Below, one piece after another: positions 1 to 56,565 of a stretch of DNA of 56,565 bases (position 1 is the stretch's first letter; every line of letters starts with the position of its first letter). Source of the stretch: Anaerobiospirillum succiniciproducens DSM 6400 (GTDB lineage: Bacteria > Pseudomonadota > Gammaproteobacteria > Enterobacterales > Succinivibrionaceae); the NCBI RefSeq assembly GCF_000482845.1, contig NZ_AXWV01000024.1, forward strand, positions 1 through 56,565, in the 5' to 3' direction. The position numbers and the translations under genes are program-made. The notes under the pieces are model-generated. The model had not been told where the DNA came from, did not search any database, and saw only the letters and a program-made list of their open reading frames with translations.

Positions 1-93
1 ACCCAAAATCAGATCATCCAGCAGGCATCTCAGACTATTTTAAGTCAGGCTAACCAACGTCCTACTGTCGCTCTTAGCCTGTTAGGCCGCTAA
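1..93 (+). CDS. Flagellin C-terminal end (partial, cut by window start)
   Basis: Frame 1 is open from the first base and ends at a TAA at 91-93. It encodes the last 30 residues of a flagellin, ending in ANQRPTVALSLLGR. This peptide is identical to the C-terminus of the complete flagellin at 289-1281, although the codons differ. It is the D0 helix that packs in the filament core and carries the export and polymerisation determinants. The upstream part is outside the window. A GC-rich hairpin at 121-152 follows directly. The tandem flagellin interpretation is secure; the total length and variable region of this copy are unknown. Confidence 0.9.
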   Translation, partial: TQNQIIQQASQTILSQANQRPTVALSLLGR

Positions 94-120
94 ACAAGGT
101 TTCGTTTCTCATATTATCTC

Positions 121-152
121 AAGGCCGTTTACTAACATTTGCGGCCTTTCTT
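121..152 (+). terminator. Hairpin after first flagellin, probable terminator
   Basis: AAGGCCG at 121-127 pairs with CGGCCTT at 142-148 across a 14-base loop and is followed by TCTT. It lies 28 bases after the flagellin stop. The T tract is short, so termination may be only partial. Confidence 0.5.
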
Positions 153-288
153 AGGATGAACTTATCGCAGACAGTTTATTCGTAAGTGGCATGTATGCCC
201 TTTACAAATACATTGATTGCAACATGCAAGGTGGAGATAGAGCCTCTTGGCATCTCTCTACTGACTACCACGATCGGAGAGACTCATC

Positions 289-1281
289 ATGGCTCTATAC
301 GTCAACACTAATGTGAGCTCCATTAATGCTCAACGTAAGCTGGCCAACTCTACTTTAGCCCTCAATACCTCTTATCAGAGACTCTCTAGTGGTCTTCGTA
401 TCAATAGCTCTAAGGACGACGCTGCTGGTCTGCAGATCTCTGATCGCTTAACATCCCAGATAAATGGCTTAAATCAGGGAAATCGTAATGCTAACGACGG
501 TATTGCCTTAGCTCAGACCATCGAAGGTGCACTCGACGAAACTACCAACATGCTGCAGCGTATCCGTACCTTAGCCGTACAAGCTGCAAACGGTACAAAT
601 ACCGCAAAAGATCGTAAGGCACTCCAAGAAGAAGTAACCTCTTTGTCCCATGAGATCACTCGTATTGCTAAAAAGACCACCTTTGCTGGTGCTTTAGTTT
701 TAGATGGCGGCGGTGACAATACCTTAATGCGTAAAAAAGGTCAGCCTGCAGGTGGTCAGCAGAAGTACGAGTACTTCTTTCAGATTGGCGCTAATGCTCA
801 GGATGAAATCACCCTTGAGTCTGGAGCTTTCACCATGAAAGGCATTATGCTTATGGCTAATGAAGGCTTACAAGGTGCTGCCCAATTGAAGATCTCTAAT
901 AATGAGGCAGAAGCTGGAAAGGCAGGACATTTCGGTTTAGCTAAGCCTGCTGGTAACAATACTGACTCTGCAGCTTACTGGGTTGTATCAACACCTTCTG
1001 CAGCTCAGAACACTCTTGCAAGCATTGATAAGTTCATCGAAGCAGTGGACTCTAAGCGTGCTGCGCTTGGTGCTTTGCAAAATCGTATGGAATCAACCAT
1101 CCGTAATCAGAGCTCTATTGCAGAAAATGAATCTGATGCTCGCAGCCGTATTCGCGATACTGACTTTGCCTCTGAGACTGCTGCGCTGACTCAAAACCAG
1201 ATTATTCAGCAAGCATCTCAGACTATATTAAGCCAAGCTAATCAGCGTCCAACTGTTGCTCTTAGCCTGTTAGGTCGCTAG
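289..1281 (+). CDS. fliC: Flagellin
   Basis: A 330-residue flagellin, the structural subunit of the flagellar filament, exported through the flagellar type III apparatus and polymerised under the cap. The N-terminal D0/D1 region (about 1-140) has the classic NTNVSSINAQRKL, LSSGLRINSSKDDAAGLQIS and IAQTIEGALDE-like segments. The C-terminal D1/D0 region (about 245-330) has the conserved ALGALQNRMEST and SRIRDTDFASE segments. The middle (about 140-245) is short, so the surface-exposed D2/D3 domains are small. Start chosen at ATG 289 with GGAGA upstream. It follows another flagellin copy and is followed by its own terminator, so it is probably transcribed singly. I could not identify a convincing sigma-28 promoter by eye. 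Confidence 0.95.
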   Translation: MALYVNTNVSSINAQRKLANSTLALNTSYQRLSSGLRINSSKDDAAGLQISDRLTSQINGLNQGNRNANDGIALAQTIEGALDETTNMLQRIRTLAVQAANGTNTAKDRKALQEEVTSLSHEITRIAKKTTFAGALVLDGGGDNTLMRKKGQPAGGQQKYEYFFQIGANAQDEITLESGAFTMKGIMLMANEGLQGAAQLKISNNEAEAGKAGHFGLAKPAGNNTDSAAYWVVSTPSAAQNTLASIDKFIEAVDSKRAALGALQNRMESTIRNQSSIAENESDARSRIRDTDFASETAALTQNQIIQQASQTILSQANQRPTVALSLLGR

Positions 1282-1383
1282 TAGATTTATAAAGGCACTG
1301 TCTTGCTAAAGGCATTGCCTTAGTTAAGGCAGTGACTTTCTAGAGGCAATGTCTTAGTAAAGATTTGATTCTCTTATATCGTT

Positions 1384-1419
1384 AAGGCTGCATACTCTCA
1401 CTTGCGGCCTTCATTTTTT
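1384..1419 (+). terminator. Rho-independent terminator after flagellin
   Basis: AAGGCTG at 1384-1390 pairs (with one G.U) with CGGCCTT at 1405-1411, followed by a T-rich tract to 1419. The stem is close to the hairpin at 121-152 that follows the first flagellin, so the two units share a terminator design. Confidence 0.7.
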
Positions 1420-1626
1420 GAGTTAAATCTCTTTTGCGATGCAACATCGATTTGTAATGGGCGTTTTAGCCTCAAGAATGGCTGCTTCTAATGTGTCTCT
1501 TCTAGCTTGGCTAAGCTTTCTCTTATCTTTTTGGCCAGCTTAATATATCAAACCTATCTTTACTATCCCAATCTATCAGGCCTATCAAGGACAGTTACAT
1601 ATTTGCTGTTGCTTGTGTAGGCTCAT

Positions 1627-1664
1627 AATGCAAAGGGGACACATAAAGTGTCCCCTTGCATTTT
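1627..1664 (-). terminator. Strong bidirectional hairpin downstream of the beta-lactamase-like gene
   Basis: A long stem (AATGCAA plus GGGGACAC, with one bulged A, against GTGTCCCC plus TTGCATT) has a 5-base ATAAA loop. On the minus strand it lies about 30 bases after the stop of the 1696-3465 gene. T-rich sequence flanks both sides, so it could stop transcription in either direction. Confidence 0.7.
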
Positions 1665-1695
1665 CATTAAGTATCGTGATTGTTTGACTATGGGA

Positions 1696-3465
1696 TTACT
1701 TCTTATTGAATTGAAGCATTGGACGGTTACCAGAGCCTGCACGCATGATTTGGTATTCCATGAGAGCCTTGGCAGTTGCTGAAATAGTCATCTCACCAAT
1801 ACGCTGTGCACGTGATGGAGTGCCCTTAACATTACGTACGGAAACAGCCATAACCATACGATGTCCTCTCCACTCAATGTAGGCCATGTCATTTACCACT
1901 GAAATGTGACCTGGCATTTCCATAAAGCCACCAACACCCTCGAGTGAGTAGATTCGTAAGTTAGATGAATCAGTCTCCTGAATCAGAGCATTACGCACAC
2001 CCTTTTGGATGGTCTTCTGGCTACTTGGATTGAAGTACATGATATCGTTGATGAAGGTACGCACATCAGAGTTAATGTAGTCATCCTGGAAATAACTAGC
2101 CATGAGCTTTGCTGACTCATAGAGTGGAGCTGCGTTCTCGTAGACCAGATTTGGATTTAAGAAAGTATCCACATCGTTATATCTGTAGTGCATACGCTCT
2201 ACACCCTTAGTCTTACAGAACACATCTAAGGTAGGTAAACTGCCGATGTAAGAAAGAAGAATGCCGCTAGCATTAGAGTCTGCCTGGCCTAAAGAGTACT
2301 GCATCAGTTCCTTGATGCTCATAGACAGACGACGAGAGTCGGCATTCTTGAGTGCCTCAACCTCTTGATTGTACTGTTCGTATGTACCTTGTGGCTGGCT
2401 ATGGAGTTTGGCCTGTTCTCGAGCGGCACTTACATCACCTGATTGGAATGCTTTAACCGCACCTGACAGCTGGCTTCGCTTTTGAGCTTTACTTTGTCTG
2501 TGAGCTGCACCACCAATAAGCTCGCCAGTTGGGTCCAAAATATCTCGACCTACGGTAGCAAAAAGGATCTCAACTAAAGGAGAGAATACAGAGCGATTAA
2601 GCTGCGATACATCAAAAGAAACACGATAGTCTGGACCATCAGATCGTGCTGACATTAAAGATCCGACTGCATAAGCTAAGTGGAATTTGCTCAGACCAAA
2701 GAGTGGGTAATCACGGTTGTCTTTAAGCGCAATAATGCCATTCTCGTCCATTAAAACAAAGCTCAGCTCTGCATTTAAATCTTTTTCAACACGCTGAATA
2801 TCGCGAATGAGCTCAGTGGCATCATCTTCATTTTCAAGGAAGAATAAATTAGCTGTTTGAGGCAGACGCTTGAATATACGATCATGCTTAGAAAAGTCGC
2901 CAAAAGGCTTGTAGTTTGGATCGCTATTACGTGTCTCACGCTGCTCGTTGTCATAACGCTCTAAACGTTCTTGCTGATCATTTAAAGCGGACTGACTTGC
3001 CTCAAGTGCACGCTGCCTGCGCTCCTCTGCTAAGACATGAGCTGGCTTTTTGACAGTTCCAGTGATTGGATCGTAGTAAGGAGAGGCTAAAGGATTTTCC
3101 TCTTCTGCCTGTGCTGCTGTTGCAGTATAGCTGCTGTAATTAGCACTTAAGTTGCCGTGCTTGGCATAAACTGTATTGGCACCATAGTTAACTTTTGGAT
3201 CCGGAGCTGGAACAAAAATGGTGCTGTTCTTTAAGGTTACGTTGTGTAGCTTCTCTTCAGATGCGTGTTCGTCTTCATACCACATCTGATATTCAACAGG
3301 CATAGCATAAGCGCTGCTAATCATTGCTACACTTGAAGCAATTAATGATGCACTCAGAGTAGTCATTACCGCCTTAGACAATAGGCTAGACTTAAAGATT
3401 CGCTTGTGACACTTTAACGAATTGGCAAGGCTGTGCTTATCAGATTCATCATTAGTGCAGAACAT
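1696..3465 (-). CDS. Exported class A beta-lactamase-fold protein, probably non-catalytic
   Basis: 589 residues. A hydrophobic export signal at about 33-54 ends at SAYA, after a basic N-region of about 30 residues. The ATG at 3465 has a strong AAGGAG. Residues about 205-275 and 380-570 resemble the penicillin-binding/class A beta-lactamase fold of the CfxA/CblA type. RDYPLFGLSKFHLAYAV (about 251-267) aligns with the active-site helix, but the nucleophilic Ser position reads Gly while the Lys remains. YSLGQADSNASGILL (about 390-404) takes the place of the SDN loop, and LEG (about 508-510) the place of KTG. Residues 140-200 are charged and helical, and 320-370 are an insert. I infer a catalytically dead periplasmic protein of unknown role. 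The fold call rests on motif spacing only. A stand-alone gene with its own terminator. Confidence 0.6.
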   Translation of the reverse strand: MFCTNDESDKHSLANSLKCHKRIFKSSLLSKAVMTTLSASLIASSVAMISSAYAMPVEYQMWYEDEHASEEKLHNVTLKNSTIFVPAPDPKVNYGANTVYAKHGNLSANYSSYTATAAQAEEENPLASPYYDPITGTVKKPAHVLAEERRQRALEASQSALNDQQERLERYDNEQRETRNSDPNYKPFGDFSKHDRIFKRLPQTANLFFLENEDDATELIRDIQRVEKDLNAELSFVLMDENGIIALKDNRDYPLFGLSKFHLAYAVGSLMSARSDGPDYRVSFDVSQLNRSVFSPLVEILFATVGRDILDPTGELIGGAAHRQSKAQKRSQLSGAVKAFQSGDVSAAREQAKLHSQPQGTYEQYNQEVEALKNADSRRLSMSIKELMQYSLGQADSNASGILLSYIGSLPTLDVFCKTKGVERMHYRYNDVDTFLNPNLVYENAAPLYESAKLMASYFQDDYINSDVRTFINDIMYFNPSSQKTIQKGVRNALIQETDSSNLRIYSLEGVGGFMEMPGHISVVNDMAYIEWRGHRMVMAVSVRNVKGTPSRAQRIGEMTISATAKALMEYQIMRAGSGNRPMLQFNKK

Positions 3466-4014
3466 GACACTCTCCTTGAGTACTATCTTATGCAGTTCGA
3501 TAACTAAGTTGTTATAGCTGCAGCTTCATTTAACGCTTCACAAAACTCTATAGCGATGTTCGTGCCATATTATATCTATGGCACCATTTTTAGTTATTAT
3601 CGTGCACAATAGAAGCAATGAGATTAAGCAAGCTAAAGTACTAATCTTAACTAGTAAAGAAAACAAATCTAGCTAAAGCTATTAAGATTGTGAACATCAT
3701 CATCACAAGTGCAGATAGACATACCGTATGAAAAGGTACGAATACGCTTATTGTATCCTAAAAAGGCATCTAGCTATCAGATAGCCACTGCTCTGCCCAA
3801 TTTTTGCGAATTAAGTACAAATTCTGTAGCTCGTAGCTGCTTCCTGAACAGCTTTTACACGTAAAGAATGAGATGTTTCATCAAGTGTTGAACGTACAAA
3901 AAAGCATGTGTTTCACAGCTCAAGACTAGCGGCCTTGAACCTGCTTAAATAAGCAGTTTTATTGAGCTTCACGCCTTGTAAGATTGTAATTGCTCTTAAC
4001 ATGTATTACATGGC
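3466..4014. other. Gene-free spacer upstream of the beta-lactamase-like gene
   Basis: About 550 bases without a credible ORF. The only clear structure is the inverted repeat with a -10-like core at 3562-3584, listed separately. Confidence 0.6.
3562..3584 (-). promoter_or_regulatory. Candidate promoter core inside an 8-bp inverted repeat
   Basis: GTGCCATA (3562-3569) and TATGGCAC (3577-3584) are perfect inverted repeats with a 7-base centre. On the minus strand the region contains a consensus TATAAT (3569-3574) reading toward the gene at 3465, about 100 bases away. No good -35 is visible, which would fit an activator- or repressor-controlled promoter. Inference only. Confidence 0.4.
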
Positions 4015-4980
4015 TTAAGATGCTAGATCTACTACGTTGAATAGCTGACGCTCAATCTCACTGACAGCAACCTTAAATGGATCATCTACTGAGTCTATCT
4101 GCTCTGCTGTTAGATGAGGGCCTTTAGATACCACATATGGGTTCTCGGTAAATGCCTCAATAAAACCACTTAAGATACCCGCAATAGACCCGCCTAAGAT
4201 ATCGGCCTTGCCAATTGGTACACGAACGATTTGGGCATTATGCTTAGTGTCACTCTCAAGCTGTCTGAAAAAATGATCAAGCTTACCCATATCAACTTCG
4301 GTATTTGGATAATACTTGCGGCAGAAATAATAGATTTTGACATCATCTAGCACTTCGTTATCTCGCTTAATCGAGCCAGTAAACAGCTTGTAGTAACGAG
4401 TATTCACATCGAGCTTTTGCTCAACGTTATGCAACAAGGTGCAGTACGGAACAGCACTTAAATTTAAAAAGCGGCTATTGCGACTTAATAAGAAGCGTGG
4501 AATTGATGGTTCTTCATCGCAATCAAAACTAACATTAGAGAACTTTAAATCTCTAATCTCGAGTGCAACAGAGCTCTTGGTCTCTTTGTACAGATCAGAC
4601 TTAGTTAAAAAGATGTAAGAAAAGTTTGGGTCTAAACTACGTACACCAATGCCGTGCTTGATGCAGTAATTGCTAAGCACATTTACATCTGACAGTGTTG
4701 TCTTAGGATCGTATTGCTCATGCTTGCAAAACGAGTATGAAAAAGCCGGCAGAACCAACAGACCATCGTCTGCAATCACTTCAAAAATTGCATCCAAATA
4801 GAAACGTTCGAGCTCTCTACCGCCTAGAATTGGTCGACCCAACTTAAACAGGGAACAAAACGCAATCACCGTATCTGACTGCTTAAGTCCAGTAGCTTGA
4901 ATAGCATGCACGAGCTCATCAAAAGTAAAGCGCGATGCTTTCTTATTCATATTTTGAGTGTCTGCTGAACTTAGAGGCAT
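4015..4980 (-). CDS. AAC(3)-family (Antibiotic_NAT) N-acyltransferase
   Basis: 321 residues from ATG 4980, chosen because GGAG lies 6 bases upstream; a longer frame would need a TTG at 4992. The order of motifs fits the aminoglycoside 3-N-acetyltransferase-like family: an N-terminal helix, SLFKLGRPILGG (about 42-53), DDGLLVLPAFSYSF (about 71-84), then RSLDPNFSYIF at the place of the family's RSxHPxxS, and a later LHNVEQ-like segment. The usual His reads Asp, so ordinary aminoglycoside acetylation is doubtful. It is last in a minus-strand set after an adenylation enzyme and an acyl-carrier protein. I infer that it moves an acyl group from the carrier protein onto an amino sugar. Comparable trios occur in flagellin-glycan loci of Campylobacter, and flagellin genes lie 3 kb away here. 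Family likely; substrate unknown. Confidence 0.7.
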   Translation of the reverse strand: MPLSSADTQNMNKKASRFTFDELVHAIQATGLKQSDTVIAFCSLFKLGRPILGGRELERFYLDAIFEVIADDGLLVLPAFSYSFCKHEQYDPKTTLSDVNVLSNYCIKHGIGVRSLDPNFSYIFLTKSDLYKETKSSVALEIRDLKFSNVSFDCDEEPSIPRFLLSRNSRFLNLSAVPYCTLLHNVEQKLDVNTRYYKLFTGSIKRDNEVLDDVKIYYFCRKYYPNTEVDMGKLDHFFRQLESDTKHNAQIVRVPIGKADILGGSIAGILSGFIEAFTENPYVVSKGPHLTAEQIDSVDDPFKVAVSEIERQLFNVVDLAS

Positions 4981-5161
4981 AGTTAGCTCCAAACGTAATG
5001 CTTTGTGACCCTTAGTTGACTCTGCTTAACAGTGTACAGAGGTTGTTTTTACAGCATCTGAACATTCTCAGTGGCATGCTGCCATGAGTATTAGCCAGCT
5101 GTATATGTGCTTAAGATGCGGTCTGTATTGCCCATGAGTCATGGGCATTTGTATGAGTTAA

Positions 5162-5368
5162 TTAAAAAATGTTCTCATACAGTTCTAAGACAGTATCAGC
5201 ATCTAAAATATCGCCAACCTCAACCTTTACACCATGAGTAGCAAGCTCCTCAATCAAGCTGAAAATGGTGATGGAGGAGTAATCTGGCAACTCTGAGATA
5301 TCAGTATCATCAGAGATTTCGCTATTCAGGTGCTTGCCAATCAGTTTGTAAAATTCTACTTTGTCCAT
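5162..5368 (-). CDS. Small acyl-carrier protein
   Basis: 68 residues, acidic and all-helical in appearance, matching the length and pattern of discrete carrier proteins. LPDYSSITIFSLIEEL (about 27-42) sits where the phosphopantetheine-binding DSL motif is expected, reading SSI here, with the Ser kept. Helix III (about 56-68) is present. Start ATG 5368 has only a weak GAG upstream. It sits between an adenylation enzyme (upstream) and an AAC(3)-type acyltransferase (downstream) with gaps of about 160 and 180 bases, all on the minus strand. I infer that it carries the acyl or aminoacyl group activated by the neighbour. No phosphopantetheinyl transferase is in the window. Confidence 0.7.
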   Translation of the reverse strand: MDKVEFYKLIGKHLNSEISDDTDISELPDYSSITIFSLIEELATHGVKVEVGDILDADTVLELYENIF

Positions 5369-5527
5369 GGTTTTCTCGAAATGACTGAGCCAAATATGGC
5401 TGTACGATCTGTCTGGTTATACTTTGCAATTATAGTCATATGCATGCTAACAGACAGCTGTAGTGACTATGAGTAGTTGTTCTGAATATGAATGGCCTAG
5501 TCTAGCAGCAAGTTTGCTGTTTAGCAT

Positions 5528-7408
5528 TTAGCTTACATCGGTATAGCCACTTAACTCACAGTATTTACTCATTAACAACTGTTTGATGGCCTTACGATCA
5601 ACTTTGCCATTAACATTCAGAGGGAAGTCTTGTAGCGCTAAGACATAAGCTGGCTGCATATACACAGCTACATGTGCACGTCCTTTTTGATACAGGAGCT
5701 CACACTCCTTTTCATCGGCACCTTCTACGGCAAGCACTAGTTCATTTGAGCGACCGCCCTCATCAGGTACTTCATAAGCAATAGCTCGAACTACATAGTT
5801 AGTTAATGCGCCGAACTGCTCATCTACTTCGTACAAAGATATTCTAAAACCATGCAGTTTGAGCATGTCGCCATCACGACCGATGTAGTAAAAAACTCTC
5901 TTTGAGTTCTCATCTAATCTAAAGCATACTAAATCGCCGGTGCGATAGTACTTTGAGCCATTACGCTCAATGAAGGCGCTGGCATTTTTCTCAGGCATTT
6001 GCCAATATCCAGCGGTTACTTGTGGGCCGCCGATGAGTAACTCACCGACTTCACCTTCGCCTTTCTCTACCCCATCCTCGTCGCACACGCAAAACTCTAC
6101 GCCATCAAAGGCATAGCCAAGAGGAACAATGTCGTGCAGCAGCGGTGTTTTTGCCGAATCTACTTTGGAGTCCTCTGAACCAGCCTCATCTTGTTGCATA
6201 TTAGATAAGACAGATTTTTCAACCTCAAAGATCGATACAGCTACGGTTGCTTCAGTTGGACCATAAGTATTGTAGATAACTGTGTTTGGACACAGTAAAG
6301 AATAATCATACGCCTGCTTATACCACAAAGCCTCGCCAATAAATATGCTCAGACGAACGCTAGGCAAAGCGCCTACTTTGAACATACCAGATTTCTTGAT
6401 ATATGAGACCATGGCAGGAGTGATGTGCACGATGGTGATACTGTTCTTTTCAATAAACTTAACAGCATTCATCACATCACGCTTAGTAGCGCATACAACA
6501 GTTGCTCCACAAATCCATGCACAAATTGGATCTTGCAACGAGATATCAAAAGTTATCTCAGCAAAGTTAGAGAAGATATCAGACTCTTGATAGCGATAGA
6601 TCTTGGTAATGGTCTCAAAATACTTAGACCAGTTAGCACGGGTAACCATAACTCCTTTAGGCGCTCCTGTAGTGCCTGAGGTATAGAGAATGTGCATGAT
6701 ATCTGAAGATGACATCTTGCTTCGTGCTAACTCAAAGTCAAATAGCTGCGCTTGTACAGCCATTGACTCTTCAGTGTCATCATAAATGATGGACTTAGCG
6801 ATGACAGCGTTGATAAGCTCAATGGTTTGTGCGCTTATATCTGCAGCGCCTTGAGTAACTGCATCTGCTTGGCCTTGGCTATTGGCATCGACATGGCCCT
6901 GAGTGTTTGCCCCTGCAACGCTTTGAGTACAGGCAATGGCTTCTTGTACGGCATTTTTTAGCTCAAGAGCCACGCTATTATTACAGATTATGTCTATTGA
7001 CTTGAGAGTCTCTTGAGGCATATTTAGCAGCATCTTAGCTGCATATGAAACCGCCTCTGGAGCAATAAAGATGTGCGAGCTTTGTGAATGGGCACAAATA
7101 AAGGCCGATTTTTCACATGGATTAATCAAATTAAGCGGAACATAAGTTACCCCGCTCATAATGCTTGCTGCAATGGTGGTGTACATATCAAATGTACGGC
7201 CAGTGCACAAAGCTATACGGCCGACCTTGTTAGCAAGGAGCAGTGCCGCAAAAGAAAAAGAGCGATCACGCAGGTTTGCATAGCTACAGCGCTCTTTTTT
7301 GACGATGAGTGCTGTCTTATTTGGCTCCTTAGCATGGTTAATTGCATTAAAAAGTTTGTCTGCAATAGACTCACAACTATCCACTACTAAGTCTGCCTTG
7401 TCCTGCAT
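5528..7408 (-). CDS. Amino-acid/acyl adenylation enzyme (AMP-binding, DltA/NRPS A-domain type)
   Basis: 626 residues. It activates a carboxylic acid with ATP and loads it onto a carrier protein. Visible core motifs in order: A3 LYTSGTTGAPKGVM, A5 YNTYGPTEATVAVS, A6 GELLIGGPQVTAGYW, A7 YRTGDLV, A8 GRDGDMLKLHGFRISLYEVD and A10 NVNGKVDRKAI with the catalytic Lys. Two inserts are unusual: about 165-195, a low-complexity run of QGxxDA-type repeats, and about 405-425, a charged stretch between A5 and A6. No condensation or carrier domain is attached, so it is a stand-alone loader. ATG 7408 has GAGGT upstream. The adjacent carrier protein and AAC(3)-type gene are its likely partners. The amino acid or acyl group cannot be read reliably from the sequence. 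Confidence 0.85.
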   Translation of the reverse strand: MQDKADLVVDSCESIADKLFNAINHAKEPNKTALIVKKERCSYANLRDRSFSFAALLLANKVGRIALCTGRTFDMYTTIAASIMSGVTYVPLNLINPCEKSAFICAHSQSSHIFIAPEAVSYAAKMLLNMPQETLKSIDIICNNSVALELKNAVQEAIACTQSVAGANTQGHVDANSQGQADAVTQGAADISAQTIELINAVIAKSIIYDDTEESMAVQAQLFDFELARSKMSSSDIMHILYTSGTTGAPKGVMVTRANWSKYFETITKIYRYQESDIFSNFAEITFDISLQDPICAWICGATVVCATKRDVMNAVKFIEKNSITIVHITPAMVSYIKKSGMFKVGALPSVRLSIFIGEALWYKQAYDYSLLCPNTVIYNTYGPTEATVAVSIFEVEKSVLSNMQQDEAGSEDSKVDSAKTPLLHDIVPLGYAFDGVEFCVCDEDGVEKGEGEVGELLIGGPQVTAGYWQMPEKNASAFIERNGSKYYRTGDLVCFRLDENSKRVFYYIGRDGDMLKLHGFRISLYEVDEQFGALTNYVVRAIAYEVPDEGGRSNELVLAVEGADEKECELLYQKGRAHVAVYMQPAYVLALQDFPLNVNGKVDRKAIKQLLMSKYCELSGYTDVS

Positions 7409-7853
7409 AATTACCTCAAAAACCTTATGTCATGCTATGTCACTCTGTTGCAAAAGTTCAGATAGCTTACAACAGAGCATTGTGGTTATGTCTAATCATT
7501 ATGATACATGATGTCAACTAATGAACAGAGAACATAAGTCTGTTTGTGTCAGCCTAGTCGCATAGATCATGTGTTTGCTGGGCACGCCTAGTCGCATAGA
7601 TCATGTGTTTGCTGGGCACGCCTAGTCGCATATATCATGTTTTTGCTGGGCAAGCCTAGTCGCATATATCATGTTTTTGCTGGGCAAGCCTAGTCGCATA
7701 TATCATGTTTTTGCTGGGCAAGCCTACTTACATAGATCATCAGTGATCATATGTTTGCTTGTGCAGACTAAGTGCATAGAACATAAGGATATTGGTGCAG
7801 GCCTACACCCATCTGCATGCTATGCACGTTCATGGATAAAGCTATATTGTTGG
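7409..7853. other. Repeat-bearing spacer between the adenylation gene and the tamB end
   Basis: About 445 bases without a credible gene. The centre is the 34-bp tandem array at 7552-7721. The remaining sequence, including degenerate copies up to about 7790, shows nothing else recognisable. Confidence 0.6.
7552..7721. repeat. 34-bp tandem repeat, five copies plus a degraded sixth
   Basis: Five contiguous 34-bp units each begin GCCTAGTCGCATA. Units 1-2 are identical to each other (ending GGGCAC) and units 3-5 are identical to each other (ending GGGCAA), so there were two amplification events. A degenerate copy continues from 7722. There are no spacers, so this is not CRISPR. The conserved TAGTCG core also occurs at the nearby tamB stop (7854-7860). 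Confidence 0.9.
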
Positions 7854-10800
7854 CTAGTCGAACTCGAAAGAGTAGATGATGTCGACAGCCTGGTCGATGG
7901 ATGAGACAAATTCGGCGTAGAGGTTACGGATGAGCTCGTAGCGAATCTTGAATTCGCCAACGGAGTTAAACACGCCGTAGCCATAGGACAGACGCAGCTT
8001 GCGTGTCACGTAGCCTTGAACTTCAACTTGAGTATTGTCACCACGACCTTGTGTACCAAGCTGCACATTATCTACACCAAAGGCACCTGCAACACCTTGA
8101 GCAAGGCCAGAGAGTCCTGAGACGCCTAAGCCTAAGATCATATTGGAGTTGTTGCTATCTTGGTTAGCTACATTCTTATCGAGGCCGTGGCCGTAGAGAA
8201 TGTAAGAGAGCACCTCGTTTTCACTCATACTTGGCTTAGAGAAGAGCTTGATATCAGGAGCCTGAGCGGTACCAGTTACACGAGCACCCACTACAACATC
8301 GCCTTCAATTGACTCAGGATCGGCCACCACTTCAACATTTAAAGTTGGGTTAGCAATTTCGCCATTGAAGATCACGCGTGCAGTGGCAAAGTTAAACTTA
8401 CGACCATAGACGTCAGCAGTACCGTCGACAACGCGAATCTCACCTGCTGATCTAATGTCTTTATGTTCTAACTTCTTGTAGATATCAATGCCGCCAGCAA
8501 GATTACCTTTAACCATGCCCATAGCCGCAAAGCGCACGTCATCACCAAACTTCACGCCTAAGTCGATAGTGCTCTTAAACTGTGGCTCACGAGCCTTTTT
8601 CATCAGAGATAGCGAACCATCATCCGGAACTAAGATTTCATCTGAGGATACCGACTTACCACTACCGGCAACATCATGCACAGTAATACGAGCAGTATTA
8701 ATCTCTACATCACCAGAGATATCAAGAACTTCGCCTAAGGTTACCTTGGTGTTGATATCAGCTACAGCTGTACCATAGCCAACTAAGAACACTGGCAGCT
8801 TCTTGGCTTGAGCGACTAACGAGCCGTCTGCACCTGTAGACCAGTCTAAATCACCATCAAGCTTTAAGCTACCACCATTAAGCACGATAGTGCCATCTAA
8901 ATCACCTTTTTGACCATTTAAGCCAACCTTAAAGTCAAAGTCATTGACCTGACCAACATCGTAGCGAGGTACAGCGCTACCCTTGGCAGTCATATTGCCA
9001 ACGAGTAATGGGCTTGAAAGGTTACCACCGATCTTGCTATCTAAGTTAACCATACCCTTAAGCTCAGTAAAGCTTCTACCAACATTGGATAAGGTCTCTA
9101 AATCAAAATCGATAATCTTAAAGTAACCAGCAAGCTTAGCATCGGTGGCTGGATTTTTGATATCTAATACTGAGTCAATCTCTCCACGACCACCGCGTAA
9201 CTTCATATTGACGGTGTTGTGCATGATGTTCTGACCGATATGTGAGGTAAGGTTGAATGAGTCGTATACGACGCCAGCACCAACATCATGGAAGACATAG
9301 CCATCAGCACTGTCTACTCTTAGATCAATATTTGGCTTGCCATTTTTAATCACCACATCGGCTGATGCCTGTAGTGGTACACGCATGCTCATGCCTTCAG
9401 GCATAAAGACACTTAAGCTTGATACATCAAAGTCGTTGATTTGCACTGAAGTCTTGAGATTGTCTTTTTCAAACTCAGTCTTAGCTACGTGGATCTTGCC
9501 AATTTCACCCGTGAGTTCAATTGGAGTTACGCTACCTTTAACCTTACCAAAATCAATATCAGCAAAGACTGGAGTTTCTAAGGAAATGCTACCTGCTTTA
9601 TCGGTGGACAGATACAGTTCTAACAAGTTTGCTGTATAGAGCTTATCAAGGAAGTTCAAGCTACCATCAACAGTAACGTATACAGAAGATGCACCACCAC
9701 AACTTGCTGAGAGATTGTGACGCAGTGGAGTACCAGACAGATCGATAAAGCAATTACGGTTAGCAGTTAGCGCCTTGGTTAGACGTACACGATCTGCAAG
9801 TGCAGTGAGGTTTAATGCGCGGGTTTGAGTGTTAAAGCCAGCATTTAAGATCACCTTACGCAGTACAGTATCACCATACTTAATACGTGGAGCGGAGCCT
9901 GAGATTTCAAAGTTGAGATCCTGCAATGAGCCAGTGCTATTGATAAACAGTGAGACACCGCCAATTAGTTTTGGATAGATGTACTCAAGGTTCTTAATAT
10001 CAATCACCGCGCTTAAGTCAGCGCCATTTGGCGCTACCTTTCCTGAGGCGATTACCGTGTTATCGCTTTGGGTAACTCTGAGGCTATCAACTCTAAAGCC
10101 GTTGTGAATATCGCCTACGACATCCTCAATATCAAACGATGCCTTGTGACCATTTAAATGCACCTCACCACGGATAAAGCGAACATTGGCCATGACCTCT
10201 GGCAAATCTTTACTAAAGATTTGTTCAAGCATAGTGGCTGGTTTTGCTTGCACTTCTGAGGCAATACCTGTGGAGTCAGTATAAGAGCCAATATTATTTG
10301 GCTCATCGATAAAGCGCACTGCATCAACGTATTCTTGCTGAGAGATCAGTAGATCAGTTGGATTATCGGCTACACCATCAGCCCAAGCTGTTGTTCTTGC
10401 AAGAGGACGTACTGCCGCTAAGGACTGACCTTTTGAGACAGCCTCAACAGCTGCAGGAGTTGCAACTAAAGCTTGCGCAGCCTCAGTGTTGCCTGAGAGT
10501 AATGCCTCTTCAGCATCAGCAATCTCACTTGCGTCAATCGCACCAAAGGCCATCAGCGCAGAGCTCTTTGCTCTTTGTACACTTCTAGCTTTATCATCGG
10601 CTGGATCTTGAGAACCATCCTTAGCAGTGTTTTTCGCTGCTGCATTGGCTACCTTGAGCACCTTTGCCTTGCCAGTTACACCGCTTTTCTTTACCTCAGC
10701 AAGTAAACGGGCCTCTAAAGAGTCAGCATCGAAGTCATCGAGCTTAACTGAGGTCTTAGGAATACGGTTAGCAAGATAAGCTGGCTCACCTGCAACAGCT

Positions 10801-13568
10801 AACGCACTTGGGGCATTTTCCTTTCTATTCAGGATAGCCACTAAGTCACTATCGAGGCTAAAGGAGCCTGCTAGCATTGGGGAGACAAAGGATAAATCAC
10901 TAATCTTGCCCTTAGCTTTAAGATCAGCACCATAAACTTCACCATAGAACAAATCGCCGGTGATATCGGCCATCATGTCATCGTTCTTGTATTTGCCGTT
11001 GATCTTAAAGGTATCGATATGAGCTCTTTCATAAGCGATACTAGACTTGATGTTAGTAACTACATTCTCAAAACCATAGCCAGAGATATTTGCCTTAAGC
11101 TCTACATCAATACCATCTGCTAAGTTACCTGCAGTATGTAAATCAAGCTTCTTAGCATTAACAATTGGCTTACCAAAGATTGGATAAGTAATATCTTTAG
11201 TCTTTAAATCGATGATAACTGGCAGAGCGCCGGATAAGACATTAGCGTGAACATTAAGCTCAGAGCTACCACCAAGGTTTAATAGGCTGTGAAGACGCAG
11301 ATCAGTTAAGTCACCCTCAACTGAGACCTCGCCACTTAAGCCGTACAACAGACCTTGCAAGAAGTCATGAGTCTTGTCGTTTTTGTAGCCCTCACCTGAG
11401 AGAGTAAAGTTGAGATCAAAATACTTATCAAAGTTAAGATCACCAACAGCCTGCACCTTGCCAAAGACATGGTCTACATTAAGCTTGCTTACCTTAAGCT
11501 CAGTTCCGACCCATGAAGCATCGGCCTCAATGTCAGCGCTCAGAGTATCAAAACCCTCTTGATAGTAGCGAACCTTGGTAGCCTTAAACTTCTCTACAGT
11601 AATATCAAAAGGCAATACGATAGAAGGTAAGAACTCAATAGAACCATCCCCTGATCCAAATGCCTTAACAGCAGCATGAGGCTTCTTTAACTTAGCATTG
11701 TGCTTGGCAATAACCTCTTCACCCTTGTGAGATTTTTCTAAGCGAATCTGCTGAGCAATTGTGCTTGCAGTAGCGCCAGTTACTGCATCAATAAAGTCAG
11801 CTGCATTGAGAGCTGCAGCCTCAGATTGCGCATGAATTTGTTCAGAGATGCTTTGCTTACTTGCCTCAATGGACATGACACGCTCATGCTCGCTCATGAC
11901 TTTGCCATTGCTAGCAACACCATTAGATGGTGCTGCGGCCTTTGAGTTTAGGGCCATAGCACTGCTTGCCATAGAGCTTCTAGAGGCATTGCTTGCGCTA
12001 GAGTGATTCTTATCTACGTTTAGAGCAGCACCATTATTGGCATCAGAGTAAGCATTGATACCCTTGAGTAAGGCTTTTTCATAGTCATCGACATTGGTAA
12101 TATCATGACTACGAATCACGCCATCTTTCTTTGCCTTGTGAGGCTTAGTATCTTGTGGACGGGTGATGCTTGGCTTTTCGCTTAAGAGCACTGGCACTTT
12201 ATGCTCGTTAAACAGAGCACTTTCCATGGCCTTGGCAAACTCTTCAGGATCTTTGTAGACAAGACTATCTGGACGAATAGTAATCTTGCGCTCACCCTTG
12301 GCCGCACTCTTATCGCCCGCTGCAGTCTTATTGGCTGCAACACTATTATCGCCTACTGCAAGCTTGTCACCTGCTGCAGTCTTATTGGCAGCAGCACTCT
12401 TGTCGCCTGCTGCAGTCTTGTCGCCTGTTGCGAGCTTATCCTTGGATGCTTGCTTGTCGGTAGCACCATTTGCAGCTACCTTGTTGCTAGTGCCATTGGC
12501 AGCTTGCTTATCGGCTGTGGTTTTAGCTGCGGTAAGCTCTTCTGGGCTGTCGATAGTAGCTGAGGCGGTGGCTGGGTTGAAGTCTTTAAAGAGCTCATCT
12601 TCGGCAACTTCAGCTTGGCGCTCGTTGTGCTCAGAGGCAATCACCATTTCTACAGTCTTGCCTTGCTTAGCTGCAGCAACTAAGGCCTTAGAGGCATCAT
12701 CAAGATCGCTAAGACGAATGATCTGACCATCCACCATAACAGCAAGTGAGCTATCTACTCGGTTAACAGCCTCATTGTCGGCGTTCTCTTCAGCAACATC
12801 GGCCTCGTTCTTTAAATGAACGGTAGTGCCATCTACATACAGATGCTTAGAACCTACTTTATCCGAACGTGCCCATAAAGCAGAGTTTAAGGAGCTTAAC
12901 TCTACATCCACAATTTGTGAGCGGAATGCAAAATCAGATACGTCAAAGCGGTGAATATCAATATCCACTGGGAATGACATTCTAAATGGCTCAGTGCTTG
13001 GCTCTTGCTTCTCTTTTGATGGGCCTTCAAAGAGCTTGTCGGACAGCGCTACAGTAAGCTTATGTGCCTCTAAATTATTAACTGTGAAGAGCATAGAGGT
13101 GATGTCTGACAGATCATAATCTAAGGTCAGTTCATCAGCGGAGATCGCTACTACATCACGGATATCAACTAAGGTATGACCAAGCTTTAGACCGCTTAAA
13201 ACTGAGCCTGACTCAATGGTGGTATCGATAATGATGAAATCAGGAATAAAGCGTTGCGAAAGGGCTAAAGCATTGCGAGCACCAGATAAAGTGCCTAAGA
13301 AGTAATAGAGCACGCCAAAGAGAATGCACATGAATACAAATAGTGCACAGAGCATATGCTTAAAGCACTTAAGCATGCGTCTTTTAAGGCTCTGACGTGG
13401 CTTGCCATTTAGCTTGCTAGTAGCTGTGATCTTAGATGCTACTGTATTGCTCTTAGCATCTTTTGCTGAATCTTTTTTAGCTGCGTCAGAGGAGGATGCT
13501 CCTCCTTGAGCACTCATGTGGTTTTTCTCGTTTCGGTCCAAGGCCGAAGCTTTATGCTTGAAGTACAT
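7854..13568 (-). CDS. tamB: Translocation and assembly module protein TamB, enlarged
   Basis: 1904 residues. TamB is an inner-membrane-anchored, mostly periplasmic beta-helical protein that works with TamA in outer-membrane protein assembly and lipid transport. A single TM segment lies at about 68-92, after a 60-residue Ser/Lys/Ala-rich N-terminus. Long beta-rich repeats follow, and the C-terminal about 350 residues form the conserved DUF490/TamB domain, ending in an aromatic-rich IIYSFEFD tail. E. coli TamB is about 1260 residues. Much of the excess is low-complexity inserts at about 310-450 (GDKxAA repeats) and 480-620 (Ala/Ser/His-rich), plus another around 980-1080. It starts 14 bases after the tamA stop, so the two form one operon. 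ATG 13568 has AAAGG upstream. Identification is firm; the inserts are unexplained. Confidence 0.9.
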   Translation of the reverse strand: MYFKHKASALDRNEKNHMSAQGGASSSDAAKKDSAKDAKSNTVASKITATSKLNGKPRQSLKRRMLKCFKHMLCALFVFMCILFGVLYYFLGTLSGARNALALSQRFIPDFIIIDTTIESGSVLSGLKLGHTLVDIRDVVAISADELTLDYDLSDITSMLFTVNNLEAHKLTVALSDKLFEGPSKEKQEPSTEPFRMSFPVDIDIHRFDVSDFAFRSQIVDVELSSLNSALWARSDKVGSKHLYVDGTTVHLKNEADVAEENADNEAVNRVDSSLAVMVDGQIIRLSDLDDASKALVAAAKQGKTVEMVIASEHNERQAEVAEDELFKDFNPATASATIDSPEELTAAKTTADKQAANGTSNKVAANGATDKQASKDKLATGDKTAAGDKSAAANKTAAGDKLAVGDNSVAANKTAAGDKSAAKGERKITIRPDSLVYKDPEEFAKAMESALFNEHKVPVLLSEKPSITRPQDTKPHKAKKDGVIRSHDITNVDDYEKALLKGINAYSDANNGAALNVDKNHSSASNASRSSMASSAMALNSKAAAPSNGVASNGKVMSEHERVMSIEASKQSISEQIHAQSEAAALNAADFIDAVTGATASTIAQQIRLEKSHKGEEVIAKHNAKLKKPHAAVKAFGSGDGSIEFLPSIVLPFDITVEKFKATKVRYYQEGFDTLSADIEADASWVGTELKVSKLNVDHVFGKVQAVGDLNFDKYFDLNFTLSGEGYKNDKTHDFLQGLLYGLSGEVSVEGDLTDLRLHSLLNLGGSSELNVHANVLSGALPVIIDLKTKDITYPIFGKPIVNAKKLDLHTAGNLADGIDVELKANISGYGFENVVTNIKSSIAYERAHIDTFKINGKYKNDDMMADITGDLFYGEVYGADLKAKGKISDLSFVSPMLAGSFSLDSDLVAILNRKENAPSALAVAGEPAYLANRIPKTSVKLDDFDADSLEARLLAEVKKSGVTGKAKVLKVANAAAKNTAKDGSQDPADDKARSVQRAKSSALMAFGAIDASEIADAEEALLSGNTEAAQALVATPAAVEAVSKGQSLAAVRPLARTTAWADGVADNPTDLLISQQEYVDAVRFIDEPNNIGSYTDSTGIASEVQAKPATMLEQIFSKDLPEVMANVRFIRGEVHLNGHKASFDIEDVVGDIHNGFRVDSLRVTQSDNTVIASGKVAPNGADLSAVIDIKNLEYIYPKLIGGVSLFINSTGSLQDLNFEISGSAPRIKYGDTVLRKVILNAGFNTQTRALNLTALADRVRLTKALTANRNCFIDLSGTPLRHNLSASCGGASSVYVTVDGSLNFLDKLYTANLLELYLSTDKAGSISLETPVFADIDFGKVKGSVTPIELTGEIGKIHVAKTEFEKDNLKTSVQINDFDVSSLSVFMPEGMSMRVPLQASADVVIKNGKPNIDLRVDSADGYVFHDVGAGVVYDSFNLTSHIGQNIMHNTVNMKLRGGRGEIDSVLDIKNPATDAKLAGYFKIIDFDLETLSNVGRSFTELKGMVNLDSKIGGNLSSPLLVGNMTAKGSAVPRYDVGQVNDFDFKVGLNGQKGDLDGTIVLNGGSLKLDGDLDWSTGADGSLVAQAKKLPVFLVGYGTAVADINTKVTLGEVLDISGDVEINTARITVHDVAGSGKSVSSDEILVPDDGSLSLMKKAREPQFKSTIDLGVKFGDDVRFAAMGMVKGNLAGGIDIYKKLEHKDIRSAGEIRVVDGTADVYGRKFNFATARVIFNGEIANPTLNVEVVADPESIEGDVVVGARVTGTAQAPDIKLFSKPSMSENEVLSYILYGHGLDKNVANQDSNNSNMILGLGVSGLSGLAQGVAGAFGVDNVQLGTQGRGDNTQVEVQGYVTRKLRLSYGYGVFNSVGEFKIRYELIRNLYAEFVSSIDQAVDIIYSFEFD
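12286..12480 (-). repeat. Low-complexity coding repeat inside tamB
   Basis: Degenerate 21- to 24-base units encode variations on GDKTAA, GDKSAA and ANKTAA. They form an Ala/Lys/Asp-rich linker in the N-terminal third of TamB. The near-identical units suggest expansion by slippage. Confidence 0.7.
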
Positions 13569-13582
13569 ATTTTCGACCTTTA

Positions 13583-16069
13583 CTAAAATTCAGGACCAAA
13601 GGCAAAGTGGAGCTGATAGACCTGTTCTTGGTTCTTTTGCAGACCCACTGCCACATCTACACGGACAATACCGTATGAAGATAAGAAACGATAGCCAAGA
13701 CCTGGGCCATACATTAACTCATCTTTGTAATCATCAGTTGCTGTACCCACATCGCAAAATAGCGCTAAACGTGAGTTACTAATACCCATTGGGAATTGAA
13801 ACTCTGCACTACCCACAGTTAAGTACTTAGCACCTTTAAGTCCACCCCATGGTTGTTTAGCTGATCTATCACGATAGCCAAAACCACGAATGGAGTTGTC
13901 GCCACCTGCAAAGAAACGCAGTGATGGAGGGACTTCACCAGCATCAGGACCAAAGTTAGCACCTTGTTCTAAACGGAACAAGAAGCGAGTGTTCTCACTA
14001 GGCGCAATCACACCCTTGTATGTGCCTTTGACCTGCACAAAACTGTTATCCGAGATCGCACCTGCTGCACCCAATGCCTCTAAAGTTATAGAGTAGCCAC
14101 GAGTTGGATCATAGCCACCAGAGCTTTCACGACGGGTAAAAGACACTGCCGGCATTAAGTTGAGAGTACGGCCCTCTTCTTTTGCCTGATCAAAGTCTTC
14201 ATACTCCAAACGCAAGGCATAATCACGTCTCCAACGACCAGTCTGATTAGCAATATAGTGCACCGCAAGCTGAGTACGATCAGATAAAGTGTCGTTAAAG
14301 TCAGTATGAGTCTGAGCTGCATTAATGGTGTAATAATCAAGATTTGGATTTTCGCCAGGGATCTTGTAAACGAGCTGTGCATCCTGAGTGATCTTAGTTA
14401 AGGTCATCAGAGTGCTTAATGAGTCACCACGAGAGTTCAAAAGTGGCTTATTCCACTCAAGCAATACACGAGGGCCTTCATCAGTGCTGTAGCCAAGACC
14501 AATACGCATATTGTTATTGGCACGACGCTCTAAATGCATCTCTACTGGCACTTGGAAGTTCTCAGCCTTATCCAATACCGGACGCACGTCTACAGAATTG
14601 TAATAGCCAGTCTGATTTAAAGAAGATACAAAGTTATTGATCTTCTTAGTGGCAAACTTATCGCCTGTCTTAAAGTTTTGTAGCGGATGGCTTGGCTTAT
14701 AGAGCTCAGCAGTCTCGTCATTCATGATGAGTTCACCAAAGTCATAACGCTTGCCAGAATCGTAAACGAGCTCGATATCAGCAAAGTTTTGGTTTTGATA
14801 AACCATAATACGCTTTGAGGTGAACTTACCGTCAAAGAAGCCCATGGATAAAGCTGTGTTATGAATAGCGTTCTTTAGCTCTTCATAGACACCATGATTA
14901 AGAATCTTGTATGAGCCAAGTTCAGTATTTTTAAGCAGATCTTCAAAGACCTTGTACTTAACGCCCTCGCCTAAAACCTCAATCCTAGACTGACGAATGT
15001 ACAAAGGCTTGCCTTGTTCTACCTCAACCTTAACTACTGTATCTTCTTTTTTGTCTTTCTCAGGCAGAGTAACTTTGATCTTTGGATGATAGTAACCATA
15101 GGCACGTAAGGCCTTAGTGGTAACTTCCTTAATCTCACGAATATAGAAAAAGGCACGCTTCTTTGGAATAACAGCAAGAGATCCTAAGTGCGCCTCAACA
15201 TTAGTTAACAGCTCTCCAGATACACCACTAACGCTAAAGGACACAGGATCTTCAACTAAAACTTCACGCTCAGGCAAATCATCATTAGTCGAGCATGAAC
15301 TAAGTGCCACCGATGCACAGCCAAGCATAGCTGCCCATACAGACAGACGTAAGTACTTACCACCCACCGCCATAAACGAGGCTAATGGAGATGTAACAGG
15401 AGCTGCGTGGGCTGCGACAGAAGATGCTAGCGCATCTGCCTTGCCACCATCCAAGATAGAAGGTACGCCCGCAGCAACGCTAGAGGCAAAGTCTTTCTCG
15501 CTGCCAAAGTTCATGGCAACAGTCTTTGCTGTCTTATTAATCTCTTGGCGCACACATTGAGCTACGCAACTTGGCTTGAGCTTAGATTCAAGAGATTGAT
15601 TAGCAGCCAATGAAGCTAAACAGCTTTTTTCCTGAGCTGATGTAGCTAAAGACACTGCAGCAAGGCTACTGCAAACCTCATCCTTGCCATTGCGAACAAC
15701 GACATGGCTTTGTTTATATGACTTGGAGGCCTTGTAGTGCTTATTAGAGTGCTTACGGCTCTTACTTGATGATTTGCTAGCTCGATTAGCTGTCTTGCTT
15801 GATGATTTGTTGGCTCGTTTAGCTGTATTTCTAAAGGCCTTAGAGGATGTATTAGCACGCACTGCAGCGCAGTTAGAGTGAGTTTGCTCTTGCTTAGTAG
15901 TATCTGCTGCGGTGTTGGCAACAGATGCATGGGAGAAATTACAAGAGCTCTTAAATTCGTTTACTGCAGAGTGTTTATAAAGATTTTGGGTGCAATGGAG
16001 CGTAGGATTACCAGTAATTTGTTTTACCGGTAAACGCTGACTTAATGCTGAAACTATGCTCTTGAGCAT
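13583..16069 (-). CDS. tamA: Outer-membrane assembly factor TamA (Omp85) with a long N-terminal extension
   Basis: 828 residues; E. coli TamA is about 577. POTRA-type domains lie at about 265-500, with the Omp85 barrel at about 500-828. The barrel has the lid-loop motif FFAGGDNSIRGFGYR (about 719-733) and ends in an aromatic FGPEF. The export-like hydrophobic segment LSVWAAMLGCASVALSSC, which reads like a lipobox, is at about 242-259 rather than at the N-terminus. Ahead of it are about 230 residues that are Ser/Lys/Asn-rich and very basic at 73-121. ATG 16069 has a good GGAGA, whereas the internal Met233 (15373) has no visible ribosome site, so the extension looks translated. Omp85 role certain; how this precursor is exported is unclear. 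Forms an operon with tamB. Confidence 0.9.
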   Translation of the reverse strand: MLKSIVSALSQRLPVKQITGNPTLHCTQNLYKHSAVNEFKSSCNFSHASVANTAADTTKQEQTHSNCAAVRANTSSKAFRNTAKRANKSSSKTANRASKSSSKSRKHSNKHYKASKSYKQSHVVVRNGKDEVCSSLAAVSLATSAQEKSCLASLAANQSLESKLKPSCVAQCVRQEINKTAKTVAMNFGSEKDFASSVAAGVPSILDGGKADALASSVAAHAAPVTSPLASFMAVGGKYLRLSVWAAMLGCASVALSSCSTNDDLPEREVLVEDPVSFSVSGVSGELLTNVEAHLGSLAVIPKKRAFFYIREIKEVTTKALRAYGYYHPKIKVTLPEKDKKEDTVVKVEVEQGKPLYIRQSRIEVLGEGVKYKVFEDLLKNTELGSYKILNHGVYEELKNAIHNTALSMGFFDGKFTSKRIMVYQNQNFADIELVYDSGKRYDFGELIMNDETAELYKPSHPLQNFKTGDKFATKKINNFVSSLNQTGYYNSVDVRPVLDKAENFQVPVEMHLERRANNNMRIGLGYSTDEGPRVLLEWNKPLLNSRGDSLSTLMTLTKITQDAQLVYKIPGENPNLDYYTINAAQTHTDFNDTLSDRTQLAVHYIANQTGRWRRDYALRLEYEDFDQAKEEGRTLNLMPAVSFTRRESSGGYDPTRGYSITLEALGAAGAISDNSFVQVKGTYKGVIAPSENTRFLFRLEQGANFGPDAGEVPPSLRFFAGGDNSIRGFGYRDRSAKQPWGGLKGAKYLTVGSAEFQFPMGISNSRLALFCDVGTATDDYKDELMYGPGLGYRFLSSYGIVRVDVAVGLQKNQEQVYQLHFAFGPEF

Positions 16070-16572
16070 CTATTTCTCCGTTGCAACACAAGAAAAGTGC
16101 TAATTAGACTCTTAATTTAGTAGCTGTCATCAGCTTCGACAATAAAAGCCAAGTTTGCTTTGCCACCACAATATCACTATCTAAGCAAGCACTTTACAGA
16201 TACGATGCATGAGACTGCATAGTGCTACTTTTAGCTAATGCCTTGAACTATGCAATGCCTCAGCTGTAACTTGCTTAAGCTGTAGCTTTTGTTGTTGGGC
16301 TTAGCAAATGCTTTAATCCATCTGACAAAAGTCATCTAAGCTACATGCTTGCATCCCTCTAACATGAAGCCTCTAAACTTCGTGCACGAGGGCGTTGCCC
16401 CCCATAGCGCTCTTTAGCGAGAGTGGACCATAGCTACAAAATTAATCCTAGCTTATCGTCAGAATGTTTAGAGTAGTGTAGTGATGCCTCTATCTACTCT
16501 CATCGTGCCGCATCTGCTAGCGTCAAGCGCTGCTTAGCTGAGCTTTTTGCGTGGGTGCGGCGCGATATGCAA
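16070..16572. other. Gene-free spacer between cpoB and tamA
   Basis: About 500 bases with no credible ORF. I saw short GC-rich patches near 16380-16430 and 16500-16560 but no clear terminator or promoter. Confidence 0.5.
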
Positions 16573-17298
16573 TTACTTAAGACGCTGCAGCTCACGTGAA
16601 GATAAAGTAGCAGCGGCATCGTTTGGATAAGTCTGAACTACTAATTGGAAGTAGCGAGTAGCCTTATCCTTATCGCCTAAGAACTTAGAGATCATGCCAA
16701 GCTTGTATAAGGCATCTGGACGCTTTTGTGAGTCGGCAAAACGAGCTACGTTTAAGAAGCTTAAACGTGCCTGCTCGTAGTTTGCCTGAGAGTACTGAAC
16801 CTGACCGAGCCAGTACCAAGCATTTGGAGTTAAGGCATTGTCTGGATACTTCTCAACGTAGGCCTTAAATGCAGCAGCTGCGCCATTTAAGTCGTTATTC
16901 TGTACCTTGGCATAAGCATCGTTATAAGCCTTGCGAGACTCATCAGTTACGCCAGTGAGCTTACCAGTTGAAGATGAGGCAGCATTGTTGCTTGGAGCTG
17001 CAGGAGCTGCACTTGGGGTATTGCCAACTGGAAGATTGACTACAGTGTTATTGTTTGAGCTTGAAACTCCACCCTGGCGGCTTGCTAAATAACGTAATTG
17101 CTCAAGCTCACCACGTAAGGTCGCAATGTCCTGCTGCAGCTGATAGATCTGATTTTGCTGAGCATTCATGGTGCGCTGCTGCGCATCAAGCTGACGCTGC
17201 AAACTAGCCTCGTCAGCCATTGCGTTGGTTAACAACATTGTTGCAATGGTACCTGTCAGCATACCAAGCAAAAAGATAAATCCTACCTTAAACTTCAC
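16573..17298 (-). CDS. cpoB: Cell division coordinator CpoB (YbgF, Tol-Pal system)
   Basis: 241 residues, close to the usual length. A signal peptide lies at about 1-28 (ending AMADE), followed by a coiled coil at about 30-72 (QRQLDAQQRTMNAQQNQIYQL), an Asn/Ser/Ala-rich linker at about 78-115 and TPR repeats at about 120-241 (YNDAYAKV, WYWLGQVQY, ALYKLGMIS). CpoB is periplasmic and ties PBP1B activity to Tol-driven outer-membrane constriction at division. GTG 17298 has GGGAG upstream. The usual neighbours tolB and pal do not follow on either side within the window, so the gene is either separated from the tol cluster here or the cluster is beyond the spacer at 17.3-19.6 kb in another place. 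Good match. Confidence 0.9.
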   Translation of the reverse strand: MKFKVGFIFLLGMLTGTIATMLLTNAMADEASLQRQLDAQQRTMNAQQNQIYQLQQDIATLRGELEQLRYLASRQGGVSSSNNNTVVNLPVGNTPSAAPAAPSNNAASSSTGKLTGVTDESRKAYNDAYAKVQNNDLNGAAAAFKAYVEKYPDNALTPNAWYWLGQVQYSQANYEQARLSFLNVARFADSQKRPDALYKLGMISKFLGDKDKATRYFQLVVQTYPNDAAATLSSRELQRLK

Positions 17299-19449
17299 TG
17301 GTTATTCTCCCTTAACCCATAGACATATGGCGGTACATCATATCTACATACAGAACTCATGATGCCTACCTTGCCATTATCTTTTATGTGCAAGCAAGTA
17401 CTTGCAAAAGCTTGTTTGCAATGCCCTCAGGCATTACACCAAAATCCTTAAACTTGCATACTAAGCAATATATGCAAGTAATCTTGCTAAACCTCATGGT
17501 TAGCAAGATGCGGCACTTTGTGCCTAAAAATCCTAGAGCATCAGACAGGTTATGAATAAAGCCTATCCTTGCTCAATACTAAGCTTAGTCATGCTCAGCA
17601 ACAATGCTTGAGGCTACAGCATCTTCAGATGCTATGTGCACCATGCTTATAAGCGACTGTACAAAAGCGTGAGCGTTGCAAAACAATGGCACGTGCAGCT
17701 TAGAAAGGGCAAGCGTTGCTCAAGAATGGCAGGCATTGCTTTTCCTTACGTAGCATTGCCTTCATTGCCTTCATTGCCTTGTCTTGTTTTGCACATGCTT
17801 AATATGCATGAGAGTTAGCCTAGCAATTACATCACAAAAGGCATAGCTCTAAGACAGACTACTATCTTAACTAGCGTGCAGCTACTGCCGCTTTCGCTAG
17901 CCTTTGCATGTTGACAATACAGTTAAGCTTAGATTATAGCCCAGTAGTGGCGTATCGTCAGCCCTCATAAGCTTTTGATGCAATTGCACTGTAATTAACT
18001 TTGTTTATGAGCAATCTTTTTTGTTACTTAGCTTAAGGTCGATTTTTAGCCAAAAATTTCATCTAAAACCAGCCATGAGGCTAGATTGCATCTATGATGG
18101 CTTGAGATTTTTGAGCTTTTGAGATCACACTTTTTGCCGACATTTTTCACGATTGCGGCGCATTGTGACTTAGCTTAGCCATAAAGCCCGCCTATTTTGA
18201 TTGCGACTACAGCAATTTGCTTTCGTCAAGAGCCGTAAATGACGCCATAGCACAAAAAATATTTTCTGCACGAAATTTCAAAATCTTGTATCGATTTTGA
18301 ATGGTAGTTCACACTTTTAACATGTGCCCACCAAGCTCTCTTTTGTAAAACGGATTTTGTATACCACTTTTAAAGGCCTAATAATTGAGAACTGGCTCAC
18401 AGAATTTGCAAGCACTTTCACTCCACACCCCAAAGTAGCTACTAAAAGCCCATATATACGCCATTCAAGCCTGCACAAACGGCTCATGCAAAAATCGCTA
18501 ACCAAGCGTGATCGAGCTCACACTTGCTTTTCAGCACTACTATGGCCACTTCTGTCACTGTCATGCTGACAAACGCCGTATTTAAGCCATTTAAATAGAT
18601 ACAAATATGGCAAATTTGTCAAATAACTAAGCCTGCTTTGTCTAAATAGCAATCACCTTAGCAAAATGCCCAAACGTACATTTGAATCTACTATGAATCA
18701 TTATTTCGGCAAATTTTTGAAAATCCGCCCATGGGTCTATCATTGCCTCAAAAGACGATGACCCGAGCAGCATTCAATAGCGCCCCCGCCACCGCCTAAG
18801 TAGTTCTCACGATATCTACCAACTGAAAGTGCACAGAGCCTATGCTTTGGCGCTTACGTTCCCTTAGCTTTAGCCACGCAGTTGCTTATGCTGCTGCGCT
18901 AACACTCAATAGCTTTCATTGGTTGGATTCACTGAAGAAGACGCCAGTTTGTAACTAAGGCCATGTGTTACTTATGCATAGCCTTGATGATTGCAAATCA
19001 AGACAGATTACAAAGCTGCAAGCTCGACTTAGTCAAGCTTCAATATGCGCAACTAATTTTGCTTTTCGGAGGCGGAAGACTCTATCACCAATTTTGCGGT
19101 GCTTAAGAGTTTTCCAATTATTTATGACTTGTTCCAATGCCCTTGCTCATTCCCAGGCTTTCGTGCATGCAGCTTGGTCAACTGAGCTAAATGATCTTGC
19201 TTTTAGCAAAACAAATTACTACCACCGACTCTTAAACAAGAGCATTACTCCCCACTCTAAATGGGCACTCCATCAGGACGCTGCACTCCTCTCTCAAGTG
19301 TATCAGCGTCAGCTATGTACACGCTTAGGACGTAGCAGCGCCTAGCAATCCACGCTTTTCAAAGTTCAAAGATAAAGGTGCTAAGCCGCAGCCATTAGAC
19401 ACAGCACAGCCCAATGAATTCAGCTACGGCCGATGCATGGACTAAGTCC

Positions 19450-19490
19450 ATGCTGATGCTGATGCTGATGCTGATGCTGATGCTGATGCT
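19450..19490. repeat. Hexanucleotide repeat (ATGCTG)6.8
   Basis: Uninterrupted 6-base repeat 41 bases long, about 160 bases upstream of the trbC-like start. A 6-base unit keeps any frame unchanged, so if it matters it would change spacing, not reading frame. Confidence 0.95.
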
Positions 19491-19547
19491 TAGCAAGGCT
19501 AGCACCCTAGGCCTTTGCACGCCCAAATTAAGCTTACTGCACTCATA

Positions 19548-19571
19548 CAAATACGATATTTATCGTATTTG
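19548..19571. promoter_or_regulatory. 24-bp perfect palindrome upstream of the Trb locus
   Basis: CAAATACGATA at 19548-19558 is exactly inverted at 19561-19571 with a 2-base centre. No T tract follows, so it resembles a dimeric-repressor operator more than a terminator. It lies 83 bases before the trbC-like start codon and is a reasonable candidate for control of the whole locus. Confidence 0.55.
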
Positions 19572-19625
19572 CATACATAAAACGAACAACACTGCCTGAG
19601 CTATTCAGACATTCAAATGTATTAA

Positions 19626-19641
19626 AGAGGCCTTGGCCTCT
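19626..19641 (+). promoter_or_regulatory. Leader hairpin immediately before the trbC ribosome site
   Basis: AGAGGCC (19626-19632) and GGCCTCT (19635-19641) form a perfect 7-bp stem with a 2-base centre. GGAG and TTTTT follow, then ATG 19654. The hairpin abuts the ribosome site and is followed by a T run, so it could attenuate transcription or hinder translation. A related GCCTCT/AGAGGC hairpin precedes the unknown gene at 27874. Confidence 0.5.
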
Positions 19642-19653
19642 GGAGTTTTTACT

Positions 19654-21015
19654 ATGTCACTAGCCTGTTTCGGAGCTCGTTTAGCCCCTCAAGTTAACAA
19701 TACTGCCACTAGCAGTCATGCTCCTAAGCAACCATGTGTTGATGCTACCCTCGCCTCATACAGCGCTGATGGAGTACTTCTGTGGAATCCGCATGGACAA
19801 AAGTCAGATGCTGTAAATAGAAATACTCGTAGCCATGGTGCTGCTAACTGTTCATATGCTGACTGCACCGCACCACGTTTGTCTACTTTTACCATCAGCT
19901 TGTTAATGGCATTAAGCTATATATCAGTCATGCTGCTCATTGTGTATCTGAGCATCTTTTGTATGCCCGATGCAAATGCCTCAGCAGCTAGCGCCGGTTC
20001 AGGTCTGCCATATGAAGTGTGGCTCTCAGCTCTGCAGCGTTCAGCCACCGGCCCAATTGCCTTTACCATTGCGCTTTTAGGCATTATTGGTTGTGGCGCT
20101 ACCCTCATCTTTGCTGGTGGTGAAATCAGCCGTTTTATGCGCTCTATCATCTACATAATTTTGGTGATGACTCTCTTGCTAGGCGCTAACTCCCTCATGA
20201 CCAACTTCTTTAATGGCGCTTCTATCAATCCACCTGTGGACGCTAAGAGCGCAGATGCAAAATCAAGCGCACAGAATACTGCAGCAGAAAGTGCACAGAA
20301 TACTGCTGAAAAGTACGCAGCGGAGCACTCACACAAGGCCGATACTTCCACAGGAACTTTCGCATCTGACAGCGATGCTGCAGCAGCTGCAGCGCTAAAT
20401 GAAAGCGCTAAGCCAGCAGTAGATCCACGTGCTGCTAATGGTTCTGATCCACTTTCTTTAGCATACAACAGCGCTGCTTATAACAAGCAAGCTCAGGATA
20501 TGGCACGTAGAGAGCTTAAGCCTTCAGTTTTTGCTCAGCAAAGACAGAGCAGCGCAAACTCATCACATGACTTAATTGTTGTAGATGAGGCACTTGAGGA
20601 GTTAAGACAAGACTTCTTAGCCATCAATCCTGATCTTACATACGAAGAGCATATTGATCGCTTTATCTCAGGCCTTCTTAATGGCTATGGTATGGACTCT
20701 TCTAATCAGTCTAATGCCAATAACTCCAATACCAAAGACACCGATAAGTACAAGCATCCATCCGTCTTTGTGCCTAAGGAAAGTGTGTATAGCTCTCACC
20801 CTTACTTTAACAAGACCTTAAGCGCTCTAAGCGAGGTTTATGACCTTAACTCTTATCAGTCATCACCACTACCTCTGATGAATAACGAGCTTACCGTAAA
20901 GATGTCACAAGGCAGCAATGGTGATTTAGAACTACAGCTCTTTGAGTTCTCAAGTCGCACTTTAAAAGGCTTTATGCCAAGCCACCTTGACCTTAAAGAC
21001 ACGCGCCTATCCTGA
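19654..21015 (+). CDS. trbC: TrbC/VirB2-like pilin fused to a long C-terminal extension
   Basis: 453 residues from ATG 19654 (GGAG 8 bases upstream); an upstream TTG at 19633 is less likely. Residues about 78-107 are a hydrophobic leader ending ANASA. Residues about 117-185 are the VirB2/TrbC core: SGLPYEVWLSALQRSATGP, then a first TM (AFTIALLGIIGCGATLIF), the GGE turn and a second TM (IIYIILVMTLLLGA). Known VirB2/TrbC proteins are short (roughly 100-145 residues) and end about there. This one continues for about 270 residues: an Ala/Ser/Asp/Lys-rich linker (190-270), then a more ordered region with EELRQDFLAINPDLTYEEHIDRF. The leader is also preceded by about 77 polar residues. First gene of the Trb locus; TrbD follows. 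The core call is good; the tail function is unknown. Confidence 0.8.
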   Translation: MSLACFGARLAPQVNNTATSSHAPKQPCVDATLASYSADGVLLWNPHGQKSDAVNRNTRSHGAANCSYADCTAPRLSTFTISLLMALSYISVMLLIVYLSIFCMPDANASAASAGSGLPYEVWLSALQRSATGPIAFTIALLGIIGCGATLIFAGGEISRFMRSIIYIILVMTLLLGANSLMTNFFNGASINPPVDAKSADAKSSAQNTAAESAQNTAEKYAAEHSHKADTSTGTFASDSDAAAAAALNESAKPAVDPRAANGSDPLSLAYNSAAYNKQAQDMARRELKPSVFAQQRQSSANSSHDLIVVDEALEELRQDFLAINPDLTYEEHIDRFISGLLNGYGMDSSNQSNANNSNTKDTDKYKHPSVFVPKESVYSSHPYFNKTLSALSEVYDLNSYQSSPLPLMNNELTVKMSQGSNGDLELQLFEFSSRTLKGFMPSHLDLKDTRLS

Positions 21016-21153
21016 ATTGCTCCAGTGCTGATCTTGTTTTTAAACGTCATCTTTTTCTTTAGCTTTGTTAAAGACCAAAGAAACAGCACTCAAGCAAGCT
21101 TAGAAGATAGCTCTGACACATTCATACAGACAGACAATTTGCTGATTTAGTTT

Positions 21154-21447
21154 ATGCGAGAACATCGAGTTTATAAGGCTTTAGGCAATTGCACGCAGAT
21201 CTTAGGCTGCGACCGTGAGCTGTTTATGTGTAACACCTTAGCCTTAGTCACCTTAAGTATCTTCACGTACAACTTCGTCACCTTAATCATCACATTCACC
21301 ATGTGTTTGATGATCTACTTTTGCCTCTATCAAATGGGCAAATACGATACACGTATGCGCCAGGTGTGGCTGAGATCTTTGCGCTACAAAAACTACTACA
21401 CCGCGCATTGCCAATACTCAAACCAAAGCTTTTACGCCAAGCGTTAA
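21154..21447 (+). CDS. trbD: TrbD/VirB3-like inner-membrane protein
   Basis: 97 residues, the size expected for TrbD. It has the family's N-terminal pattern (VYKALGNCTQILGCDREL) followed by one or two hydrophobic helices at about 27-67 and a basic C-terminus. VirB3/TrbD works with the VirB4/TrbE ATPase in pilus biogenesis. In RP4-type loci trbE follows directly, but here the next gene is trbF, 127 bases away. ATG 21154 has no strong ribosome site. The order after trbC supports the call. Confidence 0.8.
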   Translation: MREHRVYKALGNCTQILGCDRELFMCNTLALVTLSIFTYNFVTLIITFTMCLMIYFCLYQMGKYDTRMRQVWLRSLRYKNYYTAHCQYSNQSFYAKR

Positions 21448-21489
21448 AGCATCTTTAGTCCACGCCTGTAATGGCATGGTTTAGTCGGT

Positions 21490-21533
21490 GCCTCATTAGG
21501 CAATGAGTTCTCTGCGCCTCATTAGGCAATGAG
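21490..21533 (+). repeat. Twin 18-bp hairpin repeats in the trbD-trbF gap
   Basis: GCCTCATTAGGCAATGAG occurs twice, at 21490-21507 and 21516-21533, 8 bases apart. Each copy can fold two ways: CTCATT/AATGAG with an AGGC loop, or GCCT/AGGC with a CATT loop. This is exactly where trbE is missing. A role in RNA processing or differential expression is possible. Confidence 0.8.
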
Positions 21534-21574
21534 AAGCACTAGCCTTTAGATTGGGCCTACATTGAAGGGCTTTT

Positions 21575-22252
21575 ATGAAACAGCAAAATGGAGTTGTAAG
21601 ACTCTCGGGACTTGCCAAGGTGGTAAGTACCGTAAATGAACTTAAGCGACATGGCAGCGTAGCCTCAGTGTGCGTTTTATCGCTCTCTTTAAGTTTTCTT
21701 CTGCTCGCAGCCTACATCAACCGCACCGAGCAAAGCATCATTGAGCCTTATTTGATTAGTGTGGACTCACATGGTGTGGTCTTAAATCAAGGGCGTATTA
21801 GTCACAAGCTCACTTCAAAAGAAGAGGTGCCAGCAGCGGTCATCGACTCACTCGTGTCTGACTTTATCCGCGACTTACGCACTGTAACTTTGGATAAACA
21901 ACTGCAAGCACAGCTTATCAATAAGGTCTATGCCTATATTGAGCAAGGCTCGGCAGTACACCAAAAGATCAATAACTTCTACACAGACAATAATCCCATG
22001 AGCACCAACCTCGGTGGTTTGTCGGTGCAAGTTGATATTGCCAACTTAATTCATCTAGACAACCACACTGTGCAAGTGGACTGGAAAGAGTCGATTAGCT
22101 CTAAGCGCGATCTCAAAGTCAAAGTCCATAAAAAGCGAGCACTCATTAGCTTTAGCTTTGCTGATGCTAATCAAAAGACTGCCGCTAACTACTTAGACAA
22201 TCCATTGCAGCTGTACATATCCGAACTCTTAATCTCAGACGTGATCGCCTGA
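21575..22252 (+). CDS. trbF: TrbF/VirB8-like T4SS assembly protein
   Basis: 225 residues. One TM helix at about 29-47 (ASVCVLSLSLSFLLLAAYI) is followed by a periplasmic NTF2-like VirB8 domain. The segment IIEPYLISVDSHGVVLNQG just after the membrane is typical of TrbF, and IRDLRTVTLDKQLQ and the conserved central YAYIEQGSAVHQKINNFY fit as well. VirB8/TrbF nucleates the inner-membrane part of the channel. ATG 21575 has GAAGGG upstream. Followed 43 bases later by trbG. Confidence 0.85.
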   Translation: MKQQNGVVRLSGLAKVVSTVNELKRHGSVASVCVLSLSLSFLLLAAYINRTEQSIIEPYLISVDSHGVVLNQGRISHKLTSKEEVPAAVIDSLVSDFIRDLRTVTLDKQLQAQLINKVYAYIEQGSAVHQKINNFYTDNNPMSTNLGGLSVQVDIANLIHLDNHTVQVDWKESISSKRDLKVKVHKKRALISFSFADANQKTAANYLDNPLQLYISELLISDVIA

Positions 22253-22295
22253 TAACTACACTTAAAACTAACTAGCAGGCCTTCTGGGAGTACTT

Positions 22296-23525
22296 ATGAA
22301 CTTACGCAAGTCTTTTCAAAATAATATAGCAGCCCCTGCAGCAGCATCTGATGAAGCTGCAGCTGTATACGAGTTTGCTGCTACCAATGCAGCTCCAAAC
22401 TACACCTGGCGGCATCAAGCCATGCATGGTACAAGCATGCTGGGTACTAGCATGCAGGATACTTGCAAGCTGGGAAGTAGGATGCTGGGTAAGCGCACTT
22501 TTTCGCATCTTAAGCTTAATACCTGTGCCTGTTTATGCATGAGCGCCTTGCTGCTTACTAGTGTGCCTACTTGCTTTAGTCTTGCTCATGCTGATAGTGC
22601 CCTTGATGACATCATCGCTTTAGGAGGTAATCAAAATACTCTATCTAAGCAAGATATTGAGATTCTTAAGGCTTTAGAGGCATCTAACAATCCTAAAGCT
22701 AAAAAGTCAGCAGTAAGCCGTCCAATCGTTGAACGCCCTGGCGAAGTACGCTTTGTCTATGGTGCAGGCAGGCCTACCGTTGTGTGTTCTTTACTGCATG
22801 TGTGTGACATTTCACTTGAACCTGGCGAGAGCGTGGTAGATGTGCAAACTGGCGATTCAGCTCGATGGGTTGTAGGCAGATCAGCTCATGGTTCTGCTCA
22901 AGGCATGGTAGAGCATGTAACGATTAAACCTACCGACATTGGTCTTGAGTCTAATCTCACTATCTACACTGATAAGCGCAGTTACTCCATTGACATTAAG
23001 TCCTCAGCAAAAGACTTCATGCCTAATGTAAGTTTTATTTATACCGAACAGAGTATGCAGCGCTATCAAAACATCAAAAACGAACTGCTCGCCCGCAAAC
23101 GTAATAACGAGCTGAACTTGTCAGCAAGTGGCGAGGAGCTAGCGTTAGCTGATGAAGATGAGTATGTATCAGAGACTGCAGCTATACCTGGACGCAAACG
23201 CGCTAAAAGCTCTGTAGCACTACTTTCTGGCCTGGACTTTAACTATCAGGTCAGTGGCGATAAGGAAGTCATTCCGCTACGTGTCTTTAATGATGGCAAA
23301 CATACTTATGTACAAATGCCGCAAAAGCTCTCTGAGGGCATGTTGCCAGCCATAGTTGAGGTGACGCAAACCCATGTCTTCTCTGAAGACGCCACTGCAG
23401 TCACTAACTATCGTTTGCTGGGCAATAACTTTGTGGTCGATGGCATTCCACGCCATCTACGCCTCTTTATTGGAAATGAAGACTCAGGACGAGCTATGAG
23501 CGCCGATATTATCCGCAATTCTTAA
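22296..23525 (+). CDS. trbG: TrbG/VirB9-like outer-membrane core subunit with N-terminal extension
   Basis: 409 residues; TrbG of RP4 is about 300. The export signal (CLCMSALLLTSVPTCFSLAHA) lies at about 79-99, after about 75 polar residues with a Met/Gly-rich repetitive stretch at 44-66. The ribosome site GGGAG before ATG 22296 supports the long start. The VirB9 domain follows: RFVYGAGRPTVVCSLLHVCDISLEPGE (split here as RFVYGAGRPT and CDISLEPGE), ARWVVGRSA, HVTIKPTDIGLESNLTIYTD and a C-terminal beta region with YRLLGNNFVVDGI. VirB9/TrbG pairs with TrbI and a lipoprotein in the outer-membrane core complex. Confidence 0.9.
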   Translation: MNLRKSFQNNIAAPAAASDEAAAVYEFAATNAAPNYTWRHQAMHGTSMLGTSMQDTCKLGSRMLGKRTFSHLKLNTCACLCMSALLLTSVPTCFSLAHADSALDDIIALGGNQNTLSKQDIEILKALEASNNPKAKKSAVSRPIVERPGEVRFVYGAGRPTVVCSLLHVCDISLEPGESVVDVQTGDSARWVVGRSAHGSAQGMVEHVTIKPTDIGLESNLTIYTDKRSYSIDIKSSAKDFMPNVSFIYTEQSMQRYQNIKNELLARKRNNELNLSASGEELALADEDEYVSETAAIPGRKRAKSSVALLSGLDFNYQVSGDKEVIPLRVFNDGKHTYVQMPQKLSEGMLPAIVEVTQTHVFSEDATAVTNYRLLGNNFVVDGIPRHLRLFIGNEDSGRAMSADIIRNS

Positions 23526-23610
23526 TATCACCCACAGTGCTCACACTCATAACACTTGTTTTATTGCGCTCTAGGCAATTACTCCTCTTAAGAGAGGTTT
23601 GCGATTAATT

Positions 23611-25884
23611 ATGATTAACTCCAAACAGCATCAGTGCATCTTATCTCGCAGCAAGCTTGCACTTGCACTCACTGCTGCCTGCTCAACCATACTGTTAAAT
23701 GCTTGCAACCTAAATGACTTTGCTAATTCATTTCGTGACTTTGGTGGTGTTCAGATCGATAGCCATGAACTCGAGCTTAAACAGCAGTATCTGTACTCAA
23801 AATATGTCTGCTTAGACTTTGTCCCAGCACTGTCTCACTACTATGCATTAAATCGCACTACCTTTGCAGTGTATGCCGATGATAAAGCTACTGATGAACT
23901 TAAGCAGCACTATGAGGCTTTAGCTGATGTCATGCAGCAGCATGGTGCTGCAGTATGCCGGAGTAAAGCAAGCTGCAAAGGTCGAGCAACTGTCGTTAAC
24001 AGCTCTTTAATCAAATCTCAAGATGACAGTATCTACATGGTTAATGTGAATACCAATAAGCTCAAGCTCTCTCGTCTTTACACCACTCAAGGCGAGTCTT
24101 TAGGACCAATGAGTGTCTTATCGCACAAGAAGGCCCTCTACCGCAGCAAGCTTACCGAGCCTAATCAATACCGCAGCGCTCAAGACTTTGAGGCACAAGC
24201 CCAAGAGCAACTGTTAAATGCATACCGTGCACAGACCATTGAGCAAACTCAAGATCTGTTTATTGATGAAAACGCTCAGGCCACTGCCAACATCACTGGT
24301 GCAATCGCTGCTGCCGCTACCTCAACTAGCACAGCAACTAAAGCAAGCAAATCAGCTAAGTTAAAGGCCTCAAATAAATCAAGATCAGTAAACAAGACTA
24401 AGAGCAAGGCCATCGCCCGCGCCACAACAAACTCTGCATCGCCAGCAGCTTACGCATCAACATCTGCATCAGCTGCCTCAAGCAAGGCATCTGCAAATGC
24501 CAATGCCAATGCGATCGCTAGCTCTAATGCCAAGAGCGAAGGCACTTCACTAGCTCAGGTTAATGATGTTAATGCGGCATCTAAGCAAGGTGAGAGTTCA
24601 GGTGCTAGCAAGCGCAGTGAGAGTCTCTTACCATCTTTAGACATGATGAGCGCAAAGCTTAGAGTGAATCAGAATGTCGAGGGATCTTCATTAACTGGCA
24701 CGCTGCTAAGTGAGTCAGTGATGAATAAAGGCGCTGCCGAGGTTAAGGGAAGTGTTGCTGATGAGACCAAAACTAGGATGAGTGCGCCTGATAGCAGCTT
24801 GAGTGCTCAAGATAATGGCGTAAAGAGCGAGGAGCGCAAGGGATCTATTGGAGCAAACTGGCTAAGTCGCCTTTTGGGCATATCATCTGCCAATGCCATG
24901 GGGCTTGGTGAGGCTATGGATTTGGCTAAGGACAAGGTGAGGCAAAAGTCAGAACTAGAAAATACCAGCACCGGACAATTAGCGAGCAAACAAGATCCGA
25001 TACCCATCCCTGACCAACTTAAGGAAGTGAGTATTAAGCCACAAAAGGTAAGTAACAACAATCCGCTTGAAGGCTTTGTCAGAGATATTCAATACAAAAA
25101 CTTATATGGCAACTCTGTAATCTGGAAGTTTCATCCTGAATTACAAGAAGCTAAACGTATTGAGCTTGAGCAAATGCTGGCACTTGATGCCGCTAAGACC
25201 AATCCTGACCTGTTCAGGGCCGATCTTGATTACCTTAACTACATGTGTATTAAGGTCCATCCACAAGAGCAGCAGGATGCTTTACATGATGTCTCACCAA
25301 TAGCTCATACAAAGGATAAGTACTGGATTAAAGAGCGTTTGGATGCCAAGGGCTTCAATTTTGATGAGCACCAGCTTTACTTTGCTCATGATGGCACTAT
25401 TAGAACTAAGTACACCAAGGATGAAGAAGAGCTCTTTAGCCGTCAGTTTGCTGCAGCCATCCATGAGGCCAAGAAACGAACCGTACCAGATGCATACCCT
25501 TGGGAAGTTACTGATAGTGATGAAGTTACTTTTGCTAAGGTCACTGCCATGGTTAACGAAGGTAAAACCCTCGATTTAACTTTAAAACCTTTAACCGATC
25601 TGTCGGACTTTGCCTCTTCTAAGTACTTAACTAAATACCTCGCTCCATATGAAGAGCAGCTAATGAAGAATGACTACAAGAACTTAATGATATTCAAGTA
25701 CGTGCAGCCACATGAGGATCATAGTGCACCACATTATGATTGCCCTGCAGCCTACTATGGCCACTTTGCTTTATCTAAGTATTTATCCAAAGATGTAATG
25801 AATTACTTAACTAAGTCTTATGTACAGCACTTAACCACTAAACCTAACGATGCGCCATATGAGCACCAAACGCTAAGTGCTTAG
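23611..25884 (+). CDS. Large lipoprotein in the trbH position of the T4SS
   Basis: 757 residues from ATG 23611; a TTG at 23599 is too close to AGAGAGG. A lipoprotein signal is clear: LALTAACSTILLNAC with the lipobox Cys at about residue 32. Residues about 210-330 are low complexity (Ala/Ser/Lys/Asn-rich, TSASAASSKASANANANA-like). Residues about 340-475 are polar. The C-terminal about 280 residues look folded, with many His/Tyr and long helices. RP4-type loci have a small lipoprotein, TrbH, between trbG and trbI; this gene holds that slot but is several times larger and I see no sequence match. I infer an outer-membrane core lipoprotein; the C-terminal domain is unrecognised. Confidence 0.65.
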   Translation: MINSKQHQCILSRSKLALALTAACSTILLNACNLNDFANSFRDFGGVQIDSHELELKQQYLYSKYVCLDFVPALSHYYALNRTTFAVYADDKATDELKQHYEALADVMQQHGAAVCRSKASCKGRATVVNSSLIKSQDDSIYMVNVNTNKLKLSRLYTTQGESLGPMSVLSHKKALYRSKLTEPNQYRSAQDFEAQAQEQLLNAYRAQTIEQTQDLFIDENAQATANITGAIAAAATSTSTATKASKSAKLKASNKSRSVNKTKSKAIARATTNSASPAAYASTSASAASSKASANANANAIASSNAKSEGTSLAQVNDVNAASKQGESSGASKRSESLLPSLDMMSAKLRVNQNVEGSSLTGTLLSESVMNKGAAEVKGSVADETKTRMSAPDSSLSAQDNGVKSEERKGSIGANWLSRLLGISSANAMGLGEAMDLAKDKVRQKSELENTSTGQLASKQDPIPIPDQLKEVSIKPQKVSNNNPLEGFVRDIQYKNLYGNSVIWKFHPELQEAKRIELEQMLALDAAKTNPDLFRADLDYLNYMCIKVHPQEQQDALHDVSPIAHTKDKYWIKERLDAKGFNFDEHQLYFAHDGTIRTKYTKDEEELFSRQFAAAIHEAKKRTVPDAYPWEVTDSDEVTFAKVTAMVNEGKTLDLTLKPLTDLSDFASSKYLTKYLAPYEEQLMKNDYKNLMIFKYVQPHEDHSAPHYDCPAAYYGHFALSKYLSKDVMNYLTKSYVQHLTTKPNDAPYEHQTLSA

Positions 25885-26210
25885 CGCCTTGCAAGCACGT
25901 TTAACTCTTGGTCTTGCACACAGATTCATTGCCAAATCTTATCTCATGGCAATGAGCGTATTAGCAATCTCAAGCCATGAGTTAGCGACCAAGATCTTGC
26001 TGTACATATTCTTAAACTTAAAAATGGAGACGCAATTTCACCTTTCTTGATGACATGCTCGCTAGGCTTGCTTCACTAAGCTGTGATGTGCTGTGCTTGG
26101 TTTAGCTTAACTTGGCTTGGCTTGGCTTTACGGCTAGCTTGGTTTGGACAGGCTTGGCTTTATGGCTGGGCTTGGCTTGATTGTAGTTTGGGTGTGATTG
26201 CGTAATTGTT
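25885..26210. other. Low-complexity spacer before trbI
   Basis: 326 bases without a gene. From about 26096 to 26190 the plus strand is a degenerate run of GCTTGG/CTTGG words, similar in flavour to the (TTTGG)16 tract at 53.7 kb but eroded. Confidence 0.6.
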
Positions 26211-27548
26211 ATGGAATGCCTTAATCAAAAAGTTAGCTCCTCACGAGCAACTAAAGCACCTTTGTACCTGCTTTTGGGTATATCTGCAGGCGTCAGTGTG
26301 CTCTCCATGCTCAGCTCCTTAGGCCAATCTGAGCGTAGTCAAACTATGGAAGATGAAGAGGATGCGATAACAACTGCCCATAGCTCAGCAATCTTAACTG
26401 AGCTTAAGTCATCCTCAGAAAAAGAGCATATCGCTTTAACCTCAACTGATGACTTCTTAAGCGACTTAGTTAACTACACCGGACTTTATGAAGGCGCAAG
26501 CTTTAATGAGCATAAAGCTGAGGAGCTACTGCCACAACCTCAAGAGAAAGTTGCACGGGTACAAATTGAGAGCCAAGCACCAGCGGTAGTAGTTGAGAGT
26601 GCCCACGATAAAGCTGTCAAAGCACTGCAAGAGCGCCGTGCCTCAGCACTACTTAAGGCCTTGTCCTCATCTGTAGCAGTTGAGTCTGTCATGCAAGACA
26701 AGACCAATCTAGCTGCCTCTACAAAACTTGTCTCTGGCCATGGCTACGAAGCAGCACGTGATGGTCATGCAGTTGGGGTTAATGCTCAGCAATATCTAAA
26801 CAATGCCTCAGCACGATTAAATGCCATTAACTCAGCTTCCTTATCTAGCGACAGTGGCGTTTATACATCAGGTGCAAGCTCTTTAGGCACTGCTTTAGAT
26901 GGCAGAACTATGGATGCATATAACTCGCTTGCTTATGCTGGTTCACACTTTGATACCACCATGCAAAAAGCAGCCTCTGCCTTTACTTTAATGCAAGGAT
27001 CAGTAGTTCCATGCGTACTTTTAACTGGCGTTAACTCTGATGTTCCGGGTATGGTACAAGCCCAGGTAATATCAGATGTTTATGACTCTACTAGCGGCGA
27101 GCATGTACTCATTCCTAAAGGCTCCAAGCTTTTAGGCCAATATGCCTCAGGTCCAATGCGTGGCCAAAAGCGCATGATGTTTGGCTTTAATCGCCTTATC
27201 TTCCCAAACGGTCGCTCTATGCAATTAGGATCAATGCCTGCAAGTTCACGAGATGGTTATGCCGGCATTGGCGCTAATGTAGACAATCGCTTCTTTGAAA
27301 TTCTTGGCAATGCCATTTTATTAGGCGGTGTCACTGCCGGCATTGCTCTGAGCGTTGATGATAACGATCGTGACGCTAATGGCGATCTCACTCTCAACGG
27401 AGCTCTTTCCCAAGGCCTTGGCCAATCTGTGGGTCGTGTTATCACGCAGATTATCGAGCGCAATATGAATATCGCGCCGACACTCACTATCAAACCAGGC
27501 TATGAGTTCAATATCACGCTCATGCAAGATATCAACTTTGCAAACTAA
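26211..27548 (+). CDS. trbI: TrbI/VirB10-like T4SS core protein
   Basis: 445 residues, close to TrbI. A TM helix at about 18-38 (LYLLLGISAGVSVLSML) is followed by a long variable periplasmic linker. The VirB10 C-terminal domain is at about 265-445: SVVPCVLLTGVNSDVPGMV, HVLIPKGSKLLGQY, FNRLIFPNGRSMQLGSM, GNAILLGGVTAGIAL (the antenna-like hydrophobic helix) and TLTIKPGYEFNITLMQDI. VirB10/TrbI spans both membranes and links ATP use to the outer-membrane channel, although no ATPase gene is present in this window. ATG 26211 has a poor ribosome site. Confidence 0.9.
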   Translation: MECLNQKVSSSRATKAPLYLLLGISAGVSVLSMLSSLGQSERSQTMEDEEDAITTAHSSAILTELKSSSEKEHIALTSTDDFLSDLVNYTGLYEGASFNEHKAEELLPQPQEKVARVQIESQAPAVVVESAHDKAVKALQERRASALLKALSSSVAVESVMQDKTNLAASTKLVSGHGYEAARDGHAVGVNAQQYLNNASARLNAINSASLSSDSGVYTSGASSLGTALDGRTMDAYNSLAYAGSHFDTTMQKAASAFTLMQGSVVPCVLLTGVNSDVPGMVQAQVISDVYDSTSGEHVLIPKGSKLLGQYASGPMRGQKRMMFGFNRLIFPNGRSMQLGSMPASSRDGYAGIGANVDNRFFEILGNAILLGGVTAGIALSVDDNDRDANGDLTLNGALSQGLGQSVGRVITQIIERNMNIAPTLTIKPGYEFNITLMQDINFAN

Positions 27549-27873
27549 GTTGATTTAATCCAAAAACCTTTTGCCAAGCCCAAGCATAAGCACATAGAGC
27601 ATCACTTAAGCGAGGCTAATTCCTGACTCTTATTTAAGGTATGCCCATTGATAGCTAATGCTTGCTGCTACAAGCGCTAGCGTTTGCATGGTTGCGCGTG
27701 TACGACGTAGCTTAGTGCGACGCAGTTTAGTACGGGTAGTTTAGTGCTTCGTTGCGCTGGTGCAGCGTTCACTGTTGACCGGATTTGTTTGTGCTCTTGG
27801 CAAACTTTAAAACTTTTACATTGGAGGGCAGCACACGGGCCTCTTTAACTAGAGGCTACGCACTGATTTGCGT
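27549..27873. other. Spacer between trbI and the unknown gene
   Basis: About 325 bases. It contains loosely repeated GTAGCTTAGTGCGACGCAG-like words at 27700-27760. A hairpin GCCTCT (27839-27844)/AGAGGC (27851-27856) is related to the one before trbC. Confidence 0.5.
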
Positions 27874-29403
27874 ATGTACGATCATAGACATATTAGCTAT
27901 GTACTACCTAGTGGCGTGGATATGGGACTACTTCAAGCTGTTGCCCCAACGATCGAATGGAACAAGTTAAAGCGCAAAGTAAGCTATGAGCCAAAATTCA
28001 AAGCTAAGAGCACTATCGACAATGTACTCGTCTCTTTAAACGATGAGTCATTAGATAGCTCTTGTTATGAAGAAGGCCTTAAGCTCATTGAGCACTTTGA
28101 GTCTAATGACTGCCTCACTCTGTCACATAGCATTACCTCTGCTGCAGCTATCGTAGAGAGAGTCTTTGAGCACCTCAATGCCATTAAAGAACGCGCTATA
28201 CAAGAAGTGCTCTTTGACAGACTCCCTGACTTTGACAAGCAGAATCAAGTAAAGAGCAAAACATCTAAGTTTTCTTCTACATCAAACCATGCTCTATCTT
28301 CTGCCAAGGCCGCTGCTGCTAAGGCTGTTAGCAGCATGGATAAGCCACTTAGCGATATGAACATACCAAGTGATGCCATGGCCGTGTTTGAAGATGGCGC
28401 TCAGGTGACTAGCAATGGACTTGAAGGTATTGCTGAGGCTACTAGCAATGGACTTGAAGGTGTTGCAAAGCTTGTGCATGGCGATGAGTTTGAGCATGGC
28501 TTTGAAGAGTCACTCAATTGCAATGCCATGAGCCAGTATGCTTCAGATACTACTTTGAGGCCTATTGTGTATGCCCTGTCCAATGGCAAGTTTATCAACA
28601 TCAAAGCATCTGATGGATCGTACTTTCACTCCTTTGAAAACAAAGGCTATATAAAGCATTTGTACGACTCACAAGCTGCCTTTTCTCAAGATGAAGTACA
28701 TGACATTAGCGTAAAGGTTAAGTCGCTCTCTAGTGAGTATAGCTGTGCACTGCAAAGCAAGAAGCAGCATGGCGGTGCAGCTCTTGCCAAACAGAGCTAC
28801 CAAGATGAGGTCATGAAGATTTTCACAGAAGCTGGCTATCGTTATATGAGTATCAAACTCATTGCACAGCTCTATGAGACTCTCTGTGCTTTAGATAGTG
28901 CCCATCGTAGCTTGCATAACTATGTGCCTTTTGAACCAGTGAATAACTATGAAGTTAGCGCCATGCCGCTTGATGTTGAAGTCAGCCCCAAGATCCGTCT
29001 GTTTGTCCGTCTCCTAGGCCTTTATCGTCTGTGCTTTGATTACAGCAAGGACAATGAGTGGTGCTCCATCATGCAAGATAGCTTCACTCTCTTTAGAGAC
29101 TATACCGCCGCACAGCTGTTTAATCGCGATGCCATCAAAGATGTGCCTCATGATTTAGCCGCTATGCAAATTGAGCACGATATCAATCGCTCCAAAGAGA
29201 ACAAGCGCTTCTTTAGCAGCCCTGAGCTGTTAGATAACGATGCTTGCCTGCTGTATGACTGCCGCTTGCACCATATCACTAATGAACGAGCTATTAAGTT
29301 TGAAAATTTCTTAGCTATCGCAGCCTATATCAATGCACGGCAGCGCTTTGTTAAGCACTTACAGGCAAACTCATGCACGCAAACAGCTGCCACTACTTGT
29401 TGA
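27874..29403 (+). CDS. Unknown protein encoded between trbI and trbJ
   Basis: 509 residues from ATG 27874; a TTG at 27868 and an ATG at 27922 are alternatives, and none has a good ribosome site. I do not recognise it. No signal peptide or TM helix is evident, so it is probably cytoplasmic. Visible features: a helical N-terminal part (SHSITSAAAIVERVFEHLN), an Ala/Ser/Lys linker at about 130-160, a twice-repeated ATSNGLEGxA motif at about 175-195, and a largely helical C-terminal part. It has no Walker motifs, so it is not the missing ATPase, and no His-hydrophobe-His cluster of a relaxase. It lies inside the Trb locus in the same orientation, so a role in that system is inferred from position only. 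Confidence 0.75.
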   Translation: MYDHRHISYVLPSGVDMGLLQAVAPTIEWNKLKRKVSYEPKFKAKSTIDNVLVSLNDESLDSSCYEEGLKLIEHFESNDCLTLSHSITSAAAIVERVFEHLNAIKERAIQEVLFDRLPDFDKQNQVKSKTSKFSSTSNHALSSAKAAAAKAVSSMDKPLSDMNIPSDAMAVFEDGAQVTSNGLEGIAEATSNGLEGVAKLVHGDEFEHGFEESLNCNAMSQYASDTTLRPIVYALSNGKFINIKASDGSYFHSFENKGYIKHLYDSQAAFSQDEVHDISVKVKSLSSEYSCALQSKKQHGGAALAKQSYQDEVMKIFTEAGYRYMSIKLIAQLYETLCALDSAHRSLHNYVPFEPVNNYEVSAMPLDVEVSPKIRLFVRLLGLYRLCFDYSKDNEWCSIMQDSFTLFRDYTAAQLFNRDAIKDVPHDLAAMQIEHDINRSKENKRFFSSPELLDNDACLLYDCRLHHITNERAIKFENFLAIAAYINARQRFVKHLQANSCTQTAATTC

Positions 29404-29474
29404 TTTAAAGCTCTAGATCGGGATAAAAGCCCTTGTAACTCTATATTTTTTTAGGAGGACGGCTCCAAGGGGCG

Positions 29475-30446
29475 GTGAGCTTGACTATGCTCATGGCCCT
29501 TGTGGTCCGATTAACTATGTCTAAGCACCAAGATTCTTTATTTTTTGCCTTAAGCGTCGCTCGCAGATTGTTTAGCAACGCCATCAAGCCTATTTTCTTA
29601 AATATGCATGAGCGTAAGGCTTTACAAAGCCTTGCATCTAAAGCATCATCGCAACTCAAAAGAGGCCCATCTTATCATGCAGCATCTAGCATTAAGCTTT
29701 CTGTGGCTCTTATTTTGGGACTAAATTGTACCAATGCTCATGGAGCAATGCCGGTCTTTGATGGTGCTGTACTTGCTCAGACTATACAGGAGCAAGTGCT
29801 AGCCGTTGAGCAATGGGCTCGCGATAACATCAATCAGGCTAGGCAAATTAATGAGCTGCTCTCAGGTAATACCATTGCTAGTGATACGCAAATGCTCATG
29901 GACAAGAATTACACCATGGATAACAAATACACCTGGGAGTATATTCACAAGCTGCAGCAAGATACTATGGCCATGCTCTACGCTTCCAAAGCAATCTGGG
30001 ATGAGTTTGGCTCAGCTAATCGCTATTACACCTCATTTAGAAAAGCTCAAGCCTGGGATCAGTGCATGCAATCGGGCAATTGTACTTTCTCTCAGACCTT
30101 ACAAAATCTTGAGGATAGCTCCATCTCTCAGGCCATGCAGGCTTATAAAAATGCCGAGCAAATGAATGACAAACTCTTAGTGCAGATTGATAAGCTCCAA
30201 CGCATTGCAGATGAAACACAAAACACTAACTCACAAGCCGCCACATTAGATGGTCTGTCAAAGATTAACGGCTCAGTAGCCTCCTCCATGATTGATCTCA
30301 ATGCACAAGTAGCGCAGCTTACTAAGCTGCAAGGACATGCACTAGCTAAGCAGAGCAATCAAGTCCTGGCAGATGAGTTTTACTTTAGAGAGGTTGCCAA
30401 AAGCACTTCCAAAAAAGTAGAAACTCTCCCCACTCGCTTGCCATAG
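29475..30446 (+). CDS. trbJ: TrbJ/VirB5-like T4SS protein
   Basis: 323 residues from GTG 29475; ATG 29487 or 29517 are also possible, and AGGAGGA lies at 29453-29459. A hydrophobic export segment sits at about 73-90 (LSVALILGLNCTNAHG), again after about 70 residues of N-terminal extension. The mature part begins AMPVFDGAVLAQTIQEQV, typical of TrbJ. It is mainly helical with coiled-coil character, with a Cys pair in DQCMQSGNC (about 205-213) as seen in TrbJ-type proteins. VirB5/TrbJ is a minor pilus component. It follows the unknown gene and precedes trbL, as in P-type loci. Confidence 0.8.
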   Translation: MSLTMLMALVVRLTMSKHQDSLFFALSVARRLFSNAIKPIFLNMHERKALQSLASKASSQLKRGPSYHAASSIKLSVALILGLNCTNAHGAMPVFDGAVLAQTIQEQVLAVEQWARDNINQARQINELLSGNTIASDTQMLMDKNYTMDNKYTWEYIHKLQQDTMAMLYASKAIWDEFGSANRYYTSFRKAQAWDQCMQSGNCTFSQTLQNLEDSSISQAMQAYKNAEQMNDKLLVQIDKLQRIADETQNTNSQAATLDGLSKINGSVASSMIDLNAQVAQLTKLQGHALAKQSNQVLADEFYFREVAKSTSKKVETLPTRLP

Positions 30447-30591
30447 CCACACAGCAGTGCCCCATCAGCTCAGCTTAGCTTAGCTTAATAGCTAAGCTTA
30501 GTAGCTAAGCCTTCATCTAACCAAGAGAAGCGCACTTTGTGGCTGTTGTCTGTGATCTTGTTTTATCTACCTGCATGGGATGATGTTTTCT

Positions 30592-30655
30592 CCAGAAACT
30601 CTGGAAGGTGTTTTATCCAAAACCTATGGATGGCAATTTATCCAAAACTGTGGAA
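30592..30655 (+). repeat. Reiterated TCCAnAAC...TGGA hairpin motifs before trbL
   Basis: Three spaced short inverted repeats lie in a row: TCCAGAAACTCTGGA at 30592-30606, TCCAAAACCTATGGA from about 30614, and TCCAAAACTGTGGA from about 30639. Each is preceded or followed by GGTG/GGCA and TTTAT words. They make a repeated leader just upstream of the preferred trbL start. Confidence 0.75.
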
Positions 30656-30724
30656 GGTGCTCTATCCACAAAGTTAATGCACAAGTGCAAAATGCAAAGG
30701 TGCATGGTCAGTGAGGTTAAAGAT

Positions 30725-31693
30725 ATGGTGTTGCCACAGCAATTCGGCAATGCACAGCCTAATAAAAGCGCAATGCACACTCTTTATGTGAGCGGCGCTT
30801 ATCTTGTGCTAACTGCGCTTGTCCTTGCATTAATGAGCATTGAGTGCAAGGCAGCAAGCACTAGTCTTAGTGATGAAATCAGTCTTGCAGAAGTGCTTAA
30901 GCTCTATGAATACAAGCTTTTAGATATGCGTATGAGCATCATGAGTTTTTGTCAGACTATGATGTTCTACTTAGGCGCTATTAGCCTGGTAATCGAGGGG
31001 TCTAAGGCTATCTTAAGACATGCCGATTACTTCTACATCTTCACAGCCATGATCCGCATTATTCTAACTTTTGGTGCGATCTACTTTCTCATTTTCAATG
31101 GCTATGAATTTGCCTCGGATGTCATCAACTCATTAATTCAACTTGGTGCTGGTGATGAGCATAGAGGAAACTTAGAGGGCATGCTGCAGTTAATTGAGTC
31201 GTTCTTTACCTTAGCCGACAATTACGCCAAGCAAATGGCCGGCAAGAGCAAAGTTTATTACTACGTCTTCTTAACTGTAATGTTTGTGCTCTTAGTTGCC
31301 TTTATCTTGCGCTATGTCACTCTCTACGTCTGGTCAATGCTCTTGTGTGTAGCCGGCATGATTCTAATTCCTTTTGGCGCTCTTGCCTCTACTCGTGGTC
31401 TAGCTATTAGCTACTTTAGAGCCGTATTAGCTACAGGTATAGCCTTGATGACCCTCACCATCATCTACATCATTGGTATAGACGTGATTAGACTGCTTAC
31501 AGTCAGAATCAATAACTATATTGCATCTGGCGGAACTATCCATCTACAGGATGCTGGCTACATCGTTATGGTCATGCTTTTTGTGGTTGGCATGGGATTT
31601 AAGCTACCTAGCATGATGTCATCCTTGGTATCTGTAAGCTCCTTTAACTATTTTACGCGCTTAAGCTTGCGCCCAAATAATCAAATTGTCTAG
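30725..31693 (+). CDS. trbL: TrbL/VirB6-like polytopic T4SS membrane protein
   Basis: 322 residues from ATG 30725, chosen because GAGG lies 8 bases upstream. The frame is open to a GTG at 30608, but that segment overlaps the hairpin repeats. An N-terminal hydrophobic segment (LVLTALVLALMSIECKA) is followed by five or so TM helices, with FLILFNGYEFASDVINSLIQLG-like VirB6 features (IFNGYEFASDVINSL) after the second. VirB6/TrbL is the polytopic inner-membrane channel component. It is shorter than RP4 TrbL because the long C-terminal tail is missing. Last recognisable gene of the locus. Confidence 0.85.
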   Translation: MVLPQQFGNAQPNKSAMHTLYVSGAYLVLTALVLALMSIECKAASTSLSDEISLAEVLKLYEYKLLDMRMSIMSFCQTMMFYLGAISLVIEGSKAILRHADYFYIFTAMIRIILTFGAIYFLIFNGYEFASDVINSLIQLGAGDEHRGNLEGMLQLIESFFTLADNYAKQMAGKSKVYYYVFLTVMFVLLVAFILRYVTLYVWSMLLCVAGMILIPFGALASTRGLAISYFRAVLATGIALMTLTIIYIIGIDVIRLLTVRINNYIASGGTIHLQDAGYIVMVMLFVVGMGFKLPSMMSSLVSVSSFNYFTRLSLRPNNQIV

Positions 31694-32948
31694 CCAATCA
31701 AGCTAAACAGCAGCGCAAGTCTCAGCTGATCCACATAGCCGAGCTCAACAACAAACGCACTTAATAGCTTGCTGCCGTTTGGCAAGCTTAAAGCCTTACA
31801 ACCTATCTTTCCAGCAAGTGCTGCTCGCCTATCTCGTCCCACTTAATCAGGCGAGCAGTTCCTACCATCTTTTCCCGCCTGCAGCCATAAAATCAGCTAA
31901 TTAATGTCCCGCAATTACTACCTAACTACACAAAAGTCAGCTACTTTTAGCTCTTGATTAGCGATAACTATGCTCGTTAGGATTGCCACGATTATCGAGA
32001 TTCACTCGCTGTCAATTGCTCTTACTTCGTAAGCACAGCATCTGTCCGCTCTGTATGCATAAGAGTGCTATACATGTATCCCATTTGCCATGCTTGCTTG
32101 ATGAACTTGCCTTGATGGGCAGTTTGATCGCAAGCTTGATAGCTCTATTGCTGTATGGATGCATACTTGAGCGCTTGTTTGATGGCTGCTAACTTGATGG
32201 CAGCTTGCTTGATAGCCGCTGACTTGATGGCTCTAGCGCTTGATGGCGGCCTGCTTGGTGAGTCGGTGGCGGCGGCTTTGCAATTTATTGCAAAAGCGCT
32301 TGCTTGTATGCCATTGAGGATGGGTGATTTTCAGTTCAATCAGTCTTATTTTGACTGTAATTGAGGGCTAGTGAAAAAAGTTTTGCATCAAGCTAGACAC
32401 TATCTCAAATGAGCATATACTTTGTAATAGCTTCCCAAATTAAGCACTAAGCAATGATGCTTATCAAGGCGCTAGAGAGACTAGAGTGTCTGCAAGATTT
32501 TGAAAAATTTGCATGCTCTTAGTTGTCAGAGTAAGGCACTTGATAATGAAAAATGCTTAGATACAAAATTCTACATAACACTGTATTTATTTTGCTAAAC
32601 AGCGCTGCTCACTTAGCTTCAAATGGCTCTTAGTCTTATAGCCATCTAAGATATGATAAGTGAGCTTGAGTATCTGTAGTTAATTATCAGTCTTGCAATA
32701 GATCTGGCTAAAGGCCTTGGGCTTTTGGCACGGTCTTGTATTCTTTTAATTAATCAAGCTAGTGCTACGAAGGCTTTGAAGATAACTTAAGTTCGTGCAT
32801 TACAGCTACATGAAAAGATCACTTGGCAAGATAGCATTGATAATCACAGATAAGCACATGGAATTAATGCATTTACATGCCATTAGTCCATGGGCATAGT
32901 ACTTGGGAACTTAGGCCATCGTATTGTTTTGGACTTCTGGAGCTTTTA
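31694..32948. other. Gene-free spacer between trbL and the MFS gene
   Basis: About 1.25 kb. A 10-bp inverted repeat at 31821-31858 may end the Trb unit. From about 32100 to 32270 there is a degenerate run of CTTGATGGC-like words that creates short meaningless ORFs. The remainder is AT-rich with nothing recognisable. Confidence 0.6.
31821..31858 (+). terminator. 10-bp inverted repeat after trbL, possible terminator
   Basis: CTGCTCGCCT (31821-31830) is exactly inverted at 31849-31858 across an 18-base loop and is followed by TTCC and, later, a short T run. The stem is strong but the tail is not typical, so termination is plausible rather than certain. Confidence 0.45.
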
Positions 32949-34292
32949 GTGAACTGGAAAGTAGTTTTGGGCCTTATGACCTGCAATGTCGTGCTGATGT
33001 CTGCAAGTTATACCATGTTAATTCCGTTTTTGCCTTTGTACCTCAAAAATGAGCTCGGCGCATCCCCTGACTCGATTAATCTGTGGTCAGGTGCGATTTT
33101 CGCTGTCTCCTTTGCTGTTTGTGCGGTGATGGCTCCTATTTGGGGCAAGATGTCCGACTCTAAAGGCAAAAAGCTCATGTTGTTGCGCTCTAGCACCATG
33201 ATTGCCATTACCTATTTTGCCGGCGCTTTCGTTCAAACTCCATTTCAGCTCTTCTTAGTCCGTGCCTTCCAAGGCTTTGCAGCCGGTTTATGGCCAGCAT
33301 CTTTAGCCCTGACCTCAGCCTATACTCCAGCTAACAAAGTTGGTCTTTCTATGGGTGTGATGCAGTCAGCTAATATTTGCGGTGGTATTTTAGGCCCACT
33401 CTTTGGCGGCATCCTCGCACAGTACTTTGGTATTCGCACTTCATTCATGATTGCAGGTTGCGCCTTAGTGATTATCACATTGCTCACCTTAGTCTTAATT
33501 AAAGAACCACCTGCAACTGACAAAAATAAGAAAGCCAAGCCTACTAGCTACAAAGAATTACTGCATCGTGACGGCGTCATGGTTATCTTGATTGCGGCTG
33601 GCCTTACCAACATGGTTATCATGCTCTTGCAGCCTATTTTGACCTTGTATGTAGGAGAGTTACGCGGCTCGGATGAAAACCTCATCATGATCTCAGGCTT
33701 TGTATTCTCTTTATCTGGCTTTGCTGGAGCTATTGCAGCTCCAATTTGGGGTCGAAAAGGTCAAGCCATTGGCTTTTACCGCACTATGGTCACGGGACTT
33801 ACAGCCTCAGGATGCTTAATTGCACTGCAGTTTATTCCTAACACTTTAGTGCCTTTTGCCATGCTGCAGTTCTGTGTAGGTTTAGGCTTTTCTGGCATCT
33901 TCCCATCAGCTAACTCTATGGCCATCAATTTAACTAGCCCACTTGAGCGTGGTTCGATGTTTGGTATGCTCTTCTCTGCTCAGCAGGTGGGTGGAACCAT
34001 TGGCCCAATCATTGGCGGTGCGATTGCAACCTATTTAAACCTAGCCTCTATCTTCTTACTCTCGGGCTGTACACTTTTGTGCATTGCTCTTTTTGTTGTG
34101 CTCAAGGCTCCTGCATCCTTAAAGGCTGCGCCATCTACTTGCGCCAAAGAAACTCGCTCTCACGATGCTATTGCTGAGATTAAGGAGCAAGTGGCCTCAG
34201 AAATTGCCTCACAGCTTGAGGCCGAGCAGGCTGCCGCTAAATCAGTGCGTATGCACAACAAACATGATTACGAAGAGCGCACTATCGACTAG
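32949..34292 (+). CDS. MFS multidrug exporter, MdtG-like
   Basis: 447 residues from GTG 32949, preceded by TCTGGAG; the frame is open upstream to ATG 32877 but without a ribosome site. Twelve predicted TM helices. NWKVVLGLMTCNVV at the start, MLIPFLPLYL, NLWSGAIFAVSFAVCAVMAP, the loop 2-3 motif WGKMSDSKGKKLMLLRS and the helix 4-5 motif SANICGGILGPLFGG fit the DHA1 drug:proton antiporters, and the residues are closest to what I recall of MdtG. The C-terminal 50 residues are charged, with an EEI-type helix (AIAEIKEQVASEIASQLEAE). It probably exports a small toxic molecule. Followed by a strong terminator; a single-gene unit. Confidence 0.85.
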   Translation: MNWKVVLGLMTCNVVLMSASYTMLIPFLPLYLKNELGASPDSINLWSGAIFAVSFAVCAVMAPIWGKMSDSKGKKLMLLRSSTMIAITYFAGAFVQTPFQLFLVRAFQGFAAGLWPASLALTSAYTPANKVGLSMGVMQSANICGGILGPLFGGILAQYFGIRTSFMIAGCALVIITLLTLVLIKEPPATDKNKKAKPTSYKELLHRDGVMVILIAAGLTNMVIMLLQPILTLYVGELRGSDENLIMISGFVFSLSGFAGAIAAPIWGRKGQAIGFYRTMVTGLTASGCLIALQFIPNTLVPFAMLQFCVGLGFSGIFPSANSMAINLTSPLERGSMFGMLFSAQQVGGTIGPIIGGAIATYLNLASIFLLSGCTLLCIALFVVLKAPASLKAAPSTCAKETRSHDAIAEIKEQVASEIASQLEAEQAAAKSVRMHNKHDYEERTID

Positions 34293-34326
34293 GCCATTGC
34301 CAGCAAAAAAGTTAGTTTCATTACGC

Positions 34327-34354
34327 AAAAGGCCCAACATTGTTGGGCCTTTTT
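34327..34354 (+). terminator. Rho-independent terminator after the MFS gene
   Basis: AAAAGGCCCAACA and TGTTGGGCCTTTT are exact inverted repeats around a central T, ending in a run of T. The A and T tracts on both sides make it bidirectional in principle. Confidence 0.9.
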
Positions 34355-34392
34355 GCTATGGTCGTGCCTTATGGCACTTTGATGCGCCTATA

Positions 34393-34500
34393 TCGATTAA
34401 GCTTACTTGCTATAGCTAGTTGAATAAGCTTACTTGCTATAGCTAGTTGAATAAGCTTACTTGCTACAGCTAGTCGATTAAGCTTGCTTGCTGTAGCTAA
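34393..34500. repeat. 27-bp tandem repeat, four copies
   Basis: Units at 34393-34419, 34420-34446, 34447-34473 and 34474-34500 share TAAGCTTACTTGCTA plus AGCTAG with a few substitutions. There is no spacer between units. It sits between the MFS terminator and the end of nadE. Confidence 0.9.
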
Positions 34501-34536
34501 AGCTCATTGAGCCTTAGCTAGTTGCACGCATAAACG

Positions 34537-34610
34537 CTAGTCGAGCAAGCAAAATTTGGTGCTTTGCTCTAGTCGAGCAAGCAAGACTGGGTGCATTGCT
34601 CTAGTCGAGT
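34537..34610. repeat. 32-bp repeats that continue into the nadE stop codon
   Basis: Two 32-bp units (34537-34568, 34569-34600) begin CTAGTCGAGCAAGCAA. A third, shorter copy begins at 34601 as CTAGTCGAGTAAG, which is the nadE stop codon and its last codons read from the plus strand. The array therefore looks copied from the 3' end of the gene. Confidence 0.85.
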
Positions 34611-36640
34611 AAGGAGTCGCTTAGAACTGGGAAGCGCATGAAGGATGATGGTGAGCAATCGTCCTTCTCGATGTGGAAGCCTGTGGCAAAACGCTCACGC
34701 TTCCACTGATTGCGACGGAAGAGCGCAAAGAAGCGGTTTACAAAGCGTGTGATGTCAGCATCAGTTAAGTTAAGGTCAGTGGTTACTGCCTTGTACTTAT
34801 CGCCCTTACCTGCAATGAGCTCATCGATAATCTGAGCTGGCATGAGGCGCTTGAGGGCAAAGAGCTGACGAATAGTATCTAACAGTGGATATGGCATCAG
34901 GTCTTTTTCATCAGTCTGCTCGCCACCTGGACGTAACTCAGCAGTTGGTGCCTGAGCAACGATAAATGACATGGCAGGCACCTTAAAGCGCTGATCAAAG
35001 CCATCCAGAGCAATACCTTGAGCGGTGATATAGCGATTGATTTTAAGGATATTGCTCTTACCAATACCGGCAATTGGAGAAACACCACCTGCGGTGTCAC
35101 CATCCATAGTGCAATAACCTACGGCAGCCTCTGAGAGGTTAGAGGTGGCCATGAGTAAAAAGCCCTTGTGGTTGGCAAGGAGCCAAATACTAGGCAAACG
35201 AGAACGTGCCTGAATATTTTGCAAGGCTAAATCATCACTCTCCCAAGAAAGCTCATAGCCAAGCGCACCTTGAACCGTCTCAATATAATTCTTAACACTT
35301 GATGAGATCGACCACTTTTTAAAGGTCGCGCCTAAGCACTCACTCATTTGACGAGCTGCAGTTTCAGTTACCGAGCCTGAGTAGTCAGAGCCTTGATAAG
35401 CACAGTAAAGAACTTGCGGCATAATGTGCTTTTTAACTGCATCAATTACCTGATCCATGATGATGGAATTAGTAGCTGACAGATATGGGCCTAAGCCTGC
35501 GTAGGATACTACTTCTTCAGTGAAAGCATCGTAGTCAAACTTAACGCCTAAGTTCTTAAGCTCGCTTACATATTTCTCGACGCCTAAGTGTTTGATGGCA
35601 TAGACCTGAGAGAGTGCAAAGCAAGTGGCACATAAAGCCGAGTCTGCACCGCCGGACATGGACAGAGCATAGCCTTTAGAGTAAGTCTTTCTCATCCAGT
35701 CCCAAAGACCAATCGCCACAGCCTTGAGCATCTCATCGTATTGCTCTAAAGCTGGCTCTGAGCCAGTCTTGATATCGGTGATCTCATATGGTCTAAAGGA
35801 GAAAAGGACAGAGCGAGAGACTACTTCATTGTCCTTAATCATCAAGCACTGACCATCATAGAGCTTACCACCGGCCTCACAGCCTAAGTTATTCACTCTA
35901 ATTAAAGGTAAATCTAAGATGGCGCTTAAGGTTAAAGCTTGCTGCTCATGCTTTTGCGGAGCATCGACCTCATATGTGTACAGCTCTGGAGCAACAATGT
36001 ATGCAAACTCATCTTTGTGAGAGTTTACGTACTCTTGCATCATCTCTGAGGCAAAGAAGTTGACATCACCAAAAGCAATTAAGATTTTCTTATTGCCAAT
36101 AGTAGCTACATAACCATGAGTGAGGCTAAAGCCTGGGAACTCATAGGCCTGATAGAAGTAGCGCATGGAGGTATCAATGCGTGATGACTCAGGCTGCAGC
36201 TTCGATGGTGCGCAAAACTCGATACCGTCGCGAGATACAAGCACATAAGCTGAACCAAGTGGGCCCTCAGAGCCGTGAGAAGCACCTTCATCCTCATCCT
36301 CATCAGAGCCTACCGCAATCGACTCGGCAAAGGCTTGAGGATCCTCAAAGGAATCAGGACTCATCACTGCTGGCATGCCTAAACCCACGATAAAGTCTAA
36401 AGGTAGATCCTTAGCAAATGCCTCTACCTCAGCTTTAACCATAGATATAAAGGCAGGGCTTAAGAACATATCGTCACATTCAGCACCGCTAACGCACAGT
36501 TCTCCACAGAACAGTGCATTTTTCCCTTGATCCACGGCCTCTTTGACTGCTTGTGCTATAGCAGCTAGATTACGCTTCACACCAAGTGCATGACAATTTA
36601 GGGCTAAGGCTGCGGCCTTATCAAAACTAAGCTCTACCAT
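34601..36640 (-). CDS. nadE: NAD+ synthetase with nitrilase-like N-terminal domain
   Basis: 679 residues from ATG 36640 (AGGA 4 bases upstream); the frame extends to a TTG at 36706 without a ribosome site. The C-terminal part is the NAD synthetase domain that amidates nicotinate adenine dinucleotide with ATP: PP-loop SMSGGADSALCA, then ATSNLSEAAVGYCTMDGD and GGVSPIAGIGKSNI. The N-terminal part resembles the glutamine amidase (nitrilase) domain: the Glu of FCGEL (about 47) and the Lys of PSKL (about 147) are in place. The segment expected to read ICED reads AFGD, so the nucleophilic Cys is replaced (Phe at about 190). A 20-residue acidic insert (SDEDEDEGASHG) lies before it. I infer ammonia-dependent activity. 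Confidence 0.85.
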   Translation of the reverse strand: MVELSFDKAAALALNCHALGVKRNLAAIAQAVKEAVDQGKNALFCGELCVSGAECDDMFLSPAFISMVKAEVEAFAKDLPLDFIVGLGMPAVMSPDSFEDPQAFAESIAVGSDEDEDEGASHGSEGPLGSAYVLVSRDGIEFCAPSKLQPESSRIDTSMRYFYQAYEFPGFSLTHGYVATIGNKKILIAFGDVNFFASEMMQEYVNSHKDEFAYIVAPELYTYEVDAPQKHEQQALTLSAILDLPLIRVNNLGCEAGGKLYDGQCLMIKDNEVVSRSVLFSFRPYEITDIKTGSEPALEQYDEMLKAVAIGLWDWMRKTYSKGYALSMSGGADSALCATCFALSQVYAIKHLGVEKYVSELKNLGVKFDYDAFTEEVVSYAGLGPYLSATNSIIMDQVIDAVKKHIMPQVLYCAYQGSDYSGSVTETAARQMSECLGATFKKWSISSSVKNYIETVQGALGYELSWESDDLALQNIQARSRLPSIWLLANHKGFLLMATSNLSEAAVGYCTMDGDTAGGVSPIAGIGKSNILKINRYITAQGIALDGFDQRFKVPAMSFIVAQAPTAELRPGGEQTDEKDLMPYPLLDTIRQLFALKRLMPAQIIDELIAGKGDKYKAVTTDLNLTDADITRFVNRFFALFRRNQWKRERFATGFHIEKDDCSPSSFMRFPVLSDSLLD

Positions 36641-37384
36641 AAATCCTCGTCGTTTGCTCAACGCCATTAACACATTGCATTCAGGCACTATTAAGTACCA
36701 CTGCAACGTTCTAGTTTAATCCTTTTAGCATGCTAGTGACATGCTATTGCAAAAGAGTTCTAGAGACGTTGCTACCACTTATCTTAAGGCGTCATCGCTA
36801 TTTTTAATAGTTTGCCCGGATGTACTGCATCAAAATGGCCACTACACGGCCAAATTTGGGCAAAATACAGCCACAATAAAACGGCCGCAGAATTAGATAT
36901 TATTGCTTGCTTTTACTAAGAACAATGGCACAATATGACGCGTCAAACTGACTTAGAACAAGCATTAGATTAACGCTGTCATAGATGTATTTTGCTAAGC
37001 AAGTGCGTTACATTTGCGTATCTGTTGTGTGCATCCGTACTATAGCTTGAAAGTAGAGTACTATTGCTTGAATGCGTTTGTTGCACTTAAGCTAACTTAG
37101 TTAGCTGCTTAGCCTCATAGCTTTATTGATTAATTTTGTTCTCATAAGCTGAGTTAATCAAATTTTCACTAACTAATGCTACCTTGAGTTGAGCATGGCT
37201 TGAAATGTAGCTGTGTATGGTGGTGTGTAGTGTTATGACCACATAGGCATTGTGACGCTGTGATGTCTCTTGTCTAAAAGCAATTAACAGCAAGATCAAA
37301 GAGCGCCCAATGTTGGTCTCACCTAACTTATCAAGCCGAGGCAATACATCTTATTTAGCCAATCACAAGCAATGGGGAGGAATT
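36641..37384. other. Divergent spacer between nadE and glgX
   Basis: About 740 bases that must hold the promoters of two divergently read genes. AT-rich, with some GGCC-containing words at 36840-36890. I could not assign a promoter with confidence and saw no gene. Confidence 0.5.
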
Positions 37385-39472
37385 GTGAATCAGTATGTTA
37401 TTTCCCAAGGACATTGCAGCTCGTTAGGAGCAACTATTGAAAAAGGTGGCGTTAACTTTGCCGTCTACTGCCCTGCTGCAGCTGTCATTGAGTTATTACT
37501 GTTCAAGGACGTAGAAGATACTGATCCAACAGTTATTCAGCTCTCATCTCCAATCTATCGCTCAGTTTACTACTGGCACGTCTTTGTTAAAGGCATTGGC
37601 GCTGGTCAAGTTTACGCCTGGCGAGTACGTGAGGCCGTTGGCACATACAAGCAATCCAAAGAAAATGTTGAGATTGGCAAAGTGCTTGTGGATCCTTATG
37701 GCAAGCGTATGCTCTTTCCTAAGAACTACAAGCGCTTCCAAGGCAATGATGAGGCAGAAAACCTATCTTGTGCTGCCCGCTCAGTTGTCGTTGATACCAC
37801 CGAATATGACTGGGGTATTGAGTGCGCTCCAAAGCATGATTTGACCAAGACCGTGATCTACGAAATGCACGTTAAGGGCTTTACTGCTCATGAAAGCTCT
37901 GGCGTAGATGAGGACATTCGCGGTACTTATCGTGGTCTTATTGAAAAGATTCCACACTTAGTTGAATTAGGCGTAACTGCAGTTGAGCTGCTGCCTGTTT
38001 ATCAGTTTGATAAATACGACGCACTACCAGGCAAGTTTAACTACTGGGGCTATTGCCCAATGAGCTTCTTTGCCGTTCATGAAGCTTACTCTTCTGATAA
38101 ATCCATCATGGGCCCATTAGATGAGTTCCGTGACATGGTAAAGGCCCTGCATAGAAACGGCATCGAGGTTATCTTAGATGTGGTGTATAACCACACCTCT
38201 GAGGGCGATGCTAACGGCCCATGCTATAGCTTCAAGGGCTTTGATAAGCGTGCTTACTACATCATGAATGATCGTGGTGATTACTACAATTATTCTGGCT
38301 GTGGTAACACCTTAAACGCCAACAATCCTGTAGTGCGTAAGCTCATCTTAGATTCGCTTATTTTCTGGCATGAAGAGATGCATGTTGACGGATTCCGTTT
38401 CGATCTTGCATCGATCTTGGCGCGTGACTCTAACGGTGCTCCGCTGCCAAATGCCCCTGCCTTGCTCGATATTGACCACAATGTGCGCCTTGCTGATGCC
38501 AAGATCATCGCTGAGCCTTGGGATGCTGGTGGCTTATATCAGCTTGGCAACATCGCCGGTTCCAAGTGGCGTGAGTGGAATGGTCAATTCCGCGATGATG
38601 TGCGCTCCTTTATGCGTGGTGATGCCCAGTCCATCAAGAAGTTTGTACTAAGACTTATCGGCTCACCTGATATTTACAATGAGCGCGAAATCGATCCACA
38701 AAAGAGTATTAACTTCATTACTTGCCACGATGGCTTTACCTTAAACGATTTAGTGTCTTACTCATACAAACACAATATCGATAATGGTGAGCATGGCCGC
38801 GACGGTAATGACGCTAACTACTCTGCTAACTATGGCGTTGAAGGCGATACCGATGATGCAAATCTTTTAGATCTGCGTCTGCGTCAATGTAAGAATATGA
38901 TTGCGCTTACCGTGCTTTCTATGGGTACACCGATGATCCTCATGGGTGATGAAATCTTACGTACCCAAAAGGGTAACAACAACGCCTACTGCCAAGACAA
39001 TGAACTGTCCTGGATGAATTGGAATTTAGATGAACGACAAGAAGAAATGCTGCAGTTTACTAAGCAGATGATTCGTCGTCGTACCATCCGCACCCGCGTT
39101 GGCTCAAATCGCCGTTTAGGCAATTACACCATGCTCCATGGAGCACTGCGTAATACCAAGATCCAATGGCATGGTATCAAACCATTCCAAGCAGACTGGT
39201 CTGACAATTCCCACTCCGTTGGCATCATGATCTACTGGGGTCAGTACTCAATTTATGCTTACATCTTCGTCAATGCCTATTGGGAAGACTTAACTGTAGA
39301 ACTGCCTCCTCTGCCACACAACGCCAAACGTCAGTGGTCCATGTTAGTAGACACTGCAAGCAAGTATCCAGAGGACGTGGTAAATATCTTTAACATGCCA
39401 CGTCACTGTGCCGGCGACCTTCTTAAGGTAAAAGCCCGCTCCTTAGTCATCATGGTAGCCCCTGCTATATAA
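37385..39472 (+). CDS. glgX: Glycogen debranching enzyme (GlgX/isoamylase type, GH13)
   Basis: 695 residues from GTG 37385, preceded by an excellent GGGGAGG; ATG 37310 is in frame but lacks a ribosome site. Hydrolyses alpha-1,6 branches of glycogen or limit dextrin. An N-terminal CBM48-like beta domain (about 1-130) starts GHCSSLGATIEKGGVNFAV. The GH13 barrel shows VYEMHVKGFT (here IYEMHVKGF), LDVVYNHTSEG, VDGFRFDLAS with the nucleophile Asp, IAEPWDAGG with the acid/base Glu, and FITCHDGFTLNDLVSY with the third carboxylate. A small beta domain ends the protein. No other glycogen gene is adjacent. Firm family assignment; glgX versus treX naming is less certain. Confidence 0.9.
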   Translation: MNQYVISQGHCSSLGATIEKGGVNFAVYCPAAAVIELLLFKDVEDTDPTVIQLSSPIYRSVYYWHVFVKGIGAGQVYAWRVREAVGTYKQSKENVEIGKVLVDPYGKRMLFPKNYKRFQGNDEAENLSCAARSVVVDTTEYDWGIECAPKHDLTKTVIYEMHVKGFTAHESSGVDEDIRGTYRGLIEKIPHLVELGVTAVELLPVYQFDKYDALPGKFNYWGYCPMSFFAVHEAYSSDKSIMGPLDEFRDMVKALHRNGIEVILDVVYNHTSEGDANGPCYSFKGFDKRAYYIMNDRGDYYNYSGCGNTLNANNPVVRKLILDSLIFWHEEMHVDGFRFDLASILARDSNGAPLPNAPALLDIDHNVRLADAKIIAEPWDAGGLYQLGNIAGSKWREWNGQFRDDVRSFMRGDAQSIKKFVLRLIGSPDIYNEREIDPQKSINFITCHDGFTLNDLVSYSYKHNIDNGEHGRDGNDANYSANYGVEGDTDDANLLDLRLRQCKNMIALTVLSMGTPMILMGDEILRTQKGNNNAYCQDNELSWMNWNLDERQEEMLQFTKQMIRRRTIRTRVGSNRRLGNYTMLHGALRNTKIQWHGIKPFQADWSDNSHSVGIMIYWGQYSIYAYIFVNAYWEDLTVELPPLPHNAKRQWSMLVDTASKYPEDVVNIFNMPRHCAGDLLKVKARSLVIMVAPAI

Positions 39473-39942
39473 GCGCCCGCTCCCATAAGCTCGGCCTGGC
39501 ACGTAACCATACCTTGCCAGGCCACCATCCACTCAGCACAATCAGCAGCAGCCTTCTTGCAACAAGCTGCCGCCTCTAGCAATTAGCATCTAGCTTTGCA
39601 ACTAGCAACAAGCATCTAGCTTTGCGACGAGCAAAGCAATGCCCCGCCACACTTAGCTATTACGCTCTGACCTTAAGATCAGGCCTAACGCAAAATACCA
39701 TCTGCCCTAACCTCAACTAATCTAAGCCTAAGTATTTGTCAGTATGATTGAGCTAAGCTGATAGTAGCCCATGATCTTGCCAAAAGAACCTAAGATCACC
39801 AGTGCTTTGCAAGCACAGACCACTCAAAGAGTGACCGTATTAGTCTCTAGCACGGACTTAGTCACACATCTTGACTTGCTTAGGCCTAATAGAGCGGCTT
39901 TGATGCTATTATGAGCCAAAACATTTTTCAAACAGGTGCAAC
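39473..39942. other. Spacer downstream of glgX
   Basis: About 470 bases. It contains the hairpin at 39493-39523 and a two-copy repeat with AGCATCTAGCTTTGC words at about 39586-39640. No gene is seen. Confidence 0.6.
39493..39523 (+). terminator. 9-bp hairpin after glgX
   Basis: GGCCTGGCA (39493-39501) pairs with TGCCAGGCC (39515-39523) around a 13-base loop. There is no T tract, so it may be a processed 3' end or a Rho-linked terminator. Confidence 0.4.
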
Positions 39943-40782
39943 ATGTCCTTTAAGCCAATTCCGCCATCTGGCAATGTTCAAGACTTGCGTAATAACAAAC
40001 CAAAAACACAAGAGCAGATTGATCAAGAAAAGCAGCAAAAGAGCGATAAAGTTCGTCGTAATCTGCGTCTTTTTGCTCTGGTATTGGCTGGATACTACTT
40101 TGCATCAGCAGGTTACTCTTGGTATCAGCAAAACCAATCCGAGTCTCAAGCTGTTGTAGCTGTCAATGAGCAAAATCCACTTAGAGACCCAGCTGCTTTT
40201 CGTGAGACTTTTAACCGTCTGATTAACCAAAAAGACACCTCCTTGCCTACAGCTAATGCCAATGACACCCCTGAGGGCTTTATTGCAGTACTCTCTACCG
40301 CTGTAGAAATGAAGGGCGTAGCTCGTCCAAACTCTAAAGAGCTGAATAATATTCAAATTCAAACACGCTACCCTGATGCCTTCCCACCAGAGAGCATTAA
40401 TGCGTTCCAAACTTTTGTCCTCGCTTGTGAGCTCATGGCCAATCCATCTGCCACACAAGAAGAGGCTGACGCCATCTTAGATTCTCTTGGCATTATTCCT
40501 CGCGTTGATGCTAATGAGGCTGACAAGATGTTTGAAAACATGTCAGTTACTAGCTCAGCATATCGCTATGAGACTTACTTTACCTCAGGCCCAATTGATG
40601 AGCTGACTTTAACTGTCACCCCACTTGCTCACGAGATGCAAACTACAGATCCTGTAGACAATAGCTCCGCAGCAAGTGAAGCTAAAGAGCAAGATATGGC
40701 TGCCGATACACAACAGGATGTATCAGACGTTCCTCCAATGCCTGAAGAGCAAGGCAGCAGCAGTGACGTACCTGAGCTTTAA
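39943..40782 (+). CDS. Unknown protein with one membrane segment
   Basis: 279 residues; I do not recognise it. The N-terminus (1-45) is polar and basic with a helical QEQIDQEKQQKSDKVRRN segment. A single weak TM helix follows at about 44-62 (LFALVLAGYYFASAGYSW). A folded-looking domain covers about 75-225. The C-terminal about 50 residues are acidic and disordered, ending in PMPEEQGSSSDVPEL. The pattern suggests an inner-membrane protein with its bulk in the periplasm and no cleaved signal. ATG 39943 has AGGTG upstream. The next gene encodes the Asp-rich secreted protein 108 bases downstream on the same strand, so the two could be co-transcribed. Confidence 0.8.
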   Translation: MSFKPIPPSGNVQDLRNNKPKTQEQIDQEKQQKSDKVRRNLRLFALVLAGYYFASAGYSWYQQNQSESQAVVAVNEQNPLRDPAAFRETFNRLINQKDTSLPTANANDTPEGFIAVLSTAVEMKGVARPNSKELNNIQIQTRYPDAFPPESINAFQTFVLACELMANPSATQEEADAILDSLGIIPRVDANEADKMFENMSVTSSAYRYETYFTSGPIDELTLTVTPLAHEMQTTDPVDNSSAASEAKEQDMAADTQQDVSDVPPMPEEQGSSSDVPEL

Positions 40783-40890
40783 ATTAAAGCTTAGGCAATG
40801 CTCATAGCGTTAAGACAGGAACTATAGGCAGCATCCATAAACATAAGCTGCTTCAACCAAAGCCACTTTCTAGCAAAATAAGGAGCCGCC

Positions 40891-41211
40891 ATGAAGCTAC
40901 TCAAGGTTTTATCTTGGGCATTCTTAACTGCAGCATTTATCTTTGCTGCCGCCCCTTCATATGCTGACGACGATGACGACGGATTCCGTGGTATCGGAGA
41001 TGCTGCCGCATCCATCTTCACTGGTGATAATGATCGCTATGACGATGACGACGATGACGATGATGATGATCGCCGCTGGGGCCGTGATCGCGACGATGAC
41101 GATGACGACGACCGTTGGGATCGCGACCGCGACGATGACGATGATGACGACGACGATGATCGCCGCTGGAGCCGTGATCGCGACGATGATGATGATGACG
41201 ACGACGATTAA
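40891..41211 (+). CDS. Secreted Asp-rich repeat mini-protein
   Basis: 106 residues with a clear signal peptide (LLKVLSWAFLTAAFIFAAAPSYA, cleaved near residue 24-26). The mature part starts with runs of Asp, has a short neutral bridge (GFRGIGDAAASIFTGDN), and then about 60 residues of alternating poly-Asp and RRWGRDRD/RWDRDRD blocks. ATG 40891 has a strong AAGGAG and a good terminator follows, so it is a real expressed gene. The DNA repeats are GACGAT-rich and the length is probably variable. A metal- or calcium-binding surface or periplasmic role is a guess from composition. I know no named family that matches. Confidence 0.8.
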   Translation: MKLLKVLSWAFLTAAFIFAAAPSYADDDDDGFRGIGDAAASIFTGDNDRYDDDDDDDDDDRRWGRDRDDDDDDDRWDRDRDDDDDDDDDDRRWSRDRDDDDDDDDD

Positions 41212-41256
41212 TCGCTCAAGCATTGATCTGCAATGGCAAATGCAATGACTTTCTCA

Positions 41257-41291
41257 AGGCTAGTTTCGGTTCATCTGAAACTAGCTTTTTA
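41257..41291 (+). terminator. Rho-independent terminator after the Asp-rich gene
   Basis: GCTAGTTTC (41259-41267) pairs with GAAACTAGC (41277-41285) with a 9-base loop, followed by five T. Confidence 0.85.
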
Positions 41292-41397
41292 CTTTGTAAG
41301 CCCCCAAAAGATCATGGCAAGCACCAAGCATTTATGGCTATAGCCATGCGGCTAAAGGGATTTGATCGCTAAGATTTAGTTTGTAGCGCCTATATAG

Positions 41398-41422
41398 CAA
41401 AAAGCCCCGCAGATGCGGGGCT
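41398..41422 (-). terminator. Terminator of the first sialidase gene (minus strand)
   Basis: On the plus strand, AAAAA is followed by GCCCCGC (41404-41410), AGAT and GCGGGGC (41415-41421). Read on the minus strand this is a 7-bp GC stem followed by T. A nearly identical copy follows the paralogous gene at 44294-44317. Confidence 0.85.
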
Positions 41423-41553
41423 AATTGATCTTATGGCAATTGACCGGGATAGAAGTGCAATTGCTATGAGATAAGATATGATGCTGAAACTATTCAATTG
41501 CTTTCATTACAAGCAAAGCACTTGCAGCATCGATAGAGGCTTGTATTTTTGGC

Positions 41554-43851
41554 TTAAAGAGATACCTTACCCTCAAGCTTACCAACAAACTCACCACGGC
41601 TATCAGCAACACCCTTAACTGAAAGGTTGATTTGCTTTAAGAGCTGCAGCTGAGCACCGAGTTCAGCACTGAAAATACCGCCATCTCGACCAGAGTAGAG
41701 CTCGCCAATATCGTGGTATGTACGCTCAGCAGTGAATGAAATATAGTCTTCCTTCCACTTGTCCATATCAGCTACATCAACTGCATACTTTAAGTCTGAG
41801 TTGAAGGTGATAGAGGCAATATCGCTAAGAGCAATTGGCTTGCTATCCCAAGCTGCCTTAACAAAGAGCTCATGAGATTGCAGGCTGATGTCGCTTAAGA
41901 TAGCGTTGTTAGCACCTAACTGACCATTTGGATCGGTGCCCTCACCGCCTACCTCACGGAATCCATCACGCTTGAAGAAGGTATTTACCATACCTGCTGA
42001 TACTTCAACATCACCAAAGTCATTTAAGCTTAAGTCTTTGTAGAGCTCATTAGAGATGGCAAAGGACTGGCTGTTAAAGCGAGCAGTCTTTCCAAGACCT
42101 TCGTTCTTATTACGCTTCAAGTCGTTGTCAGAGAACATGAAGTTAAAGCCAGAACGCACACCAAAGTAATCGTTCTCATAGTTAATTCTATAACCAGCAA
42201 CGAAGCTATTTACGTCGTTCTCTGAGCCATTTGCATAGTCGATGGCTGAGTTCATGTAGCCTACCATCATGGTGCCGTGAGCACCTTTAAACAGCTCCTG
42301 CTCAACACCAGCAAGTAAGGTCACATCAAATACATCGTACTCAGCAACAGTAGGCATATCTTCTTCAACATTCTTATTCCCACGAATGAAGATACCACCC
42401 TTAATGCCATTTGAGCCGCCGACAATGGCTCCCTCAGTAAGATCAGAGCTGTAAGATGCCGACATGAAGCTCTCGCCAGATGAGAACTTATCCTGGATCT
42501 CATTGAGCTCAATAGCACGGTTGCGCATCTGAGTGTTCAGCACAGCATATTCCTTGTGCTTCCAATCAATGGCCTTGAACATCTGCGAAAGTATCTTCTC
42601 ACCTACGCCCTCATACATTACGTAGATGTTATTGTCATCGGAGGTGATTGATGTATAACCCTTACCTTTAGCGTCAGTATCTGAAAGTTGAATCGTAGCT
42701 CCAGTATTTGTCATTAAGGTTGGTCGTACACGATTTCTTGTGTCGTATGAGAATGCAACGAGGTAAACATCCTCAGTAAGGCTATGAGTACTGCTTTCAA
42801 TTGCTGCAATACCCTTTGGCAGGAAATTCTCTTCAACCTTTACCCAATTCCATTCACCACTCTCATCTTGAGTGTACTCGAAGCAAAGTCTTCCTTCAGA
42901 ATATGTTTGTAGCTGCTCATTTTTTACAGCGAGGCGGATCTTACCTTTGTGGTAGAAAATATTGCTCTCTGATGTTTTATCCATAGTATTTGCACCAGAT
43001 GTCTTATCCTCAATGCTCGGAATTAACATCTTAGATACAGTCCAATTCTCACCGCCATCTTCAGAAACCATAAATCCTGAAGTCATAACAGCCCGCTTTG
43101 ATCCAGGATTTGCTCCCATATTTTTATCAGTCGCCCAGGCCTGAATAGGTACATAGACTTTACCTTTATATACCATACCGCCACCTGGACCTTGGAATAC
43201 AGCCGTGTATTGTGGTTTTCCTACAGGATTACCAACATTAACCTGCTTTAGAATGCTATCTGTAAGGTTCTTCTTTTCCCATGTTTGTCCATTATCTTTA
43301 GACTTGAACATGATGAAGTCAGTACTTTGCGTTGTTGGAATATTGATAACATCCTGTTCAGGATTTGAACCAGTTGTACCAAGAATAATCTGTACATTAG
43401 GTCTAAAACCAAACATGAAAACTGTATCGTTTTGCTGGTCTATGACAACTGCTGGATCTGTCGCTAAAGCAAAGAAGTCATTCTCAGAAACACCGTCTTG
43501 TGCCATAACGGTTTTAAGATCTGTCCAGTTGACACCACCATCATAGGAAATCTTTAGACCTAGATGAGTCTTATGCAATTGAGTTTGATTACCATTGCCC
43601 CATGAAGTAAGGTCATAATCACCACTATGATAACGAACATCAGTTGCGGCAATTACAATACCATTACCAGCAGCAACCGCTGGAATACGGAATCCAGCAT
43701 TTGGATATCCTGCAACTTCAGCTTTGTTTTGGAAAAGTACTACACCAGAGCCATGGTAAATTTCGGATGGAGCAAAGTAATTAGCAGACTGAGCAATAGC
43801 CGGTGCAAAGGCAAGTGCAGCGGCTGCTAAAGCAAGAGATGACTTCTTCAT
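41554..43851 (-). CDS. Surface sialidase with autotransporter-like barrel, copy 1
   Basis: 765 residues from ATG 43851. The frame is open 23 codons further, but a one-base difference in the paralogue destroys that extension. The signal peptide is LALAAAALAFAPAIAQSA. The sialidase domain (about 25-465) has FRIP (Arg of the triad), the ATDVRY region and Asp-box motifs SYDGGVNWTDL, SKDNGQTWEK and SEDGGENWTV, with the conserved SESNIFYHKGKIRLAV. It fits exo-sialidases that release terminal sialic acid from mucin or cell glycans. The last about 285 residues form a beta-rich autotransporter-type barrel (from about FDVTLLAGVEQELFKG), ending in FVGKLEGKVSL, so the enzyme is probably displayed at the surface. 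The barrel is nearly identical to that of copy 2, while the catalytic halves differ more. Confidence 0.85.
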   Translation of the reverse strand: MKKSSLALAAAALAFAPAIAQSANYFAPSEIYHGSGVVLFQNKAEVAGYPNAGFRIPAVAAGNGIVIAATDVRYHSGDYDLTSWGNGNQTQLHKTHLGLKISYDGGVNWTDLKTVMAQDGVSENDFFALATDPAVVIDQQNDTVFMFGFRPNVQIILGTTGSNPEQDVINIPTTQSTDFIMFKSKDNGQTWEKKNLTDSILKQVNVGNPVGKPQYTAVFQGPGGGMVYKGKVYVPIQAWATDKNMGANPGSKRAVMTSGFMVSEDGGENWTVSKMLIPSIEDKTSGANTMDKTSESNIFYHKGKIRLAVKNEQLQTYSEGRLCFEYTQDESGEWNWVKVEENFLPKGIAAIESSTHSLTEDVYLVAFSYDTRNRVRPTLMTNTGATIQLSDTDAKGKGYTSITSDDNNIYVMYEGVGEKILSQMFKAIDWKHKEYAVLNTQMRNRAIELNEIQDKFSSGESFMSASYSSDLTEGAIVGGSNGIKGGIFIRGNKNVEEDMPTVAEYDVFDVTLLAGVEQELFKGAHGTMMVGYMNSAIDYANGSENDVNSFVAGYRINYENDYFGVRSGFNFMFSDNDLKRNKNEGLGKTARFNSQSFAISNELYKDLSLNDFGDVEVSAGMVNTFFKRDGFREVGGEGTDPNGQLGANNAILSDISLQSHELFVKAAWDSKPIALSDIASITFNSDLKYAVDVADMDKWKEDYISFTAERTYHDIGELYSGRDGGIFSAELGAQLQLLKQINLSVKGVADSRGEFVGKLEGKVSL

Positions 43852-43879
43852 AAAAGTGATTCTTATGCGAATTAGACGA

Positions 43880-43900
43880 CTATTTGGAGTTTTTCTCCAT
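43880..43900 (-). promoter_or_regulatory. Leader micro-ORF and hairpin upstream of sialidase copy 1
   Basis: On the minus strand, ATG GAG AAA AAC TCC AAA TAG (six codons) overlaps a TGGAG/CTCCA hairpin (43885-43899) and ends 28 bases before the sialidase start. The same element precedes copy 2 at 46760-46780. It could be a translated leader. Confidence 0.4.
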
Positions 43901-44293
43901 GTTTTAAAAAATCCTAACATGAATTTTCATAATCGCTTTTTCACATTTGCACCAAACTTGACCCTTTTTTACAGTATTAAAATGTAGATCATCCTGCATA
44001 GATACGCATGCGTACAATTTCTTTCTGTATACATCTAGCCAAATATCTTTACAGCATCTAAATACTATTCTATCAATTGCACGCCAAACAATGCCCAATT
44101 CATAAATATTTAAAACTTCATTTGCGATTTATCACGATTGCTTAGGCACTTAAACTCGCTGTTTTATCAGTTATTTAAGCCACACATGAACGATTAAAAT
44201 CACTAATTTGTATGTGTTCGTGGGTAGGTCTTGAGCTTTAGACTCAAAGCATGAGTAAAGCGGTCGCTCATGTATTTGAAGCATCCCCAAAGC

Positions 44294-44317
44294 AAAAAGC
44301 CCCGCAGATGCGGGGCT
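44294..44317 (-). terminator. Terminator of the second sialidase gene (minus strand)
   Basis: GCCCCGC (44299-44305), AGAT and GCGGGGC (44310-44316) with a run of A on the plus-strand left side give a T tail on the minus strand. It is a copy of the hairpin at 41398-41422. Confidence 0.85.
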
Positions 44318-44448
44318 AATTGATCATATGGCAATTGACCGAGATAGAAGTGCAATTGCCATTCGATAAGATATGATGCTGCTGCTACTCATTTGCTTTC
44401 ATTACAAGCAAAGCACTTGCAGCATCGATAGAGGCTTGTATTTTTGGC

Positions 44449-46731
44449 TTAAAGAGATACCTTACCCTCAAGCTTGCCAACAAACTCACCACGGCTATCG
44501 GCACCCCCCTTAACAGACAGGTTGATTTGCTTTAAGAGCTGCAGCTGAGCACCGAGTTCAGCACTGAAAATACCGCCATCACGACCTGAGTAGAGCTCGC
44601 CAATATCGTGGTATGTACGCTCAGCAGTGAATGAAATATAGTCTTCCTTCCACTTGTCCATATCAGCAACATCAACTGCATACTTTAAGTCTGAGTTGAA
44701 GGTGATAGAAGCAATATCGCTAAGAGCAATTGGCTTGCTATCCCAAGCGGCCTTAACAAAGAGCTCATGAGACTGCAGGCTGATGTCGCTTAAGATAGCG
44801 TTGTTAGCACCTAACTGACCATTTGGATCGGTGCCCTCACCGCCTACCTCACGGAAGCCATCACGCTTGAAGAAGGTATTAACCATACCTGCTGATACTT
44901 CAACATCACCAAAGTCATTTAAGCTTAAGTCTTTGTAGAGCTCATTAGAGATAGCAAATGATTGGCTGTTAAAGCGAGCAGTCTTACCAAGACCTTCGTT
45001 CTTATTACGCTTCAGGTCGTTATCAGAGAACATAAAGTTAAAGCCAGAACGCAAACCAAAGTAGTCGTTCTCATAGTTAATTCTATAACCAGCAACGAAG
45101 CTATTTACGTCGTTCTCTGAGCCATTTGCATAGTCGATAGCTGAGTTCATGTAGCCTACCATCATAGTGCCTAAAGCACCTTTAAACAGCTCGCGCTCAA
45201 CACCAGCAAGCAAGGTCACATCAAAGACATCGTACTCAGCAACGGTAGGCATATCTTCTTCAACATTCTTATTGCCACGAATGAAGATACCGCCCTTAAT
45301 GCCATTTGAGCCGCCGACAATGGAACCCTCAGTAAGATCGGAGCTGTAGGACACAGACATGAAGCTCTCGCCAGATGAGAACTTATCCTGAATCTCATTG
45401 AGCTCAATAGCACGGTTGCGCATCTGAGTGTTCAGCACAGCATAATCCTTGTGCTTCCAATCAATGGCCTTAAACATCTGAGAGAATCTATTAGGATCAA
45501 CACCCTCATATAAAACGTAGATGTTGTTATCGTCTGAGCTAATAGATGTATAACCTAAGCCAGCACCAGTAGTTAACTGAATCTTGGCACCTGTGTTAGT
45601 TGCTAATACTGGATCGTTTCGCTCACTACCATTTTTATCAACAGAATATGATACTAAGTAAACGTCTTCCGTGAGGCTATGGGAGCTTGTCTCAATTTTT
45701 GTTAAGTTACTAGGAAGGAAGCTTTCTTCAACTTTCACCCAATTCCAATCACCGTTCTCATCTTGAGTATACTCAAAGCAGAGGCGGGACTCATTCTTAT
45801 AGATACTCTTTTCTTCGTTCTTTACAGCAAGGCGAATTTTTCCCTTGTGGTAAAAGATATTGCTCTCTGATGTCTTATCCATTTTGAAGGAACCATCTAG
45901 CTTTGCTTTAACATCCGGGATCAACATCTTGGATACTTGCCAAGTCTTACCACCATCTAAAGACATGATAAAACCTGAAGTACTTATCCAATTAGAGCCA
46001 GTTGAGGTTGTAGATGCCCATGCTTGGATAGGCATATAGATATTGCCTTTATATGACATACCGCCACCAGGCCCCTGCAGAACCATGTCATATTTGGCAC
46101 CAGTCTGACCTTTGTTGATAATGCCTAGCACATCTTGAGTAAGATCTCTCGATGTCCAAGTCTTACCTCTATCATTAGAGGTCATAAGAATTAGGTCTGT
46201 TTGCTTTGTGTTAGGCAAATTATCAAAACCGTTATTTACATCACCTGCTGGTGTACCTGGTGTACCACTGTAAAGATGTGAATTAGTACGGAATCCGAGC
46301 ATGAAAATTGTGTTGCTATTTTCATCAAAAAGAATGGCTGGATCAGTAGCCATATTGAAGAAGTTATTTTCACCAGGTGTTCCGGTTACGTCATGAACCT
46401 TTAGTTCTGTCCATGTAAGACCACCATCATAAGAAATCTTAGTGCCTAACTTAGTCTTATATAAGCCTTGCATGGCCGCTAAGTCTCTATATCCGCCAGT
46501 GTAGCGAACATCAGATGCTGCGATCAGAATGCCCTTACCAGCAGTAATAGCAGGGATTCTAAAGCCAGTGTACTGATCAACCTCAGCTCCTTTCTTAAAC
46601 AGAACTACACCAGATCCACGGTAAATGTCGGAAGGTGAATAGTAGGCAGGTGAAAAGTAATTGGCAGACTGAGCAAGAGCCGGTGCAAAGGCAAGTGCAG
46701 CGGCTGCTAAAGCAAGAGATGACTTCTTCAT
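44449..46731 (-). CDS. Surface sialidase with autotransporter-like barrel, copy 2
   Basis: 760 residues from ATG 46731. Same architecture as copy 1: signal peptide, sialidase domain with FRIP at about 58-61, AASDVRY, Asp boxes SYDGGLTWTEL, SNDRGKTWTS and SLDGGKTWQVS, the SESNIFYHKGKIRLAV segment, then a beta-barrel. From YAVLNTQMRNRAIELNEIQ to the C-terminus the two proteins differ in only a few residues, whereas the first 460 residues diverge clearly. This suggests two specificities or antigenic forms on a shared translocator, with the barrel homogenised by gene conversion. Upstream and downstream flanks are also duplicated. No signal for a lipoprotein; anchored by the barrel. The substrate linkage preference cannot be read from the sequence. 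Confidence 0.85.
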   Translation of the reverse strand: MKKSSLALAAAALAFAPALAQSANYFSPAYYSPSDIYRGSGVVLFKKGAEVDQYTGFRIPAITAGKGILIAASDVRYTGGYRDLAAMQGLYKTKLGTKISYDGGLTWTELKVHDVTGTPGENNFFNMATDPAILFDENSNTIFMLGFRTNSHLYSGTPGTPAGDVNNGFDNLPNTKQTDLILMTSNDRGKTWTSRDLTQDVLGIINKGQTGAKYDMVLQGPGGGMSYKGNIYMPIQAWASTTSTGSNWISTSGFIMSLDGGKTWQVSKMLIPDVKAKLDGSFKMDKTSESNIFYHKGKIRLAVKNEEKSIYKNESRLCFEYTQDENGDWNWVKVEESFLPSNLTKIETSSHSLTEDVYLVSYSVDKNGSERNDPVLATNTGAKIQLTTGAGLGYTSISSDDNNIYVLYEGVDPNRFSQMFKAIDWKHKDYAVLNTQMRNRAIELNEIQDKFSSGESFMSVSYSSDLTEGSIVGGSNGIKGGIFIRGNKNVEEDMPTVAEYDVFDVTLLAGVERELFKGALGTMMVGYMNSAIDYANGSENDVNSFVAGYRINYENDYFGLRSGFNFMFSDNDLKRNKNEGLGKTARFNSQSFAISNELYKDLSLNDFGDVEVSAGMVNTFFKRDGFREVGGEGTDPNGQLGANNAILSDISLQSHELFVKAAWDSKPIALSDIASITFNSDLKYAVDVADMDKWKEDYISFTAERTYHDIGELYSGRDGGIFSAELGAQLQLLKQINLSVKGGADSRGEFVGKLEGKVSL

Positions 46732-46759
46732 AACAGTGATTCTTATGCGGATTAGACGA

Positions 46760-46780
46760 CTATTTGGAGTTTTTCTCCAT
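46760..46780 (-). promoter_or_regulatory. Leader micro-ORF and hairpin upstream of sialidase copy 2
   Basis: Copy of the element at 43880-43900: six-codon ATG...TAG frame overlapping a TGGAG/CTCCA hairpin (46765-46779). Preserved despite a one-base indel just upstream of it. Confidence 0.4.
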
Positions 46781-46794
46781 GTTTTTAAAAAATC

Positions 46795-46850
46795 CTAACA
46801 TAAATTTTCATAATCGCTTTTTCACATTTGCACCAAATTTGTCCCTCTTT
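46795..46850 (-). promoter_or_regulatory. Candidate shared sialidase promoter region
   Basis: On the minus strand the sequence TTTGGTGCAAATGTGAAAAA, then GCGATTATGAAAATT, is conserved with the region at about 43920-43960 ahead of copy 1. TTGGTG with TATGAA 18 bases away is the best -35/-10 pair I can see. TGTGA within the spacer could be half of a CRP-type site. Conservation is seen; the assignment is tentative. Confidence 0.35.
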
Positions 46851-47186
46851 TGCGATATTCAAATGTAGATCTTCCTGCATAGATATACATGCACATAAAG
46901 AGTTTATCTGTATATCTAGCTAAACAACATTAGAACTTCTAAAAACCATTCTGTAGATTGCATGATAAACATCAGCTATTTTGCTTCGATGTTGTAATGT
47001 GCTGAACACGTTAAGCCTGCCTAAACTAGGCTTTGAATGCAGAATAAGACTAACAGTATGTTTGTTTTGGGACTAACTTTAAGCTACTCCCAATTTTGTT
47101 AATCAAGGATAGTTCGTGGTCTTGTTGTAGTGCTTGCAATTAGCTAAATTAGTCTGAGATTGTCAGACTTCTAAGGAGTGTTATTA

Positions 47187-48161
47187 ATGAAAGTCGGTAT
47201 TCTTGCTGCAGGTGGCATAGCGCATAAGATGGCCAAAACCTTGGTTGGCTTAAACCACGCAGAAATTGAGCTGTATGCAGTAGCATCACGTTCGCTTGAT
47301 AAAGCAAAAGCATTTGCCTCTGAGTACTCCATGCCTGTAGCTTATGGCTCATATGAAGAGCTTGCACAGGATGACAAGGTAGATCTTATCTACATTGCCT
47401 CCCCACACTCTGAGCATCATCATCACGCCATGCTCTGTCTTAAGCACAAAAAGGCTCTTTTAGTTGAAAAGGCATTTACTGCCAATGAGCAAATGGCTAA
47501 AGACGTTCTTGCTTTTGCTAAAGAGCAACATACTTTAGTCGCTGAAGCTATTTGGACTCGCTACATGCCAAGCCGCAGCATCATTGCCAAGGCTATTGAC
47601 GAGGGCAAGATCGGCAAGGTTCACTCCATCATGGCTAACCTTGGCTATGCAGTTGCGGATAAAGAGCGCATCATTAAGCCAGAATTAGCTGGCGGTGCAC
47701 TTTTAGACCTAGGTGTCTATCCAATTAACTTTGCCATGATGTTCTTTGGTCACGATTTAGCTAGTGTTTCAGGCACCTGTATTAAGGCAGATACTGGCGT
47801 AGACCTCATGGACAGCATCACTCTTACATGGAATGATGGCAAGATCGCCTGTCTGCACGCCACTGCCAATGGCCCTGCAGATCGCAATGGCATCATCTAT
47901 GGCGAAAAGGGTTATATGGTCGTCACTAACATCAATAATCCTGAGAAAGTCGAGATCTTCGATAACGACCATAAGCTTGTGGAAGAACTTCCTCTGCCTA
48001 AACAAGTCTCTGGCTATGAGTACCAGGTAATCTCATGCCTCAATGCCCTCAAGGAAGGCAAGCTTGAGACTCCTGAAATGACACATACTGAGATCATTGA
48101 AGTCATGCAGGTCATGGACTCCTTGCGCTCAGACTGGGGTATCAAGTTCCCATTTGAATAG
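47187..48161 (+). CDS. Gfo/Idh/MocA-family NAD(P)-dependent oxidoreductase
   Basis: 324 residues from ATG 47187 with AAGGAG 8 bases upstream; a GTG at 47178 is in frame but too close. The N-terminal Rossmann fold has GILAAGGIAHKMAKTL, and the family's YIASPHSEHHHHA and LVEKAFTAN (Lys of the EKP-like motif) follow. The C-terminal part has AIWTRYMP and GGALLDLGVYPINFA. These features resemble the dihydrodiol/D-xylose dehydrogenase-like branch. It probably oxidises a sugar or sugar derivative; the substrate is not clear. Sialidase genes lie upstream on the other strand, and some members of this superfamily act on anhydro-sialic acids, but the motifs do not specifically indicate that. Confidence 0.85.
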   Translation: MKVGILAAGGIAHKMAKTLVGLNHAEIELYAVASRSLDKAKAFASEYSMPVAYGSYEELAQDDKVDLIYIASPHSEHHHHAMLCLKHKKALLVEKAFTANEQMAKDVLAFAKEQHTLVAEAIWTRYMPSRSIIAKAIDEGKIGKVHSIMANLGYAVADKERIIKPELAGGALLDLGVYPINFAMMFFGHDLASVSGTCIKADTGVDLMDSITLTWNDGKIACLHATANGPADRNGIIYGEKGYMVVTNINNPEKVEIFDNDHKLVEELPLPKQVSGYEYQVISCLNALKEGKLETPEMTHTEIIEVMQVMDSLRSDWGIKFPFE

Positions 48162-48741
48162 AGCTTAAGGCGATCTAACATCTTGTGCATAGCACTATGA
48201 TCTATGCACTTAACTCAACCCTCCAACACAAACACGTATTTGAGCGGGCGCTGCTTAACTGCAAGCTTTGTTAAAGCCGCGCCCCTGTCTTATTCCATCC
48301 CAAGACTTTGCTCTAGAAAGTCTGCTGCACTCAATGCCACGCCTTTACCAAATATAGTTTGGACACATTTCAGCCCCAAACTTAATCTTGTGATTGGCTA
48401 ACTCTTACTTTGATAGTGCCATCTTGATTTAGTTCGGGTGAACAATAAACAACGTTTTGGCTCCCATCTGAGTTAATTTTAGCAATTGCTCCTACTTTCC
48501 TGAGATCATTGCTAAACACTATGCAATAGCGATATGGTTCTGTTGCTGCATTGCTTTTATCTGAGACTTCTTCATGAGGCAGTGCTGCGGCGACTTAAGC
48601 TCAGCGATAGAACCTGTCTTAGCGAATTGAGCTGTGAGAAACCAAAAACCTCATACTGTTCCTGCTAATACACAAAGCGCCCAGTACTGCTTAGCAATAC
48701 TGAGCGCTTATAAAAACCTATAGTAGCAATGAGCGTATCTG
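48162..48741. other. Spacer between the oxidoreductase and acyltransferase ends
   Basis: About 580 bases where two genes converge. It holds the terminator at 48675-48709. No credible gene. Confidence 0.6.
48675..48709 (-). terminator. Hairpin downstream of the acyltransferase gene
   Basis: AAGCGCCCAGTACTG and CAATACTGAGCGCTT form a 15-bp stem with wobble pairs on the minus-strand RNA and a short TTAG-type loop. The T tail is weak, but the stem is long and it lies just after the stop at 48742. Confidence 0.7.
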
Positions 48742-51700
48742 CTAGTTATATGCGTCTGCAGGCTTTAACAATGGATCTGCTTGCATTTCTTCTGATGCTT
48801 CTTGACCCTCGAGATCAACTGCCTGCGCAGACTCTTTCTTTAATCTTTCAGCCTCAGCTTTAGCTTTGGCTTCAGCCTCTGCCTTTGCTAATGCTTCAGC
48901 CTCTGCCTTAGCCTTTGCCTTTGCTAATGCTTCAGCTTCTGCCTTGGCTTTGGCTTCAGCCTCTGCCTTAGCCTTTGCTAGTGCCTCAGCTTCTGCTTTG
49001 GCTTTGGCTTCGGCTTCTGCCTTAGACTTTGCTAGTGCCTCAGCTTCTGCTTTGGCTTTGGCTTCAGCCTCTGCCTTAGCCTTTGCTAGTGCCTCAGCTT
49101 CTGCCTTGGCTTTGGCCTCCGCTTCTGCCTTGGCTTTAGCCTCTGCCTCTGCCTTAGCCTTTGCTAATGCCTCAGCCTCTGCTTTGGCTTTGGCTTCAGC
49201 CTCTGCCTTAGCCTTTGCCTTTGCTAATGCCTCAGCTTCTGCTTTGGCTTTGGCTTCAGACTCTGCCTTAGCCTTTGCTAGTGCCTCTGCTTCTGCCTTA
49301 GCTTTGGCTTCAGCCTCTGCCTTAGCCTTTGCTAGTGCCTCAGCTTCTGCTTTGGCTTTGGCTTCAGCCTCTGCCTTAGCCTTTGCTCGTGCCTCAGCTT
49401 CTGCCTTGGCTTTGGCTTCAGCCTCTGCCTTAGCCTGTGCTAGTGCCTCAGCTTCTGCTTTGGCTTTGGCTTCAGCCTCTGCCTTAGCTTTTGCTAGTGC
49501 CTCGGCTTCTGCCTTGGCTTTAGCTTCAGCCTCTGCCTTAGCCTTTGCTAGTGCCTCGGCTTCTGCCTTGGCTTTAGCTTCAGCCTCTGCCTTAGCCTTT
49601 GCTAGTGCCTCAGCTTCTGCTTTGGCTTTGGCTTTGGCTTCAGCATCTGCCTTAGCCTTTGCTAATGCCTCAGCTTCTGCTTTGGCTTTGGCATCGGCAT
49701 CTGATTGTGCTGCGGCCTTGGCGTCAGCCTGTGGTGCAGCCGCTGTTTGGCTGTCAGTTGCTGCAGTGTTGGCGGTTGTGTCGTCGGCATAGCCTTCAAC
49801 TGACTCATCTGCCTCTGGGGTAATGAGCTTTTCGTCTTCAAACTCTGTGCGAACACGACCTTGGTCAACACCAATGCGGCTTAGGATGTAAGAAACTACC
49901 TTGACTGAGCCAGCCCATGAGTAGTGCAGACCGTCTTGGTAAACTGGGATGAACTTGCCAACTAAGATCTCGCACTTGCCATCAATACAAATGGCTTCAT
50001 TTGGATCGATGTAGTTAACTGCCTTATTAAGCTCAGTCTTGTAAGCATTTTGTGGCAGGTTATCAATGGTTGAGACGATATCTTGGTTAATTGGGATATC
50101 GGCTAAGTCCTTGTTCTTAGTGCAGGTGAATGTGCTGCGAATAAACTTAGACAATGGATTGTCTAAGGCATGTAAGAACATACAGGTGCTACCAACATCA
50201 AACACGGTTTGACGAGGAGTACCAATTACCCAAATCTTATGAGTGCTAAAGTCAACAGACAGTTGCTTTAAGTCCTCAAGCACTGCCTGAGTAAACTCAT
50301 CTTCTTTAACCTGAGAATTGTCTTGGCGTCTTACTAAACCACTCTTGTAACGTGGCCAGTCTTGAGCAACTACAACCGGCAGATCTGGATACTTTTGTAA
50401 TGCCTCTTTAGCTGACTCATAGCGCAGCTTACAAGCCTCATCGATATAGCCCTCAGAGCGGCGTGAGACATGGTTTGCATATGAATAGCAACCATCTCTA
50501 AACACGGTAATGACATGCAAGCCACGGTCAATGAGGTCTAAGGTGTAATGACGAGCAAAGCTATCGCCAATGAGAATAAAGTCAGGCTTTCTTTGTAGAT
50601 CACCAATGGCGTTGACCTTGCCATCAAAAGGCACGTCATGACCACCGTATTGAGCGTACTTAGTAACTTGATGATCAAGTCTAAACTTAGCACCGGTAAC
50701 ACCAATGTAGTATGCAGTTGCGGTAACTACAATGTATAAGCCTAAGAAGGTGTAACCAAAGTTTCTACGCCTTTCTACAGCATAGTGCAGCAGGATGCCT
50801 AACAGCATGATTGGCACTAAGAGCTCTAAACACCAAACATTAAAACCAAGCTTGGTGATAAAGACGATTAATGGCCAGTGAGCCAGATAAATAGCATATG
50901 ACCACAAGCCTAACTTTTGGAATACAACATTAGAAAGCAGCGAATTATGGTTATTAGCTGCAATACACAGATAGGCACCAATGAGAGGAATTACAGCCCA
51001 TAAAGTTGGCCAGCCATGAGCATCATCGATAAATGCCAGTGAGATAGCAATGATGATGAGGCCTAAAAGCTCTACATGCCAAGGCTTTAAAGCACAAACG
51101 ATGCGGGCTAAAGATGATGCGCCTAAGATGGATCTGCCACGGGCATTTTCTGACTTGAAGCTGTTTTGGAAGAACTGCAGTGGGTAGAAATAAGCTAAGG
51201 CACCAAAGAGCATTTCAAAGGCTCTTGATGGCAGAATGTAGTATGAGTAACGAGGGTACTCAATGGTACACCAGGCTGCAAAAAATACACTCAGCGCAGT
51301 CAGAATGACTAAAAATCTAGCTAAATACTGAGTCTTTAAGAAGCGGTGCAGAATCAGGATTAAGATTGGGTAGAAGATGTAGAACTGCCACTCAACTGAT
51401 AATGACCAGGTATGCAAGAATGGCTGATCTAAAGCGGAGTTACCAAAGTAATCGGTCTTCTGCGCAAAGTGCATGTTCGATAAGAACAGCAATGCAGTAA
51501 AGCCCTCATACGCTAGACGCTTTAAGTCACCGCTACCGATGAGGAAGTAACCAAGACCCACAAAGATAGCTACGGTCACCATCAATGCTGGACAGATACG
51601 CTTCGCTCTGCGCTTGTAGAAGTCGAATAGAGAGAAGTTACCTTTCTCGATACCCTTCATGATGATCATGGTCATCAAATAACCTGAGATCACGAAGAAG

Positions 51701-51834
51701 ATATCTACGCCTAAGAAACCACCTCTAAAAAACTCAACTTGAGGTAGTAGCACATGCACCAGGTGATAAATAGTCACCGAGATGACGGCTATAGCTCTTA
51801 AGCCCGTAATGTCCGATCTGAGTTCTTTAGCCAT
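48742..51834 (-). CDS. OafA-type acyltransferase with SGNH domain and a long KAEAEA tail
   Basis: 1030 residues from ATG 51834 (AAGGA upstream); a GTG 18 bases earlier is less likely. Residues about 1-350 form the ten-or-so-TM acyltransferase-3 domain: LRSDITGLRAIAVISVTIYH with the catalytic His, GGFLGVDIFFVISGYLMT, FYKRRAKRICPAL and WSLSVEWQFYIFYP. Next is a periplasmic SGNH-like domain (about 405-640) with ILIGDSFARHY and DGLHYSWAGS giving the Ser and Asp/His. This pairing is usual for O-acetylation of surface polysaccharide. The last about 330 residues are unusual: an Ala/Asp/Gln linker, then about 15 copies of an 18-residue Lys/Ala/Glu unit, then a short acidic end. The tail resembles the TolA stalk. 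No polysaccharide genes are adjacent. Confidence 0.85.
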   Translation of the reverse strand: MAKELRSDITGLRAIAVISVTIYHLVHVLLPQVEFFRGGFLGVDIFFVISGYLMTMIIMKGIEKGNFSLFDFYKRRAKRICPALMVTVAIFVGLGYFLIGSGDLKRLAYEGFTALLFLSNMHFAQKTDYFGNSALDQPFLHTWSLSVEWQFYIFYPILILILHRFLKTQYLARFLVILTALSVFFAAWCTIEYPRYSYYILPSRAFEMLFGALAYFYPLQFFQNSFKSENARGRSILGASSLARIVCALKPWHVELLGLIIIAISLAFIDDAHGWPTLWAVIPLIGAYLCIAANNHNSLLSNVVFQKLGLWSYAIYLAHWPLIVFITKLGFNVWCLELLVPIMLLGILLHYAVERRRNFGYTFLGLYIVVTATAYYIGVTGAKFRLDHQVTKYAQYGGHDVPFDGKVNAIGDLQRKPDFILIGDSFARHYTLDLIDRGLHVITVFRDGCYSYANHVSRRSEGYIDEACKLRYESAKEALQKYPDLPVVVAQDWPRYKSGLVRRQDNSQVKEDEFTQAVLEDLKQLSVDFSTHKIWVIGTPRQTVFDVGSTCMFLHALDNPLSKFIRSTFTCTKNKDLADIPINQDIVSTIDNLPQNAYKTELNKAVNYIDPNEAICIDGKCEILVGKFIPVYQDGLHYSWAGSVKVVSYILSRIGVDQGRVRTEFEDEKLITPEADESVEGYADDTTANTAATDSQTAAAPQADAKAAAQSDADAKAKAEAEALAKAKADAEAKAKAKAEAEALAKAKAEAEAKAKAEAEALAKAKAEAEAKAKAEAEALAKAKAEAEAKAKAEAEALAQAKAEAEAKAKAEAEARAKAKAEAEAKAKAEAEALAKAKAEAEAKAKAEAEALAKAKAESEAKAKAEAEALAKAKAKAEAEAKAKAEAEALAKAKAEAEAKAKAEAEAKAKAEAEALAKAKAEAEAKAKAEAEALAKSKAEAEAKAKAEAEALAKAKAEAEAKAKAEAEALAKAKAKAEAEALAKAEAEAKAKAEAERLKKESAQAVDLEGQEASEEMQADPLLKPADAYN
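48855..49710 (-). repeat. 54-bp tandem coding repeat in the acyltransferase tail
   Basis: About 15 copies of a 54-bp (18-codon) unit encode KAKAEAEALAKAKAEAEA-type sequence. Copies vary mainly at Leu, Glu and third codon positions, and some are shortened or extended by two codons. The frame is kept throughout. Such an array should recombine readily. Confidence 0.9.
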
Positions 51835-52856
51835 TAGATCATCCTTACCCACTTAGTCACAGTTCTAAAGCTTACTCAAATGTATTTGAACGTGCACAAC
51901 TACAGCTATGCATGCTTTAGATACACATGTGACCAACACAACACCACTATGGGTGCAAACCGTTATTGCCACTAGAAAAACAGTGCTGCTAACACTAGTC
52001 ACTTAAGCTATGTCCATGTACTTAGTTTACAAATGACAGTGCAAAATGCTTACTGCTATGCCTAGTTATCTTGAATACGAACTTGTCTTGATTATCTTGC
52101 CAATAGCGCAAAGCGCTAATTGCCGCCACAAAGGACAGCAAAGACTACTAAGATTGCCATATTCTAGCCTAGTTTGCACAACTAGCTAAATGGCTGCATC
52201 ACGCAATTGCAACTGTCCATCAAGACAATGATTAATCGAGCCCACAAGATCTTAGTAAGCTTAGTAAAAGATACTACGCGCTATATCTATGCTGATGTTT
52301 GCATTGTAAAGGACGATGGGCAAAGTTCCTATAGCTAAGCATCACAAGCCCCATTTTGACGCGAGATATACGCATAGAAACAGCCACTTTATACAGCCTA
52401 TTGCTAAAACCTTGCCCTTGTTACAAGAGCCGTTACCGTGAGATGCGGCTAGGTCTTGACTTGCTTGTAAACAAGCCTTTACTTGCTTGCCTTGATATAA
52501 GTCACTAGAGCATGTGTCTGCAGTTAACTTTCATACTTTGTATGGAAGCAACAATCGATTGAGTACCTATCCTCACATTGAGCTCTAGCTTGATGGCCTA
52601 TTCATCTTTTGTGTCTATTGCATTAGATGCAAGCGATTATTCGACAGCAGCGCGGTAATGAACCTATGAATAGCCATGACCTACCCTGATGTAATGTTCT
52701 TTAGAGATACAAGGCCTGTTGGCTAGCTTGGTATCTTGGTGTGAAGGTTTGGCTGCTTTGCTAAGCCATGCATGGCTGACAGTGGGACTTAACAATTCAT
52801 GCATAGCTTGGCTAGAGGCTCAGTTGTGATATAGATTGGCTATCTTAGCTGCTTAA
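51835..52856. other. Gene-free spacer upstream of the acyltransferase
   Basis: About 1.0 kb. I saw no ORF with a ribosome site, no clear hairpin and no RNA gene. It must contain the acyltransferase promoter near its left end. Confidence 0.5.
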
Positions 52857-53534
52857 TTAGTTGGAAGCTTTGGTCTTGGCAATAACCTTGAGAGCACCCT
52901 TGGTCAAATCCACGAGCTCAGCTTCTAAATTGTCAGCCTCGTGATCTGGTAGCACTACATCAAAGTAAGCAATTTCAGCATAGCTCTCATTAGTAATGGT
53001 GGCACGATAGCGTGGCAGCATGTGCTGAAACTTTGGAATGTAACGATGCTCAAGACCAATAGAAAGCTTAGCTGCAATCATGCGCTCAGTGGTTGGCAAA
53101 GTCTCTAAGGCCTCTTGAACCGATCCTTGATAGGCCTTAACTAAACCGCCAGTGCCTAAAAGCACACCACCAAAATAACGAGTTACTACTGCAGTAAGCT
53201 CGCCTACTCCGCAATGTAACACTACATTGAGCATAGGCTGACCAGCGGTACCTTTTGGCTCGCCATCATCAGAGCAACCACAAAAGGCAGTTGAGCCTGG
53301 TGCCGTGGCGTTAAACGCAAAGCAATTGTGTCTAGCATCAGAGTAAATAGCTGAGATCTCTTCAATAAAAGCCTTGGCCTCCTCAACTGATGAGGTATGC
53401 GCAATGGTGGCAATAAAGCGAGAGCGCTTAATCACAATCTCATGAGTATGGTACTGACCTTTCTTTAAATCAGGCACTAAGTAGCTGTCTTTAGCGCTTT
53501 CCTTCTGATCAGCACCTTTTTTAGCCTGCGCCAT
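52857..53534 (-). CDS. yigZ: YigZ/IMPACT-family protein
   Basis: 225 residues. The N-terminal UPF0029/IMPACT domain shows RSRFIATIAHTSSVEEAKAF, DARHNCFAF, SDDGEPKGTAGQPML and VVTRYFGGVLLGTGGLVKAY, which are the diagnostic signatures. A small C-terminal alpha/beta domain follows (about 145-220). The family is linked to translation or ribosome-related control and is conserved, but its molecular role in bacteria is not settled. ATG 53534 has GAGGAG upstream. A 20-residue Lys/Asp-rich N-terminal leader precedes the domain and is somewhat longer than usual. Single-gene unit; in E. coli it lies beside pepQ and trkH, which are not here. Confidence 0.95.
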   Translation of the reverse strand: MAQAKKGADQKESAKDSYLVPDLKKGQYHTHEIVIKRSRFIATIAHTSSVEEAKAFIEEISAIYSDARHNCFAFNATAPGSTAFCGCSDDGEPKGTAGQPMLNVVLHCGVGELTAVVTRYFGGVLLGTGGLVKAYQGSVQEALETLPTTERMIAAKLSIGLEHRYIPKFQHMLPRYRATITNESYAEIAYFDVVLPDHEADNLEAELVDLTKGALKVIAKTKASN

Positions 53535-53740
53535 ACCATCTCCTCAATAAACCAAAAACTCTGATTGCAACCTCAGCCATGCTCTAAGCAGCATCGAAAC
53601 TGTGGCTAGATAATTTCCGCTGCAATTATCCCATATACCGAGGGTATCAACAAATTATGGCAGGGCCTAATGATTCTTAAGAAGAGAGAAGCACTGCAAC
53701 GAGCAATACATTAAAGGCAAGACAGACAATGAAGTCTTGG

Positions 53741-53820
53741 TTTGGTTTGGTTTGGTTTGGTTTGGTTTGGTTTGGTTTGGTTTGGTTTGGTTTGGTTTGG
53801 TTTGGTTTGGTTTGGTTTGG
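53741..53820. repeat. Pentanucleotide tract (TTTGG)16
   Basis: Sixteen perfect TTTGG units, preceded by one CTTGG. Five-base units shift a reading frame or a promoter spacing when their number changes. No long gene runs through it on either strand. It ends 40 bases before the structured element at 53860. Confidence 0.98.
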
Positions 53821-53854
53821 AGAGATTGAGACTGCGCACGGGCGGGAAACAAAA

Positions 53855-53955
53855 TATTAGTGGACCGTTACGGAGGAGGTTATGACCCTAATAAGGTAGG
53901 AGGGCCAGTGCAACTAACCGCCTCAACGATCCACAACTTTGCTTTTCTTGTGGCA
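53855..53955 (-). ncRNA. Candidate structured antisense RNA
   Basis: On the minus strand, GTGGATCGTT (53934-53925) pairs with AACGGTCCAC (53869-53860) as ten pairs including one U.G. The adjacent GAGGCGGTTA (53924-53915) pairs with TAACCTCCTC (53882-53873) with one mismatch, and GGCCCT (53906-53901) with AGGGTC (53889-53884). The wobble pairs are allowed only in the minus-strand transcript, which points to that strand. A consensus promoter drives it. It covers the ribosome site of the plus-strand peptide at 53908-54000, so it could act as an antisense regulator. I do not recognise a known RNA family. No classical terminator is seen before the (CCAAA)n tract. Confidence 0.5.
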
Positions 53956-54000
53956 GGAGTAATTATAGCAAATCCAAAACTCATTACAAGTACTTTTTGA
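53908..54000 (+). CDS. Candidate 30-residue hydrophobic peptide
   Basis: GTG 53908, preceded by AGGAGGG at 53898-53904 with a very short spacing. The peptide has a hydrophobic core (FAFLVAGVII) and ends at TGA 53998-54000. A six-codon frame (ATG 53882 to TAG 53899, with GGAGGAGG upstream) ends inside its ribosome site, so translation may be coupled. A strong minus-strand promoter lies inside the peptide frame. This is the arrangement of type I toxin-antitoxin loci, but the short core and lack of any recognised homologue keep this tentative. Confidence 0.3.
   Translation: MQLTASTIHNFAFLVAGVIIANPKLITSTF
53962..53989 (-). promoter_or_regulatory. Strong minus-strand promoter for the candidate RNA
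   Basis: Minus strand: -35 TTGTAA (53989-53984), 16-base spacer, and an extended -10 TGCTATAAT (TATAAT at 53967-53962). Transcription would begin near 53955 and run into the structured element. It is one of the best sigma-70-like promoters visible in this window. Confidence 0.65.
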
Positions 54001-54906
54001 TCTTTTTAGTAACTTTTTTATTACTACTAGTTACAACAATGCATATAAATGCGCGTTTACGCATTCAATAGATTCATTTTATACGCATAGATACAATATT
54101 AAGTAACTTACTATACTATTTATAATACAAACTTATAAGACTAAGATAGCCCATGAGCACAAAGCCCGTATTTAAGCCATTTGCCAAAAAACTGATCTTT
54201 TGTCCCTGAATAAGCTCACAACCATGCACGTAAAGTGCATTTTTACACCTACAAATTTACACTTAAAATAAAAGGCTCTTTTTGTGTCTAATTCACCAAA
54301 CAGCATAAACATCAGCTTTTAAACCACTTTTCCCCATGCTTTTTCAGCAATATCGCTCCCACTCCAAACCATCACGACTTGATGATCTCCACCCACCAGC
54401 CTCAACATACTGCCAAATAAAATGGCCTATTTACGCCCTTTTGCTAAACACCCCAATCTCACCCGCAAAATATTGCTTTAACACCATCATTTAATTAAGA
54501 GGTCACTTTGAGGCCTAATTCACTGTCACCCAACAAAAACTACACTCAAACATGCTCTCATCATATTTTTGATCTTGCCAATGCAAGCTATCTGCGCATA
54601 GCTAAGTCCTAACATCACCTGCGTGACTAGTACCCACTCTGCGTGATTGGGCGCAGAGGCTAAAACTTCAGAAAGCTGTAACTGCAACCACTTATTTGCG
54701 CCTTATACCCGTAACTTGGGATCCACTGAAAACTTGTTCTAAAGCGTCTTCACCGTTTTCCAATAGTCATTTTGCAGGAGAGAGATATTCCTTGAATGAA
54801 GGGTGTATGATTTGACTACTAGAAAGCAGATAAGCCCATGGACTACTGTACTCATATCGTAGGCTAGGTTAAATCTTTCTCTTTGATCAGTATCGAGGTG
54901 GATTCT

Positions 54907-56565
54907 ATGACAATGCGTTATATAACCGCAGGCAAGATCTTGTCTTTTGATGAAATGATTGACAAAACAACAGTCTATGTCGATAAGACTCAAGCTGTAT
55001 GTTTGATGGCCTCTCAAGAGGACGATATTCTGCTAACTAGACCTCGTCGTATGGGCAAAAGCACGTTAGTAGATACACTTGAGTATCTGTTTTCTAAAGG
55101 CACAGTAGGCACAGAATGTCTCTACTGCCACGAGCATTGGCCTGATCCTAATCGCTATTTCGTCTTTCACTTTGACTGGAGTAAGTTTGACACATCTTCA
55201 GTAGATGATTTTAAGCAAAACTTAAATGAGGAGCTGGATGACTGGGCTTCATACTTAGGGTTTGAAATCCCTACAAACAAACGTTTAGCTAGGCGTTTCG
55301 AGTTTTTAATTAAAGCATGCATTGGCAAGCTTAAAGACGAGGCGTTTTTAGCTGCGCATCCTGAGCTAAAGGAGGGTGATCGCCCATTTTGTAGCGATAG
55401 AGTTGTGTTACTTATTGATGAGTATGATGCCCCTCTTTCTAGAAACTTAGATAATCCAGAGCTCTTTGAACAGCTACTGCCAATCTACACAGACATATTC
55501 GCTACTATCAAAAGTCTACCTTGCTTTCGTATGGTCTTCATGACAGGCGTGTGCTCGTTCTGTCGGGATTCGATCTTCTCAGTTGCTAATCAGTTTATAG
55601 ATATCAGTCTTGATAGTGATTATGCAACCTGCTGTGGCTATACACGCGAAGAAATTGAGCACTACTTTGCTCCTGAGCTAAAGAAAGCACAAGAGGTCAC
55701 TAACTTAAGCCACGATGAGCTTCTAAAGGCTATGAGCTATTTTTACGATGGTTATAGCTTTTCAAAAAAGCCCGAAGAACAAACTCGTGTCTTTAGCCCA
55801 GTTAGTCTCTCTTTATTCCTTAGCGAACCTGAAGAAGGCTTTAGGAACTACTGGTCTAACACTGGCTCTCAGTCATCGTTCACGCTCAAACTGTTCAAAA
55901 AGTGCAATCAATATATTGCACGCAGTTTTTTAAGAGATCTTTACCAATACTCGAGTCATCCACGTATTGAGATTGATGCATCGCTTGAAGATGTAATTGC
56001 CTCTCTCTTCCCTGTGTTTAGCTTGGCCGTAGATTTACCTGAGCAACTGCACTCTAACGTAAGCTTGATAAAGACAAGCTTACATAGCCTTTACATTGAT
56101 CATAGATATATTAAGGAGCCCAGCTTAGATAATGCTATAGCCATTTTGTTCCAAGGTGGCTACTTAAGCATTAAGGAGGTTCTATACAACAATGCATACT
56201 TGGGTTTAGCCAATCATGAAGTTGCTTATTCTTTAGCCACTTTCTTAATAGGCGAGCTCAGAAATGAGCGACCAGCACTTGCTGATATCAATCATAAGCT
56301 CTTTAGCCTGCTTAGTGAGCATGAAGAAGTATTTGAACGCCTGCATCAAGGTCCTCAGAGGATTGCAGATCTATTAAATCTCATCCTCAATTGCCTTGAT
56401 GAAAAGCTCTTCCAAGAGCCAAATTACGATGACGTGCTTACCTCGGCTATAACCATGTCACTGATATTTACTGGCTATGCCAAACAGCGTGACGTTAAAT
56501 CCCTTTTTGGCCCTGCAGATTTAGTGATTTTTAAGGAAGATATTGGGGTCAAAGTACCTGACGTA
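54907..56565 (+). CDS. AAA-ATPase-like/PD-(D/E)XK nuclease superfamily protein (partial, cut by window end)
   Basis: Open for 553 codons to the last base; the end is outside the window. ATG 54907 has GAGGTG 8 bases upstream. The N-terminal domain is the AAA-ATPase_like family (PF09820 type): YVDKTQAV, Walker A-like LTRPRRMGKSTLVDTLEYLF, and Walker B VVLLIDEYDAPLSRN (about 160-175), then FRMVFMTGVCSF, a sensor-like segment. The middle has the typical YFYDGYSFS-type motif (SYFYDGYSFSKK). The end expected for this family, a PD-(D/E)XK-like domain (DUF1703 type), is only beginning. Such genes are common, often multicopy, in gut anaerobes, with unknown function and an assumed link to mobile or defence processes. 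Confidence 0.85.
   Translation, partial: MTMRYITAGKILSFDEMIDKTTVYVDKTQAVCLMASQEDDILLTRPRRMGKSTLVDTLEYLFSKGTVGTECLYCHEHWPDPNRYFVFHFDWSKFDTSSVDDFKQNLNEELDDWASYLGFEIPTNKRLARRFEFLIKACIGKLKDEAFLAAHPELKEGDRPFCSDRVVLLIDEYDAPLSRNLDNPELFEQLLPIYTDIFATIKSLPCFRMVFMTGVCSFCRDSIFSVANQFIDISLDSDYATCCGYTREEIEHYFAPELKKAQEVTNLSHDELLKAMSYFYDGYSFSKKPEEQTRVFSPVSLSLFLSEPEEGFRNYWSNTGSQSSFTLKLFKKCNQYIARSFLRDLYQYSSHPRIEIDASLEDVIASLFPVFSLAVDLPEQLHSNVSLIKTSLHSLYIDHRYIKEPSLDNAIAILFQGGYLSIKEVLYNNAYLGLANHEVAYSLATFLIGELRNERPALADINHKLFSLLSEHEEVFERLHQGPQRIADLLNLILNCLDEKLFQEPNYDDVLTSAITMSLIFTGYAKQRDVKSLFGPADLVIFKEDIGVKVPDV

What the first reader, a model, noticed from the sequence alone, without database searches (positions are those of the whole stretch)
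19654..31693. Trb-type secretion locus without its ATPases
The order trbC, D, F, G, lipoprotein, I, unknown, J, L follows RP4-type loci, but trbE (VirB4), expected between trbD and trbF, is absent with only 127 bases there, and no trbB, coupling protein or relaxase lies in the window. The assembly proteins are therefore kept without the energy and DNA-processing parts. Either the ATPases are encoded elsewhere in the genome, or this is a repurposed envelope apparatus. The genes are also separated by unusually long, hairpin-rich gaps.
Basis: partly seen in the sequence, partly recalled or inferred. Interest (0 to 1): 0.72.

Follow-up and report, generated by a model that had tools for sequence, protein, structure and literature searches.

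The report
Scattered Trb secretion machine, ATPases relocated
In this bacterium the genes of one type IV secretion machine are spread over three places of the genome: the two motor genes missing here lie together at a second place, and a coupling protein plus a relaxase-like enzyme cut into two genes lie at a third, so the machine is probably complete and is predicted to export DNA rather than being a broken or repurposed remnant.

Summary
In detail: the window carries trbC, D, F, G, a TrbH-like lipoprotein, trbI, an unknown gene, a trbJ-position gene and trbL, without trbE or trbB. The ATPases are not lost: intact trbB and trbE lie side by side on another contig, between kdsB-like and proQ genes, a site empty in G003 and G004 of the genus. 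In 16 of 17 fetched relatives trbE sits in its usual place in the cluster (in the 17th a contig ends there), and 7 of 9 genus relatives share the window's flanks. So the window species moved two genes out of an ancestral cluster. This TrbE kind groups on one side of the VirB4 tree (40 family genomes), apart from mobile Trb copies. A third locus encodes a divergent SXT-type TraD (found in 39 of 41 such genomes) and a MOBH-like, HD-fold relaxase, split into two adjacent genes in the window genome. Best reading: a chromosomally fixed, scattered Trb machine, complete in trans and likely exporting single-stranded DNA. The substrate and the Trb-TraD partnership are inferred. Hairpin-rich gaps are not supported.

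The parts
13583..16069 (-). TamA-like Omp85 protein, conserved left flank of the trb site
   Evidence: Pfam Omp85 and POTRA_TamA_1; near the trb cluster in G003, G005, G006, G008
16573..17298 (-). CpoB/YbgF-like TPR protein, conserved left flank
   Evidence: Pfam TPR over cut-off, TolA_bind_tri 27.1 bits, below its cut-off of 30.1; beside trbB in G003, G005, G006, G007, G008
17299..19632 (.). gap in which relatives carry trbB; no trbB remnant here
   Evidence: trbB lies between CpoB-like gene and trbC in genus relatives; tblastn of TrbB rows gave no hit here, TrbE rows only hits of E > 4
19633..21015 (+). trbC / VirB2 pilin (460-aa frame, TTG start as listed)
   Evidence: Pfam TrbC 42.1 bits
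21154..21447 (+). trbD / VirB3
   Evidence: Pfam VirB3 35.8 bits
21448..21574 (.). 127-base gap where relatives carry trbE; no remnant
21575..22252 (+). trbF / VirB8
   Evidence: Pfam VirB8 77.3 bits
22296..23525 (+). trbG / VirB9
   Evidence: Pfam CagX 133.2 bits
23599..25884 (+). TrbH/VirB7-like lipoprotein, 761 aa with a long low-complexity middle
   Evidence: lipobox-like LLNAC read from the sequence; weak NCBIfam TrbH match; N-terminal part matched in genus relatives and G026
26211..27548 (+). trbI / VirB10
   Evidence: Pfam TrbI 192.3 bits
27868..29403 (+). unknown 511-aa protein between trbI and trbJ
   Evidence: no family over cut-off in Pfam, none in NCBIfam (E 0.1) or PADLOC (E 0.01); 5 protein clusters, 188 member sequences, 93-97% identity, nothing more distant at E 0.001 among 7996 scored candidates
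29475..30446 (+). trbJ / VirB5-position protein
   Evidence: weak VirB5 match; 45-56% identity to the same-position gene in eight genus relatives
30608..31693 (+). trbL / VirB6
   Evidence: Pfam TrbL 54.4 bits
32877..34292 (+). MFS transporter, conserved right flank
   Evidence: Pfam MFS_1; beside trbL in G001, G002, G003, G005, G006
34601..36706 (-). NAD synthase, right flank
   Evidence: Pfam NAD_synthase; same place in G006

Best explanation
This is the envelope-spanning half of a Trb-type type IV secretion system whose two assembly ATPase genes, trbB and trbE, lie together at another site of the same genome, and which is likely fed with single-stranded DNA by a divergent TraD-type coupling protein and a two-piece MOBH-like relaxase encoded at a third site. 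Shown: the cluster, the relocated intact trbB-trbE pair, the order with trbB and trbE in place in relatives, the empty target site in two genus relatives, the grouping of this TrbE kind across the family, the coupling protein and the split relaxase-like domain. Inferred: that products of the three loci assemble into one machine, that TrbE/TrbB power pilus and channel assembly, that TraD recruits a relaxase-DNA complex, that the two relaxase pieces join to rebuild one HD metal centre, and that chromosomal single-stranded DNA is passed to neighbouring cells by contact rather than released for uptake.
For: TrbE (1214 aa; NCBIfam TrbE models up to 515 bits though below their cut-offs, Pfam CagE_TrbE_VirB over cut-off) and TrbB (766 aa; TrbB_P 254 bits, cut-off 304.55; Pfam T2SSE over cut-off) are adjacent on contig C10, with Walker A in both and a Walker B in TrbE. 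In 17 relatives with fetched loci trbE lies between trbD/trbC and trbF in 16 (in G006 the contig ends after trbE), and trbB lies upstream of trbC/trbD in 15 (in G002 and G009 the contig starts later). Flanks match the window in 7 of 9 genus relatives. kdsB-proQ is contiguous and free of trb genes in G003 and G004. The VirB4 tree puts 40 family rows on one side of a branch (SH-aLRT 100), with the ten genus rows, the window genome among them, grouped inside. TraD of SXT type is found in 39 of 41 such genomes. TrbE distances correlate with those of TrbI (r 0.95, n 18), TrbB (0.72, n 16) and TraD (0.71, n 15). MOBH-like motifs lie near TraD; in the window genome the two halves match consecutive parts of the family profile (hhalign probabilities 97.4 and 96.5). 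The model of the G026 homolog matches HD-fold proteins. 46 of 51 database clusters, the window genome's own included, hold the second half at 1430-1464 aa. No PF03432 or PF03389 relaxase was found in the genome.
Against: The Trb-TraD/relaxase partnership rests on co-occurrence; the loci are unlinked, and distance correlation also arises from vertical descent alone. TraD-type proteins occur also in 14 of 15 family genomes without core Trb. The histidine triad of MOBH is changed to x-H-D/N in most core-type relaxases, the window's included. TraI_2 (PF07514) does not reach E 1e-3 in the window genome (15.6 bits of 23.9 for the first half, none for the second), and lies on the TraD contig in only 20 of the 39 TraD-bearing core genomes. 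G007 and G039 showed no TraD (draft genomes). Other relaxase families than PF03432, PF03389 and PF07514 were not searched, and no oriT was sought. ComEC was not found, which speaks against release of DNA for uptake by siblings.
Confidence: 0.6

Rival explanations
1. A repurposed protein-secretion apparatus: the Trb machine with relocated ATPases exports proteins (perhaps the unknown neighbours) and has no part in DNA transfer, while TraD and the relaxase serve something else.
For: Species-restricted proteins of unknown function sit with the machine genes: the 511-aa protein in the window, and p571 and p1015 beside trbB-trbE. The three loci are unlinked. The relaxase histidine triad is altered. 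Virulence T4SS without VirD4 or relaxase exist (recalled).
Against: A TraD-type coupling protein is kept in 39 of 41 genomes with core TrbE. H, H, HD, K, D, H and D columns are invariant in 17 of 17 aligned relaxases, 13 core-type and 4 canonical. No strong VirD4 and no PF03432 or PF03389 relaxase was found in the window genome.
Confidence: 0.2
2. TraD and the relaxase-like pair belong to a separate, perhaps mobilizable, system and the Trb machine works without a dedicated coupling protein; co-occurrence is vertical inheritance of two independent core loci. (This rival overlaps with the first one.)
For: Unlinked loci; in the single-contig genome G030 they lie about 1.65 Mb apart. TraD-type proteins occur also in 14 of 15 family genomes without core Trb.
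Against: Of the 41 core-Trb genomes 35 show no strong VirD4; in 33 of these (not G007, G039) a TraD-type protein is the coupling-protein candidate found, with a second, F-type-like copy in G015, G031, G045 and G047.
Confidence: 0.2
3. A decaying conjugative element caught in the process of losing parts.
For: Scattering, gene fission and long low-complexity expansions.
Against: The frames read in the window genome are intact; TrbE residues 430-1020 are 97-100% identical over 24 listed database clusters; relaxase half 2 is full length in 46 of 51 clusters; the TrbE kind is family-wide; no pseudogene remnants in the gaps searched.
Confidence: 0.06
4. Assembly or binning artefact: trbE/trbB belong in the window cluster or to another organism.
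For: The genome is a 155-contig draft, 94% complete; no second assembly of the same species could be read at DNA level.
Against: Both junctions lie inside contigs whose flanks match genus relatives; TrbE falls inside the genus group; contamination estimate 0.27%.
Confidence: 0.04

Closest known systems
RP4/Ti-type Trb conjugation system (P-type, MPF_T)
   Same: TrbB, C, D, E, F, G, I, L homologs, in one ordered cluster in relatives
   Different: Scattered over unlinked loci in the window species; MOBH-like relaxase and SXT-type TraD, where MPF_T is often paired with MOBP (PMC3158045, passages); TrbE far from plasmid TrbE (12 best plasmid places listed at 32-35% identity)
Gonococcal Genetic Island ssDNA-secreting T4SS and SXT/R391 transfer genes
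   Same: MOBH-type relaxase together with a TraD coupling protein (PMC4207684, passages)
   Different: Their transport complex is F-type (MPF_F; GGI stated, SXT recalled), here Trb-type; here the DNA-processing genes are unlinked from the channel genes and the relaxase is split; no ComEC found in the genome for uptake
Rickettsiales vir T4SS 'archipelago'
   Same: Vertically kept chromosomal T4SS whose genes are scattered over separate islets (PMC2653234, abstract and passages)
   Different: Other lineage and Trb-type genes; fetched relatives of the window species keep trbB-L together; TraD and a relaxase-like enzyme of another kind present
3kq5, uncharacterised Coxiella burnetii protein
   Different: Function unknown; no sequence match of the relaxase profile to any PDB chain at E 0.01

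Membership tests
Trb-type (MPF_T) T4SS | VirB3/6/8/9/10 homologs (TrbD, L, F, G, I) and TrbC pilin | tested here: met
   Pfam matches over cut-off
Trb-type (MPF_T) T4SS | TrbE (VirB4) and TrbB (VirB11) ATPases present in the genome with Walker A motifs | tested here: met
   Contig C10; NCBIfam TrbE and TrbB models match below their curated cut-offs, Pfam over
Trb-type (MPF_T) T4SS | Genes in one cluster, trbB-C-D-E-F-G-H-I-J-L | tested here: not met
   Split in the window genome. In relatives trbB, C or D, E and F lie on one contig in 14 of 17; G002, G006 and G009 are cut by contig ends
Conjugative element (ICE or plasmid) | Element boundaries with integrase or replicon, mobility between sites | tested here: inconclusive
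   No integrase search was made; same chromosomal flanks in 7 of 9 genus relatives and tree groups that follow genera g1, g3 and g4 argue for a fixed locus; genus g11 is not one group in that tree
T4 coupling protein (VirD4/TraD superfamily) | TrwB_AAD_bind and TraG-D_C domains, Walker A/B, N-terminal membrane segment | tested here: met
   61.9 and 57.3 bits, both over cut-off; Walker motifs; membrane segment read from the sequence, not predicted by a call
SXT_TraD (TIGR03743) | Score over the curated cut-off of 366 bits | tested here: not met
   302 bits for the window genome's protein; the copy I take as the Trb partner reaches the cut-off in 7 of 39 core genomes
MOBH relaxase | HD motif and HD-hydrolase fold | tested here: met
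MOBH relaxase | 3H motif (feature named in PMC12857230, passages) | tested here: not met
   x-H-D or x-H-N in core-type proteins, Y-H-D in the window genome; G004 keeps HHH; of four canonical family proteins two have HHH and two x-H-H
MOBH relaxase | One polypeptide that nicks at oriT | not testable with these tools
   Split in two genes in the window genome; activity untested
GGI-type ssDNA secretion | MPF_F transport complex | tested here: not met
   Channel genes in the window are Trb-type; F-type profiles were not searched in this genome

The most novel reading that the evidence does not exclude
The family (Succinivibrionaceae, by inference from database names) carries an ancient, chromosomally fixed DNA-export machine that joins a Trb channel to an SXT-type TraD and a MOBH-like relaxase at distant loci. 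In the window species it has been broken further, with the ATPases moved out of the cluster and the relaxase working as a two-polypeptide enzyme whose HD metal centre is assembled from separate proteins, giving a core-genome mating system that moves chromosomal DNA between cells without being a mobile element.
Probability: 0.3. Interest if true: 0.85.

Novelty: new variant of a known kind. Interest (0 to 1): 0.6.

Why it matters
Scattered conjugation-type gene sets are described as relatively rare in Proteobacteria outside Rickettsiales (PMC3158045, passages). A gut lineage that is not an obligate intracellular parasite (recalled) and keeps a Trb machine as a core trait, with intact-cluster relatives at the same chromosomal site, would let the break-up of a conjugation locus be followed step by step. 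A two-gene MOBH-like relaxase, if active, would be a new form of an enzyme family of which only one member (GGI TraI) is described as characterised at the molecular level (PMC12857230, passages). It also warns that 'no ATPase nearby' does not mean a repurposed or dead system.

Tried and rejected
Repurposed apparatus without ATPases: rejected because trbB/trbE are present elsewhere. Remnants of trbB/trbE in the window gaps: none. DNA similarity between the window and the 20-kb C10 stretch L003, which would show a duplicated block: none at E 1e-3. Orthologs of p571, p1015 and the 511-aa protein in relatives: none in 9 other genus genomes for the first two, none beyond 93-97% copies for the third. 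FtsK as the coupling-protein hit: rejected for the 2048-aa protein; short hits at profile positions of about 130-218 in large frames are probably FtsK (my reading, not tested) and were not counted. Canonical VirD4: strong hits (E < 1e-60) in 10 of 56 genomes, 6 of them core-Trb; none in the window genome, whose only hit (4.8e-7) is the TraD-type protein. Viral contigs: one weak hit. PDB sequence search with the relaxase profile: nothing at E 0.01. PADLOC: nothing for five proteins. Hairpin-rich gaps: not above shuffles. Other relaxase families (such as MOBF, MOBV, MOBC) and integrases were not searched. The mechanism of relocation (block copy with reciprocal loss, or two moves) could not be decided.
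Full report
What is in the window. Window 19633-31693 (+) encodes, in order, TrbC/VirB2, TrbD/VirB3, TrbF/VirB8, TrbG/VirB9, a lipoprotein with a weak TrbH match, TrbI/VirB10, a 511-aa protein without a family, a trbJ-position protein and TrbL/VirB6. Six of the nine are over Pfam's cut-offs. The trbD-trbF gap is 127 bases, and no trbE or trbB remnant was found in the gaps searched.

Where the ATPases are. The window is the whole of contig C18 of a draft genome (3.80 Mb, 155 contigs, 94% complete). A VirB4-profile search of that genome hits contig C10. There a 766-aa TrbB and a 1214-aa TrbE lie in tandem (L003:16232-13932 and 13824-10180, minus strand). Walker A is present in both, and TrbE has a Walker B motif. 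TrbB carries a second, partial copy of its N-terminal domain (residues 230-290 against 431-491, 34% identity, E 7.5e-7). The pair is flanked by two proteins of unknown function (571 and 1015 aa) found in none of the nine other genus genomes, and lies between kdsB-like and proQ genes.

Ancestral state. In loci fetched from 17 relatives, trbE lies between trbD (or trbC) and trbF in 16; in the 17th, G006, the contig ends after trbE. trbB lies just upstream of trbC (or trbD) in 15; in G002 and G009 the contig starts later. In the genus, the cluster has the window's flanks (TamA/CpoB-like genes on one side, MFS on the other, at least one side seen) in 7 of 9 relatives; G004 and G009 did not show them in the stretches fetched. 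At the target site G004 and G003 have lpxK-kdsB-proQ-prc-pepN with no trb genes between. The proQ stretches of G001, G002, G005, G006 and G008 show no trb genes either, but none of them shows the kdsB side, and that of G002 starts at proQ; G007 and G009 were not looked at. The simplest reading is that the window species moved trbB and trbE, which are not neighbours in relatives, out of the cluster and into one new site. How this happened is not decided.

How widespread the system is. TrbI occurs in 52 of 56 family genomes (the weak hits are probably F-type TraB, my reading). A tree of 60 VirB4 rows puts 40 family rows on one side of a branch (SH-aLRT 100), apart from 8 mobile-type family rows and 12 rows of other Proteobacteria; the ten genus rows, the window genome included, form one group (quick method, drawn with a midpoint root, long branches and uneven composition flagged by the program). 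Groups g3 and g4 hold together, g11 does not. G046 has the same protein in two contig pieces and was left out of the tree, which makes 41 core genomes. Among the 120 listed of 472 database relatives of TrbE, identity falls from 43% or more to 38% or less outside this kind, with one listed row between at 45% over 91% of the query; the 12 best plasmid places are at 32-35% (capped at 5000 records).

DNA-processing parts. TIGR03743 (SXT-type TraD) matches in 54 of 56 family genomes; leaving out short FtsK-like hits, 39 of the 41 core genomes have it, G007 and G039 not. In the window genome it is a 2048-aa protein on contig C9 with T4CP domains over Pfam cut-offs but under the TIGR03743 cut-off (302 of 366 bits). 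TraD-type proteins are also in 14 of the 15 genomes without core Trb, in three of them (G020, G024, G049) on the same contig as a weak TrbI hit, so presence alone proves no partnership. Strong VirD4 occurs in only 6 of the 41 core genomes and not in the window genome. G030, one contig of 3.47 Mb, has trb at 0.57 Mb and TraD at 2.22 Mb.

Mechanism. I infer that TrbC-L build the envelope channel and pilus, TrbE and TrbB power assembly in trans, TraD recruits the relaxase-DNA complex, and single-stranded chromosomal DNA is exported. The two relaxase pieces would have to meet, since the first two invariant histidines and the later HD, H and D lie on different chains; that these are the metal ligands follows from the HD superfamily (recalled). 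No ComEC was found (the same search rang in 10 of 14 control genomes), so contact-dependent transfer is more likely than release for uptake. Distances between TrbE and TraD correlate (r 0.71, n 15) about as TrbE with TrbB (0.72, n 16), less than with TrbI (0.95, n 18); common descent alone can give this.

Literature. Searches for Succinivibrionaceae with type IV secretion (8 papers listed) and Anaerobiospirillum with secretion system (19 papers, 8 listed) showed no title on this system (listings only). PMC3158045 (passages) says scattered systems are relatively rare outside Rickettsiales, that many MOB/MPF combinations exist, and that MPF_T with MOBP is a frequent one; so a Trb channel with a MOBH-like relaxase is unusual rather than unthinkable. 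PMC4207684 (passages) links MOBH relaxases with TraD and MPF_F transport. PMC2653234 (abstract and passages) describes the Rickettsia archipelago. Flanking genes were checked with Pfam; the names CpoB, KdsB, PepN and Prc are my reading of those domains.

Noticed in passing
L003:13932-16232 (G000 C10): TrbB carries a second, partial copy of its N-terminal domain (766 aa against 313-524 aa in relatives with a whole gene).
   Followed up: partly
L205:16043-18908 (G000 C9:51042-53907): Three tandem flagellin-like genes, alike over the 70 residues printed (Pfam run on the first only), end about 0.4 kb upstream of the first relaxase half.
   Followed up: no
L035:7302-13448 and TraD of genus relatives: TraD reaches 2032-2229 aa in four genus genomes (G000, G001, G004, G008) against 619-875 aa in seven genomes of other genera, though frames of up to 2170 codons occur in genus g11 too; the extra length looks low-complexity.
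   Followed up: partly
L153:13788-17532 and L155:4958-8561: In G030 and G029 (genus g11) two relaxase-like genes lie in tandem near TraD; in one of each pair the motif patterns were not found.
   Followed up: no
L035:14414-16576 (G000 C9): 720-aa protein with a long KAPAKTATKA-type repeat, histone-like by eye, downstream of TraD.
   Followed up: no
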